Assembly: GCF_016811105.1 (NCBI RefSeq)
Contig: NZ_JAFBGM010000001.1
Span: forward strand, 2,298,126 to 2,362,125
Origin: Aurantibacter crassamenti
Lineage (GTDB): Bacteria > Bacteroidota > Bacteroidia > Flavobacteriales > Flavobacteriaceae
Length of the DNA: 64,000 bases
Direction: 5' to 3'
Under the pieces are notes generated by a model that was not told where the DNA came from, searched no databases, and saw nothing but the letters and a program-made list of their open reading frames with translations. The translations under genes were made by a program, and so were the position numbers. This document shows, piece after piece, positions 1-64,000 of this stretch. Position 1 is the first letter of the stretch; each line of letters begins with the position of its first letter.

Positions 1-809
1 AAACCACTTTAATCAGAATAATCAATCAAATAACATTTCCTGATTCTGGTGAAGTGTTTTTTGATGGTGAACCGTTAAAAGCTGAACACATATCTAAAAT
101 TGGGTATTTGCCCGAAGAGCGGGGTTTGTACAAAAAAATGAAAGTGGGCGAGCAGGCACTATATTTAGCACAACTAAAAGGGTTAAGTAAAGCAGATGCA
201 AATAAGCGCCTGAAATATTGGTTTGATAGATTAGAAATTGGCGATTGGTGGAACAAAAAAGTACAAGAGCTTTCTAAAGGAATGGCTCAAAAAATACAGT
301 TTATTGTTACTGTACTTCATGAGCCAAAGCTGCTTATTTTTGATGAACCATTTAGTGGTTTTGATCCAATCAATGCGAATATTATAAAAGATGAAATTCT
401 CTTATTAAAAGAAAAAGGAGCCTCTATAATATTTTCTACACATAGAATGGAATCAGTTGAAGAGTTATGTGAGTACATAGCGCTATTAAATAATTCTGAA
501 AAAATTCTAGACGGAAAACTATCTGATATTAAAAAAGCTTATAAGAATAATATTTATCAAATAGGATTAGAAGTTGCTCATGGTGAAGCCTTGTTAAAAG
601 AGTTATCCAATAAGTTTGAAATTAGTTTAGCAAAGTTTGATGCAGCAGAAGGGCAACTAGATTTTACGCTACAGTTGCCTAGTAATGATTCAAAAGAAAT
701 GCTTGCTTATTTGTCTAGTAAGGCCAATATCAATCGTTTTGTTGAGACCATACCTTCAGCTAATGAAATATTTATAAAGAACATTCAAGATAAAGAGGTC
801 AATGCATAA
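1..809 (+). CDS. ABC transporter ATP-binding protein (NatA/ABC-2 exporter type), 5' end missing
   Basis: Nucleotide-binding subunit of an ABC-2 exporter, acting at the inner face of the cytoplasmic membrane with the permease encoded next. The frame is open from base 3 with no start, and the first residues read TTLIRIINQITFPDSGE, the segment that directly follows a Walker A lysine, so the start and P-loop lie outside the window. The GTG at 54 is internal, not a start. Visible motifs are the signature LSKGMAQK, Walker B LLIFDEPFSGFDP and the H-loop FSTHRM. The C-terminal ~90 residues after the ATPase core are typical of the NatA-like branch. It overlaps the next gene by 8 bp, so the two are translationally coupled. 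The substrate cannot be read from sequence. Confidence 0.93.
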   Translation, partial: TTLIRIINQITFPDSGEVFFDGEPLKAEHISKIGYLPEERGLYKKMKVGEQALYLAQLKGLSKADANKRLKYWFDRLEIGDWWNKKVQELSKGMAQKIQFIVTVLHEPKLLIFDEPFSGFDPINANIIKDEILLLKEKGASIIFSTHRMESVEELCEYIALLNNSEKILDGKLSDIKKAYKNNIYQIGLEVAHGEALLKELSNKFEISLAKFDAAEGQLDFTLQLPSNDSKEMLAYLSSKANINRFVETIPSANEIFIKNIQDKEVNA

Positions 810-2142
810 ACTAGGCTTAATAATAAAGCGTGAATATCTAGCTAAAGTCAGAAACAAGTCGTTTGTAGTGATGACATTTTTGAGTCCAATTTTAATGGTG
901 GGCATGGTTTTGTTGATTGCCTACCTTACTAAAATAAACGATAATGAAAGACAAGTTGTTGGTGTTTTAAATGAAAGCGATTATTTTACTAATGACTTTG
1001 TAGGTTCAGAAGGTACTTCATATTTACATTTCAATAGCATTTCATTAGAAGCTGCTAAAGACTCTGCAGCGGGGTTAGGTTATGTTGGGTTATTGCATAT
1101 TCCAAATCGTGCAAATTTAGAAGAACTTGCAGCGCAATCTTTTTTTTATACTAAAGATGTACCAAGTACGAATATACTTGATAAAATAGAAGGTGTTTTT
1201 GAAGATAGGCTTCGTTTAAATCGACTGCAAGAATTAGGGGTGTCAGCTCAAGATTTTGCAACAATGGAAAATCGTTTTGAACTGAAGACAGCTACATTTA
1301 AAGGACAAAAAAATTTAAAAGGAATTAATGAGATAAAGGCATTTATAGGTGGGGCTTTCGGATATCTTATTATGATGTTTATAATAATTTATGGTGGCTT
1401 TGTTATGCGAAGTGTTATAGAGGAGAAAACCAGTAGAATTATTGAAGTAATAATTTCATCGGTAAAACCTTTTCATTTAATGTTGGGTAAAATAATAGGC
1501 ACATCATTAGCAGGGGTAACTCAATTTGCAATTTGGATAGTTTCCGCATCGTTATTAATGTTAGTTGCCTTTTCCATTTTTGATATTGACCCGTCAGCGT
1601 TAAGTGCAACAAGCGACATTACAAATGGTATGACTGGCGAAATGGCACCACAAGTGCCTACTTTAGATAAAACGATGCAATTGTATGCACAAGAATTATA
1701 TGATATACCTTGGGCAATGTTGCTTACTTTTTTTGTAATCTATTTTATATTAGGGTATTTAATATATAGTTCTATTTATGCAGCAATCGGTGCTGCAGTT
1801 GATAGCGAGACCGATACACAGCAGTTTATTTTTCCAATTATTTTACCCTTAATGTTGGCTATTTATGTCGGGTTCTTTTCGGTGTTTAGTAATCCGCATG
1901 GTCCAATTGCGGTTGGTTTTTCATTATTTCCATTAACCTCACCAATTGTGATGCTCATGCGTTTGCCAGGAGGAATAGGTGAGGGTGGCGTACCAATTTG
2001 GCAAGTATTAACTTCGATCATCTTGTTAATTGTTACATTTGTTGGTATTGTCTGGTTAGCGGCAAAAATATATAGAGTTGGTATTTTAATGTATGGTAAA
2101 AAGCCAACCTACAGAGAATTGTGGAAATGGTTAAAATATTAA
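802..2142 (+). CDS. ABC-2 type transporter permease (NatB-like)
   Basis: Membrane subunit paired with the upstream ATPase. The 446-residue protein has an N-terminal transmembrane helix (about residues 22-44), a large extracytoplasmic domain to about 185, then a C-terminal bundle of roughly five helices. The segment VIEEKTSRIIEVIISSVKP is the conserved cytoplasmic coupling region of ABC-2 permeases. NatAB systems export Na+ or drugs in other bacteria, but the substrate here is unknown. The ATG at 802 lies inside the end of the ATPase gene, and the MscS gene starts one base after the stop, which indicates one transcript. Confidence 0.9.
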   Translation: MHKLGLIIKREYLAKVRNKSFVVMTFLSPILMVGMVLLIAYLTKINDNERQVVGVLNESDYFTNDFVGSEGTSYLHFNSISLEAAKDSAAGLGYVGLLHIPNRANLEELAAQSFFYTKDVPSTNILDKIEGVFEDRLRLNRLQELGVSAQDFATMENRFELKTATFKGQKNLKGINEIKAFIGGAFGYLIMMFIIIYGGFVMRSVIEEKTSRIIEVIISSVKPFHLMLGKIIGTSLAGVTQFAIWIVSASLLMLVAFSIFDIDPSALSATSDITNGMTGEMAPQVPTLDKTMQLYAQELYDIPWAMLLTFFVIYFILGYLIYSSIYAAIGAAVDSETDTQQFIFPIILPLMLAIYVGFFSVFSNPHGPIAVGFSLFPLTSPIVMLMRLPGGIGEGGVPIWQVLTSIILLIVTFVGIVWLAAKIYRVGILMYGKKPTYRELWKWLKY

Positions 2143-2143
2143 A

Positions 2144-2989
2144 ATGGATAGTTTAGAAAGTATTGCTTTGGCATTCAAGCTTTTTATGACCTATCAGGTT
2201 ATAAATACGAAGGATATTCATATCACCATTGGTACATTAATTGCCATTGTTTTGGTAATTATTTTGGTGTCACTACTTTTAAAATTTATCAACAAATTTG
2301 TAACTAAAAAACTTCCGGAAGAAGACAAAAACAAGTTTGTTAGTATTTTCAATTTCCTTAGATATTTATTATACATTCTTGTAGTTGTTACAGTGTTAAG
2401 TTCTTCTGGTGTTGATCTTACTGTGTTATTAACTGCATCAGCAGCACTTTTTGTAGGTCTTGGTTTTGCATTGCAATATCTCTTTCAAGATATTATATCA
2501 GGTATTATGATGATAATGGATCAATCACTTCACGTTGGAGATATTATTGAGGTTGATGGTAAGGTTGGTAGGGTATTTGAAATTCGTTTGAGAACTACTC
2601 GTGCCTTAACTCGCGATGATAAAGTGGTTGTTATTCCGAATCATATATTTTTAACGGATAGTATTTATAATTACACACAGAATCATAAAACGACAAGAGA
2701 ATACGTTAGAGTTGGTGTAGCCTATGGTAGTGATGTCAGACTTGTATCTAAAATACTTGAAGAAGTGGTAAGAGACCAACATGGAGTTTTAAGAAACCCG
2801 AAACCGTTTGTAATTTTTGAAGATTTCGGAGACTCTGCCTTGATGTTTACAATCAACTTTTATATCAATGACAGTTTCGGAGATCCAAAGATTAAGAGTG
2901 CCATACGTTTTGCAATAGACGATAAGTTTAGAAAAAATAATATTTCAATTCCGTTTCCTCAGCGAGACGTACACATCTATAATCATTAA
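2144..2989 (+). CDS. Small-conductance mechanosensitive channel (MscS family)
   Basis: 281-residue inner-membrane channel of the MscS family, which releases osmolytes on hypo-osmotic shock. Three hydrophobic helices are visible at about residues 27-50, 65-85 and 90-125. The last is the pore-lining helix, with the small-residue pattern SAALFVGLGFALQ, followed by the beta domain (GDIIEVDGKVGRV, then VVIPNHIF) and the alpha/beta C-terminal vestibule. The length matches the minimal MscS type. It begins one base after the ABC permease and probably shares its transcript. Confidence 0.92.
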   Translation: MDSLESIALAFKLFMTYQVINTKDIHITIGTLIAIVLVIILVSLLLKFINKFVTKKLPEEDKNKFVSIFNFLRYLLYILVVVTVLSSSGVDLTVLLTASAALFVGLGFALQYLFQDIISGIMMIMDQSLHVGDIIEVDGKVGRVFEIRLRTTRALTRDDKVVVIPNHIFLTDSIYNYTQNHKTTREYVRVGVAYGSDVRLVSKILEEVVRDQHGVLRNPKPFVIFEDFGDSALMFTINFYINDSFGDPKIKSAIRFAIDDKFRKNNISIPFPQRDVHIYNH

Positions 2990-3017
2990 TACATCTTAGT
3001 ATTAAGATGGAAAATAA

Positions 3018-3914
3018 ATGCAAATTAAGGCGATGAGGATACGATGTTTGAGGTTAGAAATTTTTATTGCATTTCTATTTATGTCAGCTTTTTGCATAGC
3101 ACAAACTCCAGATGTTTTTCGTGCCGAATATATGTTCATGCCAAGAAATGACGCTGGTGCAGAGTTATCTCGTATAAAGTTAGTTGCTAATGTTCCAATA
3201 AAACTAAAAGATTCTCATAACCTTATTATAGGTAGTGAATACAATCGGTTGGCATATGACTTACAACGCAATGATATAAAGCTAAGTGAAGAAGGCCTTA
3301 ATTTTTTTCATATAATTGATTTCAACTTGGCCTATGTGCATCGCTATAACAATGAATGGCGGCTAATTGGGGTGCTAACACCGCGCTTGGCATCTACTTT
3401 GACAAATCCTTTAGAGAATGGTGATTTTTCATTTAATGCGACAATAGGCGGGTTTAGAGATCGGCAAAATATAGATAAGCCAACGCGTCTTGTTATTGGT
3501 ATATCTTATAATTCTACAGTAACACCCAGAATTCCATTACCATTTTTGTATTATGAAAAACGGTTTCATCCAAAATGGACCTATGTAATTGGGGCGCCTA
3601 AAACAGGAATGAAATATCACATCAACGATAAACAGTTAATTCAAACAGAGTTTATTCTAGATGGCTATTTTGTAAATTTACAGAACAGTACAATTTTACC
3701 AGATGCTGGTTTTGCATCATCTATTTCTTCATCCGCAGCTTTGGCAACAATTGGTTATCAGCATAATTTATCTAAAATCATGTCGGTCTACAGTTACATG
3801 GGACATACTTTATTTCAAGCCGGAGTTTTGAGAGATAAGGATAGAAATGATATTTTTACATTAAACGACGACCCTAGTTTTTATTTTAGGGCCGGATTTA
3901 GAATAGGACTTTAA
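3018..3914 (+). CDS. Putative outer-membrane beta-barrel protein (DUF6268-like)
   Basis: 298-residue exported protein. A basic start and a hydrophobic stretch ending FCIAQ form a Sec signal peptide. The mature part is rich in alternating aromatic/hydrophobic strands and ends in a short strand (FYFRAGFRIGL) of the outer-membrane barrel type. I recall similar Bacteroidota proteins annotated as DUF6268; that assignment is from memory. The gene lies between MscS (28 bp gap) and the NtrC-like regulator (11 bp gap), so all may be cotranscribed. An alternative ATG 15 bp downstream is possible. No specific function can be given. Confidence 0.7.
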   Translation: MQIKAMRIRCLRLEIFIAFLFMSAFCIAQTPDVFRAEYMFMPRNDAGAELSRIKLVANVPIKLKDSHNLIIGSEYNRLAYDLQRNDIKLSEEGLNFFHIIDFNLAYVHRYNNEWRLIGVLTPRLASTLTNPLENGDFSFNATIGGFRDRQNIDKPTRLVIGISYNSTVTPRIPLPFLYYEKRFHPKWTYVIGAPKTGMKYHINDKQLIQTEFILDGYFVNLQNSTILPDAGFASSISSSAALATIGYQHNLSKIMSVYSYMGHTLFQAGVLRDKDRNDIFTLNDDPSFYFRAGFRIGL

Positions 3915-3925
3915 AAAAAATAATT

Positions 3926-5089
3926 ATGTCAAGAATATTGGTAGTTGAAGATGAAGCAGCCATCCGTAGGGTGTTGGTTAAAATACTTTCAGAAGAAAAT
4001 GACTCCTATATTGTTGAAGAGGCAGAAGATGGTTTAAGAGGAATTGAATCAATAAAAGACAACGATTACGATTTGGTGCTTTGCGATATAAAAATGCCAA
4101 AAATGGACGGCGTAGAAGTGCTTGAGGCTGCTAAGAAGATAAAACCTGAAATTCCGTTTATTATGATTTCTGGTCATGGCGATTTAGAAACAGCAGTTGG
4201 CACAATGCGATCTGGAGCGTTTGACTACATTTCAAAACCACCAGATTTAAATAGACTATTAACTGCGGTTAGAAATGCATTAGATCGTAAAGAGTTAGTA
4301 GTAGCTAATAAAATTCTTAAAAAGAAGGTTAGTAAGAATTATGAAATGGTAGGTGATAGCGATGAGATTTCAGCTATAAAAGATATTATTGAAAAGGTGG
4401 CGCCAACTGACGCAAGAGTTTTGATTACCGGTTCAAACGGAACCGGAAAAGAACTGGTTGCACATTGGGTTCATGAGAAAAGTCAGCGTAGTAGTGCACC
4501 ATTTATTGAAGTGAATTGTGCTGCAATTCCTTCTGAACTAATTGAGAGTGAATTGTTCGGTCATGTTAAGGGCGCATTTACATCTGCAGTAAAAGATCGC
4601 GCTGGTAAGTTTGAAGCAGCAAATAAGGGTACTATTTTTTTAGATGAAATAGGAGACATGAGTCTTTCAGCACAAGCCAAGGTTTTAAGAGCACTTCAAG
4701 AAAATAAAATCTCTAGAGTAGGTACTGATAAAGATATTAAAGTTGACGTTCGTGTTGTGGCAGCAACAAATAAAGATTTAAAAAAGGAGATTTCGGAAGG
4801 AAATTTTCGTGAGGATCTTTACCATCGTTTGGCTGTAATTTTAATCAAAGTACCTTCATTAAATGATAGACGAGATGATATTCCTATTCTTATTGAGCAT
4901 TTTGCAAAGAAAATTGCATCAGAACATGGTAATGCTCCAAAGAAATTCTCTGATAAAGCAGTAAAGTTGTTAAAAAGCTATGACTGGACAGGTAATATTA
5001 GAGAACTAAGAAATGTTGTTGAGCGATTAATAATTCTCGGAAATTCTGAAGTTTCTGACGCTGATGTTAAATCGTTTGCGAGCAAATAA
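3926..5089 (+). CDS. NtrC-family response regulator (receiver + AAA+), lacking a DNA-binding domain
   Basis: 387 residues. The receiver domain is at 1-120, with acidic pocket E8/D9, phospho-acceptor D54 in LCDIKMP, and the conserved S and K in MISGHG and ISKPPD. A sigma-54-type AAA+ domain at about 140-375 has Walker A GSNGTGKE and Walker B GTIFLDEIGDM. Two features stand out. The sigma-54-contacting loop reads GAFTSA rather than GAFTGA. The protein also ends just after the AAA+ lid (NIRELRNVVERL), with no Fis-type helix-turn-helix. It may act without specific DNA binding, work with a partner, or not act on sigma-54 at all. No histidine kinase gene is adjacent. Confidence 0.93.
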   Translation: MSRILVVEDEAAIRRVLVKILSEENDSYIVEEAEDGLRGIESIKDNDYDLVLCDIKMPKMDGVEVLEAAKKIKPEIPFIMISGHGDLETAVGTMRSGAFDYISKPPDLNRLLTAVRNALDRKELVVANKILKKKVSKNYEMVGDSDEISAIKDIIEKVAPTDARVLITGSNGTGKELVAHWVHEKSQRSSAPFIEVNCAAIPSELIESELFGHVKGAFTSAVKDRAGKFEAANKGTIFLDEIGDMSLSAQAKVLRALQENKISRVGTDKDIKVDVRVVAATNKDLKKEISEGNFREDLYHRLAVILIKVPSLNDRRDDIPILIEHFAKKIASEHGNAPKKFSDKAVKLLKSYDWTGNIRELRNVVERLIILGNSEVSDADVKSFASK

Positions 5090-5090
5090 T

Positions 5091-5783
5091 TTATTTTGAA
5101 CATTCGCCAATTAGATCAAGAGCTTCTTTTGTAATAGCTTTTGTTCTAAGGTTATAATATTTTTTACCTTCAGAAAGGTTGTCTTTTAGAAGCTCTGTTT
5201 CGCAATGGTCATAAATTCTTTTTGCAAATGCATAAGCTTCTTTACACTCAATTGTTTCCACAACCGTTTGCAATGATGCTTCATAGCTTATAAGTGATAT
5301 ATCTATTTTTTCTTTTAAACGTTCATAGCTAATTGCGCCCGTAGGTTTATTGATAGTGTTATTAGACTCTACCGTATTCATAGCTAATACATCAGTTCCG
5401 TATGAACCGTTGATTTCAATATACTCTGCAATTGCTTTCGCTCCAGCAATAGTATTTTCTAAAGAAATATTTAATAATTTTCTTGTTTCTTCAAGTGTAG
5501 TGGCACGGGTAGCCATTTTTAAATTTTCTGTAGCTGATTTTATAAAATCAAATGCATCAGTGCAACCACAGTCTTCAACTAAGTTTTCCGTCTTTTGCAT
5601 CTCTTTTAAAGCTTTATAGGCAATATAATGCGATTGATTCACAGTTGTAGCCGTAATCGCTTTTCGAGTTTGGGTTTGAATAAAGCCCATATTAGATTCT
5701 GCATATTGGCATTCTTCACGAATCTCAAAAGATGAGAAGAGTGTTATGAGTAGGCTATAAAACACTATGTAATGTGTTTTCAT
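5091..5783 (-). CDS. Hypothetical exported alpha-helical protein
   Basis: 230 residues with a short N-terminal hydrophobic segment (HYIVFYSLLITLFSSF), probably a signal peptide. The remainder is predicted helical and has several cysteines, including a CGC pair near residue 77 and single cysteines near residues 25, 178, 193 and 228. I do not recognise the family. It converges on the NtrC-like regulator with one base between the stop codons and no terminator hairpin between them. A TAACTTTG promoter box lies about 42 bp upstream of its start, so it is a separate unit. Confidence 0.7.
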   Translation of the reverse strand: MKTHYIVFYSLLITLFSSFEIREECQYAESNMGFIQTQTRKAITATTVNQSHYIAYKALKEMQKTENLVEDCGCTDAFDFIKSATENLKMATRATTLEETRKLLNISLENTIAGAKAIAEYIEINGSYGTDVLAMNTVESNNTINKPTGAISYERLKEKIDISLISYEASLQTVVETIECKEAYAFAKRIYDHCETELLKDNLSEGKKYYNLRTKAITKEALDLIGECSK

Positions 5784-5824
5784 AATACTTGAATTTTGGT
5801 CGTAAAATTGGGACTTTTACATTA

Positions 5825-5832
5825 CAAAGTTA
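5825..5832 (-). promoter_or_regulatory. Bacteroidota -7 promoter box for the 5783 gene
   Basis: On the minus strand the sequence is TAACTTTG, an exact match to the TAnnTTTG consensus, 42 nt before the ATG. No strong TTG/TTTG -33 element is seen at the usual distance. Confidence 0.5.
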
Positions 5833-5979
5833 GACATAGATAGGTATTGAAACCTACTTTTTTCGATAGTCAACATAGCCTAAGCCATATATTGGATAAA
5901 GTGGTTTTTAATAAAGTTTAACTACCAATTTTTTTAACATAATGTACCGTTCGTCGATTAAATAATTTATATTCAACCC

Positions 5980-6861
5980 ATGAAAAAGGTAGATATATCA
6001 GCCTATAAAGTAGAAAAAAAGGTAAGTCTTCAAAATACACCTACAGCTACTGATTTAGGGGCAAATGAGAAAGAGCTTAAAAAAAAGCTAGAGAAAGTTC
6101 GAGAAAAGTTGGGTGATTTTCAAGACACTTTATATGCACATGGTAAATACAGTGTTTTAGTTTGTCTTCAAGGAATGGATACTTCAGGAAAAGACAGTCT
6201 TATTCGCGAAGTTTTTAAAGACTTTAATGTTCGAGGTGTTCAGGTGTATAGTTTTAAAGTTCCTACAGAACTTGAATTAAAACATGATTATCTATGGCGT
6301 CATTATATTGCATTGCCAGCTCGCGGAAAATTTGGTGTATTCAATAGAACACATTATGAAAATGTATTGGTGACAAGAGTACATCCAGAATATATTATGG
6401 GTGAAAATATTCCGGGCATTGATGCTGTTGAAGATATTAATGATGATTTTTGGGATAAAAGATTTGATCAAATCAATAGTTTTGAAAAACACATTGCAGA
6501 AAATGGCACTTTAATTTTTAAATTCTTTTTACATCTTTCAAAAGAAGAACAACGACAAAGATTATTAAGACGACTGCATCTAAAAAGAAAAAATTGGAAG
6601 TTTTCTGCTGGAGATTTAAAAGAAAGAAAACTTTGGAATAACTATCAAGACTGTTATGAAGATGCAATTAATCGTACTTCAAAACCGCATGCACCTTGGT
6701 ATGTAATTCCTGCTGATAATAAAAAATCTTCTCGAGTAATTGTAGCTTCTATTTTACTAGAAGTATTAACAACATATAATGATATTGCAGAGCCAGAATT
6801 AGAAGATAAAGTGAAAGCGAACATTGAATGCTATAAACAAGAATTAGAAAACGAAAATTGA
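5980..6861 (+). CDS. ppk2: Polyphosphate kinase 2 family phosphotransferase
   Basis: 293-residue cytosolic PPK2 enzyme that transfers phosphate between polyphosphate and nucleotides, linking polyP stores to the NDP/NTP pool. Motifs are a P-loop variant GMDTSGKDS near residue 65, the lid motif FNRTHYENVLV near 123 with its conserved Arg and Tyr, and the PPK2 C-terminal block APWYVIPADNK. The length fits single-domain PPK2. Whether it prefers AMP, ADP or GDP cannot be read from sequence. The stop codon overlaps the start of the following peptidase gene by one base. Confidence 0.93.
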   Translation: MKKVDISAYKVEKKVSLQNTPTATDLGANEKELKKKLEKVREKLGDFQDTLYAHGKYSVLVCLQGMDTSGKDSLIREVFKDFNVRGVQVYSFKVPTELELKHDYLWRHYIALPARGKFGVFNRTHYENVLVTRVHPEYIMGENIPGIDAVEDINDDFWDKRFDQINSFEKHIAENGTLIFKFFLHLSKEEQRQRLLRRLHLKRKNWKFSAGDLKERKLWNNYQDCYEDAINRTSKPHAPWYVIPADNKKSSRVIVASILLEVLTTYNDIAEPELEDKVKANIECYKQELENEN

Positions 6862-8255
6862 TGAGAAAGATTTACATATTATTTTTTTTAGTAAGCATGG
6901 TGTCATTTGCTCAAACGGCAGATGAAGCACAATTAAGAAAAATATACGATGTGTCATTGACTAATGGCAAAGCTTATGATTGGTTAAATCATCTTTCAAA
7001 TCAAATAGGGGGTCGGCTGTCTGGTTCAATGCAGGCACAGCAAGCAGTAGATTATACAAAAGCACAATTAGATTTACTCGGTCTTGATCGTGTATGGTTG
7101 CAACCTGTTATGGTTCCTAAATGGGTTAGAGGTACACCAGAGTTTGCCTATTTTGAAAGTACACCAGGTACCAGTACCAATGTGCCCATCTGTGCGCTTG
7201 GCGGATCTGTGGCAACAAAACCTGGAGGTTTAAAAGCAAACCTCATTGAAGTGCAAGGTGTTGAAGAACTTGCATCTTTAGGACGCGAAAAGATTGAAGG
7301 GAAAATTGTTTTTTTTAATCGTCCATTTGATCAAAAGTTGATTAGTACGTTTGATGCTTATGCTGGTTGTGTAGATCAACGATATATAGGTGCAGCAGAA
7401 GCTAGTAAATATGGTGCTGTGGGTATTATTGTACGATCAATGAGTTCTCGCTTAGATGATTTGCCACATACAGGTGCAATGAGCTACGGTGAAATTCCTG
7501 TTAAAGATAGAATTCCGGCAGCGGCAATTAGTACAAAAGGGGCTAATTTACTTAGTACAACTTTAAAGTTGAATGCTGATATTAAATTCTATTTCAAGCA
7601 AAATTGTGTGCAATTAGAAGATGTTAAATCTTACAATGTAATTGGTGAGATTACAGGTAGTAAATATCCTAATGAAATAATGGTTGTTGGCGGGCATTTA
7701 GATTCGTGGGATTTAGGTGATGGCTCTCATGATGATGGTGCTGGTTGCGTTCAAAGTATGGATGTACTTCGTTTATTAAAAGAAACAGGTTATAAACCTT
7801 TACGAACTATTCGAGTTGTTCTGTTTATGAATGAAGAAAATGGTTTGCGAGGTGGTAATGAATATGCTAAAGTAGCTACTACTAAAAAGGAAAATCATGT
7901 TTTTGCTTTGGAAAGTGATGCGGGCGGATTTACACCAAGAGGATTTTCATTTGATTGCTCAGATGCTAATTTTGAAATGATTAAGGGGTGGGAGGATCTT
8001 TTTGAACCTTATTTAATTCACATGTTTGTTAGAGGTGAAAGTGGGGCAGATATTGATCCGTTGAAAAATTCAGAAATACTTTTGGCAGGTTTAAGGCCCG
8101 ACTTGCAACGCTATTTCGATCATCACCATGCTGCTAATGATACTTTTGAGCATGTAAATAAAAGAGAGCTACAAATGGGTGCAGCTACTATGGCTAGTTT
8201 AGTGTACTTAGTTGATAAGTATGGCGTAATACCTAGCAAGAAAATTAAGGGCTAA
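6861..8255 (+). CDS. Secreted M28-family metallopeptidase (carboxypeptidase Q-like)
   Basis: 464-residue exported zinc aminopeptidase/carboxypeptidase. A signal peptide (MRKIYILFFLVSMVSFAQ) is followed by a PA-like insert and the M28 core. Two-zinc ligands are visible: H in GGHLDSWD, bridging D in GSHDDGAGC, the catalytic/ligand EE in MNEENGL, D in ESDAGGF and H in YFDHHHAANDT. ATG 6861 was chosen over the in-frame TTG at 6858 because it forms the TGATG stop/start overlap with ppk2, implying coupled translation. The pairing with PPK2 has no obvious metabolic logic. Confidence 0.92.
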   Translation: MRKIYILFFLVSMVSFAQTADEAQLRKIYDVSLTNGKAYDWLNHLSNQIGGRLSGSMQAQQAVDYTKAQLDLLGLDRVWLQPVMVPKWVRGTPEFAYFESTPGTSTNVPICALGGSVATKPGGLKANLIEVQGVEELASLGREKIEGKIVFFNRPFDQKLISTFDAYAGCVDQRYIGAAEASKYGAVGIIVRSMSSRLDDLPHTGAMSYGEIPVKDRIPAAAISTKGANLLSTTLKLNADIKFYFKQNCVQLEDVKSYNVIGEITGSKYPNEIMVVGGHLDSWDLGDGSHDDGAGCVQSMDVLRLLKETGYKPLRTIRVVLFMNEENGLRGGNEYAKVATTKKENHVFALESDAGGFTPRGFSFDCSDANFEMIKGWEDLFEPYLIHMFVRGESGADIDPLKNSEILLAGLRPDLQRYFDHHHAANDTFEHVNKRELQMGAATMASLVYLVDKYGVIPSKKIKG

Positions 8256-8286
8256 TTGACATTCAATACATTCCTTCACTATTTAG

Positions 8287-8294
8287 TATCTTTG
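8287..8294 (+). promoter_or_regulatory. -7 promoter box for the immunophilin gene
   Basis: TATCTTTG matches TAnnTTTG and lies 22 nt before the ATG at 8317. No good -33 element is visible at the preferred spacing; a TTGAC at 8256 is somewhat far. Confidence 0.55.
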
Positions 8295-8316
8295 CCGCTC
8301 ATTTAAAACAAGTAAA

Positions 8317-9249
8317 ATGCAAGACGGAATCTATGCGAAGTTCAATACTTCGAAAGGCGAGATTTTAGTAAAATTGACCCATGATAAAACACCTGGCACA
8401 GTAGGTAATTTTATTGCCTTAGCAGAAGGTAAGCAAAAGAATTCAGCCAAATCTGAAGGAACACCATATTATGATGGACTTAGTTTTCACAGAGTAATTC
8501 CTGATTTTATGATTCAAGGTGGTTGCCCTCAAGGAACAGGAAGTGGAAATCCAGGTTTTCAATTTGATGATGAATTTCATCCAGAATTAAATCATGCTGC
8601 ACCCGGCGTACTTTCAATGGCAAATGCTGGTCCTGGTACTAACGGAAGTCAATTTTTTATCACACATGTACCAACCCCATGGTTAGATAACAAGCATACT
8701 GTATTTGGTCATGTTGAGGCGGGTCAAGAAGTTGTTGATGCAATTGCGCAAGGTGATAGTATTGAAACTCTAGAAATAATAAGAGTAGGAGCTGAAGCTG
8801 AAAAGTTTGATGGACTTTCTGCTTTTCAAAATTTTGAAAAGTCAAAAGAAGAACGAATCAGTAAAGAGAAAGAAGCACAAGCAAAAGAACTAGATAAAGT
8901 AGCGGCTGGCTTTGATGAAACTGAAAGCGGATTGCGTTATAAGATGATTCAAAAAGGTAGTGGTGCTAAAGCTGAAAAAGGTCAAAACGTATCTGTACAC
9001 TATGAAGGTTCTTTATTAGATGGTCAGGTTTTTGATTCTTCATATAAAAGAAGTAAGCCAATTGATTTTCAATTAGGTGTTGGTCAAGTAATTCCAGGTT
9101 GGGATGAAGGTATTAGTTTGTTACAAGTAGGTGACAAAGCTCGTTTTGTTATTCCTTCAAGTTTGGGTTATGGTGCTGCAGGTGCAGGTGGAGTTATTCC
9201 TCCAAACGCAACGCTAATTTTTGACGTAGAATTAATGGGTGTAGGTTAA
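8317..9249 (+). CDS. Dual-family immunophilin: cyclophilin-FKBP fusion peptidyl-prolyl isomerase
   Basis: 310-residue cytosolic foldase (no signal peptide) with two unrelated prolyl isomerase domains. Residues about 5-160 are a cyclophilin, with catalytic FHRVIPDFMIQGG, the QFFIT block and WLDNKHTVFG. About 165-205 is a charged helical linker. Residues about 207-310 are an FKBP domain with VHYEGSL, VFDSSY, VIPGWDEG and the IPPNATLIFDVEL end. This order matches the CFBP class described for Flavobacterium johnsoniae. Both active sites look intact. It has its own promoter box and a downstream hairpin, so it is probably monocistronic. Confidence 0.94.
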   Translation: MQDGIYAKFNTSKGEILVKLTHDKTPGTVGNFIALAEGKQKNSAKSEGTPYYDGLSFHRVIPDFMIQGGCPQGTGSGNPGFQFDDEFHPELNHAAPGVLSMANAGPGTNGSQFFITHVPTPWLDNKHTVFGHVEAGQEVVDAIAQGDSIETLEIIRVGAEAEKFDGLSAFQNFEKSKEERISKEKEAQAKELDKVAAGFDETESGLRYKMIQKGSGAKAEKGQNVSVHYEGSLLDGQVFDSSYKRSKPIDFQLGVGQVIPGWDEGISLLQVGDKARFVIPSSLGYGAAGAGGVIPPNATLIFDVELMGVG

Positions 9250-9273
9250 AATTCATCCGCAGAAATAAAGTAT

Positions 9274-9308
9274 AAACTTCTATTCTTTTAAAGGGTGGAA
9301 GTTTTTTT
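9274..9308 (+). terminator. Probable intrinsic terminator of the immunophilin gene
   Basis: The arms AAACTTC and GAAGTTT flank a 17-nt loop and run into a T tract, 25 nt after the stop codon. The stem is short and AT-rich, so this is moderate support only. Confidence 0.5.
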
Positions 9309-9453
9309 ATTCTAAGTTTTGGGCGCAACAATATGAATCAATAAGTGATGCTTAGTTGATTTATAAAAAAGAAAATAGAAGGGTTACAATTGGAGGGTAT
9401 TATCCCAAGAAGCTCAAAATAAGGCTTTAAAAAAAGTGATTATAAATCGAAAA

Positions 9454-9543
9454 TTATTTCGATTTAGCCCGGCCAGTGCTTAAAATTATTAATACTAAGT
9501 TCACCGCTAAGAGTATAAAAAGGATACCAAAAAATGAAATCAT
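9454..9543 (-). CDS. Candidate 29-residue single-pass membrane protein
   Basis: A short ATG-initiated frame encodes a peptide beginning MISFFGILFILLAVN, followed by about eight more hydrophobic residues and the basic tail GRAKSK. One transmembrane helix with a positive C-terminus is a typical layout for small bacterial membrane peptides. A perfect 9-bp inverted repeat (AAATCGAAA/TTTCGATTT, 9444-9465) overlaps the stop codon and could end the transcript. It lies in an otherwise empty 480-bp gap. No promoter of consensus type was found, so coding status is unproven. Confidence 0.4.
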   Translation of the reverse strand: MISFFGILFILLAVNLVLIILSTGRAKSK

Positions 9544-9690
9544 AAGCTGTTTTATTGATAATAGGGGGGTGTAATTACTATTCTTTTTAACCTCTAGATG
9601 TAATTATCTTTAAAAGGTTGCTTTACTTACGTGAATATTTATCAAAAAGATTTCGAGGGGGTAGATATATTAAAATTAGGATGTAAAAAA

Positions 9691-9712
9691 AGCCCCAACA
9701 GAAGTTGGGGCT
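9691..9712 (-). terminator. Intrinsic terminator of the cold-shock gene
   Basis: AGCCCCAAC, a 4-nt loop, then GTTGGGGCT form a perfect 9-bp GC-rich stem. Read on the minus strand it is followed by seven T residues, 24 nt after the cold-shock stop codon. Confidence 0.9.
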
Positions 9713-9735
9713 TATATAAAAAAGTTTATTCGTAC

Positions 9736-9930
9736 CTAGTCAACAACCTTCACATTTACGGCGTTTAATCCTTTTTTACCTTGTTGTAGTTCAAATTCTA
9801 CAACGTCACCTTCACGAATTTCATCGATTAAACCAGAAATGTGTACAAAGTGATCTTCGCTTGAACCATCTTCAGTGATAAAACCATAACCTTTGGAATC
9901 ATTGAAGAATTTTACTGTTCCTTTACTCAT
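9736..9930 (-). CDS. Cold-shock protein (CspA family)
   Basis: 64-residue single-domain OB-fold RNA chaperone that binds single-stranded RNA/DNA and melts secondary structure. It has RNP1 KGYGFI and an RNP2-like HFVHIS, and the start MSKGTVKFFN is standard. The gene is monocistronic, with a consensus -7 box about 33 nt upstream and a strong terminator. The 5' leader is short and AT-rich, unlike the long cold-sensing leader of E. coli cspA. Confidence 0.95.
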   Translation of the reverse strand: MSKGTVKFFNDSKGYGFITEDGSSEDHFVHISGLIDEIREGDVVEFELQQGKKGLNAVNVKVVD

Positions 9931-9962
9931 AATACAAAAAAATTAAATAATTAATTAAAGCG

Positions 9963-9970
9963 CAAATATA
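9963..9970 (-). promoter_or_regulatory. -7 promoter box for the cold-shock gene
   Basis: Minus-strand TATATTTG matches TAnnTTTG exactly, about 33 nt upstream of the start codon. The -33 region is only a weak TTTA. Confidence 0.6.
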
Positions 9971-10136
9971 ATGTTAAATAATTAAAATAAAGCGTTTTAA
10001 CGTAATTTTTTCGTTAACTGCACAATACTTATCAGTAATTCATATAATCATTATTCATACTTTTTATAGACGTATCTACTTACAAAGGTTGCGGTGAATA
10101 ATAATCGCTTTGCTGATTAATATATACATCTTAAAT

Positions 10137-10775
10137 TTATGCTGTTGGATCAGGGGTCATTCGTAAATAAGGTTTTATTTCTTCAACACCTTTTGTAAAC
10201 ATTTTTTTAGCATCTTCTGTTGCTATTGCTGGGCTAACCACCACGTCTTCTCCATTTTTCCAGTTTGCAGGAGTAGCTACTTTATGGTTCGCCGTTAATT
10301 GTAATGAATCAACAACTCGCAATAATTCATAAAAGTTTCTACCTGTAGAAGCAGGGTATGTCAACATAAGTTTTACAGTCTTGTCAGGTGCAATGATGAA
10401 AACCGAACGTACTGTTAAGTTATTATCAGCATTAGGATGAATCATATCATAAAGCGTTGCAATTTTCTTGTCTTCATCTGCTAGAATCGGAAAATTAACT
10501 GTTGTATTCTGCACTTCATTTATATCTTTAATCCACTCTTTATGTGAAGCAGCTCCATCAACACTTAACGCAAGCATTTTTACGTTTCGTTTATCAAATT
10601 CACCTTTAAACTTTGCTGCAGTACCTAATTCGGTGGTACATACCGGAGTGAAATCTGCAGGGTGAGAAAAAAGTATTCCCCAGCCATCACCTAAATAATC
10701 ATAAAGATTTATTGTACCGTCTGAACTATCAGTAGTAAAATCAGGGGCTATATCGCCCAATCGTAATATTGCCAT
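10137..10775 (-). CDS. 1-Cys peroxiredoxin (Prx6 type)
   Basis: 212-residue cytosolic thiol peroxidase that reduces hydrogen peroxide and alkyl hydroperoxides. The peroxidatic motif is DFTPVCTTELG, with the conserved Pro-Thr-Cys context. This is the only cysteine in the protein, so there is no resolving Cys and an external thiol is needed. The longer C-terminal domain (from about residue 165) is the Prx6 signature. It is divergent from a YfiT-type bacillithiol transferase gene. A small dyad (GTTTAA/TTAAAC, 10784-10796) sits in the leader and could be regulatory. Confidence 0.94.
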   Translation of the reverse strand: MAILRLGDIAPDFTTDSSDGTINLYDYLGDGWGILFSHPADFTPVCTTELGTAAKFKGEFDKRNVKMLALSVDGAASHKEWIKDINEVQNTTVNFPILADEDKKIATLYDMIHPNADNNLTVRSVFIIAPDKTVKLMLTYPASTGRNFYELLRVVDSLQLTANHKVATPANWKNGEDVVVSPAIATEDAKKMFTKGVEEIKPYLRMTPDPTA

Positions 10776-10885
10776 TGTGTATCGTTTAAATTAAACATTA
10801 AATAACTCTATAAAGTTAGTAGATTATATAGTAGTATACAGTTCAACAGGGTTAAAAATGTATTAAAGTTTCCTATTTTTATGCT

Positions 10886-11431
10886 ATGGATAAAAATGAT
10901 TTAGAAAAACTTAAATACCCTATTGGTACATTTAAATTACAGGATAATTTAACTGATGCCTTTGTGGATTCTTGCATTACAGAATTAGCTGAATACCCTA
11001 AGAAGTTAGCTGAATTGGTAGAAGGTTTGACAGAAGATCAATTGAACACACCGTATAGACCAGAAGGGTGGACGGTACGACAACTTGTACACCACATTGC
11101 CGATAGTCATCATCACAGTTATACACGTTTTAAATGGGCACTGACAGAAAATAAAGCGGTGATAAAAGCCTATGAAGAAAAAGAGTGGAGTAAACTTATT
11201 GATGCAAATACAGCACCAATTCAATTGTCATTAACTTATTTAAGTGCGTTGCACGCTAAAATTGTTTATTTGTTGCGGAGTTTATCTAGTGTTGAAATGC
11301 AGTATTGTTATACGCATCCAGAAAATAATACTGAAGTAACCGTACAAGAGAATATTTGCAAATATGCTTGGCATGGCAGGCATCATTATTCTCACATAGA
11401 AAATCTAATTAAAAGAGAAGGTTGGTATTGA
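10886..11431 (+). CDS. YfiT/DinB-family putative bacillithiol transferase
   Basis: 181-residue four-helix metal-binding protein. The opening YPIGTFKL and the metal-binding histidines in VHHIADSHHH and AWHGRHHYSH are diagnostic of the YfiT group, which conjugates bacillithiol to electrophiles or acts as a metal-dependent hydrolase. It is divergent from a 1-Cys peroxiredoxin, which suggests a shared thiol/oxidative-stress role. A TATTTTTA box sits immediately before the ATG, so the mRNA may have almost no leader. Confidence 0.9.
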   Translation: MDKNDLEKLKYPIGTFKLQDNLTDAFVDSCITELAEYPKKLAELVEGLTEDQLNTPYRPEGWTVRQLVHHIADSHHHSYTRFKWALTENKAVIKAYEEKEWSKLIDANTAPIQLSLTYLSALHAKIVYLLRSLSSVEMQYCYTHPENNTEVTVQENICKYAWHGRHHYSHIENLIKREGWY

Positions 11432-11444
11432 TTTTATGCGCCGA

Positions 11445-11768
11445 TTAAATTTCATTTTCGCCACCTTCAGGGCCATAAAAGATTACCCAAGTTGAGAAGT
11501 CTTCTGTGAAATTTTCAAATCGGTGTTCTAGTCCGGCTTTTACAAATAAGAAATCACCAGTTTTAAAAGAGCTGCGTTTACCGTCATTAAAAAAGGTGCC
11601 ACTTCCTGAAATAATAATGTAGACCTCATCACGAGTATGTGGTTTTTGAAGGTCCACTTTTTCAGGTTGGTAAACTTCAACTGATAGGCTACCATGTTCA
11701 AAAACATTTAAAAACTTAGAATCGAGTGTAGCTAACTTCTTTAATGCCTCTTCTTTGTCAATTTTCAT
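11445..11768 (-). CDS. Small cupin-domain protein
   Basis: 107-residue single cupin barrel. The first metal-binding motif is partial (HTRDEVYIIISGSG) and the second is GLEHRFENF, with the His/Glu pattern of a metal site. The substrate is unknown. It overlaps the upstream thioredoxin-like gene by 4 bp (ATGA), so the two form a coupled operon. It converges on yfiT with a 13-bp gap. Confidence 0.85.
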   Translation of the reverse strand: MKIDKEEALKKLATLDSKFLNVFEHGSLSVEVYQPEKVDLQKPHTRDEVYIIISGSGTFFNDGKRSSFKTGDFLFVKAGLEHRFENFTEDFSTWVIFYGPEGGENEI

Positions 11769-12328
11769 GAATTAGTTTTCCATTTTATATTGCAACCAAT
11801 ACTTGGTTTTTGATTGGATATTATACTACCGTCATTTAGAAGAGATTCCATCGCATTTCGTAAATCCGCGCCTGTTAGCGGTTTTCCATTTCCAGGTCTT
11901 GAATCATCCAATTGACCGCGATACACCAATTTTAAATTTTCATCAAACAAATAAAAATCAGGAGTACATGCGGCATCATAGGCCTTTGCAACTTCTTGTG
12001 TTTCATCATATAAATATGGAAAAGAATAAAACTGTTTTTGAGCAACCTCTTTCATTAGATGTGGCGCATCTTGTGGGTAATTTTCAACATCATTACTTGA
12101 TATAGCAATAAAGCCAATTCCTTTGTCTTTATATAGTTCGCCTAATTTTGCTATTTCAGGGTTTACATGGATCACAAAAGGACAATGATTACAAATGAAT
12201 AGTATTACCGTTCCTTTTTTGCCTTTAATATCTTGAAGGCTTAAGCGCTTATCGCTCACCGTATCAAGTAAATTGAAATCAGGAGCAGTAGTACCTAAGG
12301 GTAACATATTACTTGGTGTTCTAGACAT
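11765..12328 (-). CDS. Thioredoxin-like (AhpC/TSA, redoxin) family protein
   Basis: 187-residue cytosolic protein with a thioredoxin/peroxiredoxin fold. The active-site region is ICNHCPFV, a CxxC in the usual position. A later AACTPDFYLFD supplies a third conserved Cys and the cis-Pro. This pattern is common in redoxin-family proteins of Flavobacteriaceae. Either a reductase or a peroxidase role is possible. It is the first gene of a two-gene operon with a small cupin. Confidence 0.88.
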   Translation of the reverse strand: MSRTPSNMLPLGTTAPDFNLLDTVSDKRLSLQDIKGKKGTVILFICNHCPFVIHVNPEIAKLGELYKDKGIGFIAISSNDVENYPQDAPHLMKEVAQKQFYSFPYLYDETQEVAKAYDAACTPDFYLFDENLKLVYRGQLDDSRPGNGKPLTGADLRNAMESLLNDGSIISNQKPSIGCNIKWKTNS

Positions 12329-12485
12329 TGTTTATTTTTTTAAATTTTGTATTCGTAAAAAGAAAGTTCGTAAGACATAAACTTTTTTAGGAATAGAATA
12401 AAAGTAAAGCGAATTGCTTGATTTTAAAAACTATACATAAATCAATTTCAAAACCTATAAGGGCAAGAAAACAAAATGCGAGAAA

Positions 12486-12514
12486 TTTGTATTTACAATG
12501 ACGCTTTACATTTG
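12486..12514 (+). promoter_or_regulatory. Promoter for the SBF transporter/acyltransferase operon
   Basis: TTTG, 17 nt, then TACATTTG: both Bacteroidota elements are present. It predicts a leader of about 105 nt before the TTG start at 12624. The rest of the 295-bp gap shows no gene. Confidence 0.6.
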
Positions 12515-12623
12515 TGCTAGAATAATGGTTTGGTAAGAAAATCTTATCTTTCGTTTTAGAATTAATGAAGACGATAAGCGTTGACAGCCTTGAAAGCGTT
12601 TTCACCAAAATTGAAGACACTTT

Positions 12624-13544
12624 TTGACGAATACGCTTTTAGATACTGTTCATATTAATTTTAATTCCGAAAATATTTGGCTGTTAAACTGTGCTTTGGC
12701 TTTGGTGATGTTTGGCATTGCGCTTGAAATTTCTCCCAGTGATTTTAAAACTTTAGTTAAAAGTCCACGTCCTGTATTTACAGGAATAATTAGTCAATTT
12801 ATTTTACTTCCGGCAGTTACTTTTTTAATAGTTTATTTTGTTGCACCCACACCAAGTATTGCTCTTGGTATGTTTATGGTTGCGGCTTGCCCTGGTGGAA
12901 ATATTTCTAATTTTATTACACATTTAGCAAAAGGAAACACTGCACTTTCTATAAGTCTTACCGCTGTTGCAACTTTGCTTGCCATTGTAATGACACCATT
13001 AAACTTGCAGTTTTGGGGTGGTTTGTATGAACCTACTGCAACTGTTTTAAAAGAAATTTCAGTTTCACCATTTGAAATGTTCAAATTAGTTTCGCTGCTA
13101 CTCGGTATTCCGCTTATTGTTGGGATGCTTGTAAATCAGTATCAAAAAGCGCTGGCTAAAAAGCTGGCGAAAGTGCTTAAAATTACTTCAGTAATTATTT
13201 TTATTGTTTTAGTGCTGCTCGCATTTTATAGTAACCTTGATATTTTTACGGAGTACATATTTTATGTTTTCTGGATTGTGCTTTTACACAATTTGGTGGC
13301 ATTTTTAACGGGCTTTTCATTCGCTAAAATAATGGGTCTGTCAAATGTGAATACAAGAACGATAACCATTGAAACAGGAATTCAGAATTCAGGTTTGGGA
13401 TTGTTATTGATTTTTACTTTTTTTGAAGGCCTAGGGGGTATGGCACTTTTGGCAGCTTTTTGGGGAATTTGGCATTTAATTTCCGGACTAATACTTGCCG
13501 CTATTTGGGGGTATAAACCAATTAAAAAAGAAACATTAGCTTGA
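12624..13544 (+). CDS. Bile acid:sodium symporter (SBF/BASS) family transporter
   Basis: 306-residue integral membrane protein with about nine or ten helices. Characteristic SBF segments are ACPGGNISNFITHLAKGN and ETGIQNSGLG, the two crossing-helix motifs that bind Na+ and substrate. The likely substrate is a small organic anion rather than bile acid. The start is TTG: an in-frame stop lies 12 bp upstream and no ATG is available before the first helix. It overlaps the acyltransferase gene by 4 bp, suggesting translational coupling. Confidence 0.88.
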   Translation: MTNTLLDTVHINFNSENIWLLNCALALVMFGIALEISPSDFKTLVKSPRPVFTGIISQFILLPAVTFLIVYFVAPTPSIALGMFMVAACPGGNISNFITHLAKGNTALSISLTAVATLLAIVMTPLNLQFWGGLYEPTATVLKEISVSPFEMFKLVSLLLGIPLIVGMLVNQYQKALAKKLAKVLKITSVIIFIVLVLLAFYSNLDIFTEYIFYVFWIVLLHNLVAFLTGFSFAKIMGLSNVNTRTITIETGIQNSGLGLLLIFTFFEGLGGMALLAAFWGIWHLISGLILAAIWGYKPIKKETLA

Positions 13545-14581
13545 AGAATATTATTTATAAACTTTTGAAGTTTTGGATACGTACTAGTTTACATCTTTAT
13601 TATGGAAAGATAAAATTAAAAGGCCTTGAAAATGTACCCATTGATAAGCCAGTGCTGTTTTTACCCAACCACCAAAATGCACTATTAGATCCGTTATTGA
13701 TAGCGGTTGATTGCAATAGAAAACCTTATTTTCTCACACGGTCTGATGTTTTTAAAACATCTATTTTCAAATCACTTTTTGAGGTGGTGAGAATGATTCC
13801 TATTTATAGAATTAGAGATGGTAGAGATTCATTAAAGTATAACGATGCAGTTTTTGAAAAGTGCGCAAAACTTCTAGTTCATAATGAATCGCTTTTGATG
13901 TTTCCGGAGGCAAATCATAATCTTCAAAGACGCGTTCGGCCATTAAGTAAAGGGTTTACACGTATTTTGTTTAGAGCATTAGAATTACAAGCAGATTTAG
14001 ATATTCAATTGGTACCCGTAGGTTTAAATTATTTAAAAGGTGAAGGTTTCCCAGATAAGGTGGCTATATATTTTGGAAAACCTATTGCATTACAAGATGT
14101 TTTAATTGAAAAAAATGAGCGAGAATCTATTGAGAATATAAAACAAAATGTATCTCAGGCGCTACAAAGTTTGACCACCCATATTGCAGAAGATAATTAT
14201 GAAGAAACTATAGAAAAACTTTCAGCTAATAATGCCGATTTTCTCAATCCTATTCAGACAAATAAATTGAATAGTAATCTTAATAGTGCACAAGGAAGTA
14301 AACAATTTAGTGGCGGAAAAAGTCTATTTGGAAAGTTGCTATTTCCATTATTTGTATTGGTAAATTTGCCTGTTATTTTGCTGTGGAAATTGTGGCTAAA
14401 ACCGAAAGTATGGGAGCCGGAATTTACGGCTACTTTGCGCTTCGCACTATCTTTAATAGTCTTCCCAATTTATTATTTATTGCTTTTTGCAGTACTAAGT
14501 TTTAGCTTCGGAATCGAAGTTTCATTATCAGCTGTTCTTGCCTTATTTGTTTTTAATTGGGCCTATGTGAAATTGAGCTAA
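13541..14581 (+). CDS. 1-acyl-glycerol-3-phosphate acyltransferase-like protein (PlsC family)
   Basis: 346-residue membrane-associated acyltransferase. It has the catalytic HX4D motif NHQNALLD near residue 43, the phosphate-binding block FPEANHN near 121, and a further conserved VPVGLNY. Two C-terminal hydrophobic helices (about 262-285 and 300-340) anchor it and make it longer than the ~240-residue PlsC norm. The start is TTG, overlapping the SBF stop codon. Whether the acceptor is lysophosphatidate, a lysolipid or an aminolipid is not determined. Confidence 0.88.
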   Translation: MKNIIYKLLKFWIRTSLHLYYGKIKLKGLENVPIDKPVLFLPNHQNALLDPLLIAVDCNRKPYFLTRSDVFKTSIFKSLFEVVRMIPIYRIRDGRDSLKYNDAVFEKCAKLLVHNESLLMFPEANHNLQRRVRPLSKGFTRILFRALELQADLDIQLVPVGLNYLKGEGFPDKVAIYFGKPIALQDVLIEKNERESIENIKQNVSQALQSLTTHIAEDNYEETIEKLSANNADFLNPIQTNKLNSNLNSAQGSKQFSGGKSLFGKLLFPLFVLVNLPVILLWKLWLKPKVWEPEFTATLRFALSLIVFPIYYLLLFAVLSFSFGIEVSLSAVLALFVFNWAYVKLS

Positions 14582-14656
14582 TTGATTTTGAAAATAGTAG
14601 GTAAGTGAAAATAAACTTCTGTCAGTAGCTATAAAGATTAGCATAAAACTGAAATG

Positions 14657-14680
14657 AAAAACGACCCAATTGGGTCGTTT
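14657..14680 (-). terminator. Intrinsic terminator of the PUR-domain gene
   Basis: A perfect 22-bp palindrome (half-site AAACGACCCAA) at 14659-14680 is followed on the minus strand by five T residues, 27 nt past the stop codon. It could also act for the acyltransferase gene from the other side, although that side lacks a T tract. Confidence 0.8.
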
Positions 14681-14707
14681 AATTCTGTACTGTAAATGAC
14701 TTAAATT

Positions 14708-15097
14708 TTAAATGTCATCAAAGCTTACATCGGTAAAGCTCTCTGTGTTTTGTGCTTCTGTGTTTTCAACAGCACTTACATTTTCACTGACATCTTCTTT
14801 TTTGAAATCTCTATTATGTCGTTCTGAAATTACTTCAGTACCTTTTTCATTGATAATAAAATCCATCATTTCTTCAACATTATCTCTAAAGGCTGTGAAG
14901 TCTTCTTTATACAGATAAATTTTATGTTTTTTATAATGGAATGTCCCATCATCATGGGTGAATTTTTTACTTTCCGTTATTGTAAGATAATAATCGCCAG
15001 CTTTCGTACTTCTAACATCAAAGAAATAGGTTCGTCGTCCGGCGCGTAAAACTTTAGAATGAATCTCTTCCTGATCCAACATGTCTTTCTCGCTCAT
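14708..15097 (-). CDS. PUR-family DNA/RNA-binding protein (DUF3276)
   Basis: 129-residue cytosolic protein. About residues 10-95 form the PUR-alpha-like fold typical of DUF3276 (SKVLRAGRRTYFFDVR, then KKHKIYLYKEDF), a Bacteroidota family that binds purine-rich single-stranded nucleic acid. The acidic, low-complexity C-terminal tail is variable in the family. It is monocistronic with a strong terminator. Confidence 0.92.
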   Translation of the reverse strand: MSEKDMLDQEEIHSKVLRAGRRTYFFDVRSTKAGDYYLTITESKKFTHDDGTFHYKKHKIYLYKEDFTAFRDNVEEMMDFIINEKGTEVISERHNRDFKKEDVSENVSAVENTEAQNTESFTDVSFDDI

Positions 15098-15163
15098 TTT
15101 AAATGGTATATAGTGTTTGTACTACCAAAAATGGAAAAAAAATGTCGATAAGGCAACAATTTA

Positions 15164-16915
15164 TTAGTTTTCTTTATCGGAAAGTTGGGTAAGGTACAGC
15201 TCTTTGTAGTACCCTTCTGACACGTTTAAATCTTCATGCGTACCTTCTTGTAAAAGTTTTCCGTCATCGAGTATTAAAACCTTATCTGCATTTTTTGCCG
15301 AAGACACTCTATGGCTTACTATCAGGGTAGTTCTGTTGCTTGAAGCTTTTTCTAAATTACTTAATATCTCTTCTTCAGTTTCGGTATCAACTGCAGAAAG
15401 ACAATCGTCAAATAAATATATTTCCGGATTTTTCAGTAATGCTCTTGCAATTGAAACCCGTTGTTTTTGACCACCGCTTAAAGTAATACCGCGTTCACCT
15501 AAAACTGTTTCATATTGTTTGGTAAAGCCCATAATATTTTCATGAACTACTGCATTTTTAGCAACTTTTATAACCTCTTCTTCAGTGGCATTTTCTTTAC
15601 CAAATTTGATATTCTCTTTAATACTATCAGAAAACAAAAAAGCATCTTGTGGTACAGCACCAATTGATTGACGTAAACTCTTTAAGTTTAATTCTTTTAT
15701 CGGAATATCATCAACTAGAATTTCGCCCTCAGTAACATCATATAATCTTGCAATAAGATCTAGAATTGTAGATTTACCTGATCCTGTTTTGCCGAGAATA
15801 GCAACGGTGTCGCCTTTTTTAATGGTAAAAGAAATATTTTTTAGAGCCGTAATATTGGTGTCGTCATACGTAAAAGAAACATTTCTAAATTCTATTTTGC
15901 CGTTGATGGTATTTTCTTCAGCAACTTCATTTAAGATTTTTGGTTCTTCTTTTAAAAATTCATTAATTCTTTTTTGAGAAGCTTCTGCACGTTGCACTAT
16001 TGATGTTAACCATCCTACAATAGCAACAGGCCAAGTAAGCATATTTACATAAAGAATAAATTCTGCAATAAGTCCAATGCCAATTTCACCGGCGATGTAT
16101 TGCAATCCTCCTATATAAATAACAAAAAGATTACTCACACCTATTAAAAGCACCATTAACGGAAAAAACCAAGCATTTACTTTAGCCAGGTTCATACTTT
16201 TATCTTTTCCTTCATTCGCAAGTGAGATAACCTCTTCATGCGTTTGCGGCTCTAAACCGTAGGCTTTAATAACAGAAATACCAGAAAAAGATTCTTGGGT
16301 AAACGTTGAAAGTGTAGAAAGAAACTCTTGTACTTTGGTACTTCTTTTATGAATAATCTTACTGATTTTATAAATCAAAAACGAAAGAATAGGAAAAGGC
16401 AATACGGTATAAAGCGCGAGGGTAGGGGCCTTAATGAACATTAGTGGAATAAGACATCCGAATAAAGTAAGCGCATTAATGCCATACATCACAGCTGGGC
16501 CAGCGTACAAGCGAACTTGACCGACATCTTCACTAATCCGGTTCATCAAATCACCAGTTCTGTTCTTTTTGTAGAAATCAAGGTTTAAGAACTGATAATG
16601 ATCAAAAATCTCATTTTTAAGATCGTATTCTATATATCGTGAAACATTAATAATCGTCTGACGCATTAAAAAGGTGAAAATACCTGATAAGATCGCTGTA
16701 CCAATAATTATTAAAATATACTGAGTTAATAAATCGGTTGCCTCTTCTTTGCCAATACTTTTGGCTACTAGGTTGTCTATAACCTTAAAAGCCTTGTTTA
16801 CATATGAAGGCAAAACCAATGAAAAAATTCTAGCAATGATAGTAATAATGATGCCTACCAATAGCTTGAACCAGTATTTTCGAAAGTATTTGTTTAGATG
16901 TTTGAGTTCTTTCAT
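15164..16915 (-). CDS. ABC exporter, fused permease-ATPase (MsbA/MdlB-like)
   Basis: 583-residue half-transporter that dimerises in the inner membrane. Six transmembrane helices occupy about residues 15-320. The ATPase has Walker A GKTGSGKST, Q-loop VPQDAFLF, signature LSGGQKQR, Walker B IYLFDDCLSAVD and H-loop VSHR. Homologues export lipids, drugs or peptides; the substrate here is unknown. A -7 box at 16954-16961 and an 8-bp inverted repeat in the leader precede it. The D-loop region has DD in place of the usual DE, the catalytic-Glu position, so ATPase activity may be reduced at this site. Confidence 0.92.
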   Translation of the reverse strand: MKELKHLNKYFRKYWFKLLVGIIITIIARIFSLVLPSYVNKAFKVIDNLVAKSIGKEEATDLLTQYILIIIGTAILSGIFTFLMRQTIINVSRYIEYDLKNEIFDHYQFLNLDFYKKNRTGDLMNRISEDVGQVRLYAGPAVMYGINALTLFGCLIPLMFIKAPTLALYTVLPFPILSFLIYKISKIIHKRSTKVQEFLSTLSTFTQESFSGISVIKAYGLEPQTHEEVISLANEGKDKSMNLAKVNAWFFPLMVLLIGVSNLFVIYIGGLQYIAGEIGIGLIAEFILYVNMLTWPVAIVGWLTSIVQRAEASQKRINEFLKEEPKILNEVAEENTINGKIEFRNVSFTYDDTNITALKNISFTIKKGDTVAILGKTGSGKSTILDLIARLYDVTEGEILVDDIPIKELNLKSLRQSIGAVPQDAFLFSDSIKENIKFGKENATEEEVIKVAKNAVVHENIMGFTKQYETVLGERGITLSGGQKQRVSIARALLKNPEIYLFDDCLSAVDTETEEEILSNLEKASSNRTTLIVSHRVSSAKNADKVLILDDGKLLQEGTHEDLNVSEGYYKELYLTQLSDKEN

Positions 16916-16926
16916 TTGTTGGTACT

Positions 16927-16946
16927 AAATCTGAAAGATCAGATTT
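16927..16946 (-). promoter_or_regulatory. Inverted repeat in the 5' leader of the ABC exporter gene
   Basis: AAATCTGA, a 4-nt spacer, then TCAGATTT: a perfect 8-bp dyad between the -7 box and the ATG. It could be a repressor operator or an mRNA hairpin. No regulator gene is adjacent. Confidence 0.45.
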
Positions 16947-16953
16947 TAGGGGG

Positions 16954-16961
16954 CAAATATA
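16954..16961 (-). promoter_or_regulatory. -7 promoter box for the ABC exporter gene
   Basis: Minus-strand TATATTTG, an exact TAnnTTTG match, 39 nt before the ATG. A -33 element is not obvious. Confidence 0.55.
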
Positions 16962-17038
16962 CTAGTTTGGGGTGTAAACCTATGTTATTAAAAGTATAAG
17001 ATCCACGAATATATAGTAGTAAGATAGAATTAGATTCC

Positions 17039-17046
17039 TATTTTTG
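17039..17046 (+). promoter_or_regulatory. -7 promoter box for the nusB operon
   Basis: TATTTTTG matches TAnnTTTG, 37 nt before the nusB ATG. A -33 element is not clear. Confidence 0.55.
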
Positions 17047-17082
17047 CCAAGAATTAATACCAAATCACAAAAGTTCTTTTAA

Positions 17083-18030
17083 ATGCTTACAAGAAGACAT
17101 ATAAGGGTCAAGGTTATGCAATGTATCTACGCCTTGATACAATCAAAAGATGATTCCCTTGAGAAACAGCAAAAATTTCTCAGAACTAGTATAGAGAATA
17201 TGTACAATCTATACTTATTGCTGTTAAGTCTATTAGCTGAAATTCAGCAAATGACAGATAATCAGGTAAAGCTCTCAAATAAGAGTTATTTAGAGAATAC
17301 CAAAGACAACTACCCAAACAAAAATAAATTCGTAAATAACAGATTGTTACAGCAAATTGCCGGTAATAAATCACTGCAAGGCGAGTTAGAAAATCGAAAA
17401 TTAAAGAACTGGTATCTTAATGAAGAATATGTAAAGTTGCTTTATAAAGAGATTGTTGAAAGCGATACCTATGCAAGTTACATGCGTTCGCCAAAAGATT
17501 CATACGATGTTGATCGTAATGTAATTTTAGAACTCTACAAGAATGTAATTGCGCCTAACGAAAAGATTTATGATTATTTTGAGGATGATAAACTTACCTG
17601 GGTTGATGATATTCCGATTGTAAATACATTTATCGTAAAGCAATTAAAAAAGGCAAAAGAAGATCAATTAGAGTCTTTCTTTTTACCACCCCTTTTAAAG
17701 GATGATGCAGATATGGATTTTGCGCTCAAACTTTTAACCAAAACACTTTTAACAGATGCTGAATTGGAAAAAGAGATTGAAGGCAAAACTCCGAATTGGG
17801 ACAAAGACAGAATTGCAGAAATTGATTCCATTCTTTTAAAAATGGCAATATGCGAATTGTTGAATTTTTCTTCGATACCCGAAAAAGTAACCATCAATGA
17901 ATTTTTAGAAATAGCCAAAGAATATTCAACACCAAAGAGTAGCATTTTTATAAATGGTATTCTAGATAAATTGGTAAAAGAATATAAGGTAGATGGCAAA
18001 CTAAAAAAGATGGGCAGAGGCCTTTTATAA
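17083..18030 (+). CDS. nusB: Transcription antitermination factor NusB (long Bacteroidota form)
   Basis: 315 residues. The helical NusB RNA-binding domain occupies about the last 130 (ending in IPEKVTINEFLEIAKEYS and FINGILDKL, the conserved C-terminal block). The opening MLTRRHIRVKVMQCIYAL is also a NusB motif, so the domain is interrupted or extended by a roughly 130-150 residue insertion that is normal in Bacteroidota but absent from E. coli NusB. With NusE/S10 it binds boxA RNA in rRNA operons. It is followed by DUF1573 and yajC in the same orientation. Confidence 0.93.
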   Translation: MLTRRHIRVKVMQCIYALIQSKDDSLEKQQKFLRTSIENMYNLYLLLLSLLAEIQQMTDNQVKLSNKSYLENTKDNYPNKNKFVNNRLLQQIAGNKSLQGELENRKLKNWYLNEEYVKLLYKEIVESDTYASYMRSPKDSYDVDRNVILELYKNVIAPNEKIYDYFEDDKLTWVDDIPIVNTFIVKQLKKAKEDQLESFFLPPLLKDDADMDFALKLLTKTLLTDAELEKEIEGKTPNWDKDRIAEIDSILLKMAICELLNFSSIPEKVTINEFLEIAKEYSTPKSSIFINGILDKLVKEYKVDGKLKKMGRGLL

Positions 18031-18112
18031 AATATTTCTGTAATTTTACGTTTTATATGTAAATCGTATGATTTTATATAACTAAATAATTAACAGTCAA
18101 AAAAGTAGAGTG

Positions 18113-18589
18113 ATGAAAAGAGTATTTCTAGTATTTGGTTTAATAGGAGCTTTGACTTTCGTTTCTTGTAAAGAAAACAATGCCACAGCGAAAATCAACA
18201 CTGAAAATGTAGCTGATGCTGCAGAACGTGATCAAGCAGCAAAACAAGTTCCGGTAATGGAGTTTGAAAAAGCTGAACATGATTTTGGAACCATTAATCA
18301 AAATGATCCGCAAGAAACAGCATTTGTTTTCAAGAACACAGGTAATGCACCATTAATAATTACAGATGCTACAAGTAGCTGTGGTTGTACAGTGCCAAAT
18401 CCACCAAAAGATCCTATTGCACCCGGTGAAACAGGAGAATTAGTGGTGAAGTTTAATGGATCTGGTCAAAACCAAGTCACTAAAACAATTACGGTTAAAG
18501 CGAACACAGAAAAAGGCTCAGAGTTATTGAGAATTAAGGCTTTTGTTACGCCTAAAGGTGCTGCACCAACAGGACCAACAGCAAACTAA
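18113..18589 (+). CDS. DUF1573 lipoprotein
   Basis: 158-residue exported protein. A signal peptide with lipobox FVSC places the mature N-terminus on a lipidated Cys in the envelope. The rest is one DUF1573 Ig-like domain, with the family motif HDFGTINQ followed by FVFKNTGNAPLIIT and SSCGCTVP. The role of DUF1573 is not established. ATG 18113 was preferred to the GTG at 18110. It lies between nusB and yajC, an order I recall as common in Flavobacteriia. Confidence 0.9.
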   Translation: MKRVFLVFGLIGALTFVSCKENNATAKINTENVADAAERDQAAKQVPVMEFEKAEHDFGTINQNDPQETAFVFKNTGNAPLIITDATSSCGCTVPNPPKDPIAPGETGELVVKFNGSGQNQVTKTITVKANTEKGSELLRIKAFVTPKGAAPTGPTAN

Positions 18590-18616
18590 TATTAACAAAC
18601 ACGAGAACACTATATT

Positions 18617-18910
18617 ATGGAGAATTTAGGGCAGTTTTTGCCGATGATTCTAATTTTTGCCGTTGCATATTTTTTTATGATACGACCGCAAATGAAGCGT
18701 CAAAAAGATGAAAAAAAGTTTGCAGCAGAATTAAAACGTGGGGATCGCGTCATTACTAAAAGTGGCCTTCATGGCAAAGTTTTAGAATTGAACGATAAAG
18801 ATTTTTCATGCATTTTAGAAACTATGGCAGGTAAATTAAAATTTGATCGTTCGGCAATTTCACTAGAAATGAGCAAGAAATTAAATGTATCGCCAGTAGA
18901 GAAAAAATAA
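18617..18910 (+). CDS. yajC: Preprotein translocase accessory subunit YajC
   Basis: 97-residue inner-membrane protein. A single N-terminal helix (FLPMILIFAVAYFFMIRP) is followed by a cytoplasmic domain with the family signature KRGDRVITKSGLHGKV. YajC associates with SecDF in protein export. Last gene of the nusB-DUF1573-yajC run, with a strong terminator directly after it. Confidence 0.95.
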   Translation: MENLGQFLPMILIFAVAYFFMIRPQMKRQKDEKKFAAELKRGDRVITKSGLHGKVLELNDKDFSCILETMAGKLKFDRSAISLEMSKKLNVSPVEKK

Positions 18911-18933
18911 ATAGACTTTAGTTTTATGTATAG

Positions 18934-18963
18934 AAGCGTCAACCATTGGTTGACGCTTTTTTT
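18934..18963 (+). terminator. Intrinsic terminator after yajC
   Basis: AAGCGTCAACC, loop ATT, GGTTGACGCTT: a perfect 11-bp stem followed by a T tract, 23 nt past the yajC stop. Confidence 0.93.
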
Positions 18964-19050
18964 ATGCTTAAAATTCTTATCTTCAATGAGAATTTTAGCA
19001 GATTGAAAATATTGATATCAATTCAATTCTGAATACAAAACTACAAGTAG

Positions 19051-20400
19051 ATGAATCACAATAGAAGAAATTTTTTAAAGAAAAGTTCACTGGCTCTAGC
19101 AGGCAGCGGAGCTGCATTTATGTTTCCGATGGAATTATTGGCAAGCATGCGTAAAAGAGTAAGTGCCAATGATAAAATTCAAGTTGGCTTAATCGGTTGT
19201 AAAGGCATGGGCTTTTCAGATCTAACTTCAATGCTAAAAATTAGTGAAGTAGAAGTTGTTGCCCTTTGTGATGTTGATAAAAATGTACTTGAAGCGCGAA
19301 CTGCAGACTTAGAAAAAGCAGGTGTCAAAAAACCAAAATGGTATAAAGATTACCGTTTGCTTTTAGAAGATAAAGATGTTGATGTAGTCATCATTGGCAC
19401 ACCGGATCATTGGCATTGTCTAATGCTAACAGATGCGTTACAAGCTGGTAAAGATGCCTATTGTGAAAAACCGATTGCCAATTCAGTGCAAGAGGCAGAT
19501 ATCATGTTGAATTATGTAGGGTCAAGCGATCGCATGGTTCAAATAGGGCAGTGGCAACGCAGTCAACCTCATTTTGTAGACGCTATAGAATATGTGCATT
19601 CAGGTAAATTGGGTAATATTCGTTTGGCCAAAGCTTGGGCTTATCAAGGTTGGATGAAACCCGTACCGATAGTTGCTGATTCTGCAGTGCCCGAAGGTGT
19701 TGATTATGACATGTGGTTGGGGCCAGCACCGCAAAGAGCTTTTAATGCAAATCGTTTTCATTTTAATTTCAGATGGTTTTGGGATTATGCGGGCGGATTA
19801 ATGACTGATTGGGGTGTACACCTAATTGATTATGCGCTGTATGGAATGAAAGCAGGCAGACCAAAATCAGTAATGGCCTTGGGAGGTAAATTTGCCTACC
19901 CTGATGATGCCTCTGAAACACCAGATACCTTACAAACCGTTTTTGAATACGATGACTTTTCTATTTTATGGGAACATGCTACGGGTATTGATGGCGGTAA
20001 TTATGGCCGAGATCACGGTATTTCATTTATAGGAAACAATGGTACTTTAGTTGTTGATCGTAGTGGTTGGGAAGTAATACCAGAAGGCCAATTTAATGGA
20101 TGGGGTAAAGAAAAAACGCCAAAAATGGAAGCGATTTTAAAAGACAAAGGCAACGCGAGCGGACTTGATTTACACACCATTAATTTTATTGAGGCTGTAA
20201 AGTCTAGAGACGCTTCTAAGCTCAATGCACCCATAAAAGTAGGTTATGATGCTGCCTTAGTTTCACACATGGGTAACGTAGCCTATAAAACAGGAAATCG
20301 TATTTATTGGGATACCGAAGCCAACCAATTTAAAGAAGAGGAAGCCAATAAATTTTTAAAAGCAAATTATCAAAATGGTTATAAGTTGCCGATGCTATAA
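19051..20400 (+). CDS. Gfo/Idh/MocA-family oxidoreductase with Tat-type signal
   Basis: 449-residue NAD(P)-dependent oxidoreductase, probably periplasmic. It starts with a twin-arginine motif (NRRNFLKKSS) and a hydrophobic stretch. The Rossmann segment is VGLIGCKGMG, with the second conserved block CEKPIANSVQEA (the catalytic EKP lysine) and the C-terminal GGLMTDWGVHLID motif with its conserved His. Secreted members in Bacteroidota usually act on sugars or inositols. The true substrate is unknown. It marks the left border of the accessory island that follows. Confidence 0.92.
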   Translation: MNHNRRNFLKKSSLALAGSGAAFMFPMELLASMRKRVSANDKIQVGLIGCKGMGFSDLTSMLKISEVEVVALCDVDKNVLEARTADLEKAGVKKPKWYKDYRLLLEDKDVDVVIIGTPDHWHCLMLTDALQAGKDAYCEKPIANSVQEADIMLNYVGSSDRMVQIGQWQRSQPHFVDAIEYVHSGKLGNIRLAKAWAYQGWMKPVPIVADSAVPEGVDYDMWLGPAPQRAFNANRFHFNFRWFWDYAGGLMTDWGVHLIDYALYGMKAGRPKSVMALGGKFAYPDDASETPDTLQTVFEYDDFSILWEHATGIDGGNYGRDHGISFIGNNGTLVVDRSGWEVIPEGQFNGWGKEKTPKMEAILKDKGNASGLDLHTINFIEAVKSRDASKLNAPIKVGYDAALVSHMGNVAYKTGNRIYWDTEANQFKEEEANKFLKANYQNGYKLPML

Positions 20401-20450
20401 TTGTTTGTAAATAGCTAACGAGGTACGTTTAGCGAATTGTTATCTACAAG

Positions 20451-21026
20451 TTGGAGAAATTTAAAGAATATATTAACCCTTTTGACAAAATGATTCCTGA
20501 GGAATGGGATATCATTAAAACTATGGCCGAACTTAAAGTCTTGAAAAAAGAAGACTCTTTAATTCAACAAAATGCTTTTTTTGAGAAAGAGGTTTTTATA
20601 GAGAAGGGAATAATCAGAGCCTATATAATTGATGATGACGGAAACGAAAAAAGCATTGCCTTTTATGAGGAAGGAAAGTTTATGAGTACATCTACGCTTC
20701 GAACTTTAAATGGTAGATCTCTGCATTACTACCAAGCAATGTGCAAAACCGAACTCATCTTATTTAATTCAAATGAATTAAAATCTTTTTTTTCTAACAA
20801 CAATTTCCTGTCTGAAATTGGAAAAACAATAAAAGAGGGTGAGATTAAAAGACAAAACAATAGGGATAACTGTCTTTTACAAGTAAAAGGAAGAGATAAG
20901 TATTTAAACTTCATAAAACATTACCCCAACATAGAATTACACATATCGCAAAAACATATTGCATCTTATTTAGGAATTACGCCCATTTCATTGAGTAGAA
21001 TTAAGTCTAATCTCAGAAAAATGTAA
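20451..21026 (+). CDS. Crp/Fnr-family transcriptional regulator
   Basis: 191-residue regulator with an N-terminal cyclic-nucleotide-binding-like beta roll (about 20-120) and a C-terminal winged helix, whose recognition region reads SQKHIASYLGITPISLSRIKS. The cNMP-binding Arg/Glu motif is not evident, which is usual for this Bacteroidota subgroup. The start is TTG; the first in-frame ATG at 20490 would remove part of the roll. It precedes a membrane protein and a small unknown protein. Confidence 0.88.
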   Translation: MEKFKEYINPFDKMIPEEWDIIKTMAELKVLKKEDSLIQQNAFFEKEVFIEKGIIRAYIIDDDGNEKSIAFYEEGKFMSTSTLRTLNGRSLHYYQAMCKTELILFNSNELKSFFSNNNFLSEIGKTIKEGEIKRQNNRDNCLLQVKGRDKYLNFIKHYPNIELHISQKHIASYLGITPISLSRIKSNLRKM

Positions 21027-21065
21027 GTGATAACAATTGATAACAGAAAAAGAAGATTGAGAATC

Positions 21066-21073
21066 TAGTTTTG
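21066..21073 (+). promoter_or_regulatory. -7 promoter box before the 21101 membrane protein
   Basis: TAGTTTTG matches TAnnTTTG. It covers the in-frame TTG at 21071, which argues that translation starts at the ATG at 21101. Confidence 0.5.
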
Positions 21074-21100
21074 TGTATTAACTCACATAATCGATTTTCA

Positions 21101-21646
21101 ATGAAAAAAATACTTCACGTTCTTTACAAAAAAGGACAATACAAAATTGCGTTTCCTATAATCATTTTAGGGTTTGTTTTACAAGCCATTTTAATTCTTA
21201 AATACCTACCCGAATTCCTAAGTTATTCGAACGGTGTAAAAAATCCAGACCAATTATTCTCTTATAATTTTGAATACCTAAGCAATCTGTATCAACAACT
21301 AGGTGAAGAAGGAAGAGCTTTTTATTCCGAAATGCTGGGTGTTGATTTTTTGTATACAACAATTTCTGGCATTGGCTATTGTTTACTGCTTGCTGCTTTA
21401 GTAAAAAAAGTGAAATGGTATATTATTCTGCCTTTGTTTTTGGCTATTTCAGATGTTTTTGAAAATATTTCTCAGCTTTTGTTAATGTCCCTTTTTCCAA
21501 AAATCAGTACATCTGAAGTTTCGATAGCCAGTATTTTTACGTCTACTAAAATGACGCTTAGTATTATTTGTGTCGTTTTAATTTTATTCTTTATAGTGAA
21601 AAACGTCTTTAATTGGATTAAAACAAGAAGTGATTATGAAAAATAA
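21101..21646 (+). CDS. Hypothetical four-helix membrane protein
   Basis: 181 residues from the ATG. Four hydrophobic segments lie at about 12-35, 83-103, 107-128 and 148-172, with a soluble loop between the first two. The family was not recognised. Its transcript probably starts at the box just upstream, downstream of the Crp-like gene. It overlaps the next gene by 11 bp, so the two are coupled. A link to the upstream regulator is inferred from position only. Confidence 0.7.
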   Translation: MKKILHVLYKKGQYKIAFPIIILGFVLQAILILKYLPEFLSYSNGVKNPDQLFSYNFEYLSNLYQQLGEEGRAFYSEMLGVDFLYTTISGIGYCLLLAALVKKVKWYIILPLFLAISDVFENISQLLLMSLFPKISTSEVSIASIFTSTKMTLSIICVVLILFFIVKNVFNWIKTRSDYEK

Positions 21647-22064
21647 AAACTTTAAGACAGGTTGGCTCGTTGAAAATAAGCTTGCAGCTCTAACTCATTT
21701 TCATTCAAATATTTCACTAGAAGATATTCAAGGTGTATTGCAGGAAACCACTCAAATGATTTCAAATCTAAAAGAGCCTTTTAATATCATAATTGATAAT
21801 CGATTAGCACCTATTGATAGAATATTCTCTTTGAGAGAATTTCAAAGTAGTTCTTCTCTTTTAAATCATTCACTATTAAACTATTTAATAGTTATAAAAC
21901 CACTTCACTTGACTTTAAATGAAAGACAAAAAGAATTGGAAATTTCAAACGGAGTCAAATTAATAAATACAGATTCTGTAAAAAGTGCTATTAAAATAGT
22001 CAAAGGAGTAGAAAAGGATATTCAATCAGAGAAAATTGATCTGACCTTTTTTCCTGATTTCTAA
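21636..22064 (+). CDS. Hypothetical small protein, possibly STAS-like
   Basis: 142 residues, no signal peptide. It alternates predicted strands and helices (GWLVENKLAALTHFH, then NIIIDNR). The pattern is loosely like STAS/SpoIIAA-like domains, but no diagnostic motif is present, so function is unknown. ATG 21636 is used rather than the GTG at 21630. It overlaps the membrane-protein gene and ends just before the first inverted-repeat element of the island. Confidence 0.65.
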   Translation: MKNKNFKTGWLVENKLAALTHFHSNISLEDIQGVLQETTQMISNLKEPFNIIIDNRLAPIDRIFSLREFQSSSSLLNHSLLNYLIVIKPLHLTLNERQKELEISNGVKLINTDSVKSAIKIVKGVEKDIQSEKIDLTFFPDF

Positions 22065-22082
22065 TTTGAACGGAAAAGAAAA

Positions 22083-22222
22083 ACCTGTAGATAACATAAT
22101 GTATAAGTAATAGCTCCTTTCTGCTATCCGAAAGGTCAGTGCATTTTAGTATCTTTCGTCTAAATAGTTTCTATGGTGGGTTTTATACGCTACTACTCAT
22201 ACATGGGACGTTGTAAGTAATT
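22083..22222 (+). repeat. Cassette-type intergenic element 1 (inverted-repeat ends)
   Basis: About 140 bp. Left arm ATGTATAAGTAATAGC (22098-22113) and right arm GCTACTACTCATACAT (22189-22204) pair over 14 of 16 positions. The right end continues into GACGTTGTAAGTAATT, shared with element 2. The interior carries the CCGAAAGGTCAGTGC motif seen in elements 5 and 6. The right end abuts the TTG start of the next gene. Confidence 0.65.
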
Positions 22223-22821
22223 TGAAAAAAGTAAAATTTCACATATTATTATTAGGACTATTTCTTATCTTCTGTAAAAAAGTTGAAAAGAAACCTATCC
22301 GCATATCCAATGAATTTAAGATTGAATTTTTGAATGAAATTCTCTCGGACACAATGGATTTAAAAATAATCGAATCCAAAAGTCAATTAATTTCTAATTA
22401 TAGTTATATGGTTCCACCTTTTCTGCCAATTGACCCAACCAATTCAAGAAAAACTATAAGCCTAACAAGATATATTGCCGATTCTCTGAAAGTGATGGAC
22501 ACAATGTTTATTAAAAACCAATTTATTGACAACAAAAAATTGAATCTAAATAGACTGTCTGATTACGGATATAAAATATTTGACTATAAAACCATTGTAG
22601 AAAATAAAGTCCCAGAGGATTCTATTTGGAAATTAGTAGATAGTCTAAACAAAGGGACTGAAAATTACAGTTTCTTAAAAATCAGTAAACCAGTTTTTAA
22701 TGAAAATAAAAGCTTAGCATATATCCGATTGGAGCAAGGGAGCGGAGGAGATTCCTATATTTTGGAGAAAGTTGATGGAAAATGGACTAAAAAGTATCAT
22801 CTAGCAATGTGGGTGGAATAA
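22222..22821 (+). CDS. Hypothetical lipoprotein-like protein
   Basis: 199 residues. The N-terminus (FHILLLGLFLIFCKK) looks like a lipoprotein signal with Cys near residue 18, followed by a charged soluble domain ending GDSYILEKVDGKWTKKY, a pattern typical of small secreted proteins of unknown role. The start is TTG, directly at the end of repeat element 1, with no ATG nearby. It is flanked on both sides by cassette-type elements. Family not recognised. Confidence 0.65.
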   Translation: MKKVKFHILLLGLFLIFCKKVEKKPIRISNEFKIEFLNEILSDTMDLKIIESKSQLISNYSYMVPPFLPIDPTNSRKTISLTRYIADSLKVMDTMFIKNQFIDNKKLNLNRLSDYGYKIFDYKTIVENKVPEDSIWKLVDSLNKGTENYSFLKISKPVFNENKSLAYIRLEQGSGGDSYILEKVDGKWTKKYHLAMWVE

Positions 22822-22824
22822 AAA

Positions 22825-23027
22825 CTACTTACAACAAAACCTATAAACAATACGGGCTTCGGGCTTAATCGAAAGGTTTGCGTATTTTTATGAAGTCCGC
22901 AAAATCTTTTGGATTTTGCTCTGGACAAGAAAAAATAAATCAAAACAAAAAGATTTTGCTATGTGCATAGCGGAAAGCAAACGCTAGTTTGCTCCCGTAC
23001 TGTTCATAGCTAAACCGTTGTAGGTAA
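22825..23027 (+). repeat. Cassette-type intergenic element 2
   Basis: About 200 bp, starting 3 nt after a stop codon. The outer arms (22825-22856 and 22994-23027) are strongly complementary: ACTTACAAC pairs with GTTGTAGGT and ATACGGG with CCCGTAC. Inside, TCCGC/GCGGA (22896-22900, 22970-22974) and GCAAAATC/GATTTTGC (22899-22919) form nested stems. A second GATTTTGC lies at 22952-22959. The next gene starts 10 nt after the right arm. Confidence 0.8.
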
Positions 23028-23036
23028 TTATCAAAA

Positions 23037-23501
23037 ATGAAAATTGAATATAGAAATATAAGCCCGAATGAAACTGAAGCTATAAATCAAATTTCTGATT
23101 GGTATTTAAGCGAGTGGAAAATCTCAAAAATAAAAACAACAAAAAGTCTGACTGAAAGTACAAATCAAAATGTTATTTTTCAGACTATAATGACTGATGA
23201 AAAAAAACTTATAGGTACTGGTGGACTTTATCATAAAGTTGGAATCCAAAGCCGAATTAAAAAATATGAAAATTATTCCCCTTGGATTGCTTTGATGTTT
23301 ACTGAACCTAAAATAAGAGGAAAAGGTCTCGGCAGTAAATTATTAGATGAAATTGAATTAGAAGCTAAAAAGAAAGGATTTGAGAAGATTTATCTATTTA
23401 CTCATACTGCAGAATCACTATATATAAGAAAAGGATGGAATGAAATTGACAGATATCAAATAGAAGGGAAAAACATTGTGATTATGGATAAAGAAATATA
23501 A
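23037..23501 (+). CDS. GNAT-family N-acetyltransferase
   Basis: 154-residue acetyl-CoA-dependent acyltransferase. The acetyl-CoA pyrophosphate-binding motif A is RGKGLGSKLLDE near residue 99, followed by the helix ELEAKKKGFEKIYLFT and the C-terminal LYIRKGWNEI block. The substrate is unknown; single-gene GNATs are common cargo in gene cassettes. It sits alone between repeat elements 2 and 3 and has no obvious promoter of its own. Confidence 0.9.
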   Translation: MKIEYRNISPNETEAINQISDWYLSEWKISKIKTTKSLTESTNQNVIFQTIMTDEKKLIGTGGLYHKVGIQSRIKKYENYSPWIALMFTEPKIRGKGLGSKLLDEIELEAKKKGFEKIYLFTHTAESLYIRKGWNEIDRYQIEGKNIVIMDKEI

Positions 23502-23504
23502 AAC

Positions 23505-23706
23505 TACCTACAACATTGGCTATAATTAATACGGGTTTTGGTTCTTAACCCAAAGTCTAGTGCTTTAAACCAAGTCCGCCAAATCTTTTGGATTTGGCTT
23601 TTAAAATAAAAAAGATAAAAACAAAACAAAAAGCTTTGGCTACATGTGCAGGCGGAAACGAAAAGTTTCCTTGCCTCCGCACTACGTTTAGCTTAGGCAT
23701 TAGGTA
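23505..23706 (+). repeat. Cassette-type intergenic element 3
   Basis: About 200 bp, beginning 3 nt after the GNAT stop. Left end CTACCTACAACATTGGCTAT, right end about 23677-23706 (TAGCTTAGGCATTAGGTAC), partly complementary. Internal hairpin GCCAAATC-TTTTG-GATTTGGC (23578-23598), with TCCGC/GCGGA outside it (23575-23579, 23652-23656). The next ATG is 14 nt downstream. Confidence 0.8.
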
Positions 23707-23719
23707 CAATTAAAAAAAA

Positions 23720-25171
23720 ATGAAGCACTCACATTTAATAATAGTCTTTTTAATAATTTTCTGTGGGTGCAAGTCATCTGAAAAACTCGTAGAAAAGAAG
23801 GAAACTAAACAAGATTTAATAAATTTTCTATTCCAAGATTATATCGGGGAGAAGCCAAGCGCGAGTTTCATTGTCGTAAAAGATGGCAAAATAAGAGATT
23901 GTCAAAGTTTTGGATATGCTGATTTAGAAAATAAAATCCTTGCCAATTGTGAAACGAATTATAGACTTGCCTCGGTTACAAAGCAGTTTACCGCAATGGG
24001 AATTTTAGTTTTAATAAATCAAGGAAAGTTAAGTTATGACACTAGGTTAACCGAAGTACTTCCTGAATTCCCGGAATATGGGAAAGAAATTACGATTAAA
24101 AATTTAATGTCGCACAGGTCAGGTTTACAAGATTATTCCAAACTATACCCAAAAGATGCCGAAAAGCAACTTGTAGATAAAGAGGTGCTCAACCTTCTAA
24201 TTAAACAGGATAGCCTCTTATTTCCAGCGAATTCCAACTTCAAATACAGTAATTCAGGCTATGCTGTTTTGGCAATGATAATAGAACGGGTTTCGGGCAA
24301 ATCCTTTAAAGAATTTATGGATAAGGAGATTTTTGAAAAAACAGGTATGGCTAATAGTACCGTTTACTTAAAAGACTTACAGATTAAAAATCGTGCATAT
24401 GGGTATAAATTCAATGACACGATATATGAAAATAAAGACCAAAATATATGGTCAGCCATCCAAGGCGATGGCGGAATTTATTCGTCTGTAAATGATTATG
24501 TGCATTGGGATAGTAGTTTATATGATGAAACACTTGTGAAAACAGATTTAAGAAACGATGCTTTTTCAAATTGGGATGAAAATGGTAAAACTGATGGAAA
24601 GGGCTATGGTTTCGGGTGGCAGATTGATATAAAAAATAATAGAAAATATTTAATGCACGGTGGCAGCACTACAGGATTTCTAAATTATTCTTTAAGGATT
24701 CCTTCAGAGAAAATTGCAGTAGTAATTTATACAAATACCACAGATTATGGTGGACTAGGACGCAAAGCGCATTTTTTAGCAAGCTATTATTCTGATGGTA
24801 AACTTCCTATTCCAGCTGATGTATTACTTGAAAAAGACATTGAAGAGAATGGAATAGAAAACAGTACGAATAAATTTAATCAACTAAAATCTAACACTAC
24901 AAAATATGATATTGTAGAAAATGATTTGGTCTCTTTGGGTTTTAGGTATATGAAAAAAGAATCCGAAAAAGCACTAAAAATATTTGAATTGGTTAAAACA
25001 GAATTTCCAAATTATTTAGGAGGGTATTTTGGATTAGCACAATACTATAAAGCGAAAGAAAATAACGAGAAGGCAGTTAATTATTTCACAAAAGTAATAG
25101 AGGTCGCAACAAGCGAAAATCAACGTCAGATTGATTATTCAAAGAAAATGATAAAACAATTGAGCGAATAA
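23720..25171 (+). CDS. Serine hydrolase (class C beta-lactamase/PBP-like) lipoprotein with C-terminal helical repeat
   Basis: 483 residues. A lipoprotein signal (IIFCGCKSS) is followed by the beta-lactamase-type domain: SxxK as S85-V-T-K88, the YSN triad at Y176, and HGG at about 313 in place of KTG. This is the class C/DD-peptidase/esterase arrangement. Residues about 395-483 look like a TPR-type helical pair (EKALKIFELVKTEFPNYLGG then ENNEKAVNYFTKVIE). It could cleave beta-lactams, peptidoglycan peptides or esters; sequence alone does not decide. It stands alone between elements 3 and 4. Confidence 0.9.
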   Translation: MKHSHLIIVFLIIFCGCKSSEKLVEKKETKQDLINFLFQDYIGEKPSASFIVVKDGKIRDCQSFGYADLENKILANCETNYRLASVTKQFTAMGILVLINQGKLSYDTRLTEVLPEFPEYGKEITIKNLMSHRSGLQDYSKLYPKDAEKQLVDKEVLNLLIKQDSLLFPANSNFKYSNSGYAVLAMIIERVSGKSFKEFMDKEIFEKTGMANSTVYLKDLQIKNRAYGYKFNDTIYENKDQNIWSAIQGDGGIYSSVNDYVHWDSSLYDETLVKTDLRNDAFSNWDENGKTDGKGYGFGWQIDIKNNRKYLMHGGSTTGFLNYSLRIPSEKIAVVIYTNTTDYGGLGRKAHFLASYYSDGKLPIPADVLLEKDIEENGIENSTNKFNQLKSNTTKYDIVENDLVSLGFRYMKKESEKALKIFELVKTEFPNYLGGYFGLAQYYKAKENNEKAVNYFTKVIEVATSENQRQIDYSKKMIKQLSE

Positions 25172-25177
25172 AACTGT

Positions 25178-25370
25178 GCCTAACAATGGCTATAGCAAAT
25201 AGGGCATAAAGTGCTAAATTTATTGGCTTGGAGTTATTTGCTAGGCCGCCAAATCTTTTGGATTTGGTTTTTAAATAGAAAAAAATAAAACAAAAAGATT
25301 TCGCTAAGTGCGTTGGGGAAAGCAAACACTGGTTCGCTCCCGTACTATTAATAGCTAAACCGTTGTGGTT
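25178..25370 (+). repeat. Cassette-type intergenic element 4
   Basis: About 190 bp. Left end TGCCTAACAATGGCTATAGC begins 7 nt after a stop codon and contains GCCTAAC, an RYYYAAC match as in attC sites. The right end (about 25339-25368) includes CCCGTACTATTAATAGC and CGTTGTGG. Internal hairpin GCCAAATC-TTTTG-GATTTGGT at 25248-25268. The next gene is on the opposite strand, its stop 4 nt away. Confidence 0.8.
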
Positions 25371-25373
25371 AAT

Positions 25374-25817
25374 TTAAGAAAGATGAGGCATTCCTATTCC
25401 AGTTTCAACAAAACGCTTTAAACTTTGAGTTACAAATCTTTCCCAAGCCGGAAAACAAATTTCATAACAGTTTAACTCAGGAACTAATCCATTATGTGCG
25501 AAATTTAGAATTGTTTCCTTTTGACCTTTTTCTTCCAAAACCCATTCAACAAGAGTTCCTTCCCACTCTTTTTCAATTCCATCATAACCATTGTGAATAT
25601 GTTTAGCCTCAATACATTTCCATACAATTTTTCTATTAGGTTCAAATTCGGAGATTTTAAACTTCCAATAAGTACTATCAAAACTTGTAGTGAATTCATC
25701 ACCAACTGAAGAAACTGAATTATCTGTATTTCCCCACCATTTTTGGACGTGTTGTGAAATAGCATTGAATACTTCTTGTATAGTTCCATTAATCGAAACC
25801 ATTGTTGTGTATGACAT
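25374..25817 (-). CDS. SRPBCC/AHSA1-family protein
   Basis: 147-residue START-like helix-grip domain, of the type often annotated as activator of Hsp90 ATPase homologue or polyketide cyclase-like. Typical features are the early VFNAISQHVQKWWG helix and the GTLVEWVLEEKGQKETILNF strand pair. Such proteins bind hydrophobic ligands; none is identified here. It is divergent from an HxlR regulator and shares a symmetric promoter region with it, so it is the likely target gene. It points against most genes of the island. Confidence 0.87.
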   Translation of the reverse strand: MSYTTMVSINGTIQEVFNAISQHVQKWWGNTDNSVSSVGDEFTTSFDSTYWKFKISEFEPNRKIVWKCIEAKHIHNGYDGIEKEWEGTLVEWVLEEKGQKETILNFAHNGLVPELNCYEICFPAWERFVTQSLKRFVETGIGMPHLS

Positions 25818-25859
25818 AATTTAATTTTAAACTATTAATAGTGCTTGCGAATTACAAGT

Positions 25860-25910
25860 GCAAATATATAAAAGTACTTTTATTTTGCAAGTACATTTTT
25901 ATATATTTGC
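25860..25910. promoter_or_regulatory. Symmetric divergent promoter/operator between SRPBCC and HxlR genes
   Basis: Minus-strand TATATTTG (25861-25868) and plus-strand TATATTTG (25902-25909) lie at the ends of one large imperfect dyad: GCAAATATATAAAAGTACTT (25860-25879) against the nearly complementary 25889-25910. A perfect 16-bp palindrome ATAAAAGTACTTTTAT (25868-25883) lies inside. One regulator dimer could block both promoters. Confidence 0.7.
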
Positions 25911-25912
25911 TT

Positions 25913-26341
25913 ATGAAACAGATTGAAAGAAGGTCGGACTGTCCAATTAGCTTATCGCTTGACATTTTTGGAGACAAATGGACTTTACTAATTTTAAGAG
26001 ATTTTATTTTCTTTAACAACAGACACTTTAACGAGTTAGTAACAGTTGAAAAAATATCTACAAATATTCTTGCTGACCGATTAAATCGACTACTTGAAAA
26101 TGATATTGTAAAAAAAGAAATTGATAGGAATAATAAATCTTCATATCTGTATTCGTTAACAGAAAAAGGAATTGATTTAATTCCGATAGTTATTGAAATT
26201 TATAAATGGGGAGCAAACAATATTGACGAAAATAATGCTAATAGTGAATTTAAAAATGAAGTGAATTCTAATTTTAGTAAAGTGACATCGGAAATAGTTG
26301 AACGAATAAAAACTACCCACAATAACGTATATAAAACATAG
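25913..26341 (+). CDS. HxlR-family winged-helix transcriptional regulator
   Basis: 142 residues from ATG 25913. It has the HxlR signature: a Cys-containing start (RRSDCPISLSLDIFGDKWTL), the recognition helix ISTNILADRLNRL and the wing LYSLTEKG. The N-terminal Cys may sense electrophiles or oxidants, as in YodB/HypR. The start was moved from the longer frame (25841) because the -7 box ends 3 nt upstream; the mRNA may be leaderless. The last nine or ten residues are encoded by the left arm of repeat element 5. Confidence 0.9.
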   Translation: MKQIERRSDCPISLSLDIFGDKWTLLILRDFIFFNNRHFNELVTVEKISTNILADRLNRLLENDIVKKEIDRNNKSSYLYSLTEKGIDLIPIVIEIYKWGANNIDENNANSEFKNEVNSNFSKVTSEIVERIKTTHNNVYKT

Positions 26342-26514
26342 TTAATTCAGGCTTTTCCAAAGGTTTTTACTTATTTACGAAGTCAACTAAATTTTTATTT
26401 TTAAATATTAGAAATTAAAAGATAAATAGAAAAATAAAAATTGGGCTCGTGTCTAATCCGAAAAGTTAGTGTCTTTTTACACGCTACGTATCATACACAA
26501 ATCCGTTAGCCAAC
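26313..26514 (+). repeat. Cassette-type intergenic element 5 (diverged)
   Basis: Left end CTACCCACAATAACG lies inside the HxlR coding sequence; right end about 26484-26514 with CCGTTAGCCAAC. The interior has a perfect 13-bp inverted repeat AATTTTTATTTTT (26390-26402)/AAAAATAAAAATT (26430-26442), and the AATCCGAAAAGTTAGTG motif shared with elements 1 and 6. The outer arms are more diverged than in elements 2-4. Confidence 0.6.
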
Positions 26515-26576
26515 ATAACAAGCAACCAACTAAAATCATAGAAAAAAATCAAAATCAATATAAAAATTTGGAAACT

Positions 26577-26596
26577 CATATACCGTAGAGTATATT
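26577..26596. promoter_or_regulatory. Operator-like dyad upstream of the TetR gene
   Basis: CATATACC-GTAG-AGTATATT, an imperfect copy of the perfect dyad at 27209-27228. It ends 6 nt before the TetR ATG and overlaps the TATATTAG promoter-like box. Autoregulation is inferred. Confidence 0.65.
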
Positions 26597-26602
26597 AGCG
26601 AA

Positions 26603-27193
26603 ATGATAAGGTCAGAAAAAACAAGACAATTAATAATTGAAAAAACAGCTTCTATATTCAATAAAAAGGGATATACAGGAACGTATTTGTCCGATTTAAC
26701 CAATGCTACTGGATTGACAAAGGGTAGTATTTATGGCAATTTCAAAGATAAAAACGAAGTCGCTTTAGAAGCTTTTAAATTCAATTATAAATTTCAGACT
26801 CGTCAAATAATTGACAAAATAGAGAAAGAAGATAATTCAGTAAATAAATTAATTGCATTTCTAAATCATTATAAAACATCATTTAAACCAATTTTTAAGA
26901 ATGGAGGTTGTGCAATCTTAAATACTGCTGTTGATACTGATGATGGCAATGAATTATTAAAAAAAGAAGTTGTAAAAACAATTCATAATTGGCACAAAAC
27001 AATTGTTGCAATTTTAATTGAAGGAGTGAATAAAAACGAACTCAAAGAAATAGACATCGAGCTATTTTCGTATCGAATGATTGCTATAATTGAGGGTAGC
27101 ATTTTATTGGCAAAAACATTGAATAAACCAGAGATTTTATTAAATAACATAGAACATCTAGAAACAGAAATTTTACAATTAAAACAGAAGTAA
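26603..27193 (+). CDS. TetR/AcrR-family transcriptional regulator
   Basis: 196 residues. The N-terminal helix-turn-helix contains the TetR signature YLSDLTNATGLTKGSIYGNF; the C-terminal ligand domain contains NGGCAILNTAVD, a TetR_C-type pocket. It is likely to repress itself and the ketoacyl synthase 51 bp downstream, since the same 20-bp dyad lies before both genes. The ligand is unknown. The two genes form one cargo unit between elements 5 and 6. Confidence 0.92.
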   Translation: MIRSEKTRQLIIEKTASIFNKKGYTGTYLSDLTNATGLTKGSIYGNFKDKNEVALEAFKFNYKFQTRQIIDKIEKEDNSVNKLIAFLNHYKTSFKPIFKNGGCAILNTAVDTDDGNELLKKEVVKTIHNWHKTIVAILIEGVNKNELKEIDIELFSYRMIAIIEGSILLAKTLNKPEILLNNIEHLETEILQLKQK

Positions 27194-27208
27194 AAAAATT
27201 TAATCATT

Positions 27209-27228
27209 CATATACCGTAAGGTATATG
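27209..27228. promoter_or_regulatory. Operator-like perfect dyad upstream of the ketoacyl synthase gene
   Basis: CATATACC-GTAA-GGTATATG, perfect 8-bp arms with a 4-bp centre, ending 16 nt before the ATG. It matches the dyad before the TetR gene at most positions, so TetR control is the simplest reading. Confidence 0.75.
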
Positions 27229-27244
27229 GTACAGATATATAAAT

Positions 27245-28492
27245 ATGAAAAGAGTAGTAATAACAGGACTAGGAGCAATTACACCTATTGGAAAAAATGT
27301 AAAACAGTATTGGGAAAATCTATTGAAAGGAATTTCAGGTGCAAATAAAATAACACGTTTTGATGCAAGCAATTTCAAAACTCAATTCGCTTGTGAAATA
27401 AAAGACTATGATGCTTTAGATTATTTTGACCGTAAGGAAGCTAGAAAACTTGATAGGTTTAGTCAATATGGACTAATCTCGGCAGAAGAAGCAATCAAAG
27501 ATGCTAATCTCGATTTTTCAAAATTAGACACTAACAGAATTGGTGTAATTTTTTCGAGTGGAATTGGTGGCTTTGAAACTTTTGAAAAAGAAATAATTGA
27601 TTATACAAATGGGAATTTCAACCCTCGTTTTAATCCGTTTTTTATTCCAAAAATAATATCCAATGGTTTGTCTGGTATAATTTCAATTAACCACGGACTC
27701 AGAGGTGTAAATTATTGCCCTGTTACAGCTTGTGCTTCATCAACACAAAGCATTATTCAATCCTTTAATTATATCAGGTTAGGAAAAGCAGATGTTATTA
27801 TCGCTGGTGGTTCAGAAGCACCAATAACAGAATCATCAATTGGAGGATTTAACGCTATGAAAGCAATGTCCACCAACAATGAAAATTTCAGTTCCGCTTC
27901 AAAACCATTCGACACAAACAGAGATGGTTTTGTCGTTGGAGAAGGTGCAGGGGCTTTAATTATAGAAAGTCTTGATACGGCATTGAAAAGAAATGCGAAA
28001 ATTTATGCAGAAATTGTTGGGGGTGGAGAAAGTTCAGACGCTTATCATATAACTGGAACACATCCCGAAGGGCTTGGAGCATATTTAGCAATGCAAAACG
28101 GAATAAAAGAAGCAGAAATCACACCAAATGAAATTGATTATATAAATGCACACGCAACGTCAACTGGTTTAGGAGATTTATCTGAAATTAAGGCAATCGA
28201 AAGACTGTTTAAATCAAGTATTGAAAAAGTACAAATTAGTGCGTCTAAATCTATGACTGGACATTTATTAGGCGGAACTGGTGCCATAGAAGCAATATCG
28301 ACTTGTCTATCCGTGAAAACAGATTTGATACCACCAACAATCAATACAACAAAAATTGATGAAAATATTCCCATGGAATTAAACCTGTCTTTAGGAGAAA
28401 CGTCTTCGAAAAAAGTTAATTATGCTTTAAGTAATAGTTTTGGATTTGGAGGACATTGTTCGGCAATGATAATCAAAAAATACGTTGGCTAA
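27245..28492 (+). CDS. Beta-ketoacyl-ACP synthase II-like protein (FabF family)
   Basis: 415-residue condensing enzyme that extends acyl-ACP with malonyl-ACP. The complete Cys-His-His triad is present: C163 (VTACASST), H303 (NAHATSTGLGD), H340 (MTGHLLGGTGA). The length equals housekeeping FabF, but it sits in an accessory array without other fab genes and under a TetR gene, so it is probably an extra copy. Possible roles are making special acyl chains or bypassing a FabF inhibitor (inference). Its stop codon lies inside the left arm of element 6. Confidence 0.93.
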   Translation: MKRVVITGLGAITPIGKNVKQYWENLLKGISGANKITRFDASNFKTQFACEIKDYDALDYFDRKEARKLDRFSQYGLISAEEAIKDANLDFSKLDTNRIGVIFSSGIGGFETFEKEIIDYTNGNFNPRFNPFFIPKIISNGLSGIISINHGLRGVNYCPVTACASSTQSIIQSFNYIRLGKADVIIAGGSEAPITESSIGGFNAMKAMSTNNENFSSASKPFDTNRDGFVVGEGAGALIIESLDTALKRNAKIYAEIVGGGESSDAYHITGTHPEGLGAYLAMQNGIKEAEITPNEIDYINAHATSTGLGDLSEIKAIERLFKSSIEKVQISASKSMTGHLLGGTGAIEAISTCLSVKTDLIPPTINTTKIDENIPMELNLSLGETSSKKVNYALSNSFGFGGHCSAMIIKKYVG

Positions 28493-28681
28493 CAATGTAT
28501 GTAAAAAATAGGGCAAGTCATTGCTAACACTATGGTTTGGGCATTTTTAGAAAGTCGCCAAATTTTTAATTTGTATTTTAGACAACAGTAATTTTAAAAT
28601 AAAATTAAAAATATAGCTTCGTGCTAAACCGAAAGTTAGATGCTTACCAAACGCCCAATTTTTCTTATACTGAACGTTGGC
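28487..28681 (+). repeat. Cassette-type intergenic element 6
   Basis: Left arm GGCTAACAATGTATG...TAGGGC (28487-28514) overlaps the stop codon of the preceding gene. Right arm GCCC...ATACTGAACGTTGGC (28653-28681) is largely complementary with a small bulge, much like an attC stem. Internal hairpin CAAATT-TTT-AATTTG (28559-28573). It carries the AAACCGAAAGTTAGATGC motif. Confidence 0.75.
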
Positions 28682-28722
28682 AAACATTTTGACAAAACTA
28701 ATCAACAGAATAACCACCATTA

Positions 28723-29652
28723 ATGAAAATTAAATCATTTAGAATATCAATAGTAGCTTTATTTATATTACTTCTATCTTGTAATTCTAAGGTTAAAGAG
28801 AATCTCAGCCTTGAAAGTCAATTAAATGAGTTGATTGAAAACTTCGACGGCGAAGCTCATTTATACGCTGAAAATATTACAACTGGCCAGATCATAGATA
28901 TTGATGCAAGTAGTATTCATAATGCTGCAAGCGAAGCAAAAATTTACATTTTACTTACTTATGCCGAACAAGTTATTAGTGGCACTTTAGACCCAACAAG
29001 CCTAATAACACTAACAGAAGAAGACAAAGTTTTAGGTTCAGGTGTGTTACGTTTTGAATATTCAGGTAATCAAGTTTCACTATCGTTTGTTGCATACTTA
29101 ATGATGTCTATTTCTGATAATGTTGCAACCAATATATTATTAAGGGAAGTTGGAGGAATAGCATCGGTTGACAAATTTTTGAAAAAAGTAGGTATTAATG
29201 ATACCAAAGTAAAAGGAGAAGTTTTTAAAGGAGATTGGATTTCGACTTCAGCAAAGTCATTAGCAACTGCAGCTCAAATATTAGCTCGACCAGAAAAATA
29301 TGGTTATTCAAAAAAAGCTGCAGATTTATGCAAAAGCATTATGTTAAAACATTATGAAGATAATGGATTGGCGCGGCACCTGCCTTGGAGTCCATTTGTA
29401 GAAGAGGTGACAACTATGGAAGCATTCGAAAAATACAAACCAATTTACGCTGGAATTGAATTGTATGGCAAAGCAGGATATACACCAGGTTATCGAGGAG
29501 ATGTTGCTTATATAAAAACATCTAAAAGTGAATATGTTATCGGACTAAAATGTACAAACGTAGATGATTCAAAACCACTTAATTCAACAAATGCAGGATT
29601 TGAATTTTCAGCAGAAATTGGTGAACTACTTTATAATAATTGGGGCAAATAA
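28723..29652 (+). CDS. Class A beta-lactamase-like serine hydrolase lipoprotein
   Basis: 309 residues with a lipoprotein signal (LLLSCNS). The class A catalytic set falls at near-Ambler positions: S70-E-A-K73, S131-D-N133, E166 in GEVFKGD, and K250-A-G in place of KTG. The acylation Ser, the deacylation Glu and the SDN loop are all present, so true beta-lactamase activity is possible; the KAG change and low similarity to known enzymes leave a peptidase or esterase role open. It is a single cargo gene downstream of element 6. Confidence 0.88.
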   Translation: MKIKSFRISIVALFILLLSCNSKVKENLSLESQLNELIENFDGEAHLYAENITTGQIIDIDASSIHNAASEAKIYILLTYAEQVISGTLDPTSLITLTEEDKVLGSGVLRFEYSGNQVSLSFVAYLMMSISDNVATNILLREVGGIASVDKFLKKVGINDTKVKGEVFKGDWISTSAKSLATAAQILARPEKYGYSKKAADLCKSIMLKHYEDNGLARHLPWSPFVEEVTTMEAFEKYKPIYAGIELYGKAGYTPGYRGDVAYIKTSKSEYVIGLKCTNVDDSKPLNSTNAGFEFSAEIGELLYNNWGK

Positions 29653-29679
29653 TAAAGTAGATTAAAAAAACGAATGAAA

Positions 29680-29701
29680 AACAATGGCTGTAAGTACTTG
29701 C
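29680..29701 (+). repeat. Possible truncated cassette-type left end
   Basis: AACAATGGCTGTAAGTACTT resembles the left ends of elements 3 and 4 and lies 28 nt after the serine hydrolase stop, but no matching right arm follows before the converging gene. It may mark the right border of the island. Confidence 0.35.
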
Positions 29702-29769
29702 AATTTTTTTTCGGTTTGTAGTTGCCAATTTTTAGGTTGTGACATAAAAGCATTCACAAGTCTAAAAAA

Positions 29770-30363
29770 TCACCGATACCGGTCGTTCAAACCTTTACCA
29801 GCCTCCAACATAGGAATAATTTTTTCAAGCCGAGACAGCTTTGTTTTTTCCTGTTTTGCCTGCGCTATATATTCGGTGTATTCCTTTTGCTTATATGGCG
29901 TTAACGATTTAAAATTTTTATTTGCCACAGTATTTTTTACAAGTGCATCTTTAAGTAATTTGGGGATGATAATCTTTGCTTTCTTCTTTTTCACTGGCGC
30001 TAATACCAAGCCTTTTTTTTGATTTTCTATTGATTCTTTAATATAATTGAGAACAGCTATTTCATCAATTTCTTCTACAGATTTAAAATGCCAGTGGCGC
30101 ATTGCCTTTGTTCCTTTTTGGACGTTAATTAAAACTTTCTTGGGGTCTGATAGAAACACTCCATTGAAAAAACCAATACCAAAATGATTTTTGAATCGAG
30201 CAATCCAGAAAACATTTTTACCATCTATACCATAAACTGGAGCTTGCCATTTAAAAAATTCTTCAGCATTCGCTTTAAGAGCTATTTCTCTTAAAATTTG
30301 AATGCCTTTGGCAAACTGATGTTCTTGGTTGTAATAGGCTTCAACTTTTTCTGAATAATCCAT
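29770..30363 (-). CDS. YdeI/OmdA-family protein with DUF1801-like domain
   Basis: 197 residues, no signal peptide. The N-terminal ~115 residues resemble DUF1801 (KWQAPVYGIDGKNVFWIARFKNHFGIGFF). The C-terminal part is YdeI-like: LKNTVANKNFKSLTPYKQKEYTEYI-type sequence ending in a basic tail. YdeI-type proteins have been linked to resistance against cationic peptides or bacteriocins. ATG 30363 is chosen over GTG 30366. It lies 11 bp downstream of pepT in the same direction. Confidence 0.85.
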   Translation of the reverse strand: MDYSEKVEAYYNQEHQFAKGIQILREIALKANAEEFFKWQAPVYGIDGKNVFWIARFKNHFGIGFFNGVFLSDPKKVLINVQKGTKAMRHWHFKSVEEIDEIAVLNYIKESIENQKKGLVLAPVKKKKAKIIIPKLLKDALVKNTVANKNFKSLTPYKQKEYTEYIAQAKQEKTKLSRLEKIIPMLEAGKGLNDRYR

Positions 30364-30374
30364 CACATAACATT

Positions 30375-31607
30375 TTATTCTTTTGATTTCAGCGCAGTAA
30401 ATTCACAAATTCTAACAATAACTTCAGTGGCTTTTACCATACTATGTACGGGTACATATTCAAATTTACCATGAAAATTATGGCCCCCTGCAAAAATATT
30501 AGGGCAAGGTAATCCCATATAACTCAATTGAGATCCATCAGTTCCGCCGCGTATGGGTTTAATAATTGGGGTAACACCAACAGCTTCCATAGCTTCTTTT
30601 GCAATATCAACAATATGCAAAACAGGTTCTATCTTTTCGCGCATATTGTAGTATTGGTCGTTCATTTCTAGTGTAATACAATTGTTGTGAATTGCATTTA
30701 AATTATCAGTAATGACCTGTAGTAATTGTTTTCGTTCTTCAAACTTTTCTTTATCGTGATCTCTAATAATCAACTGAAATTCAGCGTTTTCAATTTCACC
30801 TTTTAGCGAATGCACATGAAAAAAGCCTTCTCGGCCTGTAGTATGCTGAGGTGTTTCTTCAGGTGGAAGAATAGACATGAATTCATTGGCAATACTAATG
30901 GCATTAACCATTTTACCTTTAGCATAGCCAGGGTGCACACTTCTACCTTCAATAATGATTTTTGCACCTGCGGCATTAAAGTTTTCATATTCGAGTTCGC
31001 CAATTTGGCTTCCATCCATAGTATAGGCCCATTCCGCTCCAAATTTTTCAACATCAAATTTATGGGCGCCACGGCCAATTTCTTCATCAGGCGTAAATCC
31101 AATTCTAATTTTACCGTGTTTTACTTCAGGATTTTTCACCAAGTAGCTCATTGCAGTAATTATTTCGGTAATTCCTGCTTTATCATCGGCCCCCAAAAGG
31201 GTAGTGCCATCAGTTGTTATTAAAGTTTGTCCTTTGTATTGAAGCAAATCCTCAAAATAATCCGGAGAAAGAATAATATTCTTTTCGGCATTAAGAACAA
31301 TGTCTTTTCCGTCATAATTCTCAATTATTTGTGGATTTACATCTTTTCCAGTAAAATCTGGAGAGGTATCAAAATGAGAAATAAATCCGATGGTAGGCAC
31401 CTCATAGTCTACATTACTCGGCAAAGTGGCCATAATGTAGGCGTTGTTGTCAATAGTCACATCTGAAAGGCCTATTTCTTGTAAATCAAAAACAAGTTCT
31501 TCGGCGATATGCCATTGTTTTTCGGTACTTGGGGTGGTTTTTGAATTGGGGTTGCTTTGCGAGTCAATCATTGCATATCGCAAAAAGCGGTCAATAATCT
31601 GCTTCAT
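30375..31607 (-). CDS. pepT: Peptidase T (tripeptide aminopeptidase, M20B)
   Basis: 410-residue cytosolic zinc tripeptidase. M20 metal ligands are visible: H in ISHFDTSPD, bridging D in [10 protein letters not shown], catalytic EE in [11 protein letters not shown] in YTMDGSQIG and H in [12 protein letters not shown]. The lid/dimerisation domain lies between about 210 and 320 ([13 protein letters not shown]-like segment). The length matches E. coli PepT. It is probably cotranscribed with the YdeI-like gene. Confidence 0.95.
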
Positions 31608-31674
31608 TAATATAATTTTTTAGTAAAAATACTGTTTATTAGTAAGTTGTATAACCTACTAAGCCCAAATCTGT

Positions 31675-32127
31675 ATGGTTTATTTCAAGCATTTAAAAGT
31701 TTTTGTTATTTTTTTATTCGTCATCGGTTATGGTCAAGCGCAAACCGTTGATTGTACCTTAGATATTGGTGGAAAAACTGCAGAATCTGTTACTGTTATT
31801 TTTCAATTGAATGAAGAGCAGAAACAGTTGATGGAAGAGTTACGAGCAAAATATTCAATAACCTACAAGGGAATTGAAGACGAAATGATAAAGCTTTTAG
31901 CAGAACATCCGCAAAGCACGCCAGAAGAACTATTGACTTTAGCAGAAAAATACAAAGCTTTACAAGACAAAGTAGTACTTGAATCTTGGTCTATTGATGA
32001 AAAATTATTAGCGACTTTTAATCAACGACAATATGATTTTTACCTTTCATTATGTCATGAAGCGTACAGAAGACCAATTGAGGTGACCCCAGTTATTTAT
32101 GATGGACCTCTAGAAGAAAAAAAATAG
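31675..32127 (+). CDS. Hypothetical exported helical protein
   Basis: 150 residues. The N-terminal hydrophobic segment FVIFLFVIGYGQAQ is a signal peptide. The mature part is mainly helical and charged, with two cysteines (near 27 and 131) that may form a disulfide. Family not recognised. It is divergent from pepT and about 75 bp upstream of pyrD, which has its own promoter box. Confidence 0.65.
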   Translation: MVYFKHLKVFVIFLFVIGYGQAQTVDCTLDIGGKTAESVTVIFQLNEEQKQLMEELRAKYSITYKGIEDEMIKLLAEHPQSTPEELLTLAEKYKALQDKVVLESWSIDEKLLATFNQRQYDFYLSLCHEAYRRPIEVTPVIYDGPLEEKK

Positions 32128-32173
32128 TTCATTTTAATCTACTTTCTATCCAAATTTGAACGGTAATAGTTTG

Positions 32174-32181
32174 TATTTTTG
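32174..32181 (+). promoter_or_regulatory. -7 promoter box for pyrD
   Basis: TATTTTTG, 20 nt before the pyrD ATG, with a TTTG at 32155-32158 as a slightly close -33 element. Confidence 0.55.
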
Positions 32182-32201
32182 CCAGTATATTACAGCAAAA
32201 T

Positions 32202-33239
32202 ATGTACAAATCACTTGTTCGCCCATTACTTTTTCTATTAGATCCAGAACGGGTACACCACATTTCATTTAATCTAATTAAGTTTTCATCATCTATAGGT
32301 TTTGGTAGCATATTTAGATCGCTTTATGCTATTTCTGACAAACGCTTAGAACGTGAAGTATTCGGATTAAAATTTAAAAACCCTGTTGGTTTAGCAGCAG
32401 GATTTGATAAAAATGCGGTTTTGTATAATGAACTTGCAAATTTCGGTTTTGGCTTTGTAGAGATTGGCACCTTAACGCCAAAAGCGCAGCCTGGCAATCC
32501 CAAACAAAGGCTTTTTCGATTAAAGGCAGACCAAGCTATTATAAATAGAATGGGTTTCAACAATGAGGGAGTTCTTGAGGCGGTTGAGAAGCTTAAGAAG
32601 AAACATAAAGTATTAATAGGTGGTAACATTGGTAAGAACAAGGTTACACCTAATGAGGAAGCAACAAAAGACTACTTAATTTGTTTTGATGCGTTATTTG
32701 ACCATGTTGATTATTTTGTAGTTAACGTGAGTTCACCAAATACACCTGGTTTGCGGGCTTTACAAGACAAAGAACCACTTACGGCTTTGTTGAAAGAATT
32801 AAAAATTGCCAACACAAAACGTGGTGATAAAAATAACGACAACGGAAAACCTATTCTTTTAAAAATTGCGCCAGATCTTACTGATGATCAACTGTTAGAT
32901 ATTATTGATATCGTTAATGAAACTAAGATTGATGGCGTAATTGCTACCAATACTACTATTTCACGCGAAGGGTTACAATCTGATTTAATTTATACCGAAG
33001 AAAAAGGAGGTTTGAGTGGAAAACCTTTGACGAAAAGAAGTACTGAGGTAATTCGTTTTTTATCAGAAAAAAGTAATAAGTCTTTCCCGATTATTGGGGT
33101 AGGAGGCATACATTCTGCTGAAGATGCGCTCGAAAAATTAGAGGCAGGTGCGGTGCTTATTCAATTATGGACAGGCTTTGTTTATGAGGGGCCGGCTTTA
33201 ATTAAAAAAATCAATAAAGCAATACTTGAAAAAAGTTAG
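32202..33239 (+). CDS. pyrD: Dihydroorotate dehydrogenase (quinone), class 2
   Basis: 345-residue membrane-associated flavoenzyme of pyrimidine synthesis, oxidising dihydroorotate with quinone as acceptor. The N-terminal amphipathic helix region (about 1-35, [17 protein letters not shown]) is typical of class 2. The FMN/substrate motifs are GLAAGFDKN, the catalytic-Ser block [18 protein letters not shown] and [15 protein letters not shown]. The length is normal. Confidence 0.96.
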
Positions 33240-33273
33240 CGGCAGTAAAACTTAATTTACCACCGCGAAATTT

Positions 33274-33702
33274 TTAATTTGATTTACTCCAGTAATCAAA
33301 AACAGTTACATCTTCTAAATGTGGGCCTAAAATGGCACCAAAAGCCTTATGTTCAGGGTGTGGTAGATAGATGTCACGATCAGCTTCAGAATTGAAAGTC
33401 AGTAAAAACCCATGTGTTAATCCTTTGTTTAAGCCTTCCGGACTATTATTTATTCCCCATTCATACCCTACTATTTGAGGTATTTTTGAAGGCAATGCAG
33501 AAAAAGCATCAACCACCTTTTTTATGTTTTCAGCTGAAGTGTCGTCTTTGAATTTAAAAAGCACAACGTGTCTTAATACACTATCTTGAGTTTTTGCAGT
33601 TTCCATAATTACTGTTTTTTCAGCTTTTTCAGCTTCCTTAGTTGTAAATCCGCATGCTAATATGCCGAGCATCATAACAAGCGATAATCCGTATTTTTTC
33701 AT
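33274..33702 (-). CDS. Dabb-family (stress-responsive A/B barrel) lipoprotein
   Basis: 142 residues. A lipoprotein signal (MMLGILACGF) and an acidic linker are followed by a Dabb domain (VLRHVVLFKFKDDTSAENI, then PHLEDVTVFDYWSK). Dabb domains form dimeric ferredoxin-like barrels. No specific reaction is known for this exported type. A near-consensus TATCTTTC box lies 18-25 nt upstream on the same strand. Confidence 0.85.
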   Translation of the reverse strand: MKKYGLSLVMMLGILACGFTTKEAEKAEKTVIMETAKTQDSVLRHVVLFKFKDDTSAENIKKVVDAFSALPSKIPQIVGYEWGINNSPEGLNKGLTHGFLLTFNSEADRDIYLPHPEHKAFGAILGPHLEDVTVFDYWSKSN

Positions 33703-33785
33703 TTGTTTTTATTTTACTCGAAAGATAAAGAAAAATAGAAACCCAAAAAGATATTTGTAATTTTCGATCGGATAACTACCTCTTA

Positions 33786-34412
33786 ATGAATTTTGAAATT
33801 TTAGTTGGTTTTATGATGGCTACTGCTGTTTTAGCAATTTCGCCCGGCCCTGATAATATTTATGTATTAATGCAGAGCATTGTCAACGGTAAAAAATACG
33901 GGTTAGCTACAGTGGCAGGTCTTATATCAGGTTGTTTGGTGCACACAACATTATTGGCATTTGGTGTATCCGCAATAATAAAACAGCATGATTCATTATT
34001 TTTCATCATCAAATTATTCGGTGCTTGTTATCTGTTCTATTTGGCGTATCAAGTTTATAAGAATAGTGATGCAATAGATTTAAATGACAAAAGTGTTCCT
34101 GAAAAAAGTCTATTTCAATTGTTTAAACAAGGTTTTTTTATGAACGTTCTAAATCCTAAAGTTGCCATATTCTTTTTGGCGTTTTTTCCAGGATTTTTGT
34201 TTAGTGATACTTTAAGTACTGCGATACAGTTCTATGTTTTAGGGTTGCTTTTTATGTTTGTATCGGCTATACTATTTTGTTTGATTGCAATTTTGGCATC
34301 AGCAATTGCTGAGTATGTAAAAAGAAATTCAAAAACAGGATACATCTTAAAATGGATGCAGATATACGTATTTATTGCGATTGGCGTTTACATATTGTTA
34401 TCAGATAAATAG
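33786..34412 (+). CDS. LysE/RhtB-family amino-acid exporter
   Basis: 208-residue inner-membrane exporter with six hydrophobic helices. Family motifs are ISPGPDNIYVLMQS near residue 18, GLISGCLVHTTL near 43 and NVLNPKVAIFFLAFFP near 117. Homologues export amino acids such as lysine or homoserine; the substrate is not predictable. It stands alone. Confidence 0.92.
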   Translation: MNFEILVGFMMATAVLAISPGPDNIYVLMQSIVNGKKYGLATVAGLISGCLVHTTLLAFGVSAIIKQHDSLFFIIKLFGACYLFYLAYQVYKNSDAIDLNDKSVPEKSLFQLFKQGFFMNVLNPKVAIFFLAFFPGFLFSDTLSTAIQFYVLGLLFMFVSAILFCLIAILASAIAEYVKRNSKTGYILKWMQIYVFIAIGVYILLSDK

Positions 34413-34543
34413 TGCTAATTTTGTTCAATAGGCCAATTCATATTCACCGTTTATTTGATTCATAAGTATTACATATTCACACACCAAATTTTAATTTTTG
34501 GTATTCATTCTAACAAGTAGTTGTAATAATTTACAAGATACAA

Positions 34544-35413
34544 ATGTCGCAAAAAGTCAAAATCATAGAATGCCCAAGAGATGCAATGCAAGGCATTAAG
34601 ACTTTTATTCCAACAGATGCGAAAGTTGTGTACTTGCAGTCATTGCTAAAATGTGGTTTTGATACAATAGATATTGGCAGTTTTGTATCGCCAAAAGCAA
34701 TTCCGCAAATGGTAGATACAGCAGAAGTACTTTCAAAACTCGACTTTTCTGAAACCAATAGTAAGTTTTCTGTAATTGTTGCAAATGTGAGAGGAGCGCA
34801 AGATGCCGTTGTTCATGAGCAAGTTGATTATTTAGGATTTCCATTTTCAATCTCTGAGAATTTTCAGATGCGAAATACACATAAGACAATTGCGCAATCG
34901 GTTAAAACTTTAGATGAGATTTTGAACATTGCAGATGCCGCAAACAAAAAGGTAATAACCTATATTTCTATGGGATTTGGAAACCCTTACGGTGACCCGT
35001 GGAATGTTGATGTTGTTGGTGAATGGACGGAGAAACTTGCTGCAATGGGCGTAAAAATATTGTCATTGTCAGATACCATTGGCTCATCAACACCAGAGAA
35101 TATAGAATATCTTTTTTCGAATCTAATTCCTAAATATCCTGATGTAGAATTTGGAGCGCATTTACATACGACCCCAACAAAATGGATGGAAAAAGTTGAT
35201 GCTGCCTATACTTCAGGTTGTCGAAGATTTGATGGAGCTATTCAAGGTTTTGGTGGTTGCCCAATGGCAAAAGATGAATTAACAGGTAATATGCCTACAG
35301 AAAATATGCTTTCCTATTTTACTACTAATAAAGTAGATTCTGGTGTAAATTGGATGGTTTTTGAAGCAGCTTTTAATAAAGCTACTGAGCTTTTTTCTAC
35401 CTACCATGACTAA
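34544..35413 (+). CDS. Hydroxymethylglutaryl-CoA lyase
   Basis: 289-residue cytosolic TIM-barrel lyase that cleaves HMG-CoA to acetoacetate and acetyl-CoA in leucine degradation. Motifs are ECPRDAMQGI (metal-binding Asp, catalytic Arg), the LSDTIGSSTPENI block, the metal His pair in FGAHLHTTP, and the C-terminal catalytic-Cys loop GGCPMAKDELTGN. It lacks a nearby leucine-pathway operon. Confidence 0.92.
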   Translation: MSQKVKIIECPRDAMQGIKTFIPTDAKVVYLQSLLKCGFDTIDIGSFVSPKAIPQMVDTAEVLSKLDFSETNSKFSVIVANVRGAQDAVVHEQVDYLGFPFSISENFQMRNTHKTIAQSVKTLDEILNIADAANKKVITYISMGFGNPYGDPWNVDVVGEWTEKLAAMGVKILSLSDTIGSSTPENIEYLFSNLIPKYPDVEFGAHLHTTPTKWMEKVDAAYTSGCRRFDGAIQGFGGCPMAKDELTGNMPTENMLSYFTTNKVDSGVNWMVFEAAFNKATELFSTYHD

Positions 35414-35505
35414 GTAAATACTACTTTACACCTTCCATTTGAAGTAGTTAAACAAAAAGAATATTTCTATTTACAGGTATACCATAAATATTTCTTTATT
35501 TTTAG

Positions 35506-35691
35506 TTCAGCAGTAAATTCACGAGAAACAACTGCTGTAAGTACTCAATTCTACTTCCCCAAAGAATTGACGAAATTAAAACAGAAACATCAAGAAAAGC
35601 TCTAGAGACTTTTCGTAATAAAAAAACAAAAGAGAATTCTACCGAGTCTAAACAGTATCAAAGGCAAATAGATTCCTTATTAAATCAATAA
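35506..35691 (+). pseudogene. Possible coding remnant
   Basis: A stop-bounded frame without an ATG in the 300-bp gap before the VCBS gene. Its last ~40 codons read like a helical protein tail (EIKTETSRKALETFRNKK, then QRQIDSLLNQ). It may be a gene relic or chance. Nothing else was seen in this gap. Confidence 0.2.
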
Positions 35692-35713
35692 GAAGTTAAA
35701 TATTTAAAAGAAT

Positions 35714-36883
35714 ATGAAATTATATAATACTAGTAATCACCGACTCTTTTTTATTTTTCTGTTGTGTTTTAGTTTGTCAATTTCTTATGCACAATTGGAA
35801 ACCTCAAAAGATTTCAAAAAGACAGTTATCAGTAGAGATTTTATTTCAGAGGGCGTTGCAACAGCTGATTTGAATAAAGATGGTGCTATAGATATTATTG
35901 CCGGTTATTATTGGTTTGAGGCACCAACATGGCAGCGTCATGAAATGGCTCCGTCGCGTACTTTTAATCCCCGCGAAGAATATTGTGAATCTTTTTTAAA
36001 CCATGCGATGGACGTTAATTTAGACGGTTGGGATGATGTTATCATAATTGACTACCCCGGCAAGCCCGCTTTTTGGTTTGAAAATCCACAAAATAAATCA
36101 GGTGTTTGGCAAAAACATATTATTGCAAATGGAATGGGGATTGCAAATGAATCACCAGGCTTTATTGATATAGACGGTGATGGTCGTTTAGATATTTTAT
36201 GTGGTGATGTTGATAAAAATCAAATAGTTTGGTTGCAAGCGCCGTTAAGCGCCGGAGAAACGGAATGGAAACGTTTTCCGCTAAGTGCTGAAAATGTTCC
36301 AGCTACTAAAAAGTTTTCACATGGAATTGGATACGGTGACATTAATGATGATGGTATAGAAGATGTAGTTGTTGCAGAAGGTTGGTTTGAAGGAACAACG
36401 GATTTAGAATCAGGAAATTGGAAATTTCATGCGACCGAAATAAGTGAACCCTGTTCTCATATGCAGGTTTTAGATGTAAACGGTGATGGTCTTAATGATG
36501 TTGTGAGTGCTTCGGCGCACAAACTTGGTGTTTGGTGGCATGAAAAGCAAGGGGATGAATTTGTCACCCATTTAATGAGCACAACTACAGCACAAACACA
36601 TTCTTCGATTATGGTAGACCTCAATGGCGATGGTACTGAAGATTTTTTAACTGGTAAACGATATTTAGCACATAACGGCAATGATGCCGGTGATGCTGAT
36701 GCACCGCTTTTATTTTGGATAGAATTTACACCTAATATAAAACCTTATTTTAAAGAGCATTTTATAGATTCCGATTCGGGAGCGGGATTGAACATTGCAA
36801 TTGAAGATATGAACCATGATCAAAAACCAGACATAATTATAGCTAATAAAAACGGAGTGTTTTTATTGGAGAACAACCTTTAA
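35714..36883 (+). CDS. Secreted VCBS/FG-GAP repeat protein
   Basis: 389 residues with a signal peptide ending SISYAQ. The mature protein is a series of blades, each with a calcium-binding DxDxDG-type loop: DLNKDGAID, DVNLDGWDD, DIDGDGRLD, DINDDGIED, DVNGDGLND, DLNGDGTED and a degenerate DMNHDQKPD. Seven copies fit a seven-bladed propeller. No T9SS tail is visible. It is followed 60 bp later by a secreted esterase-cupin protein, so the two may act together outside the cell (inference). Confidence 0.9.
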   Translation: MKLYNTSNHRLFFIFLLCFSLSISYAQLETSKDFKKTVISRDFISEGVATADLNKDGAIDIIAGYYWFEAPTWQRHEMAPSRTFNPREEYCESFLNHAMDVNLDGWDDVIIIDYPGKPAFWFENPQNKSGVWQKHIIANGMGIANESPGFIDIDGDGRLDILCGDVDKNQIVWLQAPLSAGETEWKRFPLSAENVPATKKFSHGIGYGDINDDGIEDVVVAEGWFEGTTDLESGNWKFHATEISEPCSHMQVLDVNGDGLNDVVSASAHKLGVWWHEKQGDEFVTHLMSTTTAQTHSSIMVDLNGDGTEDFLTGKRYLAHNGNDAGDADAPLLFWIEFTPNIKPYFKEHFIDSDSGAGLNIAIEDMNHDQKPDIIIANKNGVFLLENNL

Positions 36884-36943
36884 TAATATTATTTTTTATA
36901 AAAATAACCACGAACACACTAAACCAGCTAAATACTAAATACC

Positions 36944-38539
36944 ATGCAAGCAAGATTAGATAATAGTTTAAACTCACTCATTATACAACCGCTATATAGT
37001 TATGTCTTACTATTTGTATTATTTATTTCGGTAATGGGTTTTTCTCAAGAGGAATACAAACAAGGGCCACAATCTGATACTTACGAGAATATCCCGAAAG
37101 GAAAATTAACACAGCACACTTTTAAAAGCACGATATTTTCCAATACCATTCGTGATTATTATGTGTATGTGCCCGAACAATATAATGCTAAAGACCCAGC
37201 AGCATTAATGGTTTTTCAAGATGGTCATACCTATGTGCAAGAAGACGGTCATTTTAGAGTGCCAACCGTATTTGATAATTTAATTGCCCAAGAAAAAATG
37301 CCTGTAACTATTGGACTGTTTATTAATCCAGGTCACTCATTGGATTCAGTTGCGGTAGAAAGTCCATGGAGATCTTCGAACCGAAGTTTTGAATATGATG
37401 ATGTTTCTGATACCTATGGTAGATTTCTATTGGAGGAAATGATTCCAGAACTTAAAAAGAATTATTCCATTTCAGACGACCCAAAAATGCGCGCGATTGG
37501 TGGCATATCATCAGGTGGTATTTGTGCATTTTCAGCTGCTTGGTTTTTTCCAGAACAGTTTCAAAAAGTATTGAGTCACATCGGTAGCTTTACTAATATT
37601 AGAGGAGGTCATAGTTATCCATCCATGATTCGCAAAACCGACAAAAAGGATATTAAGATCTTTTTGCAAGACGGTGATGGCGATTTAAATAATGAACATG
37701 GCAATTGGTGGTTGGCGAACCTTCAGATGGAATCGTCATTAAAATATATGGACTACAATTATAAATTTGAACCGGGTAAAGGAGCGCACAACGGAAATCA
37801 TGGAGGTGCAATTTTACCGCAATCTTTAACATGGTTATGGAATGATGTTGTTCCGCAAACTGTTGCAGAAGGATTATATGAATTTCCGAATTCAAATGCT
37901 GATACCGTTATATTAAAAGGAGAAACTAGTCATTATAGTAAAGCTGAATTAAAAACAGTAAACCTTACCAATGCTTCTCAAAAGATGACGATTAAAAATT
38001 CAAGTAATGAACAAATCTTTATTATAAAAGAAGGCGAGGTAGAAGTTTCAGTACAAGGAAAGAAAAAGACTATTGGCCCGAATAGCGTGTTTATTTTATT
38101 GCCACAAGATAAGATAACTTTAAGTGCAGTATCGCCCAATGCAATATTTTATACAATGGATTATGTGGCGAAAAACAAAGTAGATTTAAGACGTGGTAAA
38201 AAGGATGGTGGTTCACAAATTATCGATTTTGACGATTTAAAGTTTGAACCACATGATAAGGGCGGTCTTCGAAATTATTTTCGTCGATCTACCGCTATGT
38301 GTCCATATTATGAAATGCATGTTACCAGTTTAAATGCAGGAATTAAGAGTCATGAACCGCACACGCATTTTGCAACCGAGATTATATTAATGATTGATGG
38401 TGAAACTGAAATGGAAATTGGTAATCAGTTGTATTCTGGTAAAAAAGGGGACGTTTATTTTGTGCCTTCCAATGTGCCTCATGCAATAAGAACTACTGGT
38501 GATAAGCAAAGTATGTACTTTGCCTATCAGTGGCATTAA
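36944..38539 (+). CDS. Exported esterase (enterochelin-esterase-like) fused to cupin domains
   Basis: 531 residues. The N-terminal hydrophobic segment (about 17-35) is a signal or anchor. An alpha/beta hydrolase of the putative-esterase type spans about 55-310, with nucleophile motif GGISSGG near 188, an acidic residue in LQDGDGD and a His in KGAHNGNHGG. The remaining ~200 residues hold two cupin-like barrels; the second has HEPHTHFATEI and VPHAIRTTG metal motifs, while the first looks degenerate. I know no characterised enzyme with this layout; the substrate may be a sugar ester or lactone. Confidence 0.85.
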   Translation: MQARLDNSLNSLIIQPLYSYVLLFVLFISVMGFSQEEYKQGPQSDTYENIPKGKLTQHTFKSTIFSNTIRDYYVYVPEQYNAKDPAALMVFQDGHTYVQEDGHFRVPTVFDNLIAQEKMPVTIGLFINPGHSLDSVAVESPWRSSNRSFEYDDVSDTYGRFLLEEMIPELKKNYSISDDPKMRAIGGISSGGICAFSAAWFFPEQFQKVLSHIGSFTNIRGGHSYPSMIRKTDKKDIKIFLQDGDGDLNNEHGNWWLANLQMESSLKYMDYNYKFEPGKGAHNGNHGGAILPQSLTWLWNDVVPQTVAEGLYEFPNSNADTVILKGETSHYSKAELKTVNLTNASQKMTIKNSSNEQIFIIKEGEVEVSVQGKKKTIGPNSVFILLPQDKITLSAVSPNAIFYTMDYVAKNKVDLRRGKKDGGSQIIDFDDLKFEPHDKGGLRNYFRRSTAMCPYYEMHVTSLNAGIKSHEPHTHFATEIILMIDGETEMEIGNQLYSGKKGDVYFVPSNVPHAIRTTGDKQSMYFAYQWH

Positions 38540-38660
38540 AAGCAACTTTTATTTATCTCAGATTATGTCGAACACTTTATATAGTGTATTAATTCATTTT
38601 AAATATGAATGTTACGTTGTATGAATTTCGCTGGTACACATGAAATATACTAGTCAATAA

Positions 38661-38691
38661 TTTGAATACGCACTAAAGCTGATTAACTTTG
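38661..38691 (+). promoter_or_regulatory. Promoter for the ferritin gene
   Basis: TTTG, 19 nt, then TAACTTTG: a full match to the Bacteroidota consensus with ideal spacing, 17 nt before the ATG. Confidence 0.75.
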
Positions 38692-38708
38692 TAAAAAAAC
38701 AGATACCC

Positions 38709-39215
38709 ATGAATAAATCTATTGAGAAGTTATTAAATGATCAAGTGAAGTACGAAGCTGGAGCATCTATGCATTATTTAGCGATGGCTTCATGGGCTGA
38801 TGCAAATGGTTATAATGGAATTGCAGAATTTTTTTATAATCAATCTGAAGAAGAGCGCGTTCATATGATTAAGTTGGTGAAATTTATAAATGAACGTAGT
38901 GGTAAGGTAGTTGTGCCAGCGTTAGAGCAGCCAACACCAGAGTATAAGTCACTAAATGAGCTATTTGAAGTTTTTCTTAAAAGCGAAATGTTTGTAACCG
39001 AGCAAATCAATCATGTGATTTTCGAATGTTTAGATAAGAAAGATTACAACGTACATAACTTTATGCAATGGTATGTTACTGAGCAATTAGAAGAAGAAGC
39101 CGTTGCACGTACCTTATTAGATAAATTGAACATTATTGGTGATGATAAATCTGGTCATTATATGTTTGATAGAGATATCAATACAATTGTGAGTAGCGCT
39201 ACAGCTGCAGAATAA
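38709..39215 (+). CDS. Ferritin (bacterial FtnA type)
   Basis: 168-residue iron-storage protein that forms a 24-mer shell and oxidises Fe(II). The four-helix bundle carries ferroxidase ligands: the first Glu in LNDQVKYEAGASMHY, E/H in SEEERVHMIKL, and later Glu in FKSEMFVTEQ-type and YVTEQLEEEA segments. The length is standard. It has a full promoter and a strong terminator, so it is monocistronic. A Cys/Lys-rich small ORF follows about 100 bp later. Confidence 0.95.
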   Translation: MNKSIEKLLNDQVKYEAGASMHYLAMASWADANGYNGIAEFFYNQSEEERVHMIKLVKFINERSGKVVVPALEQPTPEYKSLNELFEVFLKSEMFVTEQINHVIFECLDKKDYNVHNFMQWYVTEQLEEEAVARTLLDKLNIIGDDKSGHYMFDRDINTIVSSATAAE

Positions 39216-39244
39216 TAGCATTTATAAGTTATTATGAAAATTTT

Positions 39245-39279
39245 AAAAAGATTCCGTTTTGTCGGAATCTTTTTTTTTG
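39245..39279 (+). terminator. Intrinsic terminator after ferritin
   Basis: AAAAAGATTCCG, 6-nt loop, CGGAATCTTTTT: a 12-bp stem running into a T tract, 30 nt past the stop codon. Confidence 0.9.
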
Positions 39280-39312
39280 TAGGTTTGTCATTATTTAGAT
39301 TTAATAAAAATA

Positions 39313-39453
39313 ATGAGTCCAGTAGTTCTAATGAGTCCTTGTGTAATGATATCCGCTGATTGCGGCGGTTGTTCGGGCGATAAAAAGAAGAAATGCTGTA
39401 AAAAGTATAAGAAAAAAGGTAAGACGAATTGTAGTCGTTGTCCGAAGATTTAA
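39313..39453 (+). CDS. Small Cys/Lys-rich protein, possible metal binder
   Basis: A 46-residue ATG frame. It contains seven cysteines (10, 17, 20, 28, 29, 40, 43), arranged as CGGC, CC and CSRC, and about a dozen lysines in the segment KKKKCCKKYKKKGK. Such composition does not arise by chance from AT-rich spacer DNA. It is metallothionein- or zinc-ribbon-like; I have a faint memory of similar Flavobacteriaceae proteins but can name no family. It starts 34 bp after the ferritin terminator. No clear promoter box was found; read-through from ferritin is possible. Confidence 0.65.
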   Translation: MSPVVLMSPCVMISADCGGCSGDKKKKCCKKYKKKGKTNCSRCPKI

Positions 39454-39465
39454 CTTTTTAGTACC

Positions 39466-39914
39466 TTATTCCCACCAATCATTTTGTTTTCTTATATATA
39501 CAATTTGACCTGTATGATATGCATTATGTGCGCACAAATTGGCAATTTCAGCACTCCATTTTTCTAGTTGTTCTTCAGACGCATGTTTAATCACTTGTAC
39601 CCAAGTAGTTTGAATGCTATCTAATATTTTGATTGCATTTAACCAGTCTTGATTCTTTAATATATTGAAAGTAATTTCATTATCATTTGTAAAATAGGGT
39701 AAAGAATCTTCTTTGAATGCTAATAATTGTCCTTGGTTCCAGAAAATTAAATGTGAACCTAATTCAGATATAGAATGGTTTGCCTTTTTGTCTTTCCAAT
39801 TAGCGCTTGAGCTGTAGTTAAATTTTCCACTGCTTTTTGAACAGGAACAAACCAACTTTGTTTGTTATGTGTATTTTCCAATTGTTCAATAAGTATAGAT
39901 TTTATTTGCGCCAT
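39466..39914 (-). pseudogene. DinB-like gene interrupted by a frameshift
   Basis: The 3' two-thirds encode DinB-type sequence (ELGSHLIFWN with a metal His, and NLCAHNAYHTGQIVYIRKQ with two more). The matching 5' part is in another frame, starting at ATG 39914 (MAQIKSILIEQLENTH, then AVENLTTAQA). The two frames meet at about 39800-39812, and the span of 449 nt is not a multiple of three. Joined, they give the ~150-residue size normal for DinB. It is either a true frameshift or a sequencing error. The 129-residue frame starting near 39855 has an N-terminus that is out-of-frame noise. Confidence 0.75.
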
Positions 39915-40381
39915 ATTATCTTGAGTGAAATAGAATGTTGGTACAATAAAAAAAGAGTAGAATGATTTTATTTTTCATGATTATAGAATTTGTAAATGCT
40001 CTTTTAGAGTTATTACAATTTGTACTGTTATTAAATTTACTTTATCATCAGTTTCAAACAATAATTTACCTTTATTTTAGAAGCATCGTGTAGGGTTTTT
40101 ACTTCTTTGGTAATCAAAGATTTGTTCATGTGTATTACAATAAAATATTAACAGCAAAATTTTTTAGTAAAAAAAAATAAAAAAAATAGAATTTATATTT
40201 ACTTGTTGTTATTTTTTTTAAAATACTGGTATTCAGATGTATGAAAAGTATTATTTCTTTCAATACTTCATTATGTTAATAAACATGTGGAAAACCAAGT
40301 TCATGTTAAGGAAAAGTGAAGGGAATAAAAATTGAACTTTACATCACGCTAAGTACACCATTAATAATCCGATTTATATCC
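39915..40381. other. AT-rich non-coding region upstream of nrdB
   Basis: About 465 bp, very AT-rich, with long A and T tracts near 40160-40220 and no convincing gene. The only structure noted is the inverted repeat AAGTATT/AATACTT (40246-40252/40262-40268). The nrdB promoter was not identified, and no clear NrdR-box pair was recognised. Confidence 0.5.
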
Positions 40382-41656
40382 ATGGAAATTACCCACCTTA
40401 TCAAAAGGGATTTTACAAAGAAATCCTTTCAGTTACACAAGATTACTGACGCCATTTTAAAAGCTATGACTGCTGTTGAACATGGTGGATTAGCTGATGC
40501 AACTCGTATTTCGAACAACGTTTATGCATCGCTTTTAGAAAGGAAAGGTTTGGATGAAAGCTATGTGCCAACTGTTGAAGAAGTACAAGATTTTGTTGAG
40601 AATAAACTGATGGAAGGCGGTTTTTTTGACGTTGCCAAAGGGTATATTTTGTACAGAAATGAGCAAGCGCAAAAACGTAAATCGAATATTTTTGAGAAGC
40701 GTATAAATTTAAAACCATACGAGTATCCTGAATTGTATGAATACGTTCCGGCAATACGTCATTCGTATTGGATTCATTCAGAATTTAATTTCACAAGTGA
40801 TATTCAAGATTTTAAAACACGTTTGAATGAGACCGAACGTAGTGCAATAAAAAACACAATGCTAGCTATTTCTCAAATAGAAGTAGCAGTAAAAAGTTTT
40901 TGGGGAGACATATATCATAAAATGCCAAAACCAGAAATTGGTTCAGTAGGTGCAACCTTTGCAGAAAGTGAAGTTCGCCATGCAGATGCTTATTCGCATT
41001 TACTTGAAATATTAGGCTTGAATGCAGAATTTAAAAAGCTGAAGAAGAAACCAGTTATTATGAAACGAGTGCAGTATTTAGAAACTGCATTAAAAAATGC
41101 TAAAAGCGAGGATAACAAAGAATACTCAGAATCAATTTTGTTGTTTTCAGTTTTTATTGAGCACGTTTCATTGTTTTCTCAGTTCTTAATAATTATGGCT
41201 TTTAACAAGCATAAGAATATGTTGAAAGGCATTTCAAATGTGGTAGAAGCCACATCAAAAGAAGAACAGATTCACGGTGATTTTGGTATTGATATTATCA
41301 AGATAATTAAAGATGAAAACCCAGAGTGGTTTGATGCAGAATATGAATCAACTATTCAGCAAATGTGCAAAGAGGCGTTTACAGCTGAGAGTTCAATTGT
41401 AGATTGGATTTTTGAAGATGGAGAGCTTGATTTCTTGCCAAAAGCTGTTGTAAATGAATTTATAAAAAACCGTTTCAATAGCTCACTTGAGAGTATTGGA
41501 ATTGAAAAAGTATTTGAAGTAGACGAAACCTTATTGGCTCAAACTGAATGGTTTGATGATGAAATTATTGGCACTAAACATGGCGATTTTTTCGTAAAAC
41601 GATCTATTAACTATAGCAAAAGAACACAAAGTATAACCAGCGACGATCTTTTTTAA
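40382..41656 (+). CDS. nrdB: Ribonucleotide reductase class I radical-generating subunit NrdB with N-terminal ATP-cone
   Basis: 424 residues. Residues about 1-92 are an ATP-cone (LIKRDFTKKSFQLHKITDAI, TVEEVQDFVENKLM, AKGYILYR), normally found on NrdA. The R2 ferritin-like core follows. Its metal ligands are E and H in SEVRH and EEQIH plus a central IEH; the Y122-equivalent tyrosine is in HADAYSHLL. This fusion matches NrdB of Leeuwenhoekiella blandensis, where dATP binding to the cone switches the enzyme off through NrdB oligomers and which uses a dimanganese cofactor. ATG 40382 starts the cone exactly; the 22 residues upstream are not conserved-looking. nrdA starts at the next base. Confidence 0.95.
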   Translation: MEITHLIKRDFTKKSFQLHKITDAILKAMTAVEHGGLADATRISNNVYASLLERKGLDESYVPTVEEVQDFVENKLMEGGFFDVAKGYILYRNEQAQKRKSNIFEKRINLKPYEYPELYEYVPAIRHSYWIHSEFNFTSDIQDFKTRLNETERSAIKNTMLAISQIEVAVKSFWGDIYHKMPKPEIGSVGATFAESEVRHADAYSHLLEILGLNAEFKKLKKKPVIMKRVQYLETALKNAKSEDNKEYSESILLFSVFIEHVSLFSQFLIIMAFNKHKNMLKGISNVVEATSKEEQIHGDFGIDIIKIIKDENPEWFDAEYESTIQQMCKEAFTAESSIVDWIFEDGELDFLPKAVVNEFIKNRFNSSLESIGIEKVFEVDETLLAQTEWFDDEIIGTKHGDFFVKRSINYSKRTQSITSDDLF

Positions 41657-43444
41657 ATGAACGAATTAAACACTACCCACGAAACACAAACAACTAAGAT
41701 ATCTGACAGCGATCAGCTAGTTAACGCTAGAAAAGAAACCCTTAAAAAGCATAAAGAAAATGCAGACTCAGGTTTTGAATGGTTAACCGAGCATAGCCGA
41801 AACTTTTTAAATTCAGGTTATTTAACTGACGGTGTGACTGCTGAGCAGCGTATTCGTGAAATAGCAGATAGAGCAGAACAGCTTTTAGAAATGCCTGGCT
41901 TTTCAGATAAGTTTTTTGGCTATATGTCAGATGGCTATTTTTCATTAGCATCACCAGTATGGTCAAACTTTGGTAAAGAAAGAGGTTTGCCAATTAGCTG
42001 CTTTGGATCACACATTGATGATGATATGGGTAATATTTTATACACCCAATCAGAAGTAGGAATGATGTCTAAAATGGGCGGAGGAACCTCTGGTTATTTT
42101 GGAAAGATAAGACATCGCGGTGCAGAGGTGAAAAACAATGGTCAAGCATCGGGGGCAGTACATATAATGCAACTTTTTGAATCAATGGTTGATGTTGTAA
42201 GCCAAGGTTCTGTACGCCGTGGTCGTTTTTCTCCGTACTTGCCAGTAGAGCATCCAGATATTTCTGAATTTTTAGAGATTGGTACAGAGGGTAATCCTAT
42301 TCAAGAATTAACGCATGGTGTAACCGTTACCAATGATTGGATGCAAACTATGATAGATGGCGACAGCGATAAACGTGCTATCTGGGCTAAAGTTTTGCAA
42401 CGTAGAGGTGAAATGGGCTATCCGTATATATTCTTTAAAGATAATGCCAATAATGGCGCAGCTGATGTTTACAGAGATAATCAACATACAGTTTATGCCA
42501 GTAACCTTTGTACTGAAATAATGCTGCCTTCAAATGATAATTGGTCTTTTGTTTGTGTGCTTTCCTCAGTGAACGTAATGCATTATGACAAATGGAAAGA
42601 CACCGATGCAGTAGAGACTATGGTCTATTTCTTAGACGCTGTAATAACTGAGTTTCTTGAGAAATTAGAAGTATACCGCGATTCAGATAGTCGTGAAGAC
42701 AAACAAACGTTCTTGTTTATGGAACGTGCGTATAATTTTGCAAAAGAAAACCGTGCTTTAGGTTTAGGTGTTTTAGGATGGCATTCATTATTGCAATCTA
42801 AAATGCAACCGTTTAACAGTAAAGAAGCTTATGATTTAAATAGTGAGATATTTAGAAATATCAAAACTAAATCGTACAAAGCTTCTGAAGAATTAGCAGT
42901 TAAATTTGGTGAGCCAGCTGTTTTAAAAGGATACGGAAGACGTAATGCTACGTTAAATGCAGTAGCGCCTACAACATCTTCAGCTTTTATTTTAGGTCAG
43001 GTATCACAGGGTATTGAGCCAATTTGGTCAAATATCTATGTGAAAGATATTGCTAAAATAAAGACAACAATTAAGAATCCGTTTTTGGTAGAATTGTTGG
43101 AAGAAAAAGGTCAGAATGTAACAGAGGTTTGGAGAAGTATTCGTGAACGTGATGGCTCTGTACAACATTTAGAATTTCTTTCTGAATTGGAGAAAGATGT
43201 TTTTAAAACATATTCAGAGATTGATCAGATGGATATCATTTATCAAGCGGCAAACCGTCAAAACCATATAGATCAAGGGCAATCAGTAAATATAATTGTT
43301 CACCCTGATATGCCGGTGAAAGAAATTAATAAAATTCATGTAACGGCTTGGAAGTTAGGCTTAAAATCACTTTACTATCAGCATAGTATGAATGCGGCGC
43401 AGAAGTTCAAACAAAAGAAAGATTGTGCTAGCTGTGAGGCGTAA
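41657..43444 (+). CDS. nrdA: Ribonucleotide reductase class I catalytic subunit NrdA, without ATP-cone
   Basis: 595-residue alpha subunit that reduces ribonucleoside diphosphates. All catalytic residues are visible: first active-site Cys in PISCFGSHI, the NLCTEIMLP block (Asn, Cys, Glu), second Cys in SFVCVLSS, the radical-transfer YYQHS tyrosines and the C-terminal redox pair CASC. It is shorter than E. coli NrdA (761) because it lacks the N-terminal ATP-cone, which is instead on NrdB. It starts directly after nrdB and ends at a strong terminator. Confidence 0.96.
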   Translation: MNELNTTHETQTTKISDSDQLVNARKETLKKHKENADSGFEWLTEHSRNFLNSGYLTDGVTAEQRIREIADRAEQLLEMPGFSDKFFGYMSDGYFSLASPVWSNFGKERGLPISCFGSHIDDDMGNILYTQSEVGMMSKMGGGTSGYFGKIRHRGAEVKNNGQASGAVHIMQLFESMVDVVSQGSVRRGRFSPYLPVEHPDISEFLEIGTEGNPIQELTHGVTVTNDWMQTMIDGDSDKRAIWAKVLQRRGEMGYPYIFFKDNANNGAADVYRDNQHTVYASNLCTEIMLPSNDNWSFVCVLSSVNVMHYDKWKDTDAVETMVYFLDAVITEFLEKLEVYRDSDSREDKQTFLFMERAYNFAKENRALGLGVLGWHSLLQSKMQPFNSKEAYDLNSEIFRNIKTKSYKASEELAVKFGEPAVLKGYGRRNATLNAVAPTTSSAFILGQVSQGIEPIWSNIYVKDIAKIKTTIKNPFLVELLEEKGQNVTEVWRSIRERDGSVQHLEFLSELEKDVFKTYSEIDQMDIIYQAANRQNHIDQGQSVNIIVHPDMPVKEINKIHVTAWKLGLKSLYYQHSMNAAQKFKQKKDCASCEA

Positions 43445-43468
43445 CTAAAATCAGAATAGTATTTCTAA

Positions 43469-43502
43469 AAATCACCTTCTATTAAGAAGGTGATTTTTTT
43501 GT
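43469..43502 (+). terminator. Intrinsic terminator after nrdA
   Basis: AAATCACCTTCT, loop ATTA, AGAAGGTGATTT: a perfect 12-bp stem followed by T residues, 24 nt past the stop. Confidence 0.92.
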
Positions 43503-43562
43503 TTCACACTTAAACTTATTTAGATTTATTAAAAATAATTTTCGTAAACACAATTTTGACCT

Positions 43563-43570
43563 TATTTTTG
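43563..43570 (+). promoter_or_regulatory. -7 promoter box for the porin gene
   Basis: TATTTTTG, 25 nt before the ATG. A TTTTC at about the right distance may serve as the -33 element. Confidence 0.55.
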
Positions 43571-43595
43571 CCGCCTAAATTAAATATTAAGTGCA

Positions 43596-44780
43596 ATGTC
43601 AAAAAAAATACAACTTCTAACTACTTTTTTCTGCCTTACAGTGTTTTTGGGTTTTACTCAAACACAAACAGATTCAATCACATTCATTCCGCAAACGCAA
43701 TTAAATGCGGCACAGCGAATTTTGTCAGGTAATTATGGTTCGGCTGTTACGGTTAGTGCTTATGCTGAAATGCTTTACAATCAACCGGAAGGTGATAACG
43801 GAGAGTTAGATGTGCAAAGAATGGTTTTACTATTTGGCTATAGATTTAATGATAAAACCCAATTTGTTACTGAAGTTGAATTAGAGCACGTTAATGAGGT
43901 TTTTATAGAACAGGCATTTGTTAATTACAATGTTGGAAATAATATAAGTTTACGTGGTGGATTAATGTTAGTGCCAATGGGCATTGTAAACGAGTTTCAC
44001 GAGCCTACTACATTTAATGGTACAGAAAGACCTGCAACAGACAATGTTATCGTTCCAACAACATGGCGTGAATTAGGTATTGGCGCGACAGGTAGGTTTA
44101 ATGAAATTTCTCTTGGTTATCAAGTTTATGTTTTTAATGGTTTTAAGTCTACTGAAGCAGATGGTGCTGGTGGTATCTCAGGATTTTTGAAAGGATCAAA
44201 TGGGTTACGTAGTGGACGACAAAAGGGTATACAATCAACAGTTAATAGTCCTACCTTTTCAACTAAATTAGATTACTATGGTATACCTGGTTTGCGTGTC
44301 GGACTTTCAGGATATTTTGGAAAAACCCAAGCAGCAGATGAAATTGAAGACATTGAAGGTGCTAATATTGGTATTAGTATGATTGGTTTAGATGCGCGGT
44401 ATGCGTATCAAAGATTTACAGCCAGAGGCCAATTTATACATGCATCTTTATCTGATACGGATAAGTACAATGCACTTACTGGTAAAGATTTGGGTAGTGC
44501 TCTTCAAGGTTATTATGTTGAAGCCGCTTACAATCTTTTACCACTAACAAAAAAGCAACGATTATTTGCTTTTACACGTTTTGAAAAATTCAATACTCAT
44601 GCAGATACTGATGGTGCTTTAATCGCAAATAAGGCCTATGAACGAACTGATGTTACAACAGGTTTGAATTATCATATAGCACCTGGGGTAGTGGTTAAAG
44701 CAGACTATCAATTTCGATCAAATGCTTCTGATGTTGACACCAAGGATATGTTGAATTTTGGAATTGGTGTTTGGTTTTAA
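43596..44780 (+). CDS. Outer-membrane porin-like beta-barrel protein
   Basis: 394 residues with a signal peptide ending GFTQ. The mature sequence alternates amphipathic strands and turns, ends in a C-terminal aromatic strand (NFGIGVWF), and has the segment LRGGLMLVPMGIVNEFHEP that is common in phosphate-selective-porin-like proteins. The transported solute is unknown. About 95 bp later come an FMN-binding protein and a small membrane protein in the same direction. Confidence 0.85.
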   Translation: MSKKIQLLTTFFCLTVFLGFTQTQTDSITFIPQTQLNAAQRILSGNYGSAVTVSAYAEMLYNQPEGDNGELDVQRMVLLFGYRFNDKTQFVTEVELEHVNEVFIEQAFVNYNVGNNISLRGGLMLVPMGIVNEFHEPTTFNGTERPATDNVIVPTTWRELGIGATGRFNEISLGYQVYVFNGFKSTEADGAGGISGFLKGSNGLRSGRQKGIQSTVNSPTFSTKLDYYGIPGLRVGLSGYFGKTQAADEIEDIEGANIGISMIGLDARYAYQRFTARGQFIHASLSDTDKYNALTGKDLGSALQGYYVEAAYNLLPLTKKQRLFAFTRFEKFNTHADTDGALIANKAYERTDVTTGLNYHIAPGVVVKADYQFRSNASDVDTKDMLNFGIGVWF

Positions 44781-44864
44781 GGCACGCGTATCCTAAATTT
44801 AGTAGAGTTGAACTAATTTTTATCAAAAAATCATTTTCTTTTATTAAGATTAATTCCAAATAAC

Positions 44865-44872
44865 TATATTTG
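44865..44872 (+). promoter_or_regulatory. -7 promoter box immediately before the FMN-binding gene
   Basis: TATATTTG, only 4 nt before the ATG at 44877. Transcription would start at or near the A of the ATG, so the mRNA may be leaderless. Confidence 0.55.
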
Positions 44873-44876
44873 TTTG

Positions 44877-45413
44877 ATGCGTTCACAAAAGACCACATAC
44901 AGTTTACTATTTGTAGTAACTTTTTTACTGCTTGGCTTTGGTCTTCCAAAGAAAATGGAAAAGAGGGTAGTGAAAGAGGTAGAAAAAACTTTTGAGGTTA
45001 CCGAAGTGTCTTTTGAATCCATTAATGTAGATAGCGGTTTAAATGCTGAACTACCTTCAAAAATAACAGAGAGTAACTTGAATGCAGTTTATAAAAACGA
45101 TGCCTTATTGGGGTATGTTTTTGTGGATCAAGCTTCTAGTAAAACTGCTAAATTTGATTATTTAGTGCTATTTAATAATAATCTTGAAATTGTGCATTCT
45201 AAAGTTTTAATTTATCGCGAAGAATATGGCGGTGAAATAGGAAGCAAAAGATGGTTGAAACAGTTTTTTGGTAAAACCGGAAGTGATCGCGTAGATTTTA
45301 AAACCAATATTGACGGAATTTCTGGGGCTACGATATCGGTACGTTCAATGACTACTGCAATTGATAATTTATTGCAAACCGTTGGTATTCTACAAGAAAA
45401 GAAAATTCTATAA
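44877..45413 (+). CDS. FMN-binding-domain protein (ApbE substrate type)
   Basis: 178 residues. An N-terminal hydrophobic segment (about 8-24) anchors or exports it. The FMN-binding domain contains the flavinylation motif DGISGATIS near residue 146, the Dxx(S/T)GAT context in which ApbE links FMN to Thr. Such domains carry electrons outside the cytoplasm (RnfG, NqrC, PplA). ATG 44877 is preferred to TTG 44874. The stop overlaps the start of the next gene (TAATG), so the two are coupled. No apbE is present in the window. Confidence 0.88.
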   Translation: MRSQKTTYSLLFVVTFLLLGFGLPKKMEKRVVKEVEKTFEVTEVSFESINVDSGLNAELPSKITESNLNAVYKNDALLGYVFVDQASSKTAKFDYLVLFNNNLEIVHSKVLIYREEYGGEIGSKRWLKQFFGKTGSDRVDFKTNIDGISGATISVRSMTTAIDNLLQTVGILQEKKIL

Positions 45414-45904
45414 TGCAGTTTAACGGATTACTGCTGACCTTTCCAAAAGAAATTAAAATCTTTATTGCCTGCTTTGTAGTCGTGCTTTCTATTGGCTTTT
45501 TTACAGGACTTTTATTTATTTCAGAAACGGATAGCAATCGTCCGGCTGGTATTGAAGAAAATTATTTGGGCAATGAAGATAATGAAGAAGCTGCCGAAAT
45601 GAAATTCAAAAAAAGTGAGCGACAAATGCTAACTATTGTGCACACCCATATACTCTCAATGTCTTTAATTTTCTTTTTACTTGGGGGTTTAGTATGGATA
45701 ACAAAAGCATCAAAAAAACTAAAATTATTTTTAACAATAGAGCCTTTTCTTTCAGTTATTTTAACTTTTGGTGGCATCTACCTGCTGTGGTCAGGTATAC
45801 TTTGGATGAAATATGTAGTTATTTGTTCAGGTATTTTAATGACCGCCACTTTTGCGGTCTCTGCGCTCTTAGTTTTGACGCAAACGCTCAGAAAGGGTCA
45901 ATAG
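45413..45904 (+). CDS. Hypothetical multi-pass membrane protein
   Basis: 163 residues with about four hydrophobic helices (roughly 14-36, 77-98, 108-124 and 131-155) and a charged acidic loop between the first two. A His in VHTHILSMS just before the second helix could bind a metal or haem, but this is speculative. Coupled to the FMN-binding gene by a one-base stop/start overlap, so it is probably its membrane partner. Family not recognised. Confidence 0.75.
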   Translation: MQFNGLLLTFPKEIKIFIACFVVVLSIGFFTGLLFISETDSNRPAGIEENYLGNEDNEEAAEMKFKKSERQMLTIVHTHILSMSLIFFLLGGLVWITKASKKLKLFLTIEPFLSVILTFGGIYLLWSGILWMKYVVICSGILMTATFAVSALLVLTQTLRKGQ

Positions 45905-45947
45905 TTCAAAGTTTGATAAACAGTGTGGAAACTGGCGTAAAATACAC

Positions 45948-45955
45948 TATATTTG
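45948..45955 (+). promoter_or_regulatory. -7 promoter box for guaB
   Basis: TATATTTG, 23 nt before the guaB ATG; the -33 element is weak. Confidence 0.6.
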
Positions 45956-45978
45956 CACGCAATTAATCTGTAATTGCA

Positions 45979-47451
45979 ATGAACGCCCACCAAAACAAAA
46001 TAGTAGGAGAAGGACTTACATACGATGACGTATTATTAGTGCCTGCCTATTCCGAAGTACTTCCTAGAGAAGTAGATATCAAAACAAAATTTACTCGTAA
46101 CATTACCATCAACGTTCCTGTGGTTTCAGCTGCTATGGATACCGTTACGGAATCTAGAATGGCAATAGCAATGGCACAAGAAGGTGGTATTGGTGTGCTG
46201 CATAAGAACATGTCAATTGAGCAGCAGGCCATGAAAGTGCGTAAAGTAAAGCGTGCTGAAAGTGGTATGATATTGGATCCAGTTACTTTACCTCTTGAAT
46301 CAAAAGTAAAAGATGCAAAGGCTGCAATGAAAGAGTTTAGTATAGGTGGTATACCTATTGTAGATGCTGATGGTGTCTTAATTGGTATTGTTACTAATCG
46401 TGATTTACGTTTTGAAAAAAATAATGAAAGACCAATTTCTGAAGTGATGACTTCTAAAAATTTGGTCACTACAAGTGAAGGAACTTCGTTAGCCCAAGCA
46501 GAAGATATTCTTCAAGAAAGTAAAATTGAAAAACTTCCGGTAGTAGATGATAATTACAAGCTAATTGGGTTAATTACATTTAGAGACATTACCAAGCTAA
46601 CACAAAAGCCAATGGCGAACAAAGATAGCTTTGGTCGTCTAAGAGTTGCTGCTGCAATTGGTGTGACAGGTGATGCTGTAGAAAGAGCAGAAGCATTGGT
46701 GAATGCTGGTGTGGATGCTGTGATTATAGATACCGCTCACGGGCATACCAAAGGTGTAGTGAGTGTTTTAAAAGAAGTTAAGAAGCGATTTCCAGAATTA
46801 GATGTTGTTGTTGGTAATATTGCTACTGGTGCTGCCGCTAAATATTTGGTAGAAGCAGGTGCTGATGCTGTAAAGGTGGGAATCGGTCCGGGGTCAATAT
46901 GTACGACACGGGTTGTAGCTGGAGTTGGTTTTCCTCAATTTTCAGCTGTTTTAGAAGTAGCGGCTGCTATAAAAGGGAGTGGTGTGCCAGTTATTGCAGA
47001 TGGTGGAATTCGATATACAGGAGATATTCCTAAAGCAATAGCAGCGGGGGCAGATACAGTGATGTTAGGTTCGTTATTAGCAGGAACACAAGAATCACCT
47101 GGTGAAACTATTATTTACGAAGGACGAAAATTCAAAACATACCGTGGTATGGGTTCAGTTGAAGCCATGAAAAAAGGTAGTAAGGATCGTTACTTTCAAG
47201 ATGTTGAAGATGATATTAAGAAGTTAGTTCCTGAAGGTATTGTTGGTCGTGTTCCCTATAAAGGTGAGCTTTATGAAAGTATTCATCAGTTTATTGGAGG
47301 TTTACGAGCAGGAATGGGGTATTGTGGTGCGAAAGATGTCGCTACATTACAAGAAACAGGACGCTTTGTTAAAATCACAGCAAGTGGTATTAACGAAAGT
47401 CATCCGCATGATGTTACCATTACTAAAGAGTCACCGAACTATAGTAGATAG
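45979..47451 (+). CDS. guaB: Inosine-5'-monophosphate dehydrogenase
   Basis: 490-residue cytosolic enzyme that oxidises IMP to XMP with NAD+, the first committed step to GMP. The (beta/alpha)8 barrel is interrupted at about 95-215 by a CBS-domain pair (MILDPVTLP... and [10 protein letters not shown]...). The catalytic Cys is in [11 protein letters not shown], the IMP-phosphate loop includes [10 protein letters not shown], and the flap has [10 protein letters not shown]. Length and order are standard. Confidence 0.97.
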
Positions 47452-47561
47452 TCAAATTTTAACTTTCTTCCGTATTTTTTAGTAGTATTTCCATAAGAAG
47501 TGGTACTTTTTAGTGCGTAAAAAACAACCCATAAAATTGTGGGTAACTCACTTTAAATAAA

Positions 47562-48206
47562 ATGGATTACGACAACAAGGCTGACGACTATTACAAACAT
47601 GGAAGACCTGAAATGTTGGCCTACCTCCCAGAGGGTTGTAAAACTATATTAGATATTGGTTGCGGTGAAGGGTCTTTTGCTAATCATATCAAGGAAAAGG
47701 AAAATCTTGAAGCTTGGGGCATTGAATTAATGCAGGACCCAGGTAAAGAAGCTGAAAAAAAGTTGGATAAGGTTTTTATTGGTCCTTGTGAAAATTTTAT
47801 TGAAGAACTTCCTGATAATTATTTTGATGCCATTTACTGCAATGATGTTTTAGAGCATTTGGTAGATCCTTATACCGTACTTTCTATTCTTAGAACGAAG
47901 CTAACGGATAGGGGAGTAGTTATCAGCTCCATTCCTAATATTCGATATCATGATGCTTTTAAGAAAATAATTCTACAAAAGAAATTTGAATACGAAGGGC
48001 ATGGCATTTTTGATAAAACCCATTTACGTTTTTTTACCAAAAGTAGTATTGCAAAAATGTATGAAGATTTAGGGTATCAAATTGTTAGTCATGAAGGCGT
48101 CAATCGCACCCGGTCACTAAAGCCATATCTTTATAATATACCATTTTTCTTTACAGCGATGGATATGTTTTATTTGCAATTTGCAACGGTTGCAAAGCGA
48201 GCGTGA
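47562..48206 (+). CDS. Class I SAM-dependent methyltransferase
   Basis: 214 residues. The SAM-binding motif I is ILDIGCGEGSFANHI near residue 32, with motif post-I WGIELMQD and motif IV-like YCNDVLEHLVDPY. These Methyltransf_23-type proteins often modify quinones, lipids or small molecules; the substrate is unknown. Stand-alone between guaB and a converging XRE gene (3-bp gap). Confidence 0.9.
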   Translation: MDYDNKADDYYKHGRPEMLAYLPEGCKTILDIGCGEGSFANHIKEKENLEAWGIELMQDPGKEAEKKLDKVFIGPCENFIEELPDNYFDAIYCNDVLEHLVDPYTVLSILRTKLTDRGVVISSIPNIRYHDAFKKIILQKKFEYEGHGIFDKTHLRFFTKSSIAKMYEDLGYQIVSHEGVNRTRSLKPYLYNIPFFFTAMDMFYLQFATVAKRA

Positions 48207-48209
48207 TTT

Positions 48210-48422
48210 TTAATTCTTATCGTTTTGAAACTCCAAAATATCACCAGGTTGACATTCTAAAACCTCGCAGATAGCTTCAAGCGTCGTGAATCGTACAGCT
48301 TTTGCTTTTCCTTTTTTTAAGATCGATAGGTTAGACATGGTAATACCGACCCTTTCTGAGAGTTCGGTGAGTGACATTTTTCGCTTTGCAAGCATCACAT
48401 CGAGGTTTATGATTATGGCCAT
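48210..48422 (-). CDS. XRE-family helix-turn-helix regulator (YozG-like)
   Basis: 70-residue single-domain Cro/C1-type regulator. The helix-turn-helix is SLTELSERVGITMSNLSILKKG, followed by the typical C-terminal TLEAICEVLECQPGDILEF. This size and ending fit the small regulators that accompany DUF2975 membrane proteins. The two genes are 4 bp apart. A two-site operator candidate lies upstream of the pair. Confidence 0.92.
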   Translation of the reverse strand: MAIIINLDVMLAKRKMSLTELSERVGITMSNLSILKKGKAKAVRFTTLEAICEVLECQPGDILEFQNDKN

Positions 48423-48426
48423 GCCT

Positions 48427-49071
48427 TTATATTGTTAAGTCGTTTTCTTCTTTTAATTGCGCTCCTAATCGAAAGGCTTCTGCTATTACTAATAAGAAAA
48501 GATAGATGAAAAGTGTGTCGAACTCCATTAAAGAAAAAACATTGAATGCATTAAATTCTAGACCACTGTATTCTAATTTGGAACTAAAATATGTTGCTGA
48601 ACTTAAGGTCGACAATCTATCGAAGAATAAAATAATTAATCCTAAAATCGCTATCCATCTTAGTCGAATAGCATTCTTAACAACAAGAAAATTTCCGGTT
48701 TTTGCTGATTCCAAAATATGAACTATTTGTCGAATAGAAAAAAGAATACAAATGTTTATAGAAAGTGTAAACAGACCATGTAGTGCAATAAAACTTTTTG
48801 GTAATGTGTCAGATGACATAATGCCCATTGCATCTTTGATAACGAACATTCCGTTTTCCAATTCAGAGGAAACATGAAATGCACCTTCATTAACCAATGA
48901 AAACATTACAGGAAAGCTCATGTTATTTGTAAATGTATTGGTAACTAAAACCAAGATGCCTATGATGGCCCATATGCTTAATGAAAAAGCAAGTAGAAAG
49001 AATCCAATCCTAAAAATTCCCAAAAGAAATGTGATAAGCTTAAGATCTTTAATTTTTTGCGAACTGTTCAT
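48427..49071 (-). CDS. DUF2975 membrane protein
   Basis: 214 residues from the ATG at 49071 (MNSSQKIKDLK), chosen because it precedes the first helix closely; the longer frame from 49122 adds an unlikely N-terminus. There are four hydrophobic helices, at about 14-42, 88-110, 131-150 and 178-200, as is usual for DUF2975. The family is regularly paired with a small XRE regulator, as here, but its function is not established. Confidence 0.87.
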   Translation of the reverse strand: MNSSQKIKDLKLITFLLGIFRIGFFLLAFSLSIWAIIGILVLVTNTFTNNMSFPVMFSLVNEGAFHVSSELENGMFVIKDAMGIMSSDTLPKSFIALHGLFTLSINICILFSIRQIVHILESAKTGNFLVVKNAIRLRWIAILGLIILFFDRLSTLSSATYFSSKLEYSGLEFNAFNVFSLMEFDTLFIYLFLLVIAEAFRLGAQLKEENDLTI

Positions 49072-49108
49072 AATTGATATCTGTTTATTAACGTAAAGAA
49101 ACAAAAAA

Positions 49109-49139
49109 TTATCGATAAACAATAAATAATTATTGATAA
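49109..49139 (-). promoter_or_regulatory. Two-site operator candidate upstream of DUF2975-XRE
   Basis: TTATCGATAA (49109-49118) and TTATTGATAA (49130-49139) are 21 bp apart centre to centre, two helical turns. They lie 38-68 bp upstream of the DUF2975 ATG, the expected place for autoregulation by the XRE protein. Confidence 0.55.
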
Positions 49140-49245
49140 TTAAGCATTAATTCAATTTTGTATGCTCATATTAAGAAGTAAAACATTGGTTTATTAGAAT
49201 AGTCTTAAATCTTCTAATTATCCACCAAAAACACAAAACATGAAG

Positions 49246-50002
49246 TTAAAGATCTACATGAGGTTGGTTGTGTTAAGTTTATAAAGATCAGATCTTTGAT
49301 AAATAAATCTAGAATTTGCAGAATATTTTATTTAAAAACTGTGTGTTTAATTCTATGGATTCGCCCTTTATTTTTGAAGCATTAAAGATCTACTTCAATA
49401 GAAATGCGATAAATAAATAGAGATCAGACAATTGCTAAATGTTGCTTTATTATAAGGAAAGGAGTTTGAAGAATTTTCATAATTACATGAAATAGAATGT
49501 GTTATGTTGCAATTTTGAAGAACATCAAAACTCAATATATTTTGCATGAAATGCGAAACACTATATTCACTATATAAGTATGATCTATAGATCTACAATA
49601 GTCTAAATAACATTCAAATCACGAGCTGTAAAACGATTATTAATCGACATTTACGATAAACAATGCAGCGTTAAAGATCAACATTAAAATAGTATCAGTA
49701 ATAAAATGAAGATCAGCTTGTTACTTATAAAACCTAAAATTATTGGGTAGAAATCAACATAATTGACCTTTAAATCTAGTTAATTTCAATAAAAAATATG
49801 ATGATACATATGGGTGAATACGTTCGTGTAGATTGTAAATACTATATAAGTATGAAAATAAGACTTATATTGATGCCTAGTTCCTAATACATTTATCAAG
49901 ATATTCAGGAATGCGAAAAACGATGCGATTAACTAATAATATGTTTAAAGATCAACGTTAGTTTAGTCGCGTAAAATACTGATTAGTAATACGTTGTTAC
50001 TT
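49246..50002. repeat. Degenerate four-copy GATC-rich repeat in a non-coding tract
   Basis: TTAAAGATC(T/A)AC occurs at 49246, 49382, 49671 and 49945. At least three copies continue into a loosely conserved block containing AGATCAG or a variant and ending like TTGTTACTT. ACTATATAAGTATGA is repeated exactly at 49569 and 49841. The last two units are 272-276 bp apart at four landmarks. Ten GATC sites fall within ~700 bp. The last copy runs into the 3' end of the thioredoxin gene. No gene was found in 49123-49996. Confidence 0.6.
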
Positions 50003-50527
50003 GCTGGCAGTGTACTCTTTCCAGTCTTTATTTTTGTAAATATTCTCGCCAAAGTATTTTGCGATTTCCAAAAAGGGTTTTGGCTTTTGGTAACCAGGTA
50101 CTGGTGAAAGCATATTCATTTCTTCGTCTAAAAATACAGTAGTCGGGTAGCTCATTTTACCTTGCATTAATGCAGCAGCAAATTCGTGATATCCATTTCT
50201 ACCGGAAGGCACAAATTTAAAAGTCTTCCCCTTGTATTCTATCTCTTCTTTTCCTTCGCCGTCTAATTTAACCATGTAGTAGTTTTTAGACATGTATTCA
50301 GCAACCTCTTCATTTTGAAAAGTATCTTTATCCATTTTTTTACACCATCCACACCAATCTGTATAAATGTCAACAAAAACTTTTTTAGGCTTTTTATCTG
50401 TCGCAGCCATTTCAGCAGCTTCACTCCAAGTCAACCATTCAACTTCTTGAGCGTTTGTATTTAAAGTGAATAAAATGAAAGCGAAAAATGCTATTATTTT
50501 ATAAGTATTTTGAGATGATGGGGTCAT
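49997..50527 (-). CDS. Exported thioredoxin-family protein
   Basis: 176 residues with a signal peptide (FFAFILFTLNTNAQ). The thioredoxin fold carries CGWC in IYTDWCGWCKKMD near residue 60 and a cis-Pro in MSYPTTVFLDE. The long insert between them (VKLDGEGKEEIEYKGKTF) is typical of DUF255/thioredoxin_7-type periplasmic proteins in Bacteroidota. Probably a disulfide reductase or chaperone in the envelope; the partner is unknown. Confidence 0.9.
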   Translation of the reverse strand: MTPSSQNTYKIIAFFAFILFTLNTNAQEVEWLTWSEAAEMAATDKKPKKVFVDIYTDWCGWCKKMDKDTFQNEEVAEYMSKNYYMVKLDGEGKEEIEYKGKTFKFVPSGRNGYHEFAAALMQGKMSYPTTVFLDEEMNMLSPVPGYQKPKPFLEIAKYFGENIYKNKDWKEYTASK

Positions 50528-50811
50528 ATCTAATTTTTCTACTTGAACTTAGTCCAATTTCTATACCAAAACTAACGATTTTTCATCGTGTTTATTTTAA
50601 ATAACATTCTTCCAGAGAATAATAACCTGAGCTTTGTTTTTCAATTCAGAGTTGACAATTGAAAAGATTAGGTTTTTAGAAGAACAAAAGAATAATGTTT
50701 TTTTATTTAATGAAAGTGTTTGCTAGGTAATGAACATCGGGTAATTATTCGCATTGAACTGTCATGTAAAGCATTGGCATAATTTGCAATATCATAAAGC
50801 TAGATACCAAA

Positions 50812-50842
50812 AAAAAGCGGCCATTTTAAATGACCGCTTTTC
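50812..50842 (-). terminator. Intrinsic terminator of lysA
   Basis: AAAGCGG and CCGCTTT with inner CATTT/AAATG pairing form a stem with one wobble. On the minus strand a run of T follows, 7 nt past the lysA stop. The remaining 280 bp up to the thioredoxin gene show no gene. Confidence 0.8.
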
Positions 50843-50848
50843 GTTTTT

Positions 50849-52087
50849 TTAAACTCCTGCTTTTTCCTTTTTCTTTTCAAATAGATTTTTCACATCTACT
50901 TGATTTTTGATAAGGTCATCAAAGGTTTCACGCTCTCTAATGAGATGCGCTTTCCCCTCATGCCAAAGTACTTCTGGCGGGCGAAATCTAGAATTATAAT
51001 TACTAGCCATTGTAAAACAATAGGCACCTGCATTTTTAAAACAAAGAATATCGCCTTCAGAAATTTCATTAATTCTTACGTTATTTCCGAAAGTGTCTGT
51101 TTCACAGATATAACCAACTACAGAATAATATCGTTCACGACCATTGCTATTTGAAATATTTATAATTGAGTGGTTAGCACCATAAAGCATTGGGCGAATC
51201 AAATGATTAAATCCTGAATCGATGCTTGCAAAAACAGTAGATGTAGTTTGTTTTACTACATTAACTTTTGCAAGAAAATGTCCAGCTTCGCTTACCAAGA
51301 ATTTTCCAGGTTCAAAGGCAAGCGTCAAATCTTTACCATATTCAGTACAGAATTGATTAAAACGTTTACCTAGTTTTTTTCCTAATTCTTCAACGTTAGT
51401 CTCAATATCTCCTGATTTGTAAGGCACTTTAAAACCACTACCGAAATCGATAAAATCGAGATTCTTGAAATTCTTAGCATTTTCGAATAATATTTCTGAA
51501 GCATATAAGAATACATCAATATCAAGAATATCACTGCCTGTATGCATGTGAATTCCGTTGATATTCATTTTGGTAACTTCAACAATACGAAGTAAATGTG
51601 GAATTTGGTGAATACTAATTCCGAATTTCGAATCGATATGACCTACAGAAATATTTGAATTTCCACCAGCCATTACATGCGGATTTATACGCACACAAAC
51701 AGGAACGTCAGGATGCTTATTTCCGAACTGTTCTAAGATAGAAAGGTTGTCTATATTAATTTGAACACCTAAAGCAGATGCTTCTTCTATTTCTTCTAAT
51801 GAAACACCATTTGGAGTGAAAATGATAGATTCAGGTTTAAAACCTGCTAATAATCCAAGATTTACTTCTTGTATAGAAACTGTATCTAAACCACTACCTA
51901 ATGAATTCAATAATTTGAGAATGCTCAAATTTGACAAAGCCTTAGCTGCATAATTTAGCCGCAGGTGCTTTACATTACTAAAAGCATTTGTAAGTCTATT
52001 GAATTGACTAGTGATTTTTTCAGAGTCATATACATATACGGGATCTCCGAATGTTTTTGCAATTTTTAATAAATCAGCATTCTTCAT
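50849..52087 (-). CDS. lysA: Diaminopimelate decarboxylase
   Basis: 412-residue PLP enzyme making L-lysine from meso-diaminopimelate. The PLP lysine is in LNYAAKALSN, the phosphate-binding segments include DFGSGF and EPGKFLVSEAG, and the substrate-binding C-terminal motif is YICETDTFG with AGAYCFTMASNYN. It lies at the normal length and has a complete promoter and a terminator. Confidence 0.95.
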   Translation of the reverse strand: MKNADLLKIAKTFGDPVYVYDSEKITSQFNRLTNAFSNVKHLRLNYAAKALSNLSILKLLNSLGSGLDTVSIQEVNLGLLAGFKPESIIFTPNGVSLEEIEEASALGVQINIDNLSILEQFGNKHPDVPVCVRINPHVMAGGNSNISVGHIDSKFGISIHQIPHLLRIVEVTKMNINGIHMHTGSDILDIDVFLYASEILFENAKNFKNLDFIDFGSGFKVPYKSGDIETNVEELGKKLGKRFNQFCTEYGKDLTLAFEPGKFLVSEAGHFLAKVNVVKQTTSTVFASIDSGFNHLIRPMLYGANHSIINISNSNGRERYYSVVGYICETDTFGNNVRINEISEGDILCFKNAGAYCFTMASNYNSRFRPPEVLWHEGKAHLIRERETFDDLIKNQVDVKNLFEKKKEKAGV

Positions 52088-52106
52088 GTTAAGTTTGTAT
52101 TTAGCG

Positions 52107-52137
52107 CAAATCTAGGATGTTAAACGCGATTGCGCAA
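52107..52137 (-). promoter_or_regulatory. Promoter for lysA
   Basis: On the minus strand: TTG, 20 nt, then TAGATTTG, 19 nt before the ATG. Both Bacteroidota elements are at near-ideal spacing. Confidence 0.7.
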
Positions 52138-52253
52138 AAAATAATATCCTCATGATAAAAAATACAACAAAAAGTTACAAATGTAACAATATAGATTATT
52201 TATTTTGTGTCATTGCATGATGAATCGTATTTTTAAACACTTAATAGAAACAA

Positions 52254-52892
52254 ATGAAACTTCCTTTATTCCCGTTACAATCTGTGTTTTTTCCGGGTGA
52301 AACTGTACCCTTACATATTTTTGAAGATCGTTATAAGCAGTTAATACAAGATTGCCGTAATGAGGCTATTACTTTTGGTATTCCTGTTTATATACATGAC
52401 AGTGTTGCGTATGGTACTGAAGTGCAATTGGTTGAAGTTGTGACAGCCTATGAGAATGGAGAAATGGATGTGAAATGTGTAGCGCGACAGGTTTTCAAAA
52501 TAGAATCATTTGAAAGACAAATGTCAGGAAAATTGTATGCAGGTGGTAATGTCCGTTTTTTAGATACTATCAATGATGGCACTGATTTGTCGAAAAAACG
52601 GGTGTTGGAAAAAATTGAAGAATTATATGGGTTAATGGATGTGCCTTTTACGCCAATTCCTCTAGAAAAATTCAATAGTTATATTCTGGCTCATAAAATG
52701 GGACTTTCTTTTGAACAAGAGTTTCAATTGCTTCAGCTAGCAAAAGAAAGTGAGCGACTTTCGTTTATTAAAGGCCATTTAATGGCAACTATTTCAGTGC
52801 TTAATGCAGTTGGTCGCACCAAAAAAGCAATTGAATTAAATGGTCATTTCAAAAATTTTGATCCACTAGATTTTGAAGATTTTAAAAATTAG
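52254..52892 (+). CDS. LON N-terminal (substrate-binding) domain protein
   Basis: 212 residues made only of the Lon N-terminal domain (LPLFPLQSVFFPGETVPLHIFEDRYKQL) and its helical extension; there is no AAA+ or protease domain. Such stand-alone proteins are common in Bacteroidota, and may act as adaptors or have an unrelated role. It precedes sucC, which has its own promoter. Confidence 0.9.
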   Translation: MKLPLFPLQSVFFPGETVPLHIFEDRYKQLIQDCRNEAITFGIPVYIHDSVAYGTEVQLVEVVTAYENGEMDVKCVARQVFKIESFERQMSGKLYAGGNVRFLDTINDGTDLSKKRVLEKIEELYGLMDVPFTPIPLEKFNSYILAHKMGLSFEQEFQLLQLAKESERLSFIKGHLMATISVLNAVGRTKKAIELNGHFKNFDPLDFEDFKN

Positions 52893-52924
52893 TTGGTATT
52901 ACAACCCTTTTTAGGTCAACTCGC

Positions 52925-52954
52925 TTGTAATTCGCCTGTCGTTTCCTATTTTTG
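52925..52954 (+). promoter_or_regulatory. Promoter for sucC
   Basis: TTG, 19 nt, then TATTTTTG: ideal Bacteroidota promoter, 26 nt before the ATG. Confidence 0.75.
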
Positions 52955-52980
52955 CATTTGAACTTATATACCTTTAATCA

Positions 52981-54174
52981 ATGAATCTTCACGAATATCA
53001 AGGAAAAGAGATTTTAGCCAGTTTTGGAGTACGTATACAACGTGGTATAGTTGCCCAAAGCGCTAATGAAGCAGTAGAAGCTGCAAAAAAACTTACTGAG
53101 GAAACCGGTACTGGTTGGCATGTTATTAAGGCCCAAGTACATGCAGGTGGTCGTGGTAAAGGAGGCGGTGTGAAACTTGCTAAGAACTTGAAAGAAGTTG
53201 AAGAGATTGCAGGCCAAATAATTGGTATGAACTTGATTACGCCGCAGACATCTGCTGAAGGTAAAAAAGTACACCAGGTATTGGTTGCTGAAGATGTGTA
53301 TTACCCAGGTGAAAGTGAAACCAGCGAATTTTATATGTCGGTTTTACTAAATAGAGGTACAGGACGAAACATGATTATGTATTCTACAGAGGGTGGAATG
53401 GATATTGAAGAGGTTGCAGAAAGCACACCACATTTAATTTATACTGAAGAAATTGATCCAGCTACAGGCATCTTGCCATTTCAAGCTAGAAAAATTGCTT
53501 TCAATCTTGGACTATCAGGTACGGCGTTTAAAGAAATGACCAAATTTGTTTCAAGTTTGTACAAGGCATATGTAGAAAGTGATTCAAGTATGTTTGAAAT
53601 CAATCCGGTGTTGAAAACATCAGATGATTTGATAATGGCAGTAGATGCTAAAGTAACTATTGATGATAATGCCTTATTCCGTAGAAAACAATATGCTGAA
53701 ATGCGTGATTTGCGTGAAGAGAATCCAATTGAAGTTGAAGCTGGTGAAGTAGGTTTGAGCTATGTTGATTTAGATGGTAATGTTGGCTGTATGGTTAACG
53801 GTGCTGGCTTAGCAATGGCTACAATGGATTTAATTAAGATGGCAGGTGGTGAGCCAGCTAACTTTTTAGACGTTGGTGGTACTGCAGATGCAAAAAGAGT
53901 AGAAGAAGCTTTTAGGATCATCTTAAAGGATCCTGCTGTTAAAGCAATATTAATAAATATCTTCGGTGGTATTGTACGTTGTGATCGTGTAGCACAAGGT
54001 GTTGTTGATGCTTATAAAAATATGGGTGATGCTATACAAGTGCCAATAATTGTAAGATTACAAGGTACGAACGCTGAATTAGCTAAAGAGATAATTGACA
54101 ATTCAGGTCTAGCTGTTCATTCAGCGGTACAGTTTCAAGAAGCTGCTGATAAAGTAAAAGAAGTGTTAGCATAA
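52981..54174 (+). CDS. sucC: Succinyl-CoA synthetase beta subunit (ADP-forming)
   Basis: 397-residue TCA-cycle subunit with an N-terminal ATP-grasp fold (MNLHEYQGKEIL, then VHAGGRGKGGGVKLA nucleotide-binding loop) and a C-terminal CoA-ligase domain (FLDVGGTADAKRVEEAF, NIFGGIVRCD). Its partner sucD is not adjacent, and a terminator follows, so alpha and beta subunits are encoded apart; unlinked sucC/sucD is common in Bacteroidota. Confidence 0.97.
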   Translation: MNLHEYQGKEILASFGVRIQRGIVAQSANEAVEAAKKLTEETGTGWHVIKAQVHAGGRGKGGGVKLAKNLKEVEEIAGQIIGMNLITPQTSAEGKKVHQVLVAEDVYYPGESETSEFYMSVLLNRGTGRNMIMYSTEGGMDIEEVAESTPHLIYTEEIDPATGILPFQARKIAFNLGLSGTAFKEMTKFVSSLYKAYVESDSSMFEINPVLKTSDDLIMAVDAKVTIDDNALFRRKQYAEMRDLREENPIEVEAGEVGLSYVDLDGNVGCMVNGAGLAMATMDLIKMAGGEPANFLDVGGTADAKRVEEAFRIILKDPAVKAILINIFGGIVRCDRVAQGVVDAYKNMGDAIQVPIIVRLQGTNAELAKEIIDNSGLAVHSAVQFQEAADKVKEVLA

Positions 54175-54197
54175 TACTTCAAAACATATAAAAATTA

Positions 54198-54230
54198 AAA
54201 GGCTGTGTTAATTCACGGCCTTTTTTTATG
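54198..54230 (+). terminator. Intrinsic terminator after sucC
   Basis: AAAGGCTGTG, 6-nt loop, CACGGCCTTT (one wobble pair) followed by T residues, 24 nt past the stop. Confidence 0.88.
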
Positions 54231-54466
54231 TCCAAAAATTTAAGAGTAAAATTTCGTGTTTAGGTCAATAAATACCTATGTTTTTAGCATTGTTCAGATT
54301 TAGTTTTGGACTATAATTTTAGTCTTAAAAATTGTTAAAACGTAAAAAGATTGTAACAATTTTATTCTAGTTCCGTCTTTTAAATAGAAGCCACTTAGGT
54401 GGTTTTATTCATCATTTCATCAATCAATTATTAATCACCTGATAATCGTCAGGAAAAACAAAAGTC

Positions 54467-54805
54467 ATGAGAAAATTAAGTTTAGTTATGGTAGCTGCAA
54501 TGCTACTTTTCACAGGAAGTATTTTTGCAAACGAAGTAATCAGCAACGAACCATCAAAAAGTTTATCTGCACAAATTTCTGAAATTCTTAATGTTAACAC
54601 ATTAAGTGATAACGCTGTTAATCAGAAAGCACAAGTGCGATTTACGTTAAATGAGGATGGTGAAATTGTTGTAATGTCAGTAGATACTAAAAATAAGAAT
54701 CTTGAAACATTTGTAAAAAATCGCTTAAACTACAAAAAGGTAGAAGTTGATGAGATACAAGAAGGTAAATTGTATACAGTAGCAGTGCGTGTAGCTGCAT
54801 TATAG
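54467..54805 (+). CDS. Small exported protein, TonB-C-like
   Basis: 112 residues with a clear signal peptide (MRKLSLVMVAAMLLFTGSIFA). The mature part contains QKAQVRFTLNEDGEIVVMSV, a pattern like the TonB C-terminal fold seen in many small Bacteroidota secreted proteins. Function unknown. The 290-bp upstream region has short dyads (CCTGA/TCAGG at 54438-54453) but no clear promoter box. It converges on a DUF1456 gene. Confidence 0.75.
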   Translation: MRKLSLVMVAAMLLFTGSIFANEVISNEPSKSLSAQISEILNVNTLSDNAVNQKAQVRFTLNEDGEIVVMSVDTKNKNLETFVKNRLNYKKVEVDEIQEGKLYTVAVRVAAL

Positions 54806-54827
54806 AACCGTATTAATTCTTTAAAAA

Positions 54828-54864
54828 AAAAATCCTGATTGAGATCTACTCCATCAGGATTTTT
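54828..54864. terminator. Bidirectional terminator
   Basis: AAAAATCCTGAT, 13-nt loop, ATCAGGATTTTT: 12-bp arms with A and T tracts on the two sides, between convergent genes. It overlaps the last codon and stop of the DUF1456 gene. Confidence 0.85.
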
Positions 54865-55213
54865 TCTTGTTCTTATATTTGACGTAACTGAGGTCAGACT
54901 GCTTTTTAGGATTTATTTTTGTTCTTGGTTGAACTGTCTGGGCTTTACTTTTCGGTTTAGCCTTTAATAATACTTCCCCCGGAATTAAAGGATTTTCTTT
55001 TGTACCGCGTAAGTGCAACACCAATCCGTTTAAAAAATTACGCAAAATTTGATCCCCACATTCGCGATAATTTGGGTGGTCTTCATTTCTAAATAAAGCA
55101 CCTAATTCACTTTTTGAAATCTTAAAATCTACTAATTGAAGAATTTCAATAATATCATCATCACGAAGTCGGAGTGCAACTCTTAATTTCTTTAAAACAT
55201 CGTTGTTTGTCAT
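54854..55213 (-). CDS. DUF1456 (YehS-like) protein
   Basis: 119 residues. Two similar helical units are typical of DUF1456: NNDVLKKLRVALRLRDDDII and SKSELGALFRNEDHPNYREC, followed by ILRNFLNGLVLHLRG. A basic, low-complexity tail follows. Proteins of this family have no established function. Confidence 0.9.
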   Translation of the reverse strand: MTNNDVLKKLRVALRLRDDDIIEILQLVDFKISKSELGALFRNEDHPNYRECGDQILRNFLNGLVLHLRGTKENPLIPGEVLLKAKPKSKAQTVQPRTKINPKKQSDLSYVKYKNKKKS

Positions 55214-55345
55214 TATCCTATTTTATTGATAGTGCAAAGTAAAACATAGCAGTAGTATTTATCCGTTTTTAGGCCAATTATTTATACGAAAGCACCTTTA
55301 TTTCTGTTATTTATATAGGTAAATCAAATATCATCCACATATAAT

Positions 55346-55747
55346 ATGAGTTCTTACGAAGAAAAACTTAGTATTTTATCAGAAATGATTGCTTTTGCCC
55401 AGATTGATAAAACAATAAAGGAGCCTGAATTCAGCTTTCTTTTAAGTGTAGCAGCACAATTAGGTATAGAGCGTGAGACCTTTGATTCATTACTTAAAAA
55501 AAGCAGTAAACATGTTATACCTAAATCTCAAGCCGATCGTATTCTTCAGTTTCACAGATTAGTGCTCTTGATGAATGTTGACGAAGAGCAGGATGAAGTT
55601 GAGGTTAGTCGATTACATAATATCGGATTAGGTATGGGGTTGCCGCCATCTGCAATTCAACAAGTATTATCTATAATGCATCAATATCCTAATAAAATTG
55701 TACCTCCAAAAGTGCTTATAAATATCTTCAAGGCACATTACAATTAG
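55346..55747 (+). CDS. TerB-like small helical protein
   Basis: 133 residues, all-helical, no signal. The spacing of acidic residues (LSEMIAFAQIDKTIKEPEFSFL and VDEEQDEVEVSRLHNIG) resembles TerB-type domains. I recall such short Flavobacteriia proteins being misnamed as excinuclease subunit B, which this is not: the true uvrB is at 57058. Function unknown. Confidence 0.7.
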   Translation: MSSYEEKLSILSEMIAFAQIDKTIKEPEFSFLLSVAAQLGIERETFDSLLKKSSKHVIPKSQADRILQFHRLVLLMNVDEEQDEVEVSRLHNIGLGMGLPPSAIQQVLSIMHQYPNKIVPPKVLINIFKAHYN

Positions 55748-55795
55748 AAAACACTTATAAAATAGACACAATGTCATGTTTTGAATAGCTAAAAG

Positions 55796-55808
55796 TGTCA
55801 AAATGACA
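55796..55808. promoter_or_regulatory. Dyad upstream of the Hsp20 gene
   Basis: TGTCA-AAA-TGACA, a perfect 5-bp inverted repeat 12 bp upstream of a sigma-54-like promoter. Another TGTCA half-site lies near 55772. An activator site is possible. Confidence 0.5.
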
Positions 55809-55820
55809 TCTTTTTAGGCT

Positions 55821-55835
55821 TGGTATATAATTTGT
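55821..55835 (+). promoter_or_regulatory. Sigma-54-like promoter of the Hsp20 gene
   Basis: TGGTATATAATTTGT: the GG and TTG are separated exactly as in the sigma-54 -24/-12 consensus (second G to final G, 11 nt). The last C of the consensus is T. A standard TAnnTTTG box is not present. Confidence 0.5.
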
Positions 55836-55880
55836 TTATTCAAAAGCGCAATTGAAGTTTAACAAATAAAAAAATATATC

Positions 55881-56306
55881 ATGAGCATAGTAAGAAGAAA
55901 CAATATCGTATTTCCGTCATTAATGAATGAAATATTAAAACCAGATTGGTTTGGTGGATTAGAGAATATGAATGTCAACCTACCAGCGGTAAATATTAAA
56001 GAAAACGAAAAAGATTATGAATTGGAATTGTCTGTTCCTGGAAGAAAGAAGGAAGATTTTAATATTGAAGTCGATAATAAGGTGCTAACTGTTTCATCTG
56101 ATGTAAATACCGAAAAGGATATTTCAAAAGAAAATTACACAAGAAAAGAATTTAGCTTTACTTCCTTTAAAAGGTCATTTACTTTACCAGAAACAATTGA
56201 TGAGGAAAAAATAGAAGCGAATTACGAAGATGGAATATTAAAGTTTGTGTTTCCGAAGAAAGCGGAAGCTTTGCCAAAAGCAAAAAGACTTATTTCTCTA
56301 AAGTAA
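55881..56306 (+). CDS. Small heat-shock protein (Hsp20/alpha-crystallin)
   Basis: 141-residue ATP-independent holdase chaperone. The alpha-crystallin domain spans about 35-130 (PAVNIKENEKDYELELSVPG, then LPETIDEEKIEANYEDGIL), and a short C-terminal tail RLISLK provides the oligomerisation motif. Regulation is probably by stress through the dyad and sigma-54-like promoter upstream. Monocistronic, with a strong terminator. Confidence 0.95.
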   Translation: MSIVRRNNIVFPSLMNEILKPDWFGGLENMNVNLPAVNIKENEKDYELELSVPGRKKEDFNIEVDNKVLTVSSDVNTEKDISKENYTRKEFSFTSFKRSFTLPETIDEEKIEANYEDGILKFVFPKKAEALPKAKRLISLK

Positions 56307-56354
56307 AATAGATTTGTAGTATTATTACATACTACATGTTGGTTGGTTAGTTTG

Positions 56355-56388
56355 AAAAGCGTCTCTAAAAAAGGGACGCTTTTTTATT
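56355..56388 (+). terminator. Intrinsic terminator after Hsp20
   Basis: AAAAGCGTC and GACGCTTTT arms with an 11-nt loop and a T tract, about 50 nt past the stop. Confidence 0.88.
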
Positions 56389-56389
56389 T

Positions 56390-57057
56390 TTAAAAATCTA
56401 GCAATCAATTTTATTAGATTTTAAAGTTGCAAATACAAATGTGAAAATTTTATAAAGTTGAATATAGAAATAATCAAAAACAGTCAGTAGGGTAGGTGCT
56501 AATTTTTATCTTTTATGCTTATGGATATCTTTCTATTTGTTGATATTCTAATGGGTAATGTTGGGCACAAAAACAAGTTTTGTAATGAGTCGTTTAGAGC
56601 ACAAGTTATATAGGATAGTTAATGATTTCTTTACCAGTAATTTAAGTGCTTTTTGCATCTGGTAAAGTGAATATATAAGTTGCTTTTATTGGATATAAAA
56701 AATTTTACTTTCACATTCGATTTTGATTAATAATTTGAAAAATTTATTGTTTTAGGCTTATCTAAAAATATTTCATAAATATTTGAAAATCAGATGTTTA
56801 ATCGCAATTAAGTTTAAAGTGTATTTAAGATCTTACTTTTAAAGTAAGGCAAGTACTACAAATGTGCATATTGTTAGTAAAACGTACTGAATGAAATAAT
56901 AATGCTGGCTATAATTCTAAAGCAAATACTAATTTAAAAAGGCTTAAAGATTTGTTGCTTTTAAAGTTTTCGACACTTTAAATTCTTATAAAAAATGACG
57001 CTTTTTGTAAGTGATATTTTATGAAATTAAGGAAGTAATAATTTAAAGTTTTATGCT
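56390..57057. other. Long AT-rich non-coding region
   Basis: About 670 bp without a convincing gene on either strand. One 17-bp palindrome, CTTACTTT-T-AAAGTAAG (56832-56848), stands out; it has no T tract, so it is not a terminator. No GATC block like those at 49.2-50.0 kb was seen. Confidence 0.5.
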
Positions 57058-59043
57058 CTATTTTTCTTGAAGCATTTTAATTTCGTCACGCAGTTTTGCC
57101 GCATGCATAAAATCTAACTCTTTAGCAGCTTTCTCCATTTCTTTTCTTTTTGAGCGAATCATTTTTTCAATTTGATCTTTGGTCAAATAATCCATATCTG
57201 GTTCTGCAGCTCGCATTTCTTCTTTCTCAAAATGATAAGTTGAAACGGAATTTTTAGAAAGCACACTATCAAGACTTTTATTTAATGCTCTTGGTTTAAG
57301 ATTGTGTTTAGTGTTATAGGCTATTTGTTTTTCCCTTCTATAATTTGTTTCATCAATAGTTTTTTGCATGCTAGCGGTTATTTTGTCCGCATACATGATT
57401 GCACGCCCATTAAGATGTCTAGCAGCTCTTCCTACAGTTTGAGTAAGCGAACGTGCACTTCGTAGGAATCCTTCTTTGTCGGCGTCTAAAATAGCCACTA
57501 ACGATACTTCAGGTAAATCTAAACCTTCACGTAAAAGGTTTACACCAATAAGTACATCAAAAATACCTTTTCGTAGGTCTTGCATAATCTCTACACGTTC
57601 AAGTGTGTCTACGTCACTATGTATATAGCGGCAACGTACATCTATTCGTGTTAAATATTTTGCTAACTCTTCAGCCATTCTTTTGGTAAGTGTTGTAACT
57701 AAAGTACGCTCGTCTTTTTCTACCCGTGTTTGAATTTCCTCTACTAAATCATCAATTTGATTTAAGCTTGGCCGTATATCAATAATGGGATCTAGTAGTC
57801 CTGTTGGTCGAATAACTTGTTCTACGTATACCCCTTGACTTAATTGCAGTTCATAATCAGCCGGGGTAGCACTAACATATATTATTTGGTTTTGTAGCGC
57901 TTCAAACTCTTCAAATTTTAAAGGCCGATTATCCATTGCTGCAGGTAGTCGAAATCCGTATTCTACTAAATTTTCTTTTCTAGAACGGTCACCACCATAC
58001 ATGGCATGAACTTGCGGAATAGTTACGTGACTTTCATCAATTACCATTAAATAGTCATCAGGAAAATAGTCTATTAAACAAAAGGGGCGTGTACCAGCCT
58101 CTCTACCGTCAAGATATCTAGAATAGTTTTCAATACCAGAGCAGTAACCAAGTTCGCGAATCATTTCAAGATCAAAACTTGTTCGTTCTTCAAGACGTTT
58201 TGCTTCTAGGTGTTTTCCTATTTCTTTGAAGTAAGCAACTTGAGCAACCATATCATCTTGAATTTGATGAATGGCATTTTGCAACACGTCTTGTGATGTT
58301 ACAAACATATTGGCAGGGTAAATATTTAGTGTTTCATAGGTCTCAATAATTGTGTTGTTAAAGGGGTCGAAGGCTTCTATTTCTTCAACTTCATCACCAA
58401 AAAAATGAATTCTGAACGCATGGTCAGCATAGCCAGGAAATACATCAACAACATCACCTTTAACTCTAAAATTGCCATTTTTAAAATCTGCCGTTGTTCT
58501 TGAATAAAGTCCTTGTACCAATTGGTGCAGAAATTTAGTTCTCGCAATTACCTGATCTTTTTCAATAGTAATTACATTTTTTTGAAACTCCACCGGATTA
58601 CCAATTCCATACAAACAAGAAACAGATGCAACGACAATTACATCGCGCCTACCCGATAATAAAGAAGATGTTGTACTTAACCTTAATTTTTCAATATCCT
58701 CATTGATAGAAAGGTCTTTTTCGATGTACAATCCAGTGGTAGGTATGAAAGCTTCTGGCTGGTAATAATCATAATATGAAACAAAATATTCTACAGCATT
58801 ATCTGGAAAAAACTGCTTGAATTCAGAATACAATTGGGCGGCTAGTGTTTTATTGTGAGCCAAAACTAAAGTTGGCCGCTGAACATCTTTAATTACGTTT
58901 GCTACCGTAAATGTCTTACCTGAACCAGTGACCCCAAGCAATGTTTGATACTGTTCGTCTGTGTTTAAACCACTAACCAATTGTCTGATAGCCTGCGGTT
59001 GATCACCTGTAGGTTTGAACAGTGAAACTAAATTAAACTTCAT
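57058..59043 (-). CDS. uvrB: Excinuclease ABC subunit B
   Basis: 661-residue nucleotide-excision-repair helicase that verifies DNA damage with UvrA and loads UvrC. Walker A GVTGSGKTFT near residue 40, the beta-hairpin region YYQPEAFIPTTGLYIEKD, helicase motifs VIDESHV, QTVGRAARH, and the C-terminal UVR motif (ELDFMHAAKLRDEIKML) that contacts UvrC. Full normal length. It starts 57 bp downstream of the T9SS cargo gene. Confidence 0.97.
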   Translation of the reverse strand: MKFNLVSLFKPTGDQPQAIRQLVSGLNTDEQYQTLLGVTGSGKTFTVANVIKDVQRPTLVLAHNKTLAAQLYSEFKQFFPDNAVEYFVSYYDYYQPEAFIPTTGLYIEKDLSINEDIEKLRLSTTSSLLSGRRDVIVVASVSCLYGIGNPVEFQKNVITIEKDQVIARTKFLHQLVQGLYSRTTADFKNGNFRVKGDVVDVFPGYADHAFRIHFFGDEVEEIEAFDPFNNTIIETYETLNIYPANMFVTSQDVLQNAIHQIQDDMVAQVAYFKEIGKHLEAKRLEERTSFDLEMIRELGYCSGIENYSRYLDGREAGTRPFCLIDYFPDDYLMVIDESHVTIPQVHAMYGGDRSRKENLVEYGFRLPAAMDNRPLKFEEFEALQNQIIYVSATPADYELQLSQGVYVEQVIRPTGLLDPIIDIRPSLNQIDDLVEEIQTRVEKDERTLVTTLTKRMAEELAKYLTRIDVRCRYIHSDVDTLERVEIMQDLRKGIFDVLIGVNLLREGLDLPEVSLVAILDADKEGFLRSARSLTQTVGRAARHLNGRAIMYADKITASMQKTIDETNYRREKQIAYNTKHNLKPRALNKSLDSVLSKNSVSTYHFEKEEMRAAEPDMDYLTKDQIEKMIRSKRKEMEKAAKELDFMHAAKLRDEIKMLQEK

Positions 59044-59100
59044 CGTTTAAAATTACAAAAGACTTCGGTTTTAATTGATTTCAAAAGGGATTTTTATCTA

Positions 59101-61830
59101 TTATCTTTTCAAAGTAAAGTGGCCTTGATAAACACGACCTGCTTCTAGGTTGACTCTAAACCAATAGTCAGCTGCTGGTAGTGGTTGGTTATTAAAAGTG
59201 CCATCCCAACCTTCATTTGCGTATCTATTGACTTGGTGAAGTAATTTACCATATCGATCATAAATAGATAATGAAACTTCATCATCAAAAGGAATTCCAA
59301 TTAAATTCCATTTTTCATTAACCCCATCTCCGTTGGGTGTGAAAAATTTTTGAAATCCAATTACTGAAACTTCTTCTTCTGTTATTCCACAACCATTTTT
59401 ATCTCGAACATAAATTTTTGCCTTACCCGGAGCTACATTATCAAATTCGGGAGAATCAGTGTATGGTCCATTTTTATCACCAATAGCAAATTCATAATCC
59501 CCATCACCAATGGCTATAATAGTGAGTTTATTATTTTCTTGTAGGTCTTCTATTTCTACTTCTGAAATTATGGCATTATTCGAAGGCAATACTTTAAAGT
59601 CACTGCTGTTGGTGCAAATTTCCGTTCCATTAACATAACTCCAGCCTAATTCTAATCGATAATTTCCCGGTTCAACAATGGCAACTGTTATAGCATTTGA
59701 TATTAAAGTTTCATTGTTACTTTCATCAATTTTATACCATGCATAAATATCAAATCCAGTTTCAGCTTCTAAAAGCAAGTTAGGATCATTTGTACAAACT
59801 AAATATTCAGGATCAATGTTAATAACAGGCGTAGGGTTTACAACCAATTCTATTGCTTCTACGCCTAAACATTGGTTCGTTGCTTCAATACGTGCATAAA
59901 TTATAGAAGAAGTTGAAGTATAAATATTTTCTAGAATTGGGTTTATCTCTAAGGATGCATCAATTTTGGAATTATAAAAAACAACATCAAAACTTTCATA
60001 ATTTGCATTTTTAATATTCACGAGGTCAAAAGAGCCTTCTGCGGTTGTAGCGGATGGGTCAATGGTACACGAATAATATATAGCACCGGTTGATAAATCA
60101 GAAGGTGAAGGACTTACCTCTAGCGCTAACTCAGCTTCATTGGTACATCCATAGCTATCGGTAACTTTTGCATAAATAGTCTGATTCGTAACAGTTTCGT
60201 TTCTAAATTCATATGTTATTTCTATTGGAAAGTTATTTTCCAGATCAGCTAAAGTTCTATAAAAGGTGACCAAATTTTCTTGATTTGGACTAATCTCATT
60301 TCGAGTCTGATCGAGATTGAAATAGGTAAAACCATCTGAACTGGCATTTGCATTTTCATCGTCAATATCACATTGTGTTAGACTGTAATTATTGGCAATT
60401 GGGGGTTCATTAATTTGAATTTGGGCTTCCCCTAAAATGTCACATTGCGTTGCATCTGCTTGAGAAATTATCAGTCGATATTGCCCCGCGTGCGATTGAT
60501 TTAATGTCTCGATTCTTAAGATATTATTATTTTCATTCATTAACGGAACACCATCGTGCTCCCAGTAATAAGTGGCGCCAGGTAATTCATCCGCTTCTAG
60601 AACTAATTCTTTTCCATCACAAAAAGTAGCAGAGGTACTTGTGGTTCCATCAGCAGTTTTGATAAGTCCTTTTTTTGCAAAGAAAGATTGAATAAAAGGG
60701 GGTAAGCCTTGCATTGCAATTCCACCATTTAAATAAATTGCATTGTGCTGGTAATCGGCTGCTTCTCCTTTCAGGTTTGGTTTATCAATAACACCTAAAT
60801 ACTGAGTTCCTTCAATGTATGATTTTGTTAAGGTTCTATAAATTTTTCCATTCGCCCCTAATTGTAGTGCACCTCTATAATTGTTGCTTTGATGAAGCAC
60901 AACTTTTGATTGTGAGATATTACTACTAAAAAGATCATATTGAAGTAAATTTGAGTTGTGATTAGTTTCCATAGCAGGAGCATCTGAATGCGTATGCACA
61001 TATAAATATTGATTGTTTGGAGAGAATTCCACACTATATGGGTTTTTGTAATGTCCAGAAATACTTATTTTTTCAGGATTTGAAACAACACCAGTTTCAG
61101 CATTAAAATCATACAAGTAGAGACCATCTAATTCATTAGCACTTGCCATTTTTTTACCATCAGAAGATAATTTTAAATACCCTCTTTGATCACCAAACGT
61201 TGTGCTGAATGTGCTTTTTACTGATGTTTGATTTACCCCTTGATCATTAACCTCAAAAGCATGAAAAGTATCAGAAAGACCATTAATACCATCAACTGTT
61301 GATAACGTCATTACCCAAACAGATTCTTCAGAACAGTTTTTAACTACAGCTGTAATTTTCTCAGAACAAGTTTGCAATAAATTAATATTTTTAGCTGTGA
61401 CAGCACCAATACCATTATTCTCAGAAATATCAACAATTGAATAATTGAAACCGAAGTTTGGATCATCTTCTTCAATGGATGTATCTACTGTAAAAATAAA
61501 AAACACATCGTCACTTGCGGGTGCAGGAACTATAATGGCGGATTGCGTACTAGAAGGGTCTCCGTATAAACCCGTACCATTTTGCATAACCGAATGGTTT
61601 CGATCATAAACAGTAATACCATCGGTATAAAAAAGTAAAACTCCAGCTTTGTCAGAAATACTTGCACAGCCTTCTTCGGTATTTATTTTACCGTTGGTTA
61701 GTTCAGTAACACTACCATCTTTGTTAAAACGTAAGCCAGCATTCTTACCGAAATACCAATTGGTTGTCTCGTCCTGGCCATAACTTATGGCAAAAACAAG
61801 CGATATAATTATGAAGCAAATCTTTTTCAT
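59101..61830 (-). CDS. Large secreted protein with T9SS type B C-terminal signal
   Basis: 909 residues from the ATG at 61830 (MKKICFIIISLVFAISYG, a clear signal peptide); the frame upstream to 61851 is not needed. The N-terminal ~370 residues look like a WD/propeller-type domain (YLYVHTHSD, LKLSSDGKKMASAN). Several Ig-like or CUB-like modules follow, including an Ig-type WEHDGVPL...SHAGQYRL stretch. The last ~85 residues are the gliding-motility/CHU_C type B signal (FFTPNGDGVNEKW, SIYDRYGKLL, GWDGTFN, DYWFRV). It is exported by type IX secretion. It lies 27 bp after an ABC-2 permease. Confidence 0.93.
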   Translation of the reverse strand: MKKICFIIISLVFAISYGQDETTNWYFGKNAGLRFNKDGSVTELTNGKINTEEGCASISDKAGVLLFYTDGITVYDRNHSVMQNGTGLYGDPSSTQSAIIVPAPASDDVFFIFTVDTSIEEDDPNFGFNYSIVDISENNGIGAVTAKNINLLQTCSEKITAVVKNCSEESVWVMTLSTVDGINGLSDTFHAFEVNDQGVNQTSVKSTFSTTFGDQRGYLKLSSDGKKMASANELDGLYLYDFNAETGVVSNPEKISISGHYKNPYSVEFSPNNQYLYVHTHSDAPAMETNHNSNLLQYDLFSSNISQSKVVLHQSNNYRGALQLGANGKIYRTLTKSYIEGTQYLGVIDKPNLKGEAADYQHNAIYLNGGIAMQGLPPFIQSFFAKKGLIKTADGTTSTSATFCDGKELVLEADELPGATYYWEHDGVPLMNENNNILRIETLNQSHAGQYRLIISQADATQCDILGEAQIQINEPPIANNYSLTQCDIDDENANASSDGFTYFNLDQTRNEISPNQENLVTFYRTLADLENNFPIEITYEFRNETVTNQTIYAKVTDSYGCTNEAELALEVSPSPSDLSTGAIYYSCTIDPSATTAEGSFDLVNIKNANYESFDVVFYNSKIDASLEINPILENIYTSTSSIIYARIEATNQCLGVEAIELVVNPTPVINIDPEYLVCTNDPNLLLEAETGFDIYAWYKIDESNNETLISNAITVAIVEPGNYRLELGWSYVNGTEICTNSSDFKVLPSNNAIISEVEIEDLQENNKLTIIAIGDGDYEFAIGDKNGPYTDSPEFDNVAPGKAKIYVRDKNGCGITEEEVSVIGFQKFFTPNGDGVNEKWNLIGIPFDDEVSLSIYDRYGKLLHQVNRYANEGWDGTFNNQPLPAADYWFRVNLEAGRVYQGHFTLKR

Positions 61831-61857
61831 TTCACGTTCTCTCGAACGCATAAGGTA

Positions 61858-62694
61858 CTATAAATCACGCCTTTTTAAAAGTGCATATGACAGATATACA
61901 AAAATAGCTGTCCAACCCAAAACAATAAGTATTTCATACCAATGTACCGCATAATCAAATCTAAAATCTTCGCCTATTTGGTCCCCTAAAGACTGTACCG
62001 CGCTTAGTCTAGAAAAAGGTTCGTCGATAAGATTCCACATAGCATTTAGTGGAAATAACCCCATAACGGCGTCAGTTTCTGTATGACCTTCAAAAATCTT
62101 CCATCGTAAAATTGCTCTAACAAAACCTTCAAAAATTTGCCATAGAATTAAAAATCCCAATGCAAAGGCAGAGCGTTTTACTAGTATGCCGGCAAACATA
62201 CAAAAGGCAAAAAAGCCCATTAATTTTACAAAGAAGGCCAATAAGAATTCTAAATCAGAAAATATAATTGATAACTCATTAAAATCAGAATAAACAATCC
62301 CTAGAATTAGTGAGACTACAAATACAAATACTGTTGAAATAAGAGCGAAAGTAACAACTGTTAAAAACTTAGATAGAATAAATTCTTTTTTAGAAAGTCC
62401 ATCAATAAGGTTCTGTTTGATGGTTTTATTACTGTATTCATTTGCCATCATTGAAACAATGACTATAGCTAAGAATAGTTTAAAGAAAGCCGTAATAAAA
62501 GTGTTAAAGTGCCATATGTATGGAAAATTAAATATGCCCTGTTCTGCAAGGTGAAAGTTTATTGGGCCAATATCGAATTTAATAGCAGCTACTAATGCTA
62601 TTGAAGTGAGTAATATAAAATAGGAAAAAACTAAAATTTTGCTAGCTCTGTTATTCCAAAGTTTTATAAACTCTATTTGAAGTAAACGTATCAT
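61858..62694 (-). CDS. ABC-2 type transporter permease
   Basis: 278-residue membrane subunit with six hydrophobic segments; MIRLLQIEFIKLWNNRASK is the usual short cytoplasmic start of ABC-2 permeases, and SNKTIKQNLIDGLSKKEF the coupling segment. It pairs with the ATPase gene 12 bp upstream. Such pairs often export drugs, antibiotics or lipids; the substrate is unknown. Confidence 0.92.
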   Translation of the reverse strand: MIRLLQIEFIKLWNNRASKILVFSYFILLTSIALVAAIKFDIGPINFHLAEQGIFNFPYIWHFNTFITAFFKLFLAIVIVSMMANEYSNKTIKQNLIDGLSKKEFILSKFLTVVTFALISTVFVFVVSLILGIVYSDFNELSIIFSDLEFLLAFFVKLMGFFAFCMFAGILVKRSAFALGFLILWQIFEGFVRAILRWKIFEGHTETDAVMGLFPLNAMWNLIDEPFSRLSAVQSLGDQIGEDFRFDYAVHWYEILIVLGWTAIFVYLSYALLKRRDL

Positions 62695-62706
62695 GCGGTC
62701 AGTTGA

Positions 62707-63609
62707 TTAATTTGATTGATTTTTTGTTAATTCTAAGAATTGTTCTTCTAGGCTTTCTTTTCTTTTGACCAAATGTGAGAGAATGATTCCTTTATCTAAA
62801 AGCAGTTTATTTAAAGTTCCAGGGTCTAATTCTTCTTTTAGAAATGCGGTTAATAAACCGTTTTCTAGTTTAATTTCTCCAAAACTAGCATTGGTTTTTA
62901 GATAAGCTTCCAACGCACCATTATCTTTTGATTTCAATTCAAAAAATCCATGACTCGCCAACATACCATCAACGCGTCCTGAATACAATTTTACTCCTTT
63001 TCGAAGAATTACCACATGACTACAAACTTTTTCAACTTCATCTAAAAGGTGAGAGGCAAGTAGTATGGTGGTGCCCTGTGCGGCAATTTTTTTAATAATC
63101 TCTCTAATTTGATGAATGCCTTGTGGGTCTAACCCATTTGTAGGTTCATCTAAAATCAAAATTTCCGGATCGTTTAATAGGGCAGAAGCAATTGCTAATC
63201 GCTGTTTCATACCTAAGGAATAGGTTTTAAATTTGCTATTTTTTCGATCTAACAAACCAACCAATTCTAGTTTTTCATCAACTTTATCAGTAGAAACTTC
63301 CTTTATTTTGCATACCAATTTTAAATTTTGAGCTGCTGTCATATAAGGGTAAAAGTTTGGGCGTTCAATAATAGCACCAACTTTTTTTAAGGCTTCATGG
63401 GTTGAGGTATTACCATTAAACCATGAAAATTCTCCTTTAGTTCTATTTACCACATTTAGTACAATGCCTAGGGTGGTTGATTTTCCGCTTCCATTGGGTC
63501 CTAAAATACCGTAAACATTACCCTTTTCAATAGTGAATGAAAGGTCGTTTACAGCAGTTAGATGTCCAAATTTTTTAGTAAGGTTTTGTACAGTGAGAAT
63601 TTTTTCCAA
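62707..63609 (-). CDS. ABC transporter ATP-binding protein
   Basis: 300-residue ATPase of the ABC-2 exporter. Walker A GPNGSGKST, signature YSLGMKQR, Walker B ILILDEPTNGLDP and H-loop ASHLL. The C-terminal ~85 residues are the usual DrrA/CcmA-type extension. The start is TTG (no in-frame ATG nearby), preceded by a near-consensus TATATTTTG. It leads a run with the permease and the T9SS protein. Confidence 0.94.
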   Translation of the reverse strand: MEKILTVQNLTKKFGHLTAVNDLSFTIEKGNVYGILGPNGSGKSTTLGIVLNVVNRTKGEFSWFNGNTSTHEALKKVGAIIERPNFYPYMTAAQNLKLVCKIKEVSTDKVDEKLELVGLLDRKNSKFKTYSLGMKQRLAIASALLNDPEILILDEPTNGLDPQGIHQIREIIKKIAAQGTTILLASHLLDEVEKVCSHVVILRKGVKLYSGRVDGMLASHGFFELKSKDNGALEAYLKTNASFGEIKLENGLLTAFLKEELDPGTLNKLLLDKGIILSHLVKRKESLEEQFLELTKNQSN

Positions 63610-63655
63610 AATATAATGGCTTTACAATCGTTCTTAATAGTTGACGAAGAAAGCC

Positions 63656-63663
63656 TAAATTTG
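63656..63663 (+). promoter_or_regulatory. -7 promoter box for the 63689 gene
   Basis: TAAATTTG, 25 nt before the ATG; the -33 region is not convincing. Confidence 0.45.
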
Positions 63664-63688
63664 TTACAATCCCATAAGAAATAAAAGT

Positions 63689-64000
63689 ATGTCTGACGAA
63701 AAATTGATGTCAAAAAAGAAACCTGCCTACCCTGTTAGTAAGGAGTTAGATGGTTATTTAGAGCATTATAGTCGAAAAATAGAGATACCTATTTTTTATG
63801 AAGATCTCTTACGTTTTTCAGGATCAGTAGTGTTATACGACAAGAATGAACAAGATACTTTATGGATTCGGGTATATTATTCTGAGTTTGAAAGAAAAGA
63901 AATAGATGATAGTCTAAAAAAAGTATACTCTATTTTACATTCTGATGGTAGTAATAATATCAACCAATATTTAAATGTTGATGCAGTTGACTTTTGTACG
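63689..64000 (+). CDS. Hypothetical protein, 3' end missing
   Basis: An ATG frame open for 104 codons to the window end (starts MSDEKLMSKKKPAYP, then SKELDGYLEHYSRKIEIP). No signal peptide or recognisable motif; the visible part is charged with mixed strands and helices. It is divergent from the ABC-2 ATPase gene, with a -7 box between them. The rest lies outside the window, so no function is proposed. Confidence 0.75.
   Translation, partial: MSDEKLMSKKKPAYPVSKELDGYLEHYSRKIEIPIFYEDLLRFSGSVVLYDKNEQDTLWIRVYYSEFERKEIDDSLKKVYSILHSDGSNNINQYLNVDAVDFCT

Follow-up and report, generated by a model that had tools for sequence, protein, structure and literature searches.

The six intergenic elements in a 64,000-nucleotide stretch of the Aurantibacter crassamenti genome (the window) are very probably recombination sites of the attC type. 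The genes that they separate would then be mobile cassettes, belonging to an integron-type system that Bacteroidota carry and that has a dedicated tyrosine recombinase. An earlier note on this DNA had proposed either a diverged integron or a distinct cassette system of Bacteroidota folded as single strands. This proposal came close: the arrays have cassette topology, the cargo is not syntenic, and a recombinase is linked to the arrays of relatives.

The array in the window

Alignment shows the whole array (20402-29773, plus strand) to be a lineage-specific insertion of about seven cassettes. It aligns nowhere in eight relatives, and its flanks lie near each other in seven of these. In the congener G184 (L254), the segments corresponding to positions 14657-20401 and 29774-35417 of the window are separated by about 190 bp, and no site was seen at this empty junction. 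The borders drawn in the earlier note (20401-29769) lie within a few bases of the insertion, and the synteny of the cargo across relatives that it had named as evidence against its own reading is absent from these alignments.

All six elements claimed there are present. They were recovered, between 22091 and 28679, with a covariance model (R1) whose seeds are 14 element copies, all from the window's own genome, five of the six being among them. Since RNAalifold finds merely 9 base pairs in the first element alignment, R1 operates chiefly on sequence. Run against the whole 4.5-Mb genome, R1 gives 56 matches at E<0.01, mainly clustered. The sites lie directly behind stop codons, so the tie to gene boundaries holds, and a genome-wide scatter unlinked to gene ends, which had also been set against the reading, is not what is seen.

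The sites and cassettes all read along the plus strand. The short left-border site e0 (20401-20453) has a 3' arm, GTTATCTACAAG, whose partner is the 5' arm of e1 (arm score 12, as against 7 for e1's own arm). Cassette 1 (20440-22210, delimited by the G|TT rule) contains a Crp-like regulator, identified by Pfam, and two ORFs without a Pfam match; it runs into e1 (22091-22213), a short-class site scoring 34.5 bits with R1. Cassette 2 (22211-23017, or 22210-22835 by the strict rule given below) has an ORF at 22222-22821 without a Pfam match and runs into e2 (22831-23020; 203.5 bits), a long-class site that folds strongly on either strand (z about -5). Cassette 3 (23018-23699; strict rule 23017-23514) encodes a GNAT acetyltransferase (Pfam), and the 3' arm of its site e3 (23510-23702; 167.3 bits) starts with ATT, not GTT. 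Cassettes 4, 5, and 6 were missed by the strict rule and identified through arm scores of 7, 7, and 10, respectively, with their contents assigned by Pfam. The first of these (23700-25362) encodes a beta-lactamase-family serine hydrolase with TPR and runs into e4 (25180-25365; 167.8 bits); the second (25363-26505) has an ORF without a Pfam match on the minus strand (25374-25817) and an HxlR regulator, with e5 at 26319-26507 (105.2 bits); the third (26506-28676) combines a TetR regulator with a beta-ketoacyl synthase, has the arms GTTGGCTAAC against GTTAGCCAAC, and runs into e6 (28489-28679; 132.5 bits). Sites e2 to e6 are seeds of R1. The last unit (28677-29773) has a beta-lactamase2-family hydrolase (Pfam) and, by eye, a possible decayed half-site behind 29652 (AACAATGGCTGTAAGTA, at about 29684).

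Pfam bears out the GNAT protein, the two beta-lactamase-family hydrolases, HxlR, TetR, and the ketoacyl synthase that had been proposed as cargo, and gives nothing at E 0.001 for the genes taken to encode SRPBCC and a lipoprotein. The single unit said to run against the others corresponds to the minus-strand gene 25374-25817. Remnants are present at both borders of the array, e0 on the left and the possible decayed half-site on the right, and the right border is not clean. A partner arm for e6 was sought downstream and a partner for e0's own 5' side upstream, and neither was found.

As the earlier note had stated, there is no integrase among the genes of the window, and on present sequence the array is a cassette cluster without an integrase. 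Nor was a dedicated integrase of about 375 aa found in the genome assembly, where four tyrosine recombinases are encoded: one XerC-like, one XerD-like, and two of 432 aa and 438 aa. With TIGR02249, four stretches of this genome score below the cut-off; they fall in two frames, which are the XerD-like and XerC-like genes. The assembly breaks within other arrays of this genome, and hence an integrase may be missing from it.

In having six sites, none with an integrase nearby, the window resembles a CALIN (a cluster of attC sites without an integrase), but its sites are of another type and were counted with the model built here. An integrase acting in trans is proposed to have put about seven cassettes into a plain intergenic site of this lineage. 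Part of PMC12901181 cites Loot et al. 2024 for the insertion of cassettes at non-classical attG sites; as described there, this process and the window have a plain intergenic location in common, but the window holds about seven cassettes together and its right border is unclean.

Pairing of arms across cassettes

The earlier note had given each element two shared ends. The elements are real, but their own ends do not pair: in the window, each 5' arm has its partner in the 3' arm of the preceding element, and this arrangement is the unique best among 5040 assignments. Such pairing, as read from the arms, is the topology of integron cassettes. The arm test was extended to 138 elements; it omitted the elements on L034 and L035, the partial L026:11902-12045, the truncated L121:19820, and matches that were weaker or lay on the opposite strand. 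An arm score of at least 9 was reached with the previous element in 53 of 105 successive pairs, with the element's own arm in one, and among random arms in 65 of 5215. The other 52 successive pairs fell short, partly because intervening sites were missed or ends misplaced.

A strict cassette rule, GTT-N6-M-ATT ... AAC-K-N6'-AAC, follows from the arm pairing and finds 115 cassettes in 533 kb, compared with 0.2 in shuffled sequence. It was derived from the loci of the arm test, and two other sets served as tests: 20 further integrase loci (see below) and 81 loci not used for the derivation and fetched by protein only, which gave 21 cassettes against 0.33. The 171 strict cassettes comprise 167 distinct sequences (L159 and L227 are identical DNA), and no locus has them on both strands; the cargo scan covered 142 of the 150 listed ORFs. 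Within one site, a match to its own hexamer occurs in 0 of 71 cases, and the outer pairs, in a table that excludes L159, are C.A in 177 of 191 and C.G in none. By the counts of arms, strict cassettes, and hexamers, the complementary ends belong to one cassette and not to one site.

The strong folding of e2 on both strands and the location of sites just after stop codons could also be expected of RNA structures or repetitive intergenic elements, such as terminators or REP/ERIC-like sequences. However, the elements are clustered and not scattered, an Rfam scan of the window gave zero matches, the arms pair across the gene, and the array is an insertion difference between relatives; we regard this explanation as practically negligible.

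Three cassette pairs common to different genera keep the borders of the rule. Their homology starts 3-19 nt ahead of GTT in two pairs and 69 nt ahead in the third, in which the preceding sites are alike, and it ends at or just past the next GTT in all three; three weaker pairs are alignable only in part. Delimited in this way, the mobile unit is the segment from TT to the next G. These borders also bear on the idea that the genes are individual small transposons, with the arms as terminal inverted repeats and a transposase provided in trans. Complementary arms do flank each gene, but the homology of shared cassettes extends beyond the right arm and across the site, until roughly the following GTT; moreover, the units are packed in tandem in the same orientation, and a tyrosine recombinase stands at array heads, so that we give this idea barely any credence. 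As for the cassettes of the integron-type reading, they differ within six pairs of related loci in which the platform is conserved.

The recombinase of the arrays and its ancestry

The earlier note had suggested looking for a recombinase correlated with the elements. In relatives, arrays adjoin a tyrosine recombinase of about 375 aa, which has an extra N-terminal domain together with phage-SAM and catalytic domains; the array heads first examined were chosen because this adjacency had already been noticed. Among 199 genomes of the family (Flavobacteriaceae), 148 have elements and 127 have the integrase family, so that the system is spread over many genera. There is no integrase at threshold in 35 of the 148, the window's genome included, and there are no elements in 14 of the 127.

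In the 20 further integrase loci, which were picked non-randomly by score and apparent downstream room, 35 strict cassettes were found, every one on the integrase strand, as against one in 20 control loci, of which 12 are XerC/XerD loci. Strict cassettes are absent from four of the integrase loci with downstream room (L221, L224, L226, and L232). This comparison is relevant to the possibility that the host XerC/XerD move the cassettes and that the recombinase of about 375 aa is a mere neighbour. The genomes with elements and no integrase at threshold, i.e., the window's and 34 others, would fit such a role, as would the XerC/XerD-like proteins of the window's genome, but arrays and attI co-locate with the dedicated recombinase, which makes it very unlikely.

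In the reading with a dedicated recombinase, the attI, as located by the first cassette, is next to the integrase gene. At 19 loci, selected for a strict cassette start (strict 3' arm) behind this gene, the first cassette begins 33-111 nt past the integrase stop codon, often after a palindrome; a significant palindrome is absent in six of the 19 (L114, L115, L216, L228, L231, and L233). Upstream of the integrase gene and divergent from it there is often, among the matches listed, a gene for a zinc-ribbon protein. This family matches DUF2116 in 4 of 13 cases (best E 3e-5) and gave no match against PDB. The N-terminal domain of the integrase matches Pfam HARP in 2 of 25 cases (best E 0.012) and no PDB sequence usably. 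In fold comparison (VIA), its likeness to UvsW (Z 7.0), XPB (Z 6.2-6.7), and the HARP of SMARCAL1 (Z 4.0) stays below 8, under the level at which VIA rows are trustworthy.

The system shares with integrons, sedentary chromosomal ones included, one-gene cassettes arrayed in tandem with a common orientation, complementary ends for each cassette, G|TT exchange (here deduced from sequence), an attI beside a tyrosine recombinase gene, and a stable platform with variable cassettes. It differs in its arms of 13 nt, each with a hexamer peculiar to the cassette and an invariant C.A mismatch, in its palindromic attI downstream of an integrase gene that reads in the same direction, in its zinc-ribbon neighbour gene, and in an integrase that has the extra N-terminal domain and lacks the IntI additional domain. 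The stretch between the same anchor columns is 29-30 residues long in all 18 array integrases compared, as against 71 in IntI1, 71-72 in three IntI, and 34-37 in XerC/XerD. The earlier note was right that the ends fit RYYYAAC/GTTRRRY only in part: GTTRRRY occurs in 11 of the 171 strict cassettes and RYYYAAC in 11 of 171, GTT and AAC themselves being part of the rule. Judging from such comparisons, the flavobacterial system would work like an integron and lacks two of its defining features, the IntI domain and GTTRRRY.

The origin of this system possibly differs from that of integrons. With chances that we put near even but below it, it is a second, independently evolved integron spread through Bacteroidota, with an integrase that has XerA-like recombinases as its ancestors and no IntI domain, a fork-DNA-type N-terminal domain that reads folded sites, cassette-specific hexamer arms, a palindromic attI, and a zinc-ribbon accessory protein. 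Alternatively, though we hold this to be somewhat short of an even chance, it is an ordinary, very diverged integron with no separate origin, in which an integrase descended from IntI lost the additional domain and the attC consensus drifted. In favour of such descent are an IntI-like C-terminal end, IKNPLD or VRSPLD (by eye), scores of 197-211 bits for five array integrases with TIGR02249, and a fold match to IntI4 at Z 22.1. However, the protein of L124 has 203 bits against a cut-off of 265, no genome of the 199 in the family exceeds this cut-off, and the best NCBIfam model for each of the five is NF040815 (XerA), not that of an integron integrase. The best fold match (VIA) is XerA 5hxy (Z 24.9, rmsd 14.0). 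In trees, of which the large one excludes L169, L193, L196, L201, L209, and L210 and the small one has 44 hand-picked rows, IntI constitutes a clade by itself (support 100), separate from the array integrases, and the latter are also separate from XerC and XerD of the same bacterial family. The array integrases share the catalytic core of XerA/XerC/XerD and differ in their N-terminal domain, their linkage to arrays, and their clade. An AU test leaves a joint clade with IntI standing (p 0.146 without type B and 0.37 with it), and IntI and the array integrases may or may not be sister groups.

Integrons in Bacteroidota have been named before, in parts of PMC8618304, PMC9668308, and PMC2426708. 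Complete ones are rare there, and IntegronFinder 2.0 gives one in Bacteroidetes proper, in Salinibacter, according to a portion of PMC9024848. A recombinase without the hallmark domain would be expected to escape standard searches; in a section of PMC9668308, detection requires the IntI domain, and the additional domain is called necessary for integron recombination. No description of this system was recognised in the open-access literature, preprints aside, and one may exist elsewhere. Should the system prove active, one of the chief ways in which these bacteria gain and lose genes would have escaped notice, plausibly on account of that requirement for the IntI domain in detection. The system also makes testable whether the additional domain is needed for folded sites or is replaceable by another domain.

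A proposed mechanism and the folding of the sites

A cassette consists of TT-N6-M-ATT, usually one gene, AAC-K-N6'-AAC, and the interior of a site (sites being about 110-130 or 170-190 nt long), so that in the array each site unites the halves of two cassettes. Because each cassette has two hexamers that are complements of one another, the outer stem of the free circle would be paired throughout except for one fixed mismatch. The recombinase of about 375 aa is predicted to exchange strands between G and TT, to excise cassettes as circles, and to insert them at the attI directly behind its own gene. The zinc-ribbon protein probably has an accessory or regulatory role, and the part assigned here to the N-terminal domain of the integrase is likewise putative. 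What is a fixed C.A mismatch in the top strand becomes a G.T pair in the bottom strand, and this difference would make the bottom strand the preferred folded substrate, as in integrons.

Folding calculations are compatible with single-strand folding of the sites. Of 71 sites, 67 in the circle form and 61 in the array form have the more stable fold on the bottom strand, compared with 18 of 70 gene stretches. After shuffling, 60 of the 71 sites have the same bias, which is thus mostly due to base composition; the mean bottom-strand difference is -3.7 kcal/mol, as against -1.2 in the shuffled sites.

Arm pairing and the cassette unit

The six intergenic elements that an earlier note had described in the window (e1 to e6: 22083-22222, 22825-23027, 23505-23706, 25178-25370, 26313-26514 and 28487-28681) are all there, and the 5' arm of each, once reverse-complemented, closely resembles the 3' end of the preceding element on the far side of the intervening gene. 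The start of e6, GTTGGCTAAC, pairs with the end of e5, GTTAGCCAAC, and the start of e3, TACCTACAAC, with the end of e2, GTTGTAGGTA; the e4 arm pairs less well, and another arm scores equally with it. When seven 3' arms are set against six 5' arms, the observed assignment alone attains its score among 5040. In integron cassettes, the inverse core at the end of a cassette matches the core at the start of the same cassette, so this pairing across the gene is the layout of integron cassettes.

For 138 elements, comprising 105 successive pairs, an arm score of 9 was reached by 53 pairs against the preceding element, by 1 against the element's own arm and by 65 of 5215 comparisons against random arms; the preceding element outscored the own arm in 73 pairs, with 13 ties. 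From these alignments came a strict rule, in which a cassette starts with GTT-N6-M-ATT and ends with AAC-K-N6'-AAC, N6' being complementary to N6. It yields 115 strict cassettes in 533 kb of studied loci versus 0.2 in shuffled sequence and, in two sets of loci unused for its derivation, 21 in 81 loci (shuffled, 0.33) and 35 in 20 loci. The pooled 171 cassettes (167 distinct; median 687 bp) come from 45 loci, no locus having them on both strands. Among the 154 cassettes whose longest ORF has at least 80 aa, 151 carry this ORF on the array strand, and the AAC end follows its stop codon at a median distance of 15 nt.

The hexamers are diverse (91 different ones), and none of the 71 sites flanked by two strict cassettes has matching hexamers within the site. 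The outer pair beside the hexamer is C.A in 177 of 191 matches and C.G in none (382 rows, each match being counted on both strands); this fixed C.A is a mismatch on the top strand and a G.T pair on the bottom strand. In the circle form, the bottom strand is the more stable in 67 of the 71 sites, yet also in 60 of 71 shuffled ones, and this bias is weak evidence; the size of the strand difference alone (-3.7 kcal/mol in sites versus -1.2 in shuffled sequence) exceeds the effect of composition. In the array loci L112-L131, the inner length of the site is around 110-129 nt in 52 of 71 and 170-199 nt in 17 of 71, the two classes being intermixed within arrays.

Shared cassettes and insertion in the window

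Cassettes behave as units: one from the genome of the window (L026) is 94% identical across all 696 nt to one from another genus (L117); two more inter-locus pairs are alike over the whole cassette (78% over 564 nt and 91% over 307 nt), and three further pairs are weaker or partial. The local alignments start 3-19 nt ahead of GTT in two pairs; in the third, whose preceding sites share one type, the start is 69 nt ahead. At the other end, the homology crosses the site and stops at or just behind the next GTT, a limit that is sharpest in L129/L124. The shared stretch corresponds to the integron unit, TT...G, and tells against a terminal-repeat transposon.

The stretches of the window that flank the array, 14657-20401 and 29774-35417, lie around 190 bp apart in the congener G184, where no site was seen by eye at the empty junction. 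The left flank extends to 20400 in G001 and G011 as well and stops near 18.9 kb in G199, G005, G008 and G013; in G014, the right flank alone was found. Conserved synteny of the array would, according to the earlier note, have spoken against mobile cassettes; no stretch of 20402-29773 aligns over more than 150 nt in any of these eight relatives.

A covariance model of 14 copies of the element finds 56 places (E<0.01) in the 4.5 Mb of the genome, mostly in single-orientation clusters: in the window, at the end and start of contig 1, at the end of contig 2 and in a few smaller ones. Elements sit at three of the four contig ends, so arrays are probably where the assembly breaks. In an even draw of 199 genomes from the family, the model matches 148 genomes and 147 of 198 genera. 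Contig 9 of G145 and a contig of Algibacter onchidii have three identical cassettes in common, in line with the family being Flavobacteriaceae.

The array integrase and attI

No protein in the 199 genomes passes the integron-integrase cut-off; the best below it, of about 375-410 aa, stand at array heads in several genomes. A profile of this integrase matches 127 of the 199 at E<=1e-60, some matches spanning the core only. The correlated recombinase for which the earlier note had proposed to look exists in relatives: sites and integrase co-occur in 113 genomes, sites alone in 35 (the window's genome included), integrase alone in 14 and neither in 37 (Fisher p 8e-10; genome size and completeness confound this comparison). 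In the window's genome as assembled, four tyrosine recombinases pass the Pfam cut-off, of which two group with XerD-like and XerC-like proteins of the family and the others are of 432 and 438 aa.

Of the 20 further integrase loci, 11 have strict cassettes, 35 in total, and every one of these shares the strand of the integrase, with 0 on the opposite one; 20 control loci (12 XerC/XerD, 8 arbitrary) have one. Of the nine integrase loci with no strict cassette, four are on contigs that stop within 0.3 kb of the integrase and one on a contig that stops 2.1 kb behind it (L214, L218, L219, L223 and L229; 0.1-2.1 kb behind, as if repeated sites break assemblies), and L221, L224, L226 and L232 have room behind the integrase, yet no strict cassette.

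The additional domain of IntI, present in IntI1 and three other aligned IntI, is missing in 18 of 18 array integrases tested. For five of them, the best NCBIfam model is NF040815 (XerA; 208-239 bits, two exceeding the cut-off of 220), and TIGR02249 gives 197-211 bits versus a cut-off of 265. In trees, the common form (type A; support 84) and IntI (100) make one clade each, with host XerC and XerD in further ones; the tree test does not reject a grouping of array integrases with IntI. In the predicted structure (mean pLDDT 84.8, pTM 0.55), residues 103-374 resemble XerA (Z 24.9, rmsd 14.0) and IntI4 (Z 22.1, rmsd 3.4), and the N-terminal 75 or so residues are predicted to fold independently. 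The highest VIA rows for this domain are the N-terminal domains of UvsW and XPB, with SMARCAL1 HARP lower, the likeness being weak. Such proteins act on forked or distorted DNA, and a UvsW/XPB-like domain, as modelled, would be only a lead.

L123, from the window's genus, L157 and L160 carry a rarer type B, which branches apart and deeper and is the sole type seen in that genus. The L157 integrase points away from its single strict cassette, an arrangement shared with class 1 integrons. By eye, the integrases of L141, L144, L154 and L164 have an N-terminal extension resembling a duplicate of the small N-terminal domain, and the relatives in L165 (with one strict cassette), L169 and L176 are of 675-718 aa, with a far longer N-terminal part.

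In the 19 loci with a strict arm beside the integrase, the GTT of attI lies 33-111 nt past the stop codon. A palindrome of 22-26 bp, which varies in sequence between genomes, ends 4-7 bp ahead of this GTT in 13 of the 19 (12 perfect), and the cassettes behind are read the same way as the integrase gene. Six pairs of related loci have a homologous block running through integrase and attI, followed by cassettes that are not homologous except for pieces of sites.

Upstream of the integrase, a divergent gene often encodes a zinc-ribbon protein of around 125 aa in which four cysteines are invariant (directly upstream in L113, L124, L126, L139, L118, L217 and others); Pfam DUF2116, 'probable treble clef', matches 4 of 13. 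Its gene is beside 29 of the 35 best integrases, and among 48 matches listed at E<=1e-31, 43 stand 60-215 nt from an integrase match. A search with one member matched 11 of the 20 further integrase loci and 0 of the 20 control loci; loci with no match include L115, L119, L123, L128 and L131. Most family genomes, that of the window included, have one weaker match, probably a paralogue.

Classification, spread and cargo

This system has in common with integrons its topology, cassette unit, exchange point and attI, and differs from IntI integrons in the tests that define them. The window is a cassette cluster of this system without an integrase. A separate origin from IntI integrons is possible, though unproven.

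Among the matches listed, integrase relatives are mainly from Bacteroidota, and those from other groups are Xer-like and more distant. Of 81 protein-fetched loci, 10 have strict cassettes, including Winogradskyella, Seonamhaeicola, Algibacter, Rufibacter, Alkalitalea, a Sphingobacteriales MAG and one Spirochaetota MAG. In the latter, one strict cassette lies just behind the integrase relative, which reflects either a spread beyond Bacteroidota or a misbinned contig. A Persicobacter plasmid carries the integrase (44% over 99% of its length) and the zinc-ribbon gene.

The cargo is varied: across 142 cassette ORFs, 102 Pfam families are represented (E<=1e-3), each by at most 3 ORFs, and defence models (methyltransferases, AbiEii, PD-T4-1) are matched by a few ORFs. 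In the window, Pfam bears out much of the cargo named at first reading, namely GNAT, two beta-lactamase-family hydrolases, HxlR, and TetR with a ketoacyl synthase, and there is also a Crp-like regulator. A near-identical motif containing ATATACCGTA..GTATAT stands ahead of the TetR gene and again ahead of the ketoacyl synthase gene (26559-26595 and 27191-27227), probably as the operator for the regulator that the cassette itself encodes.
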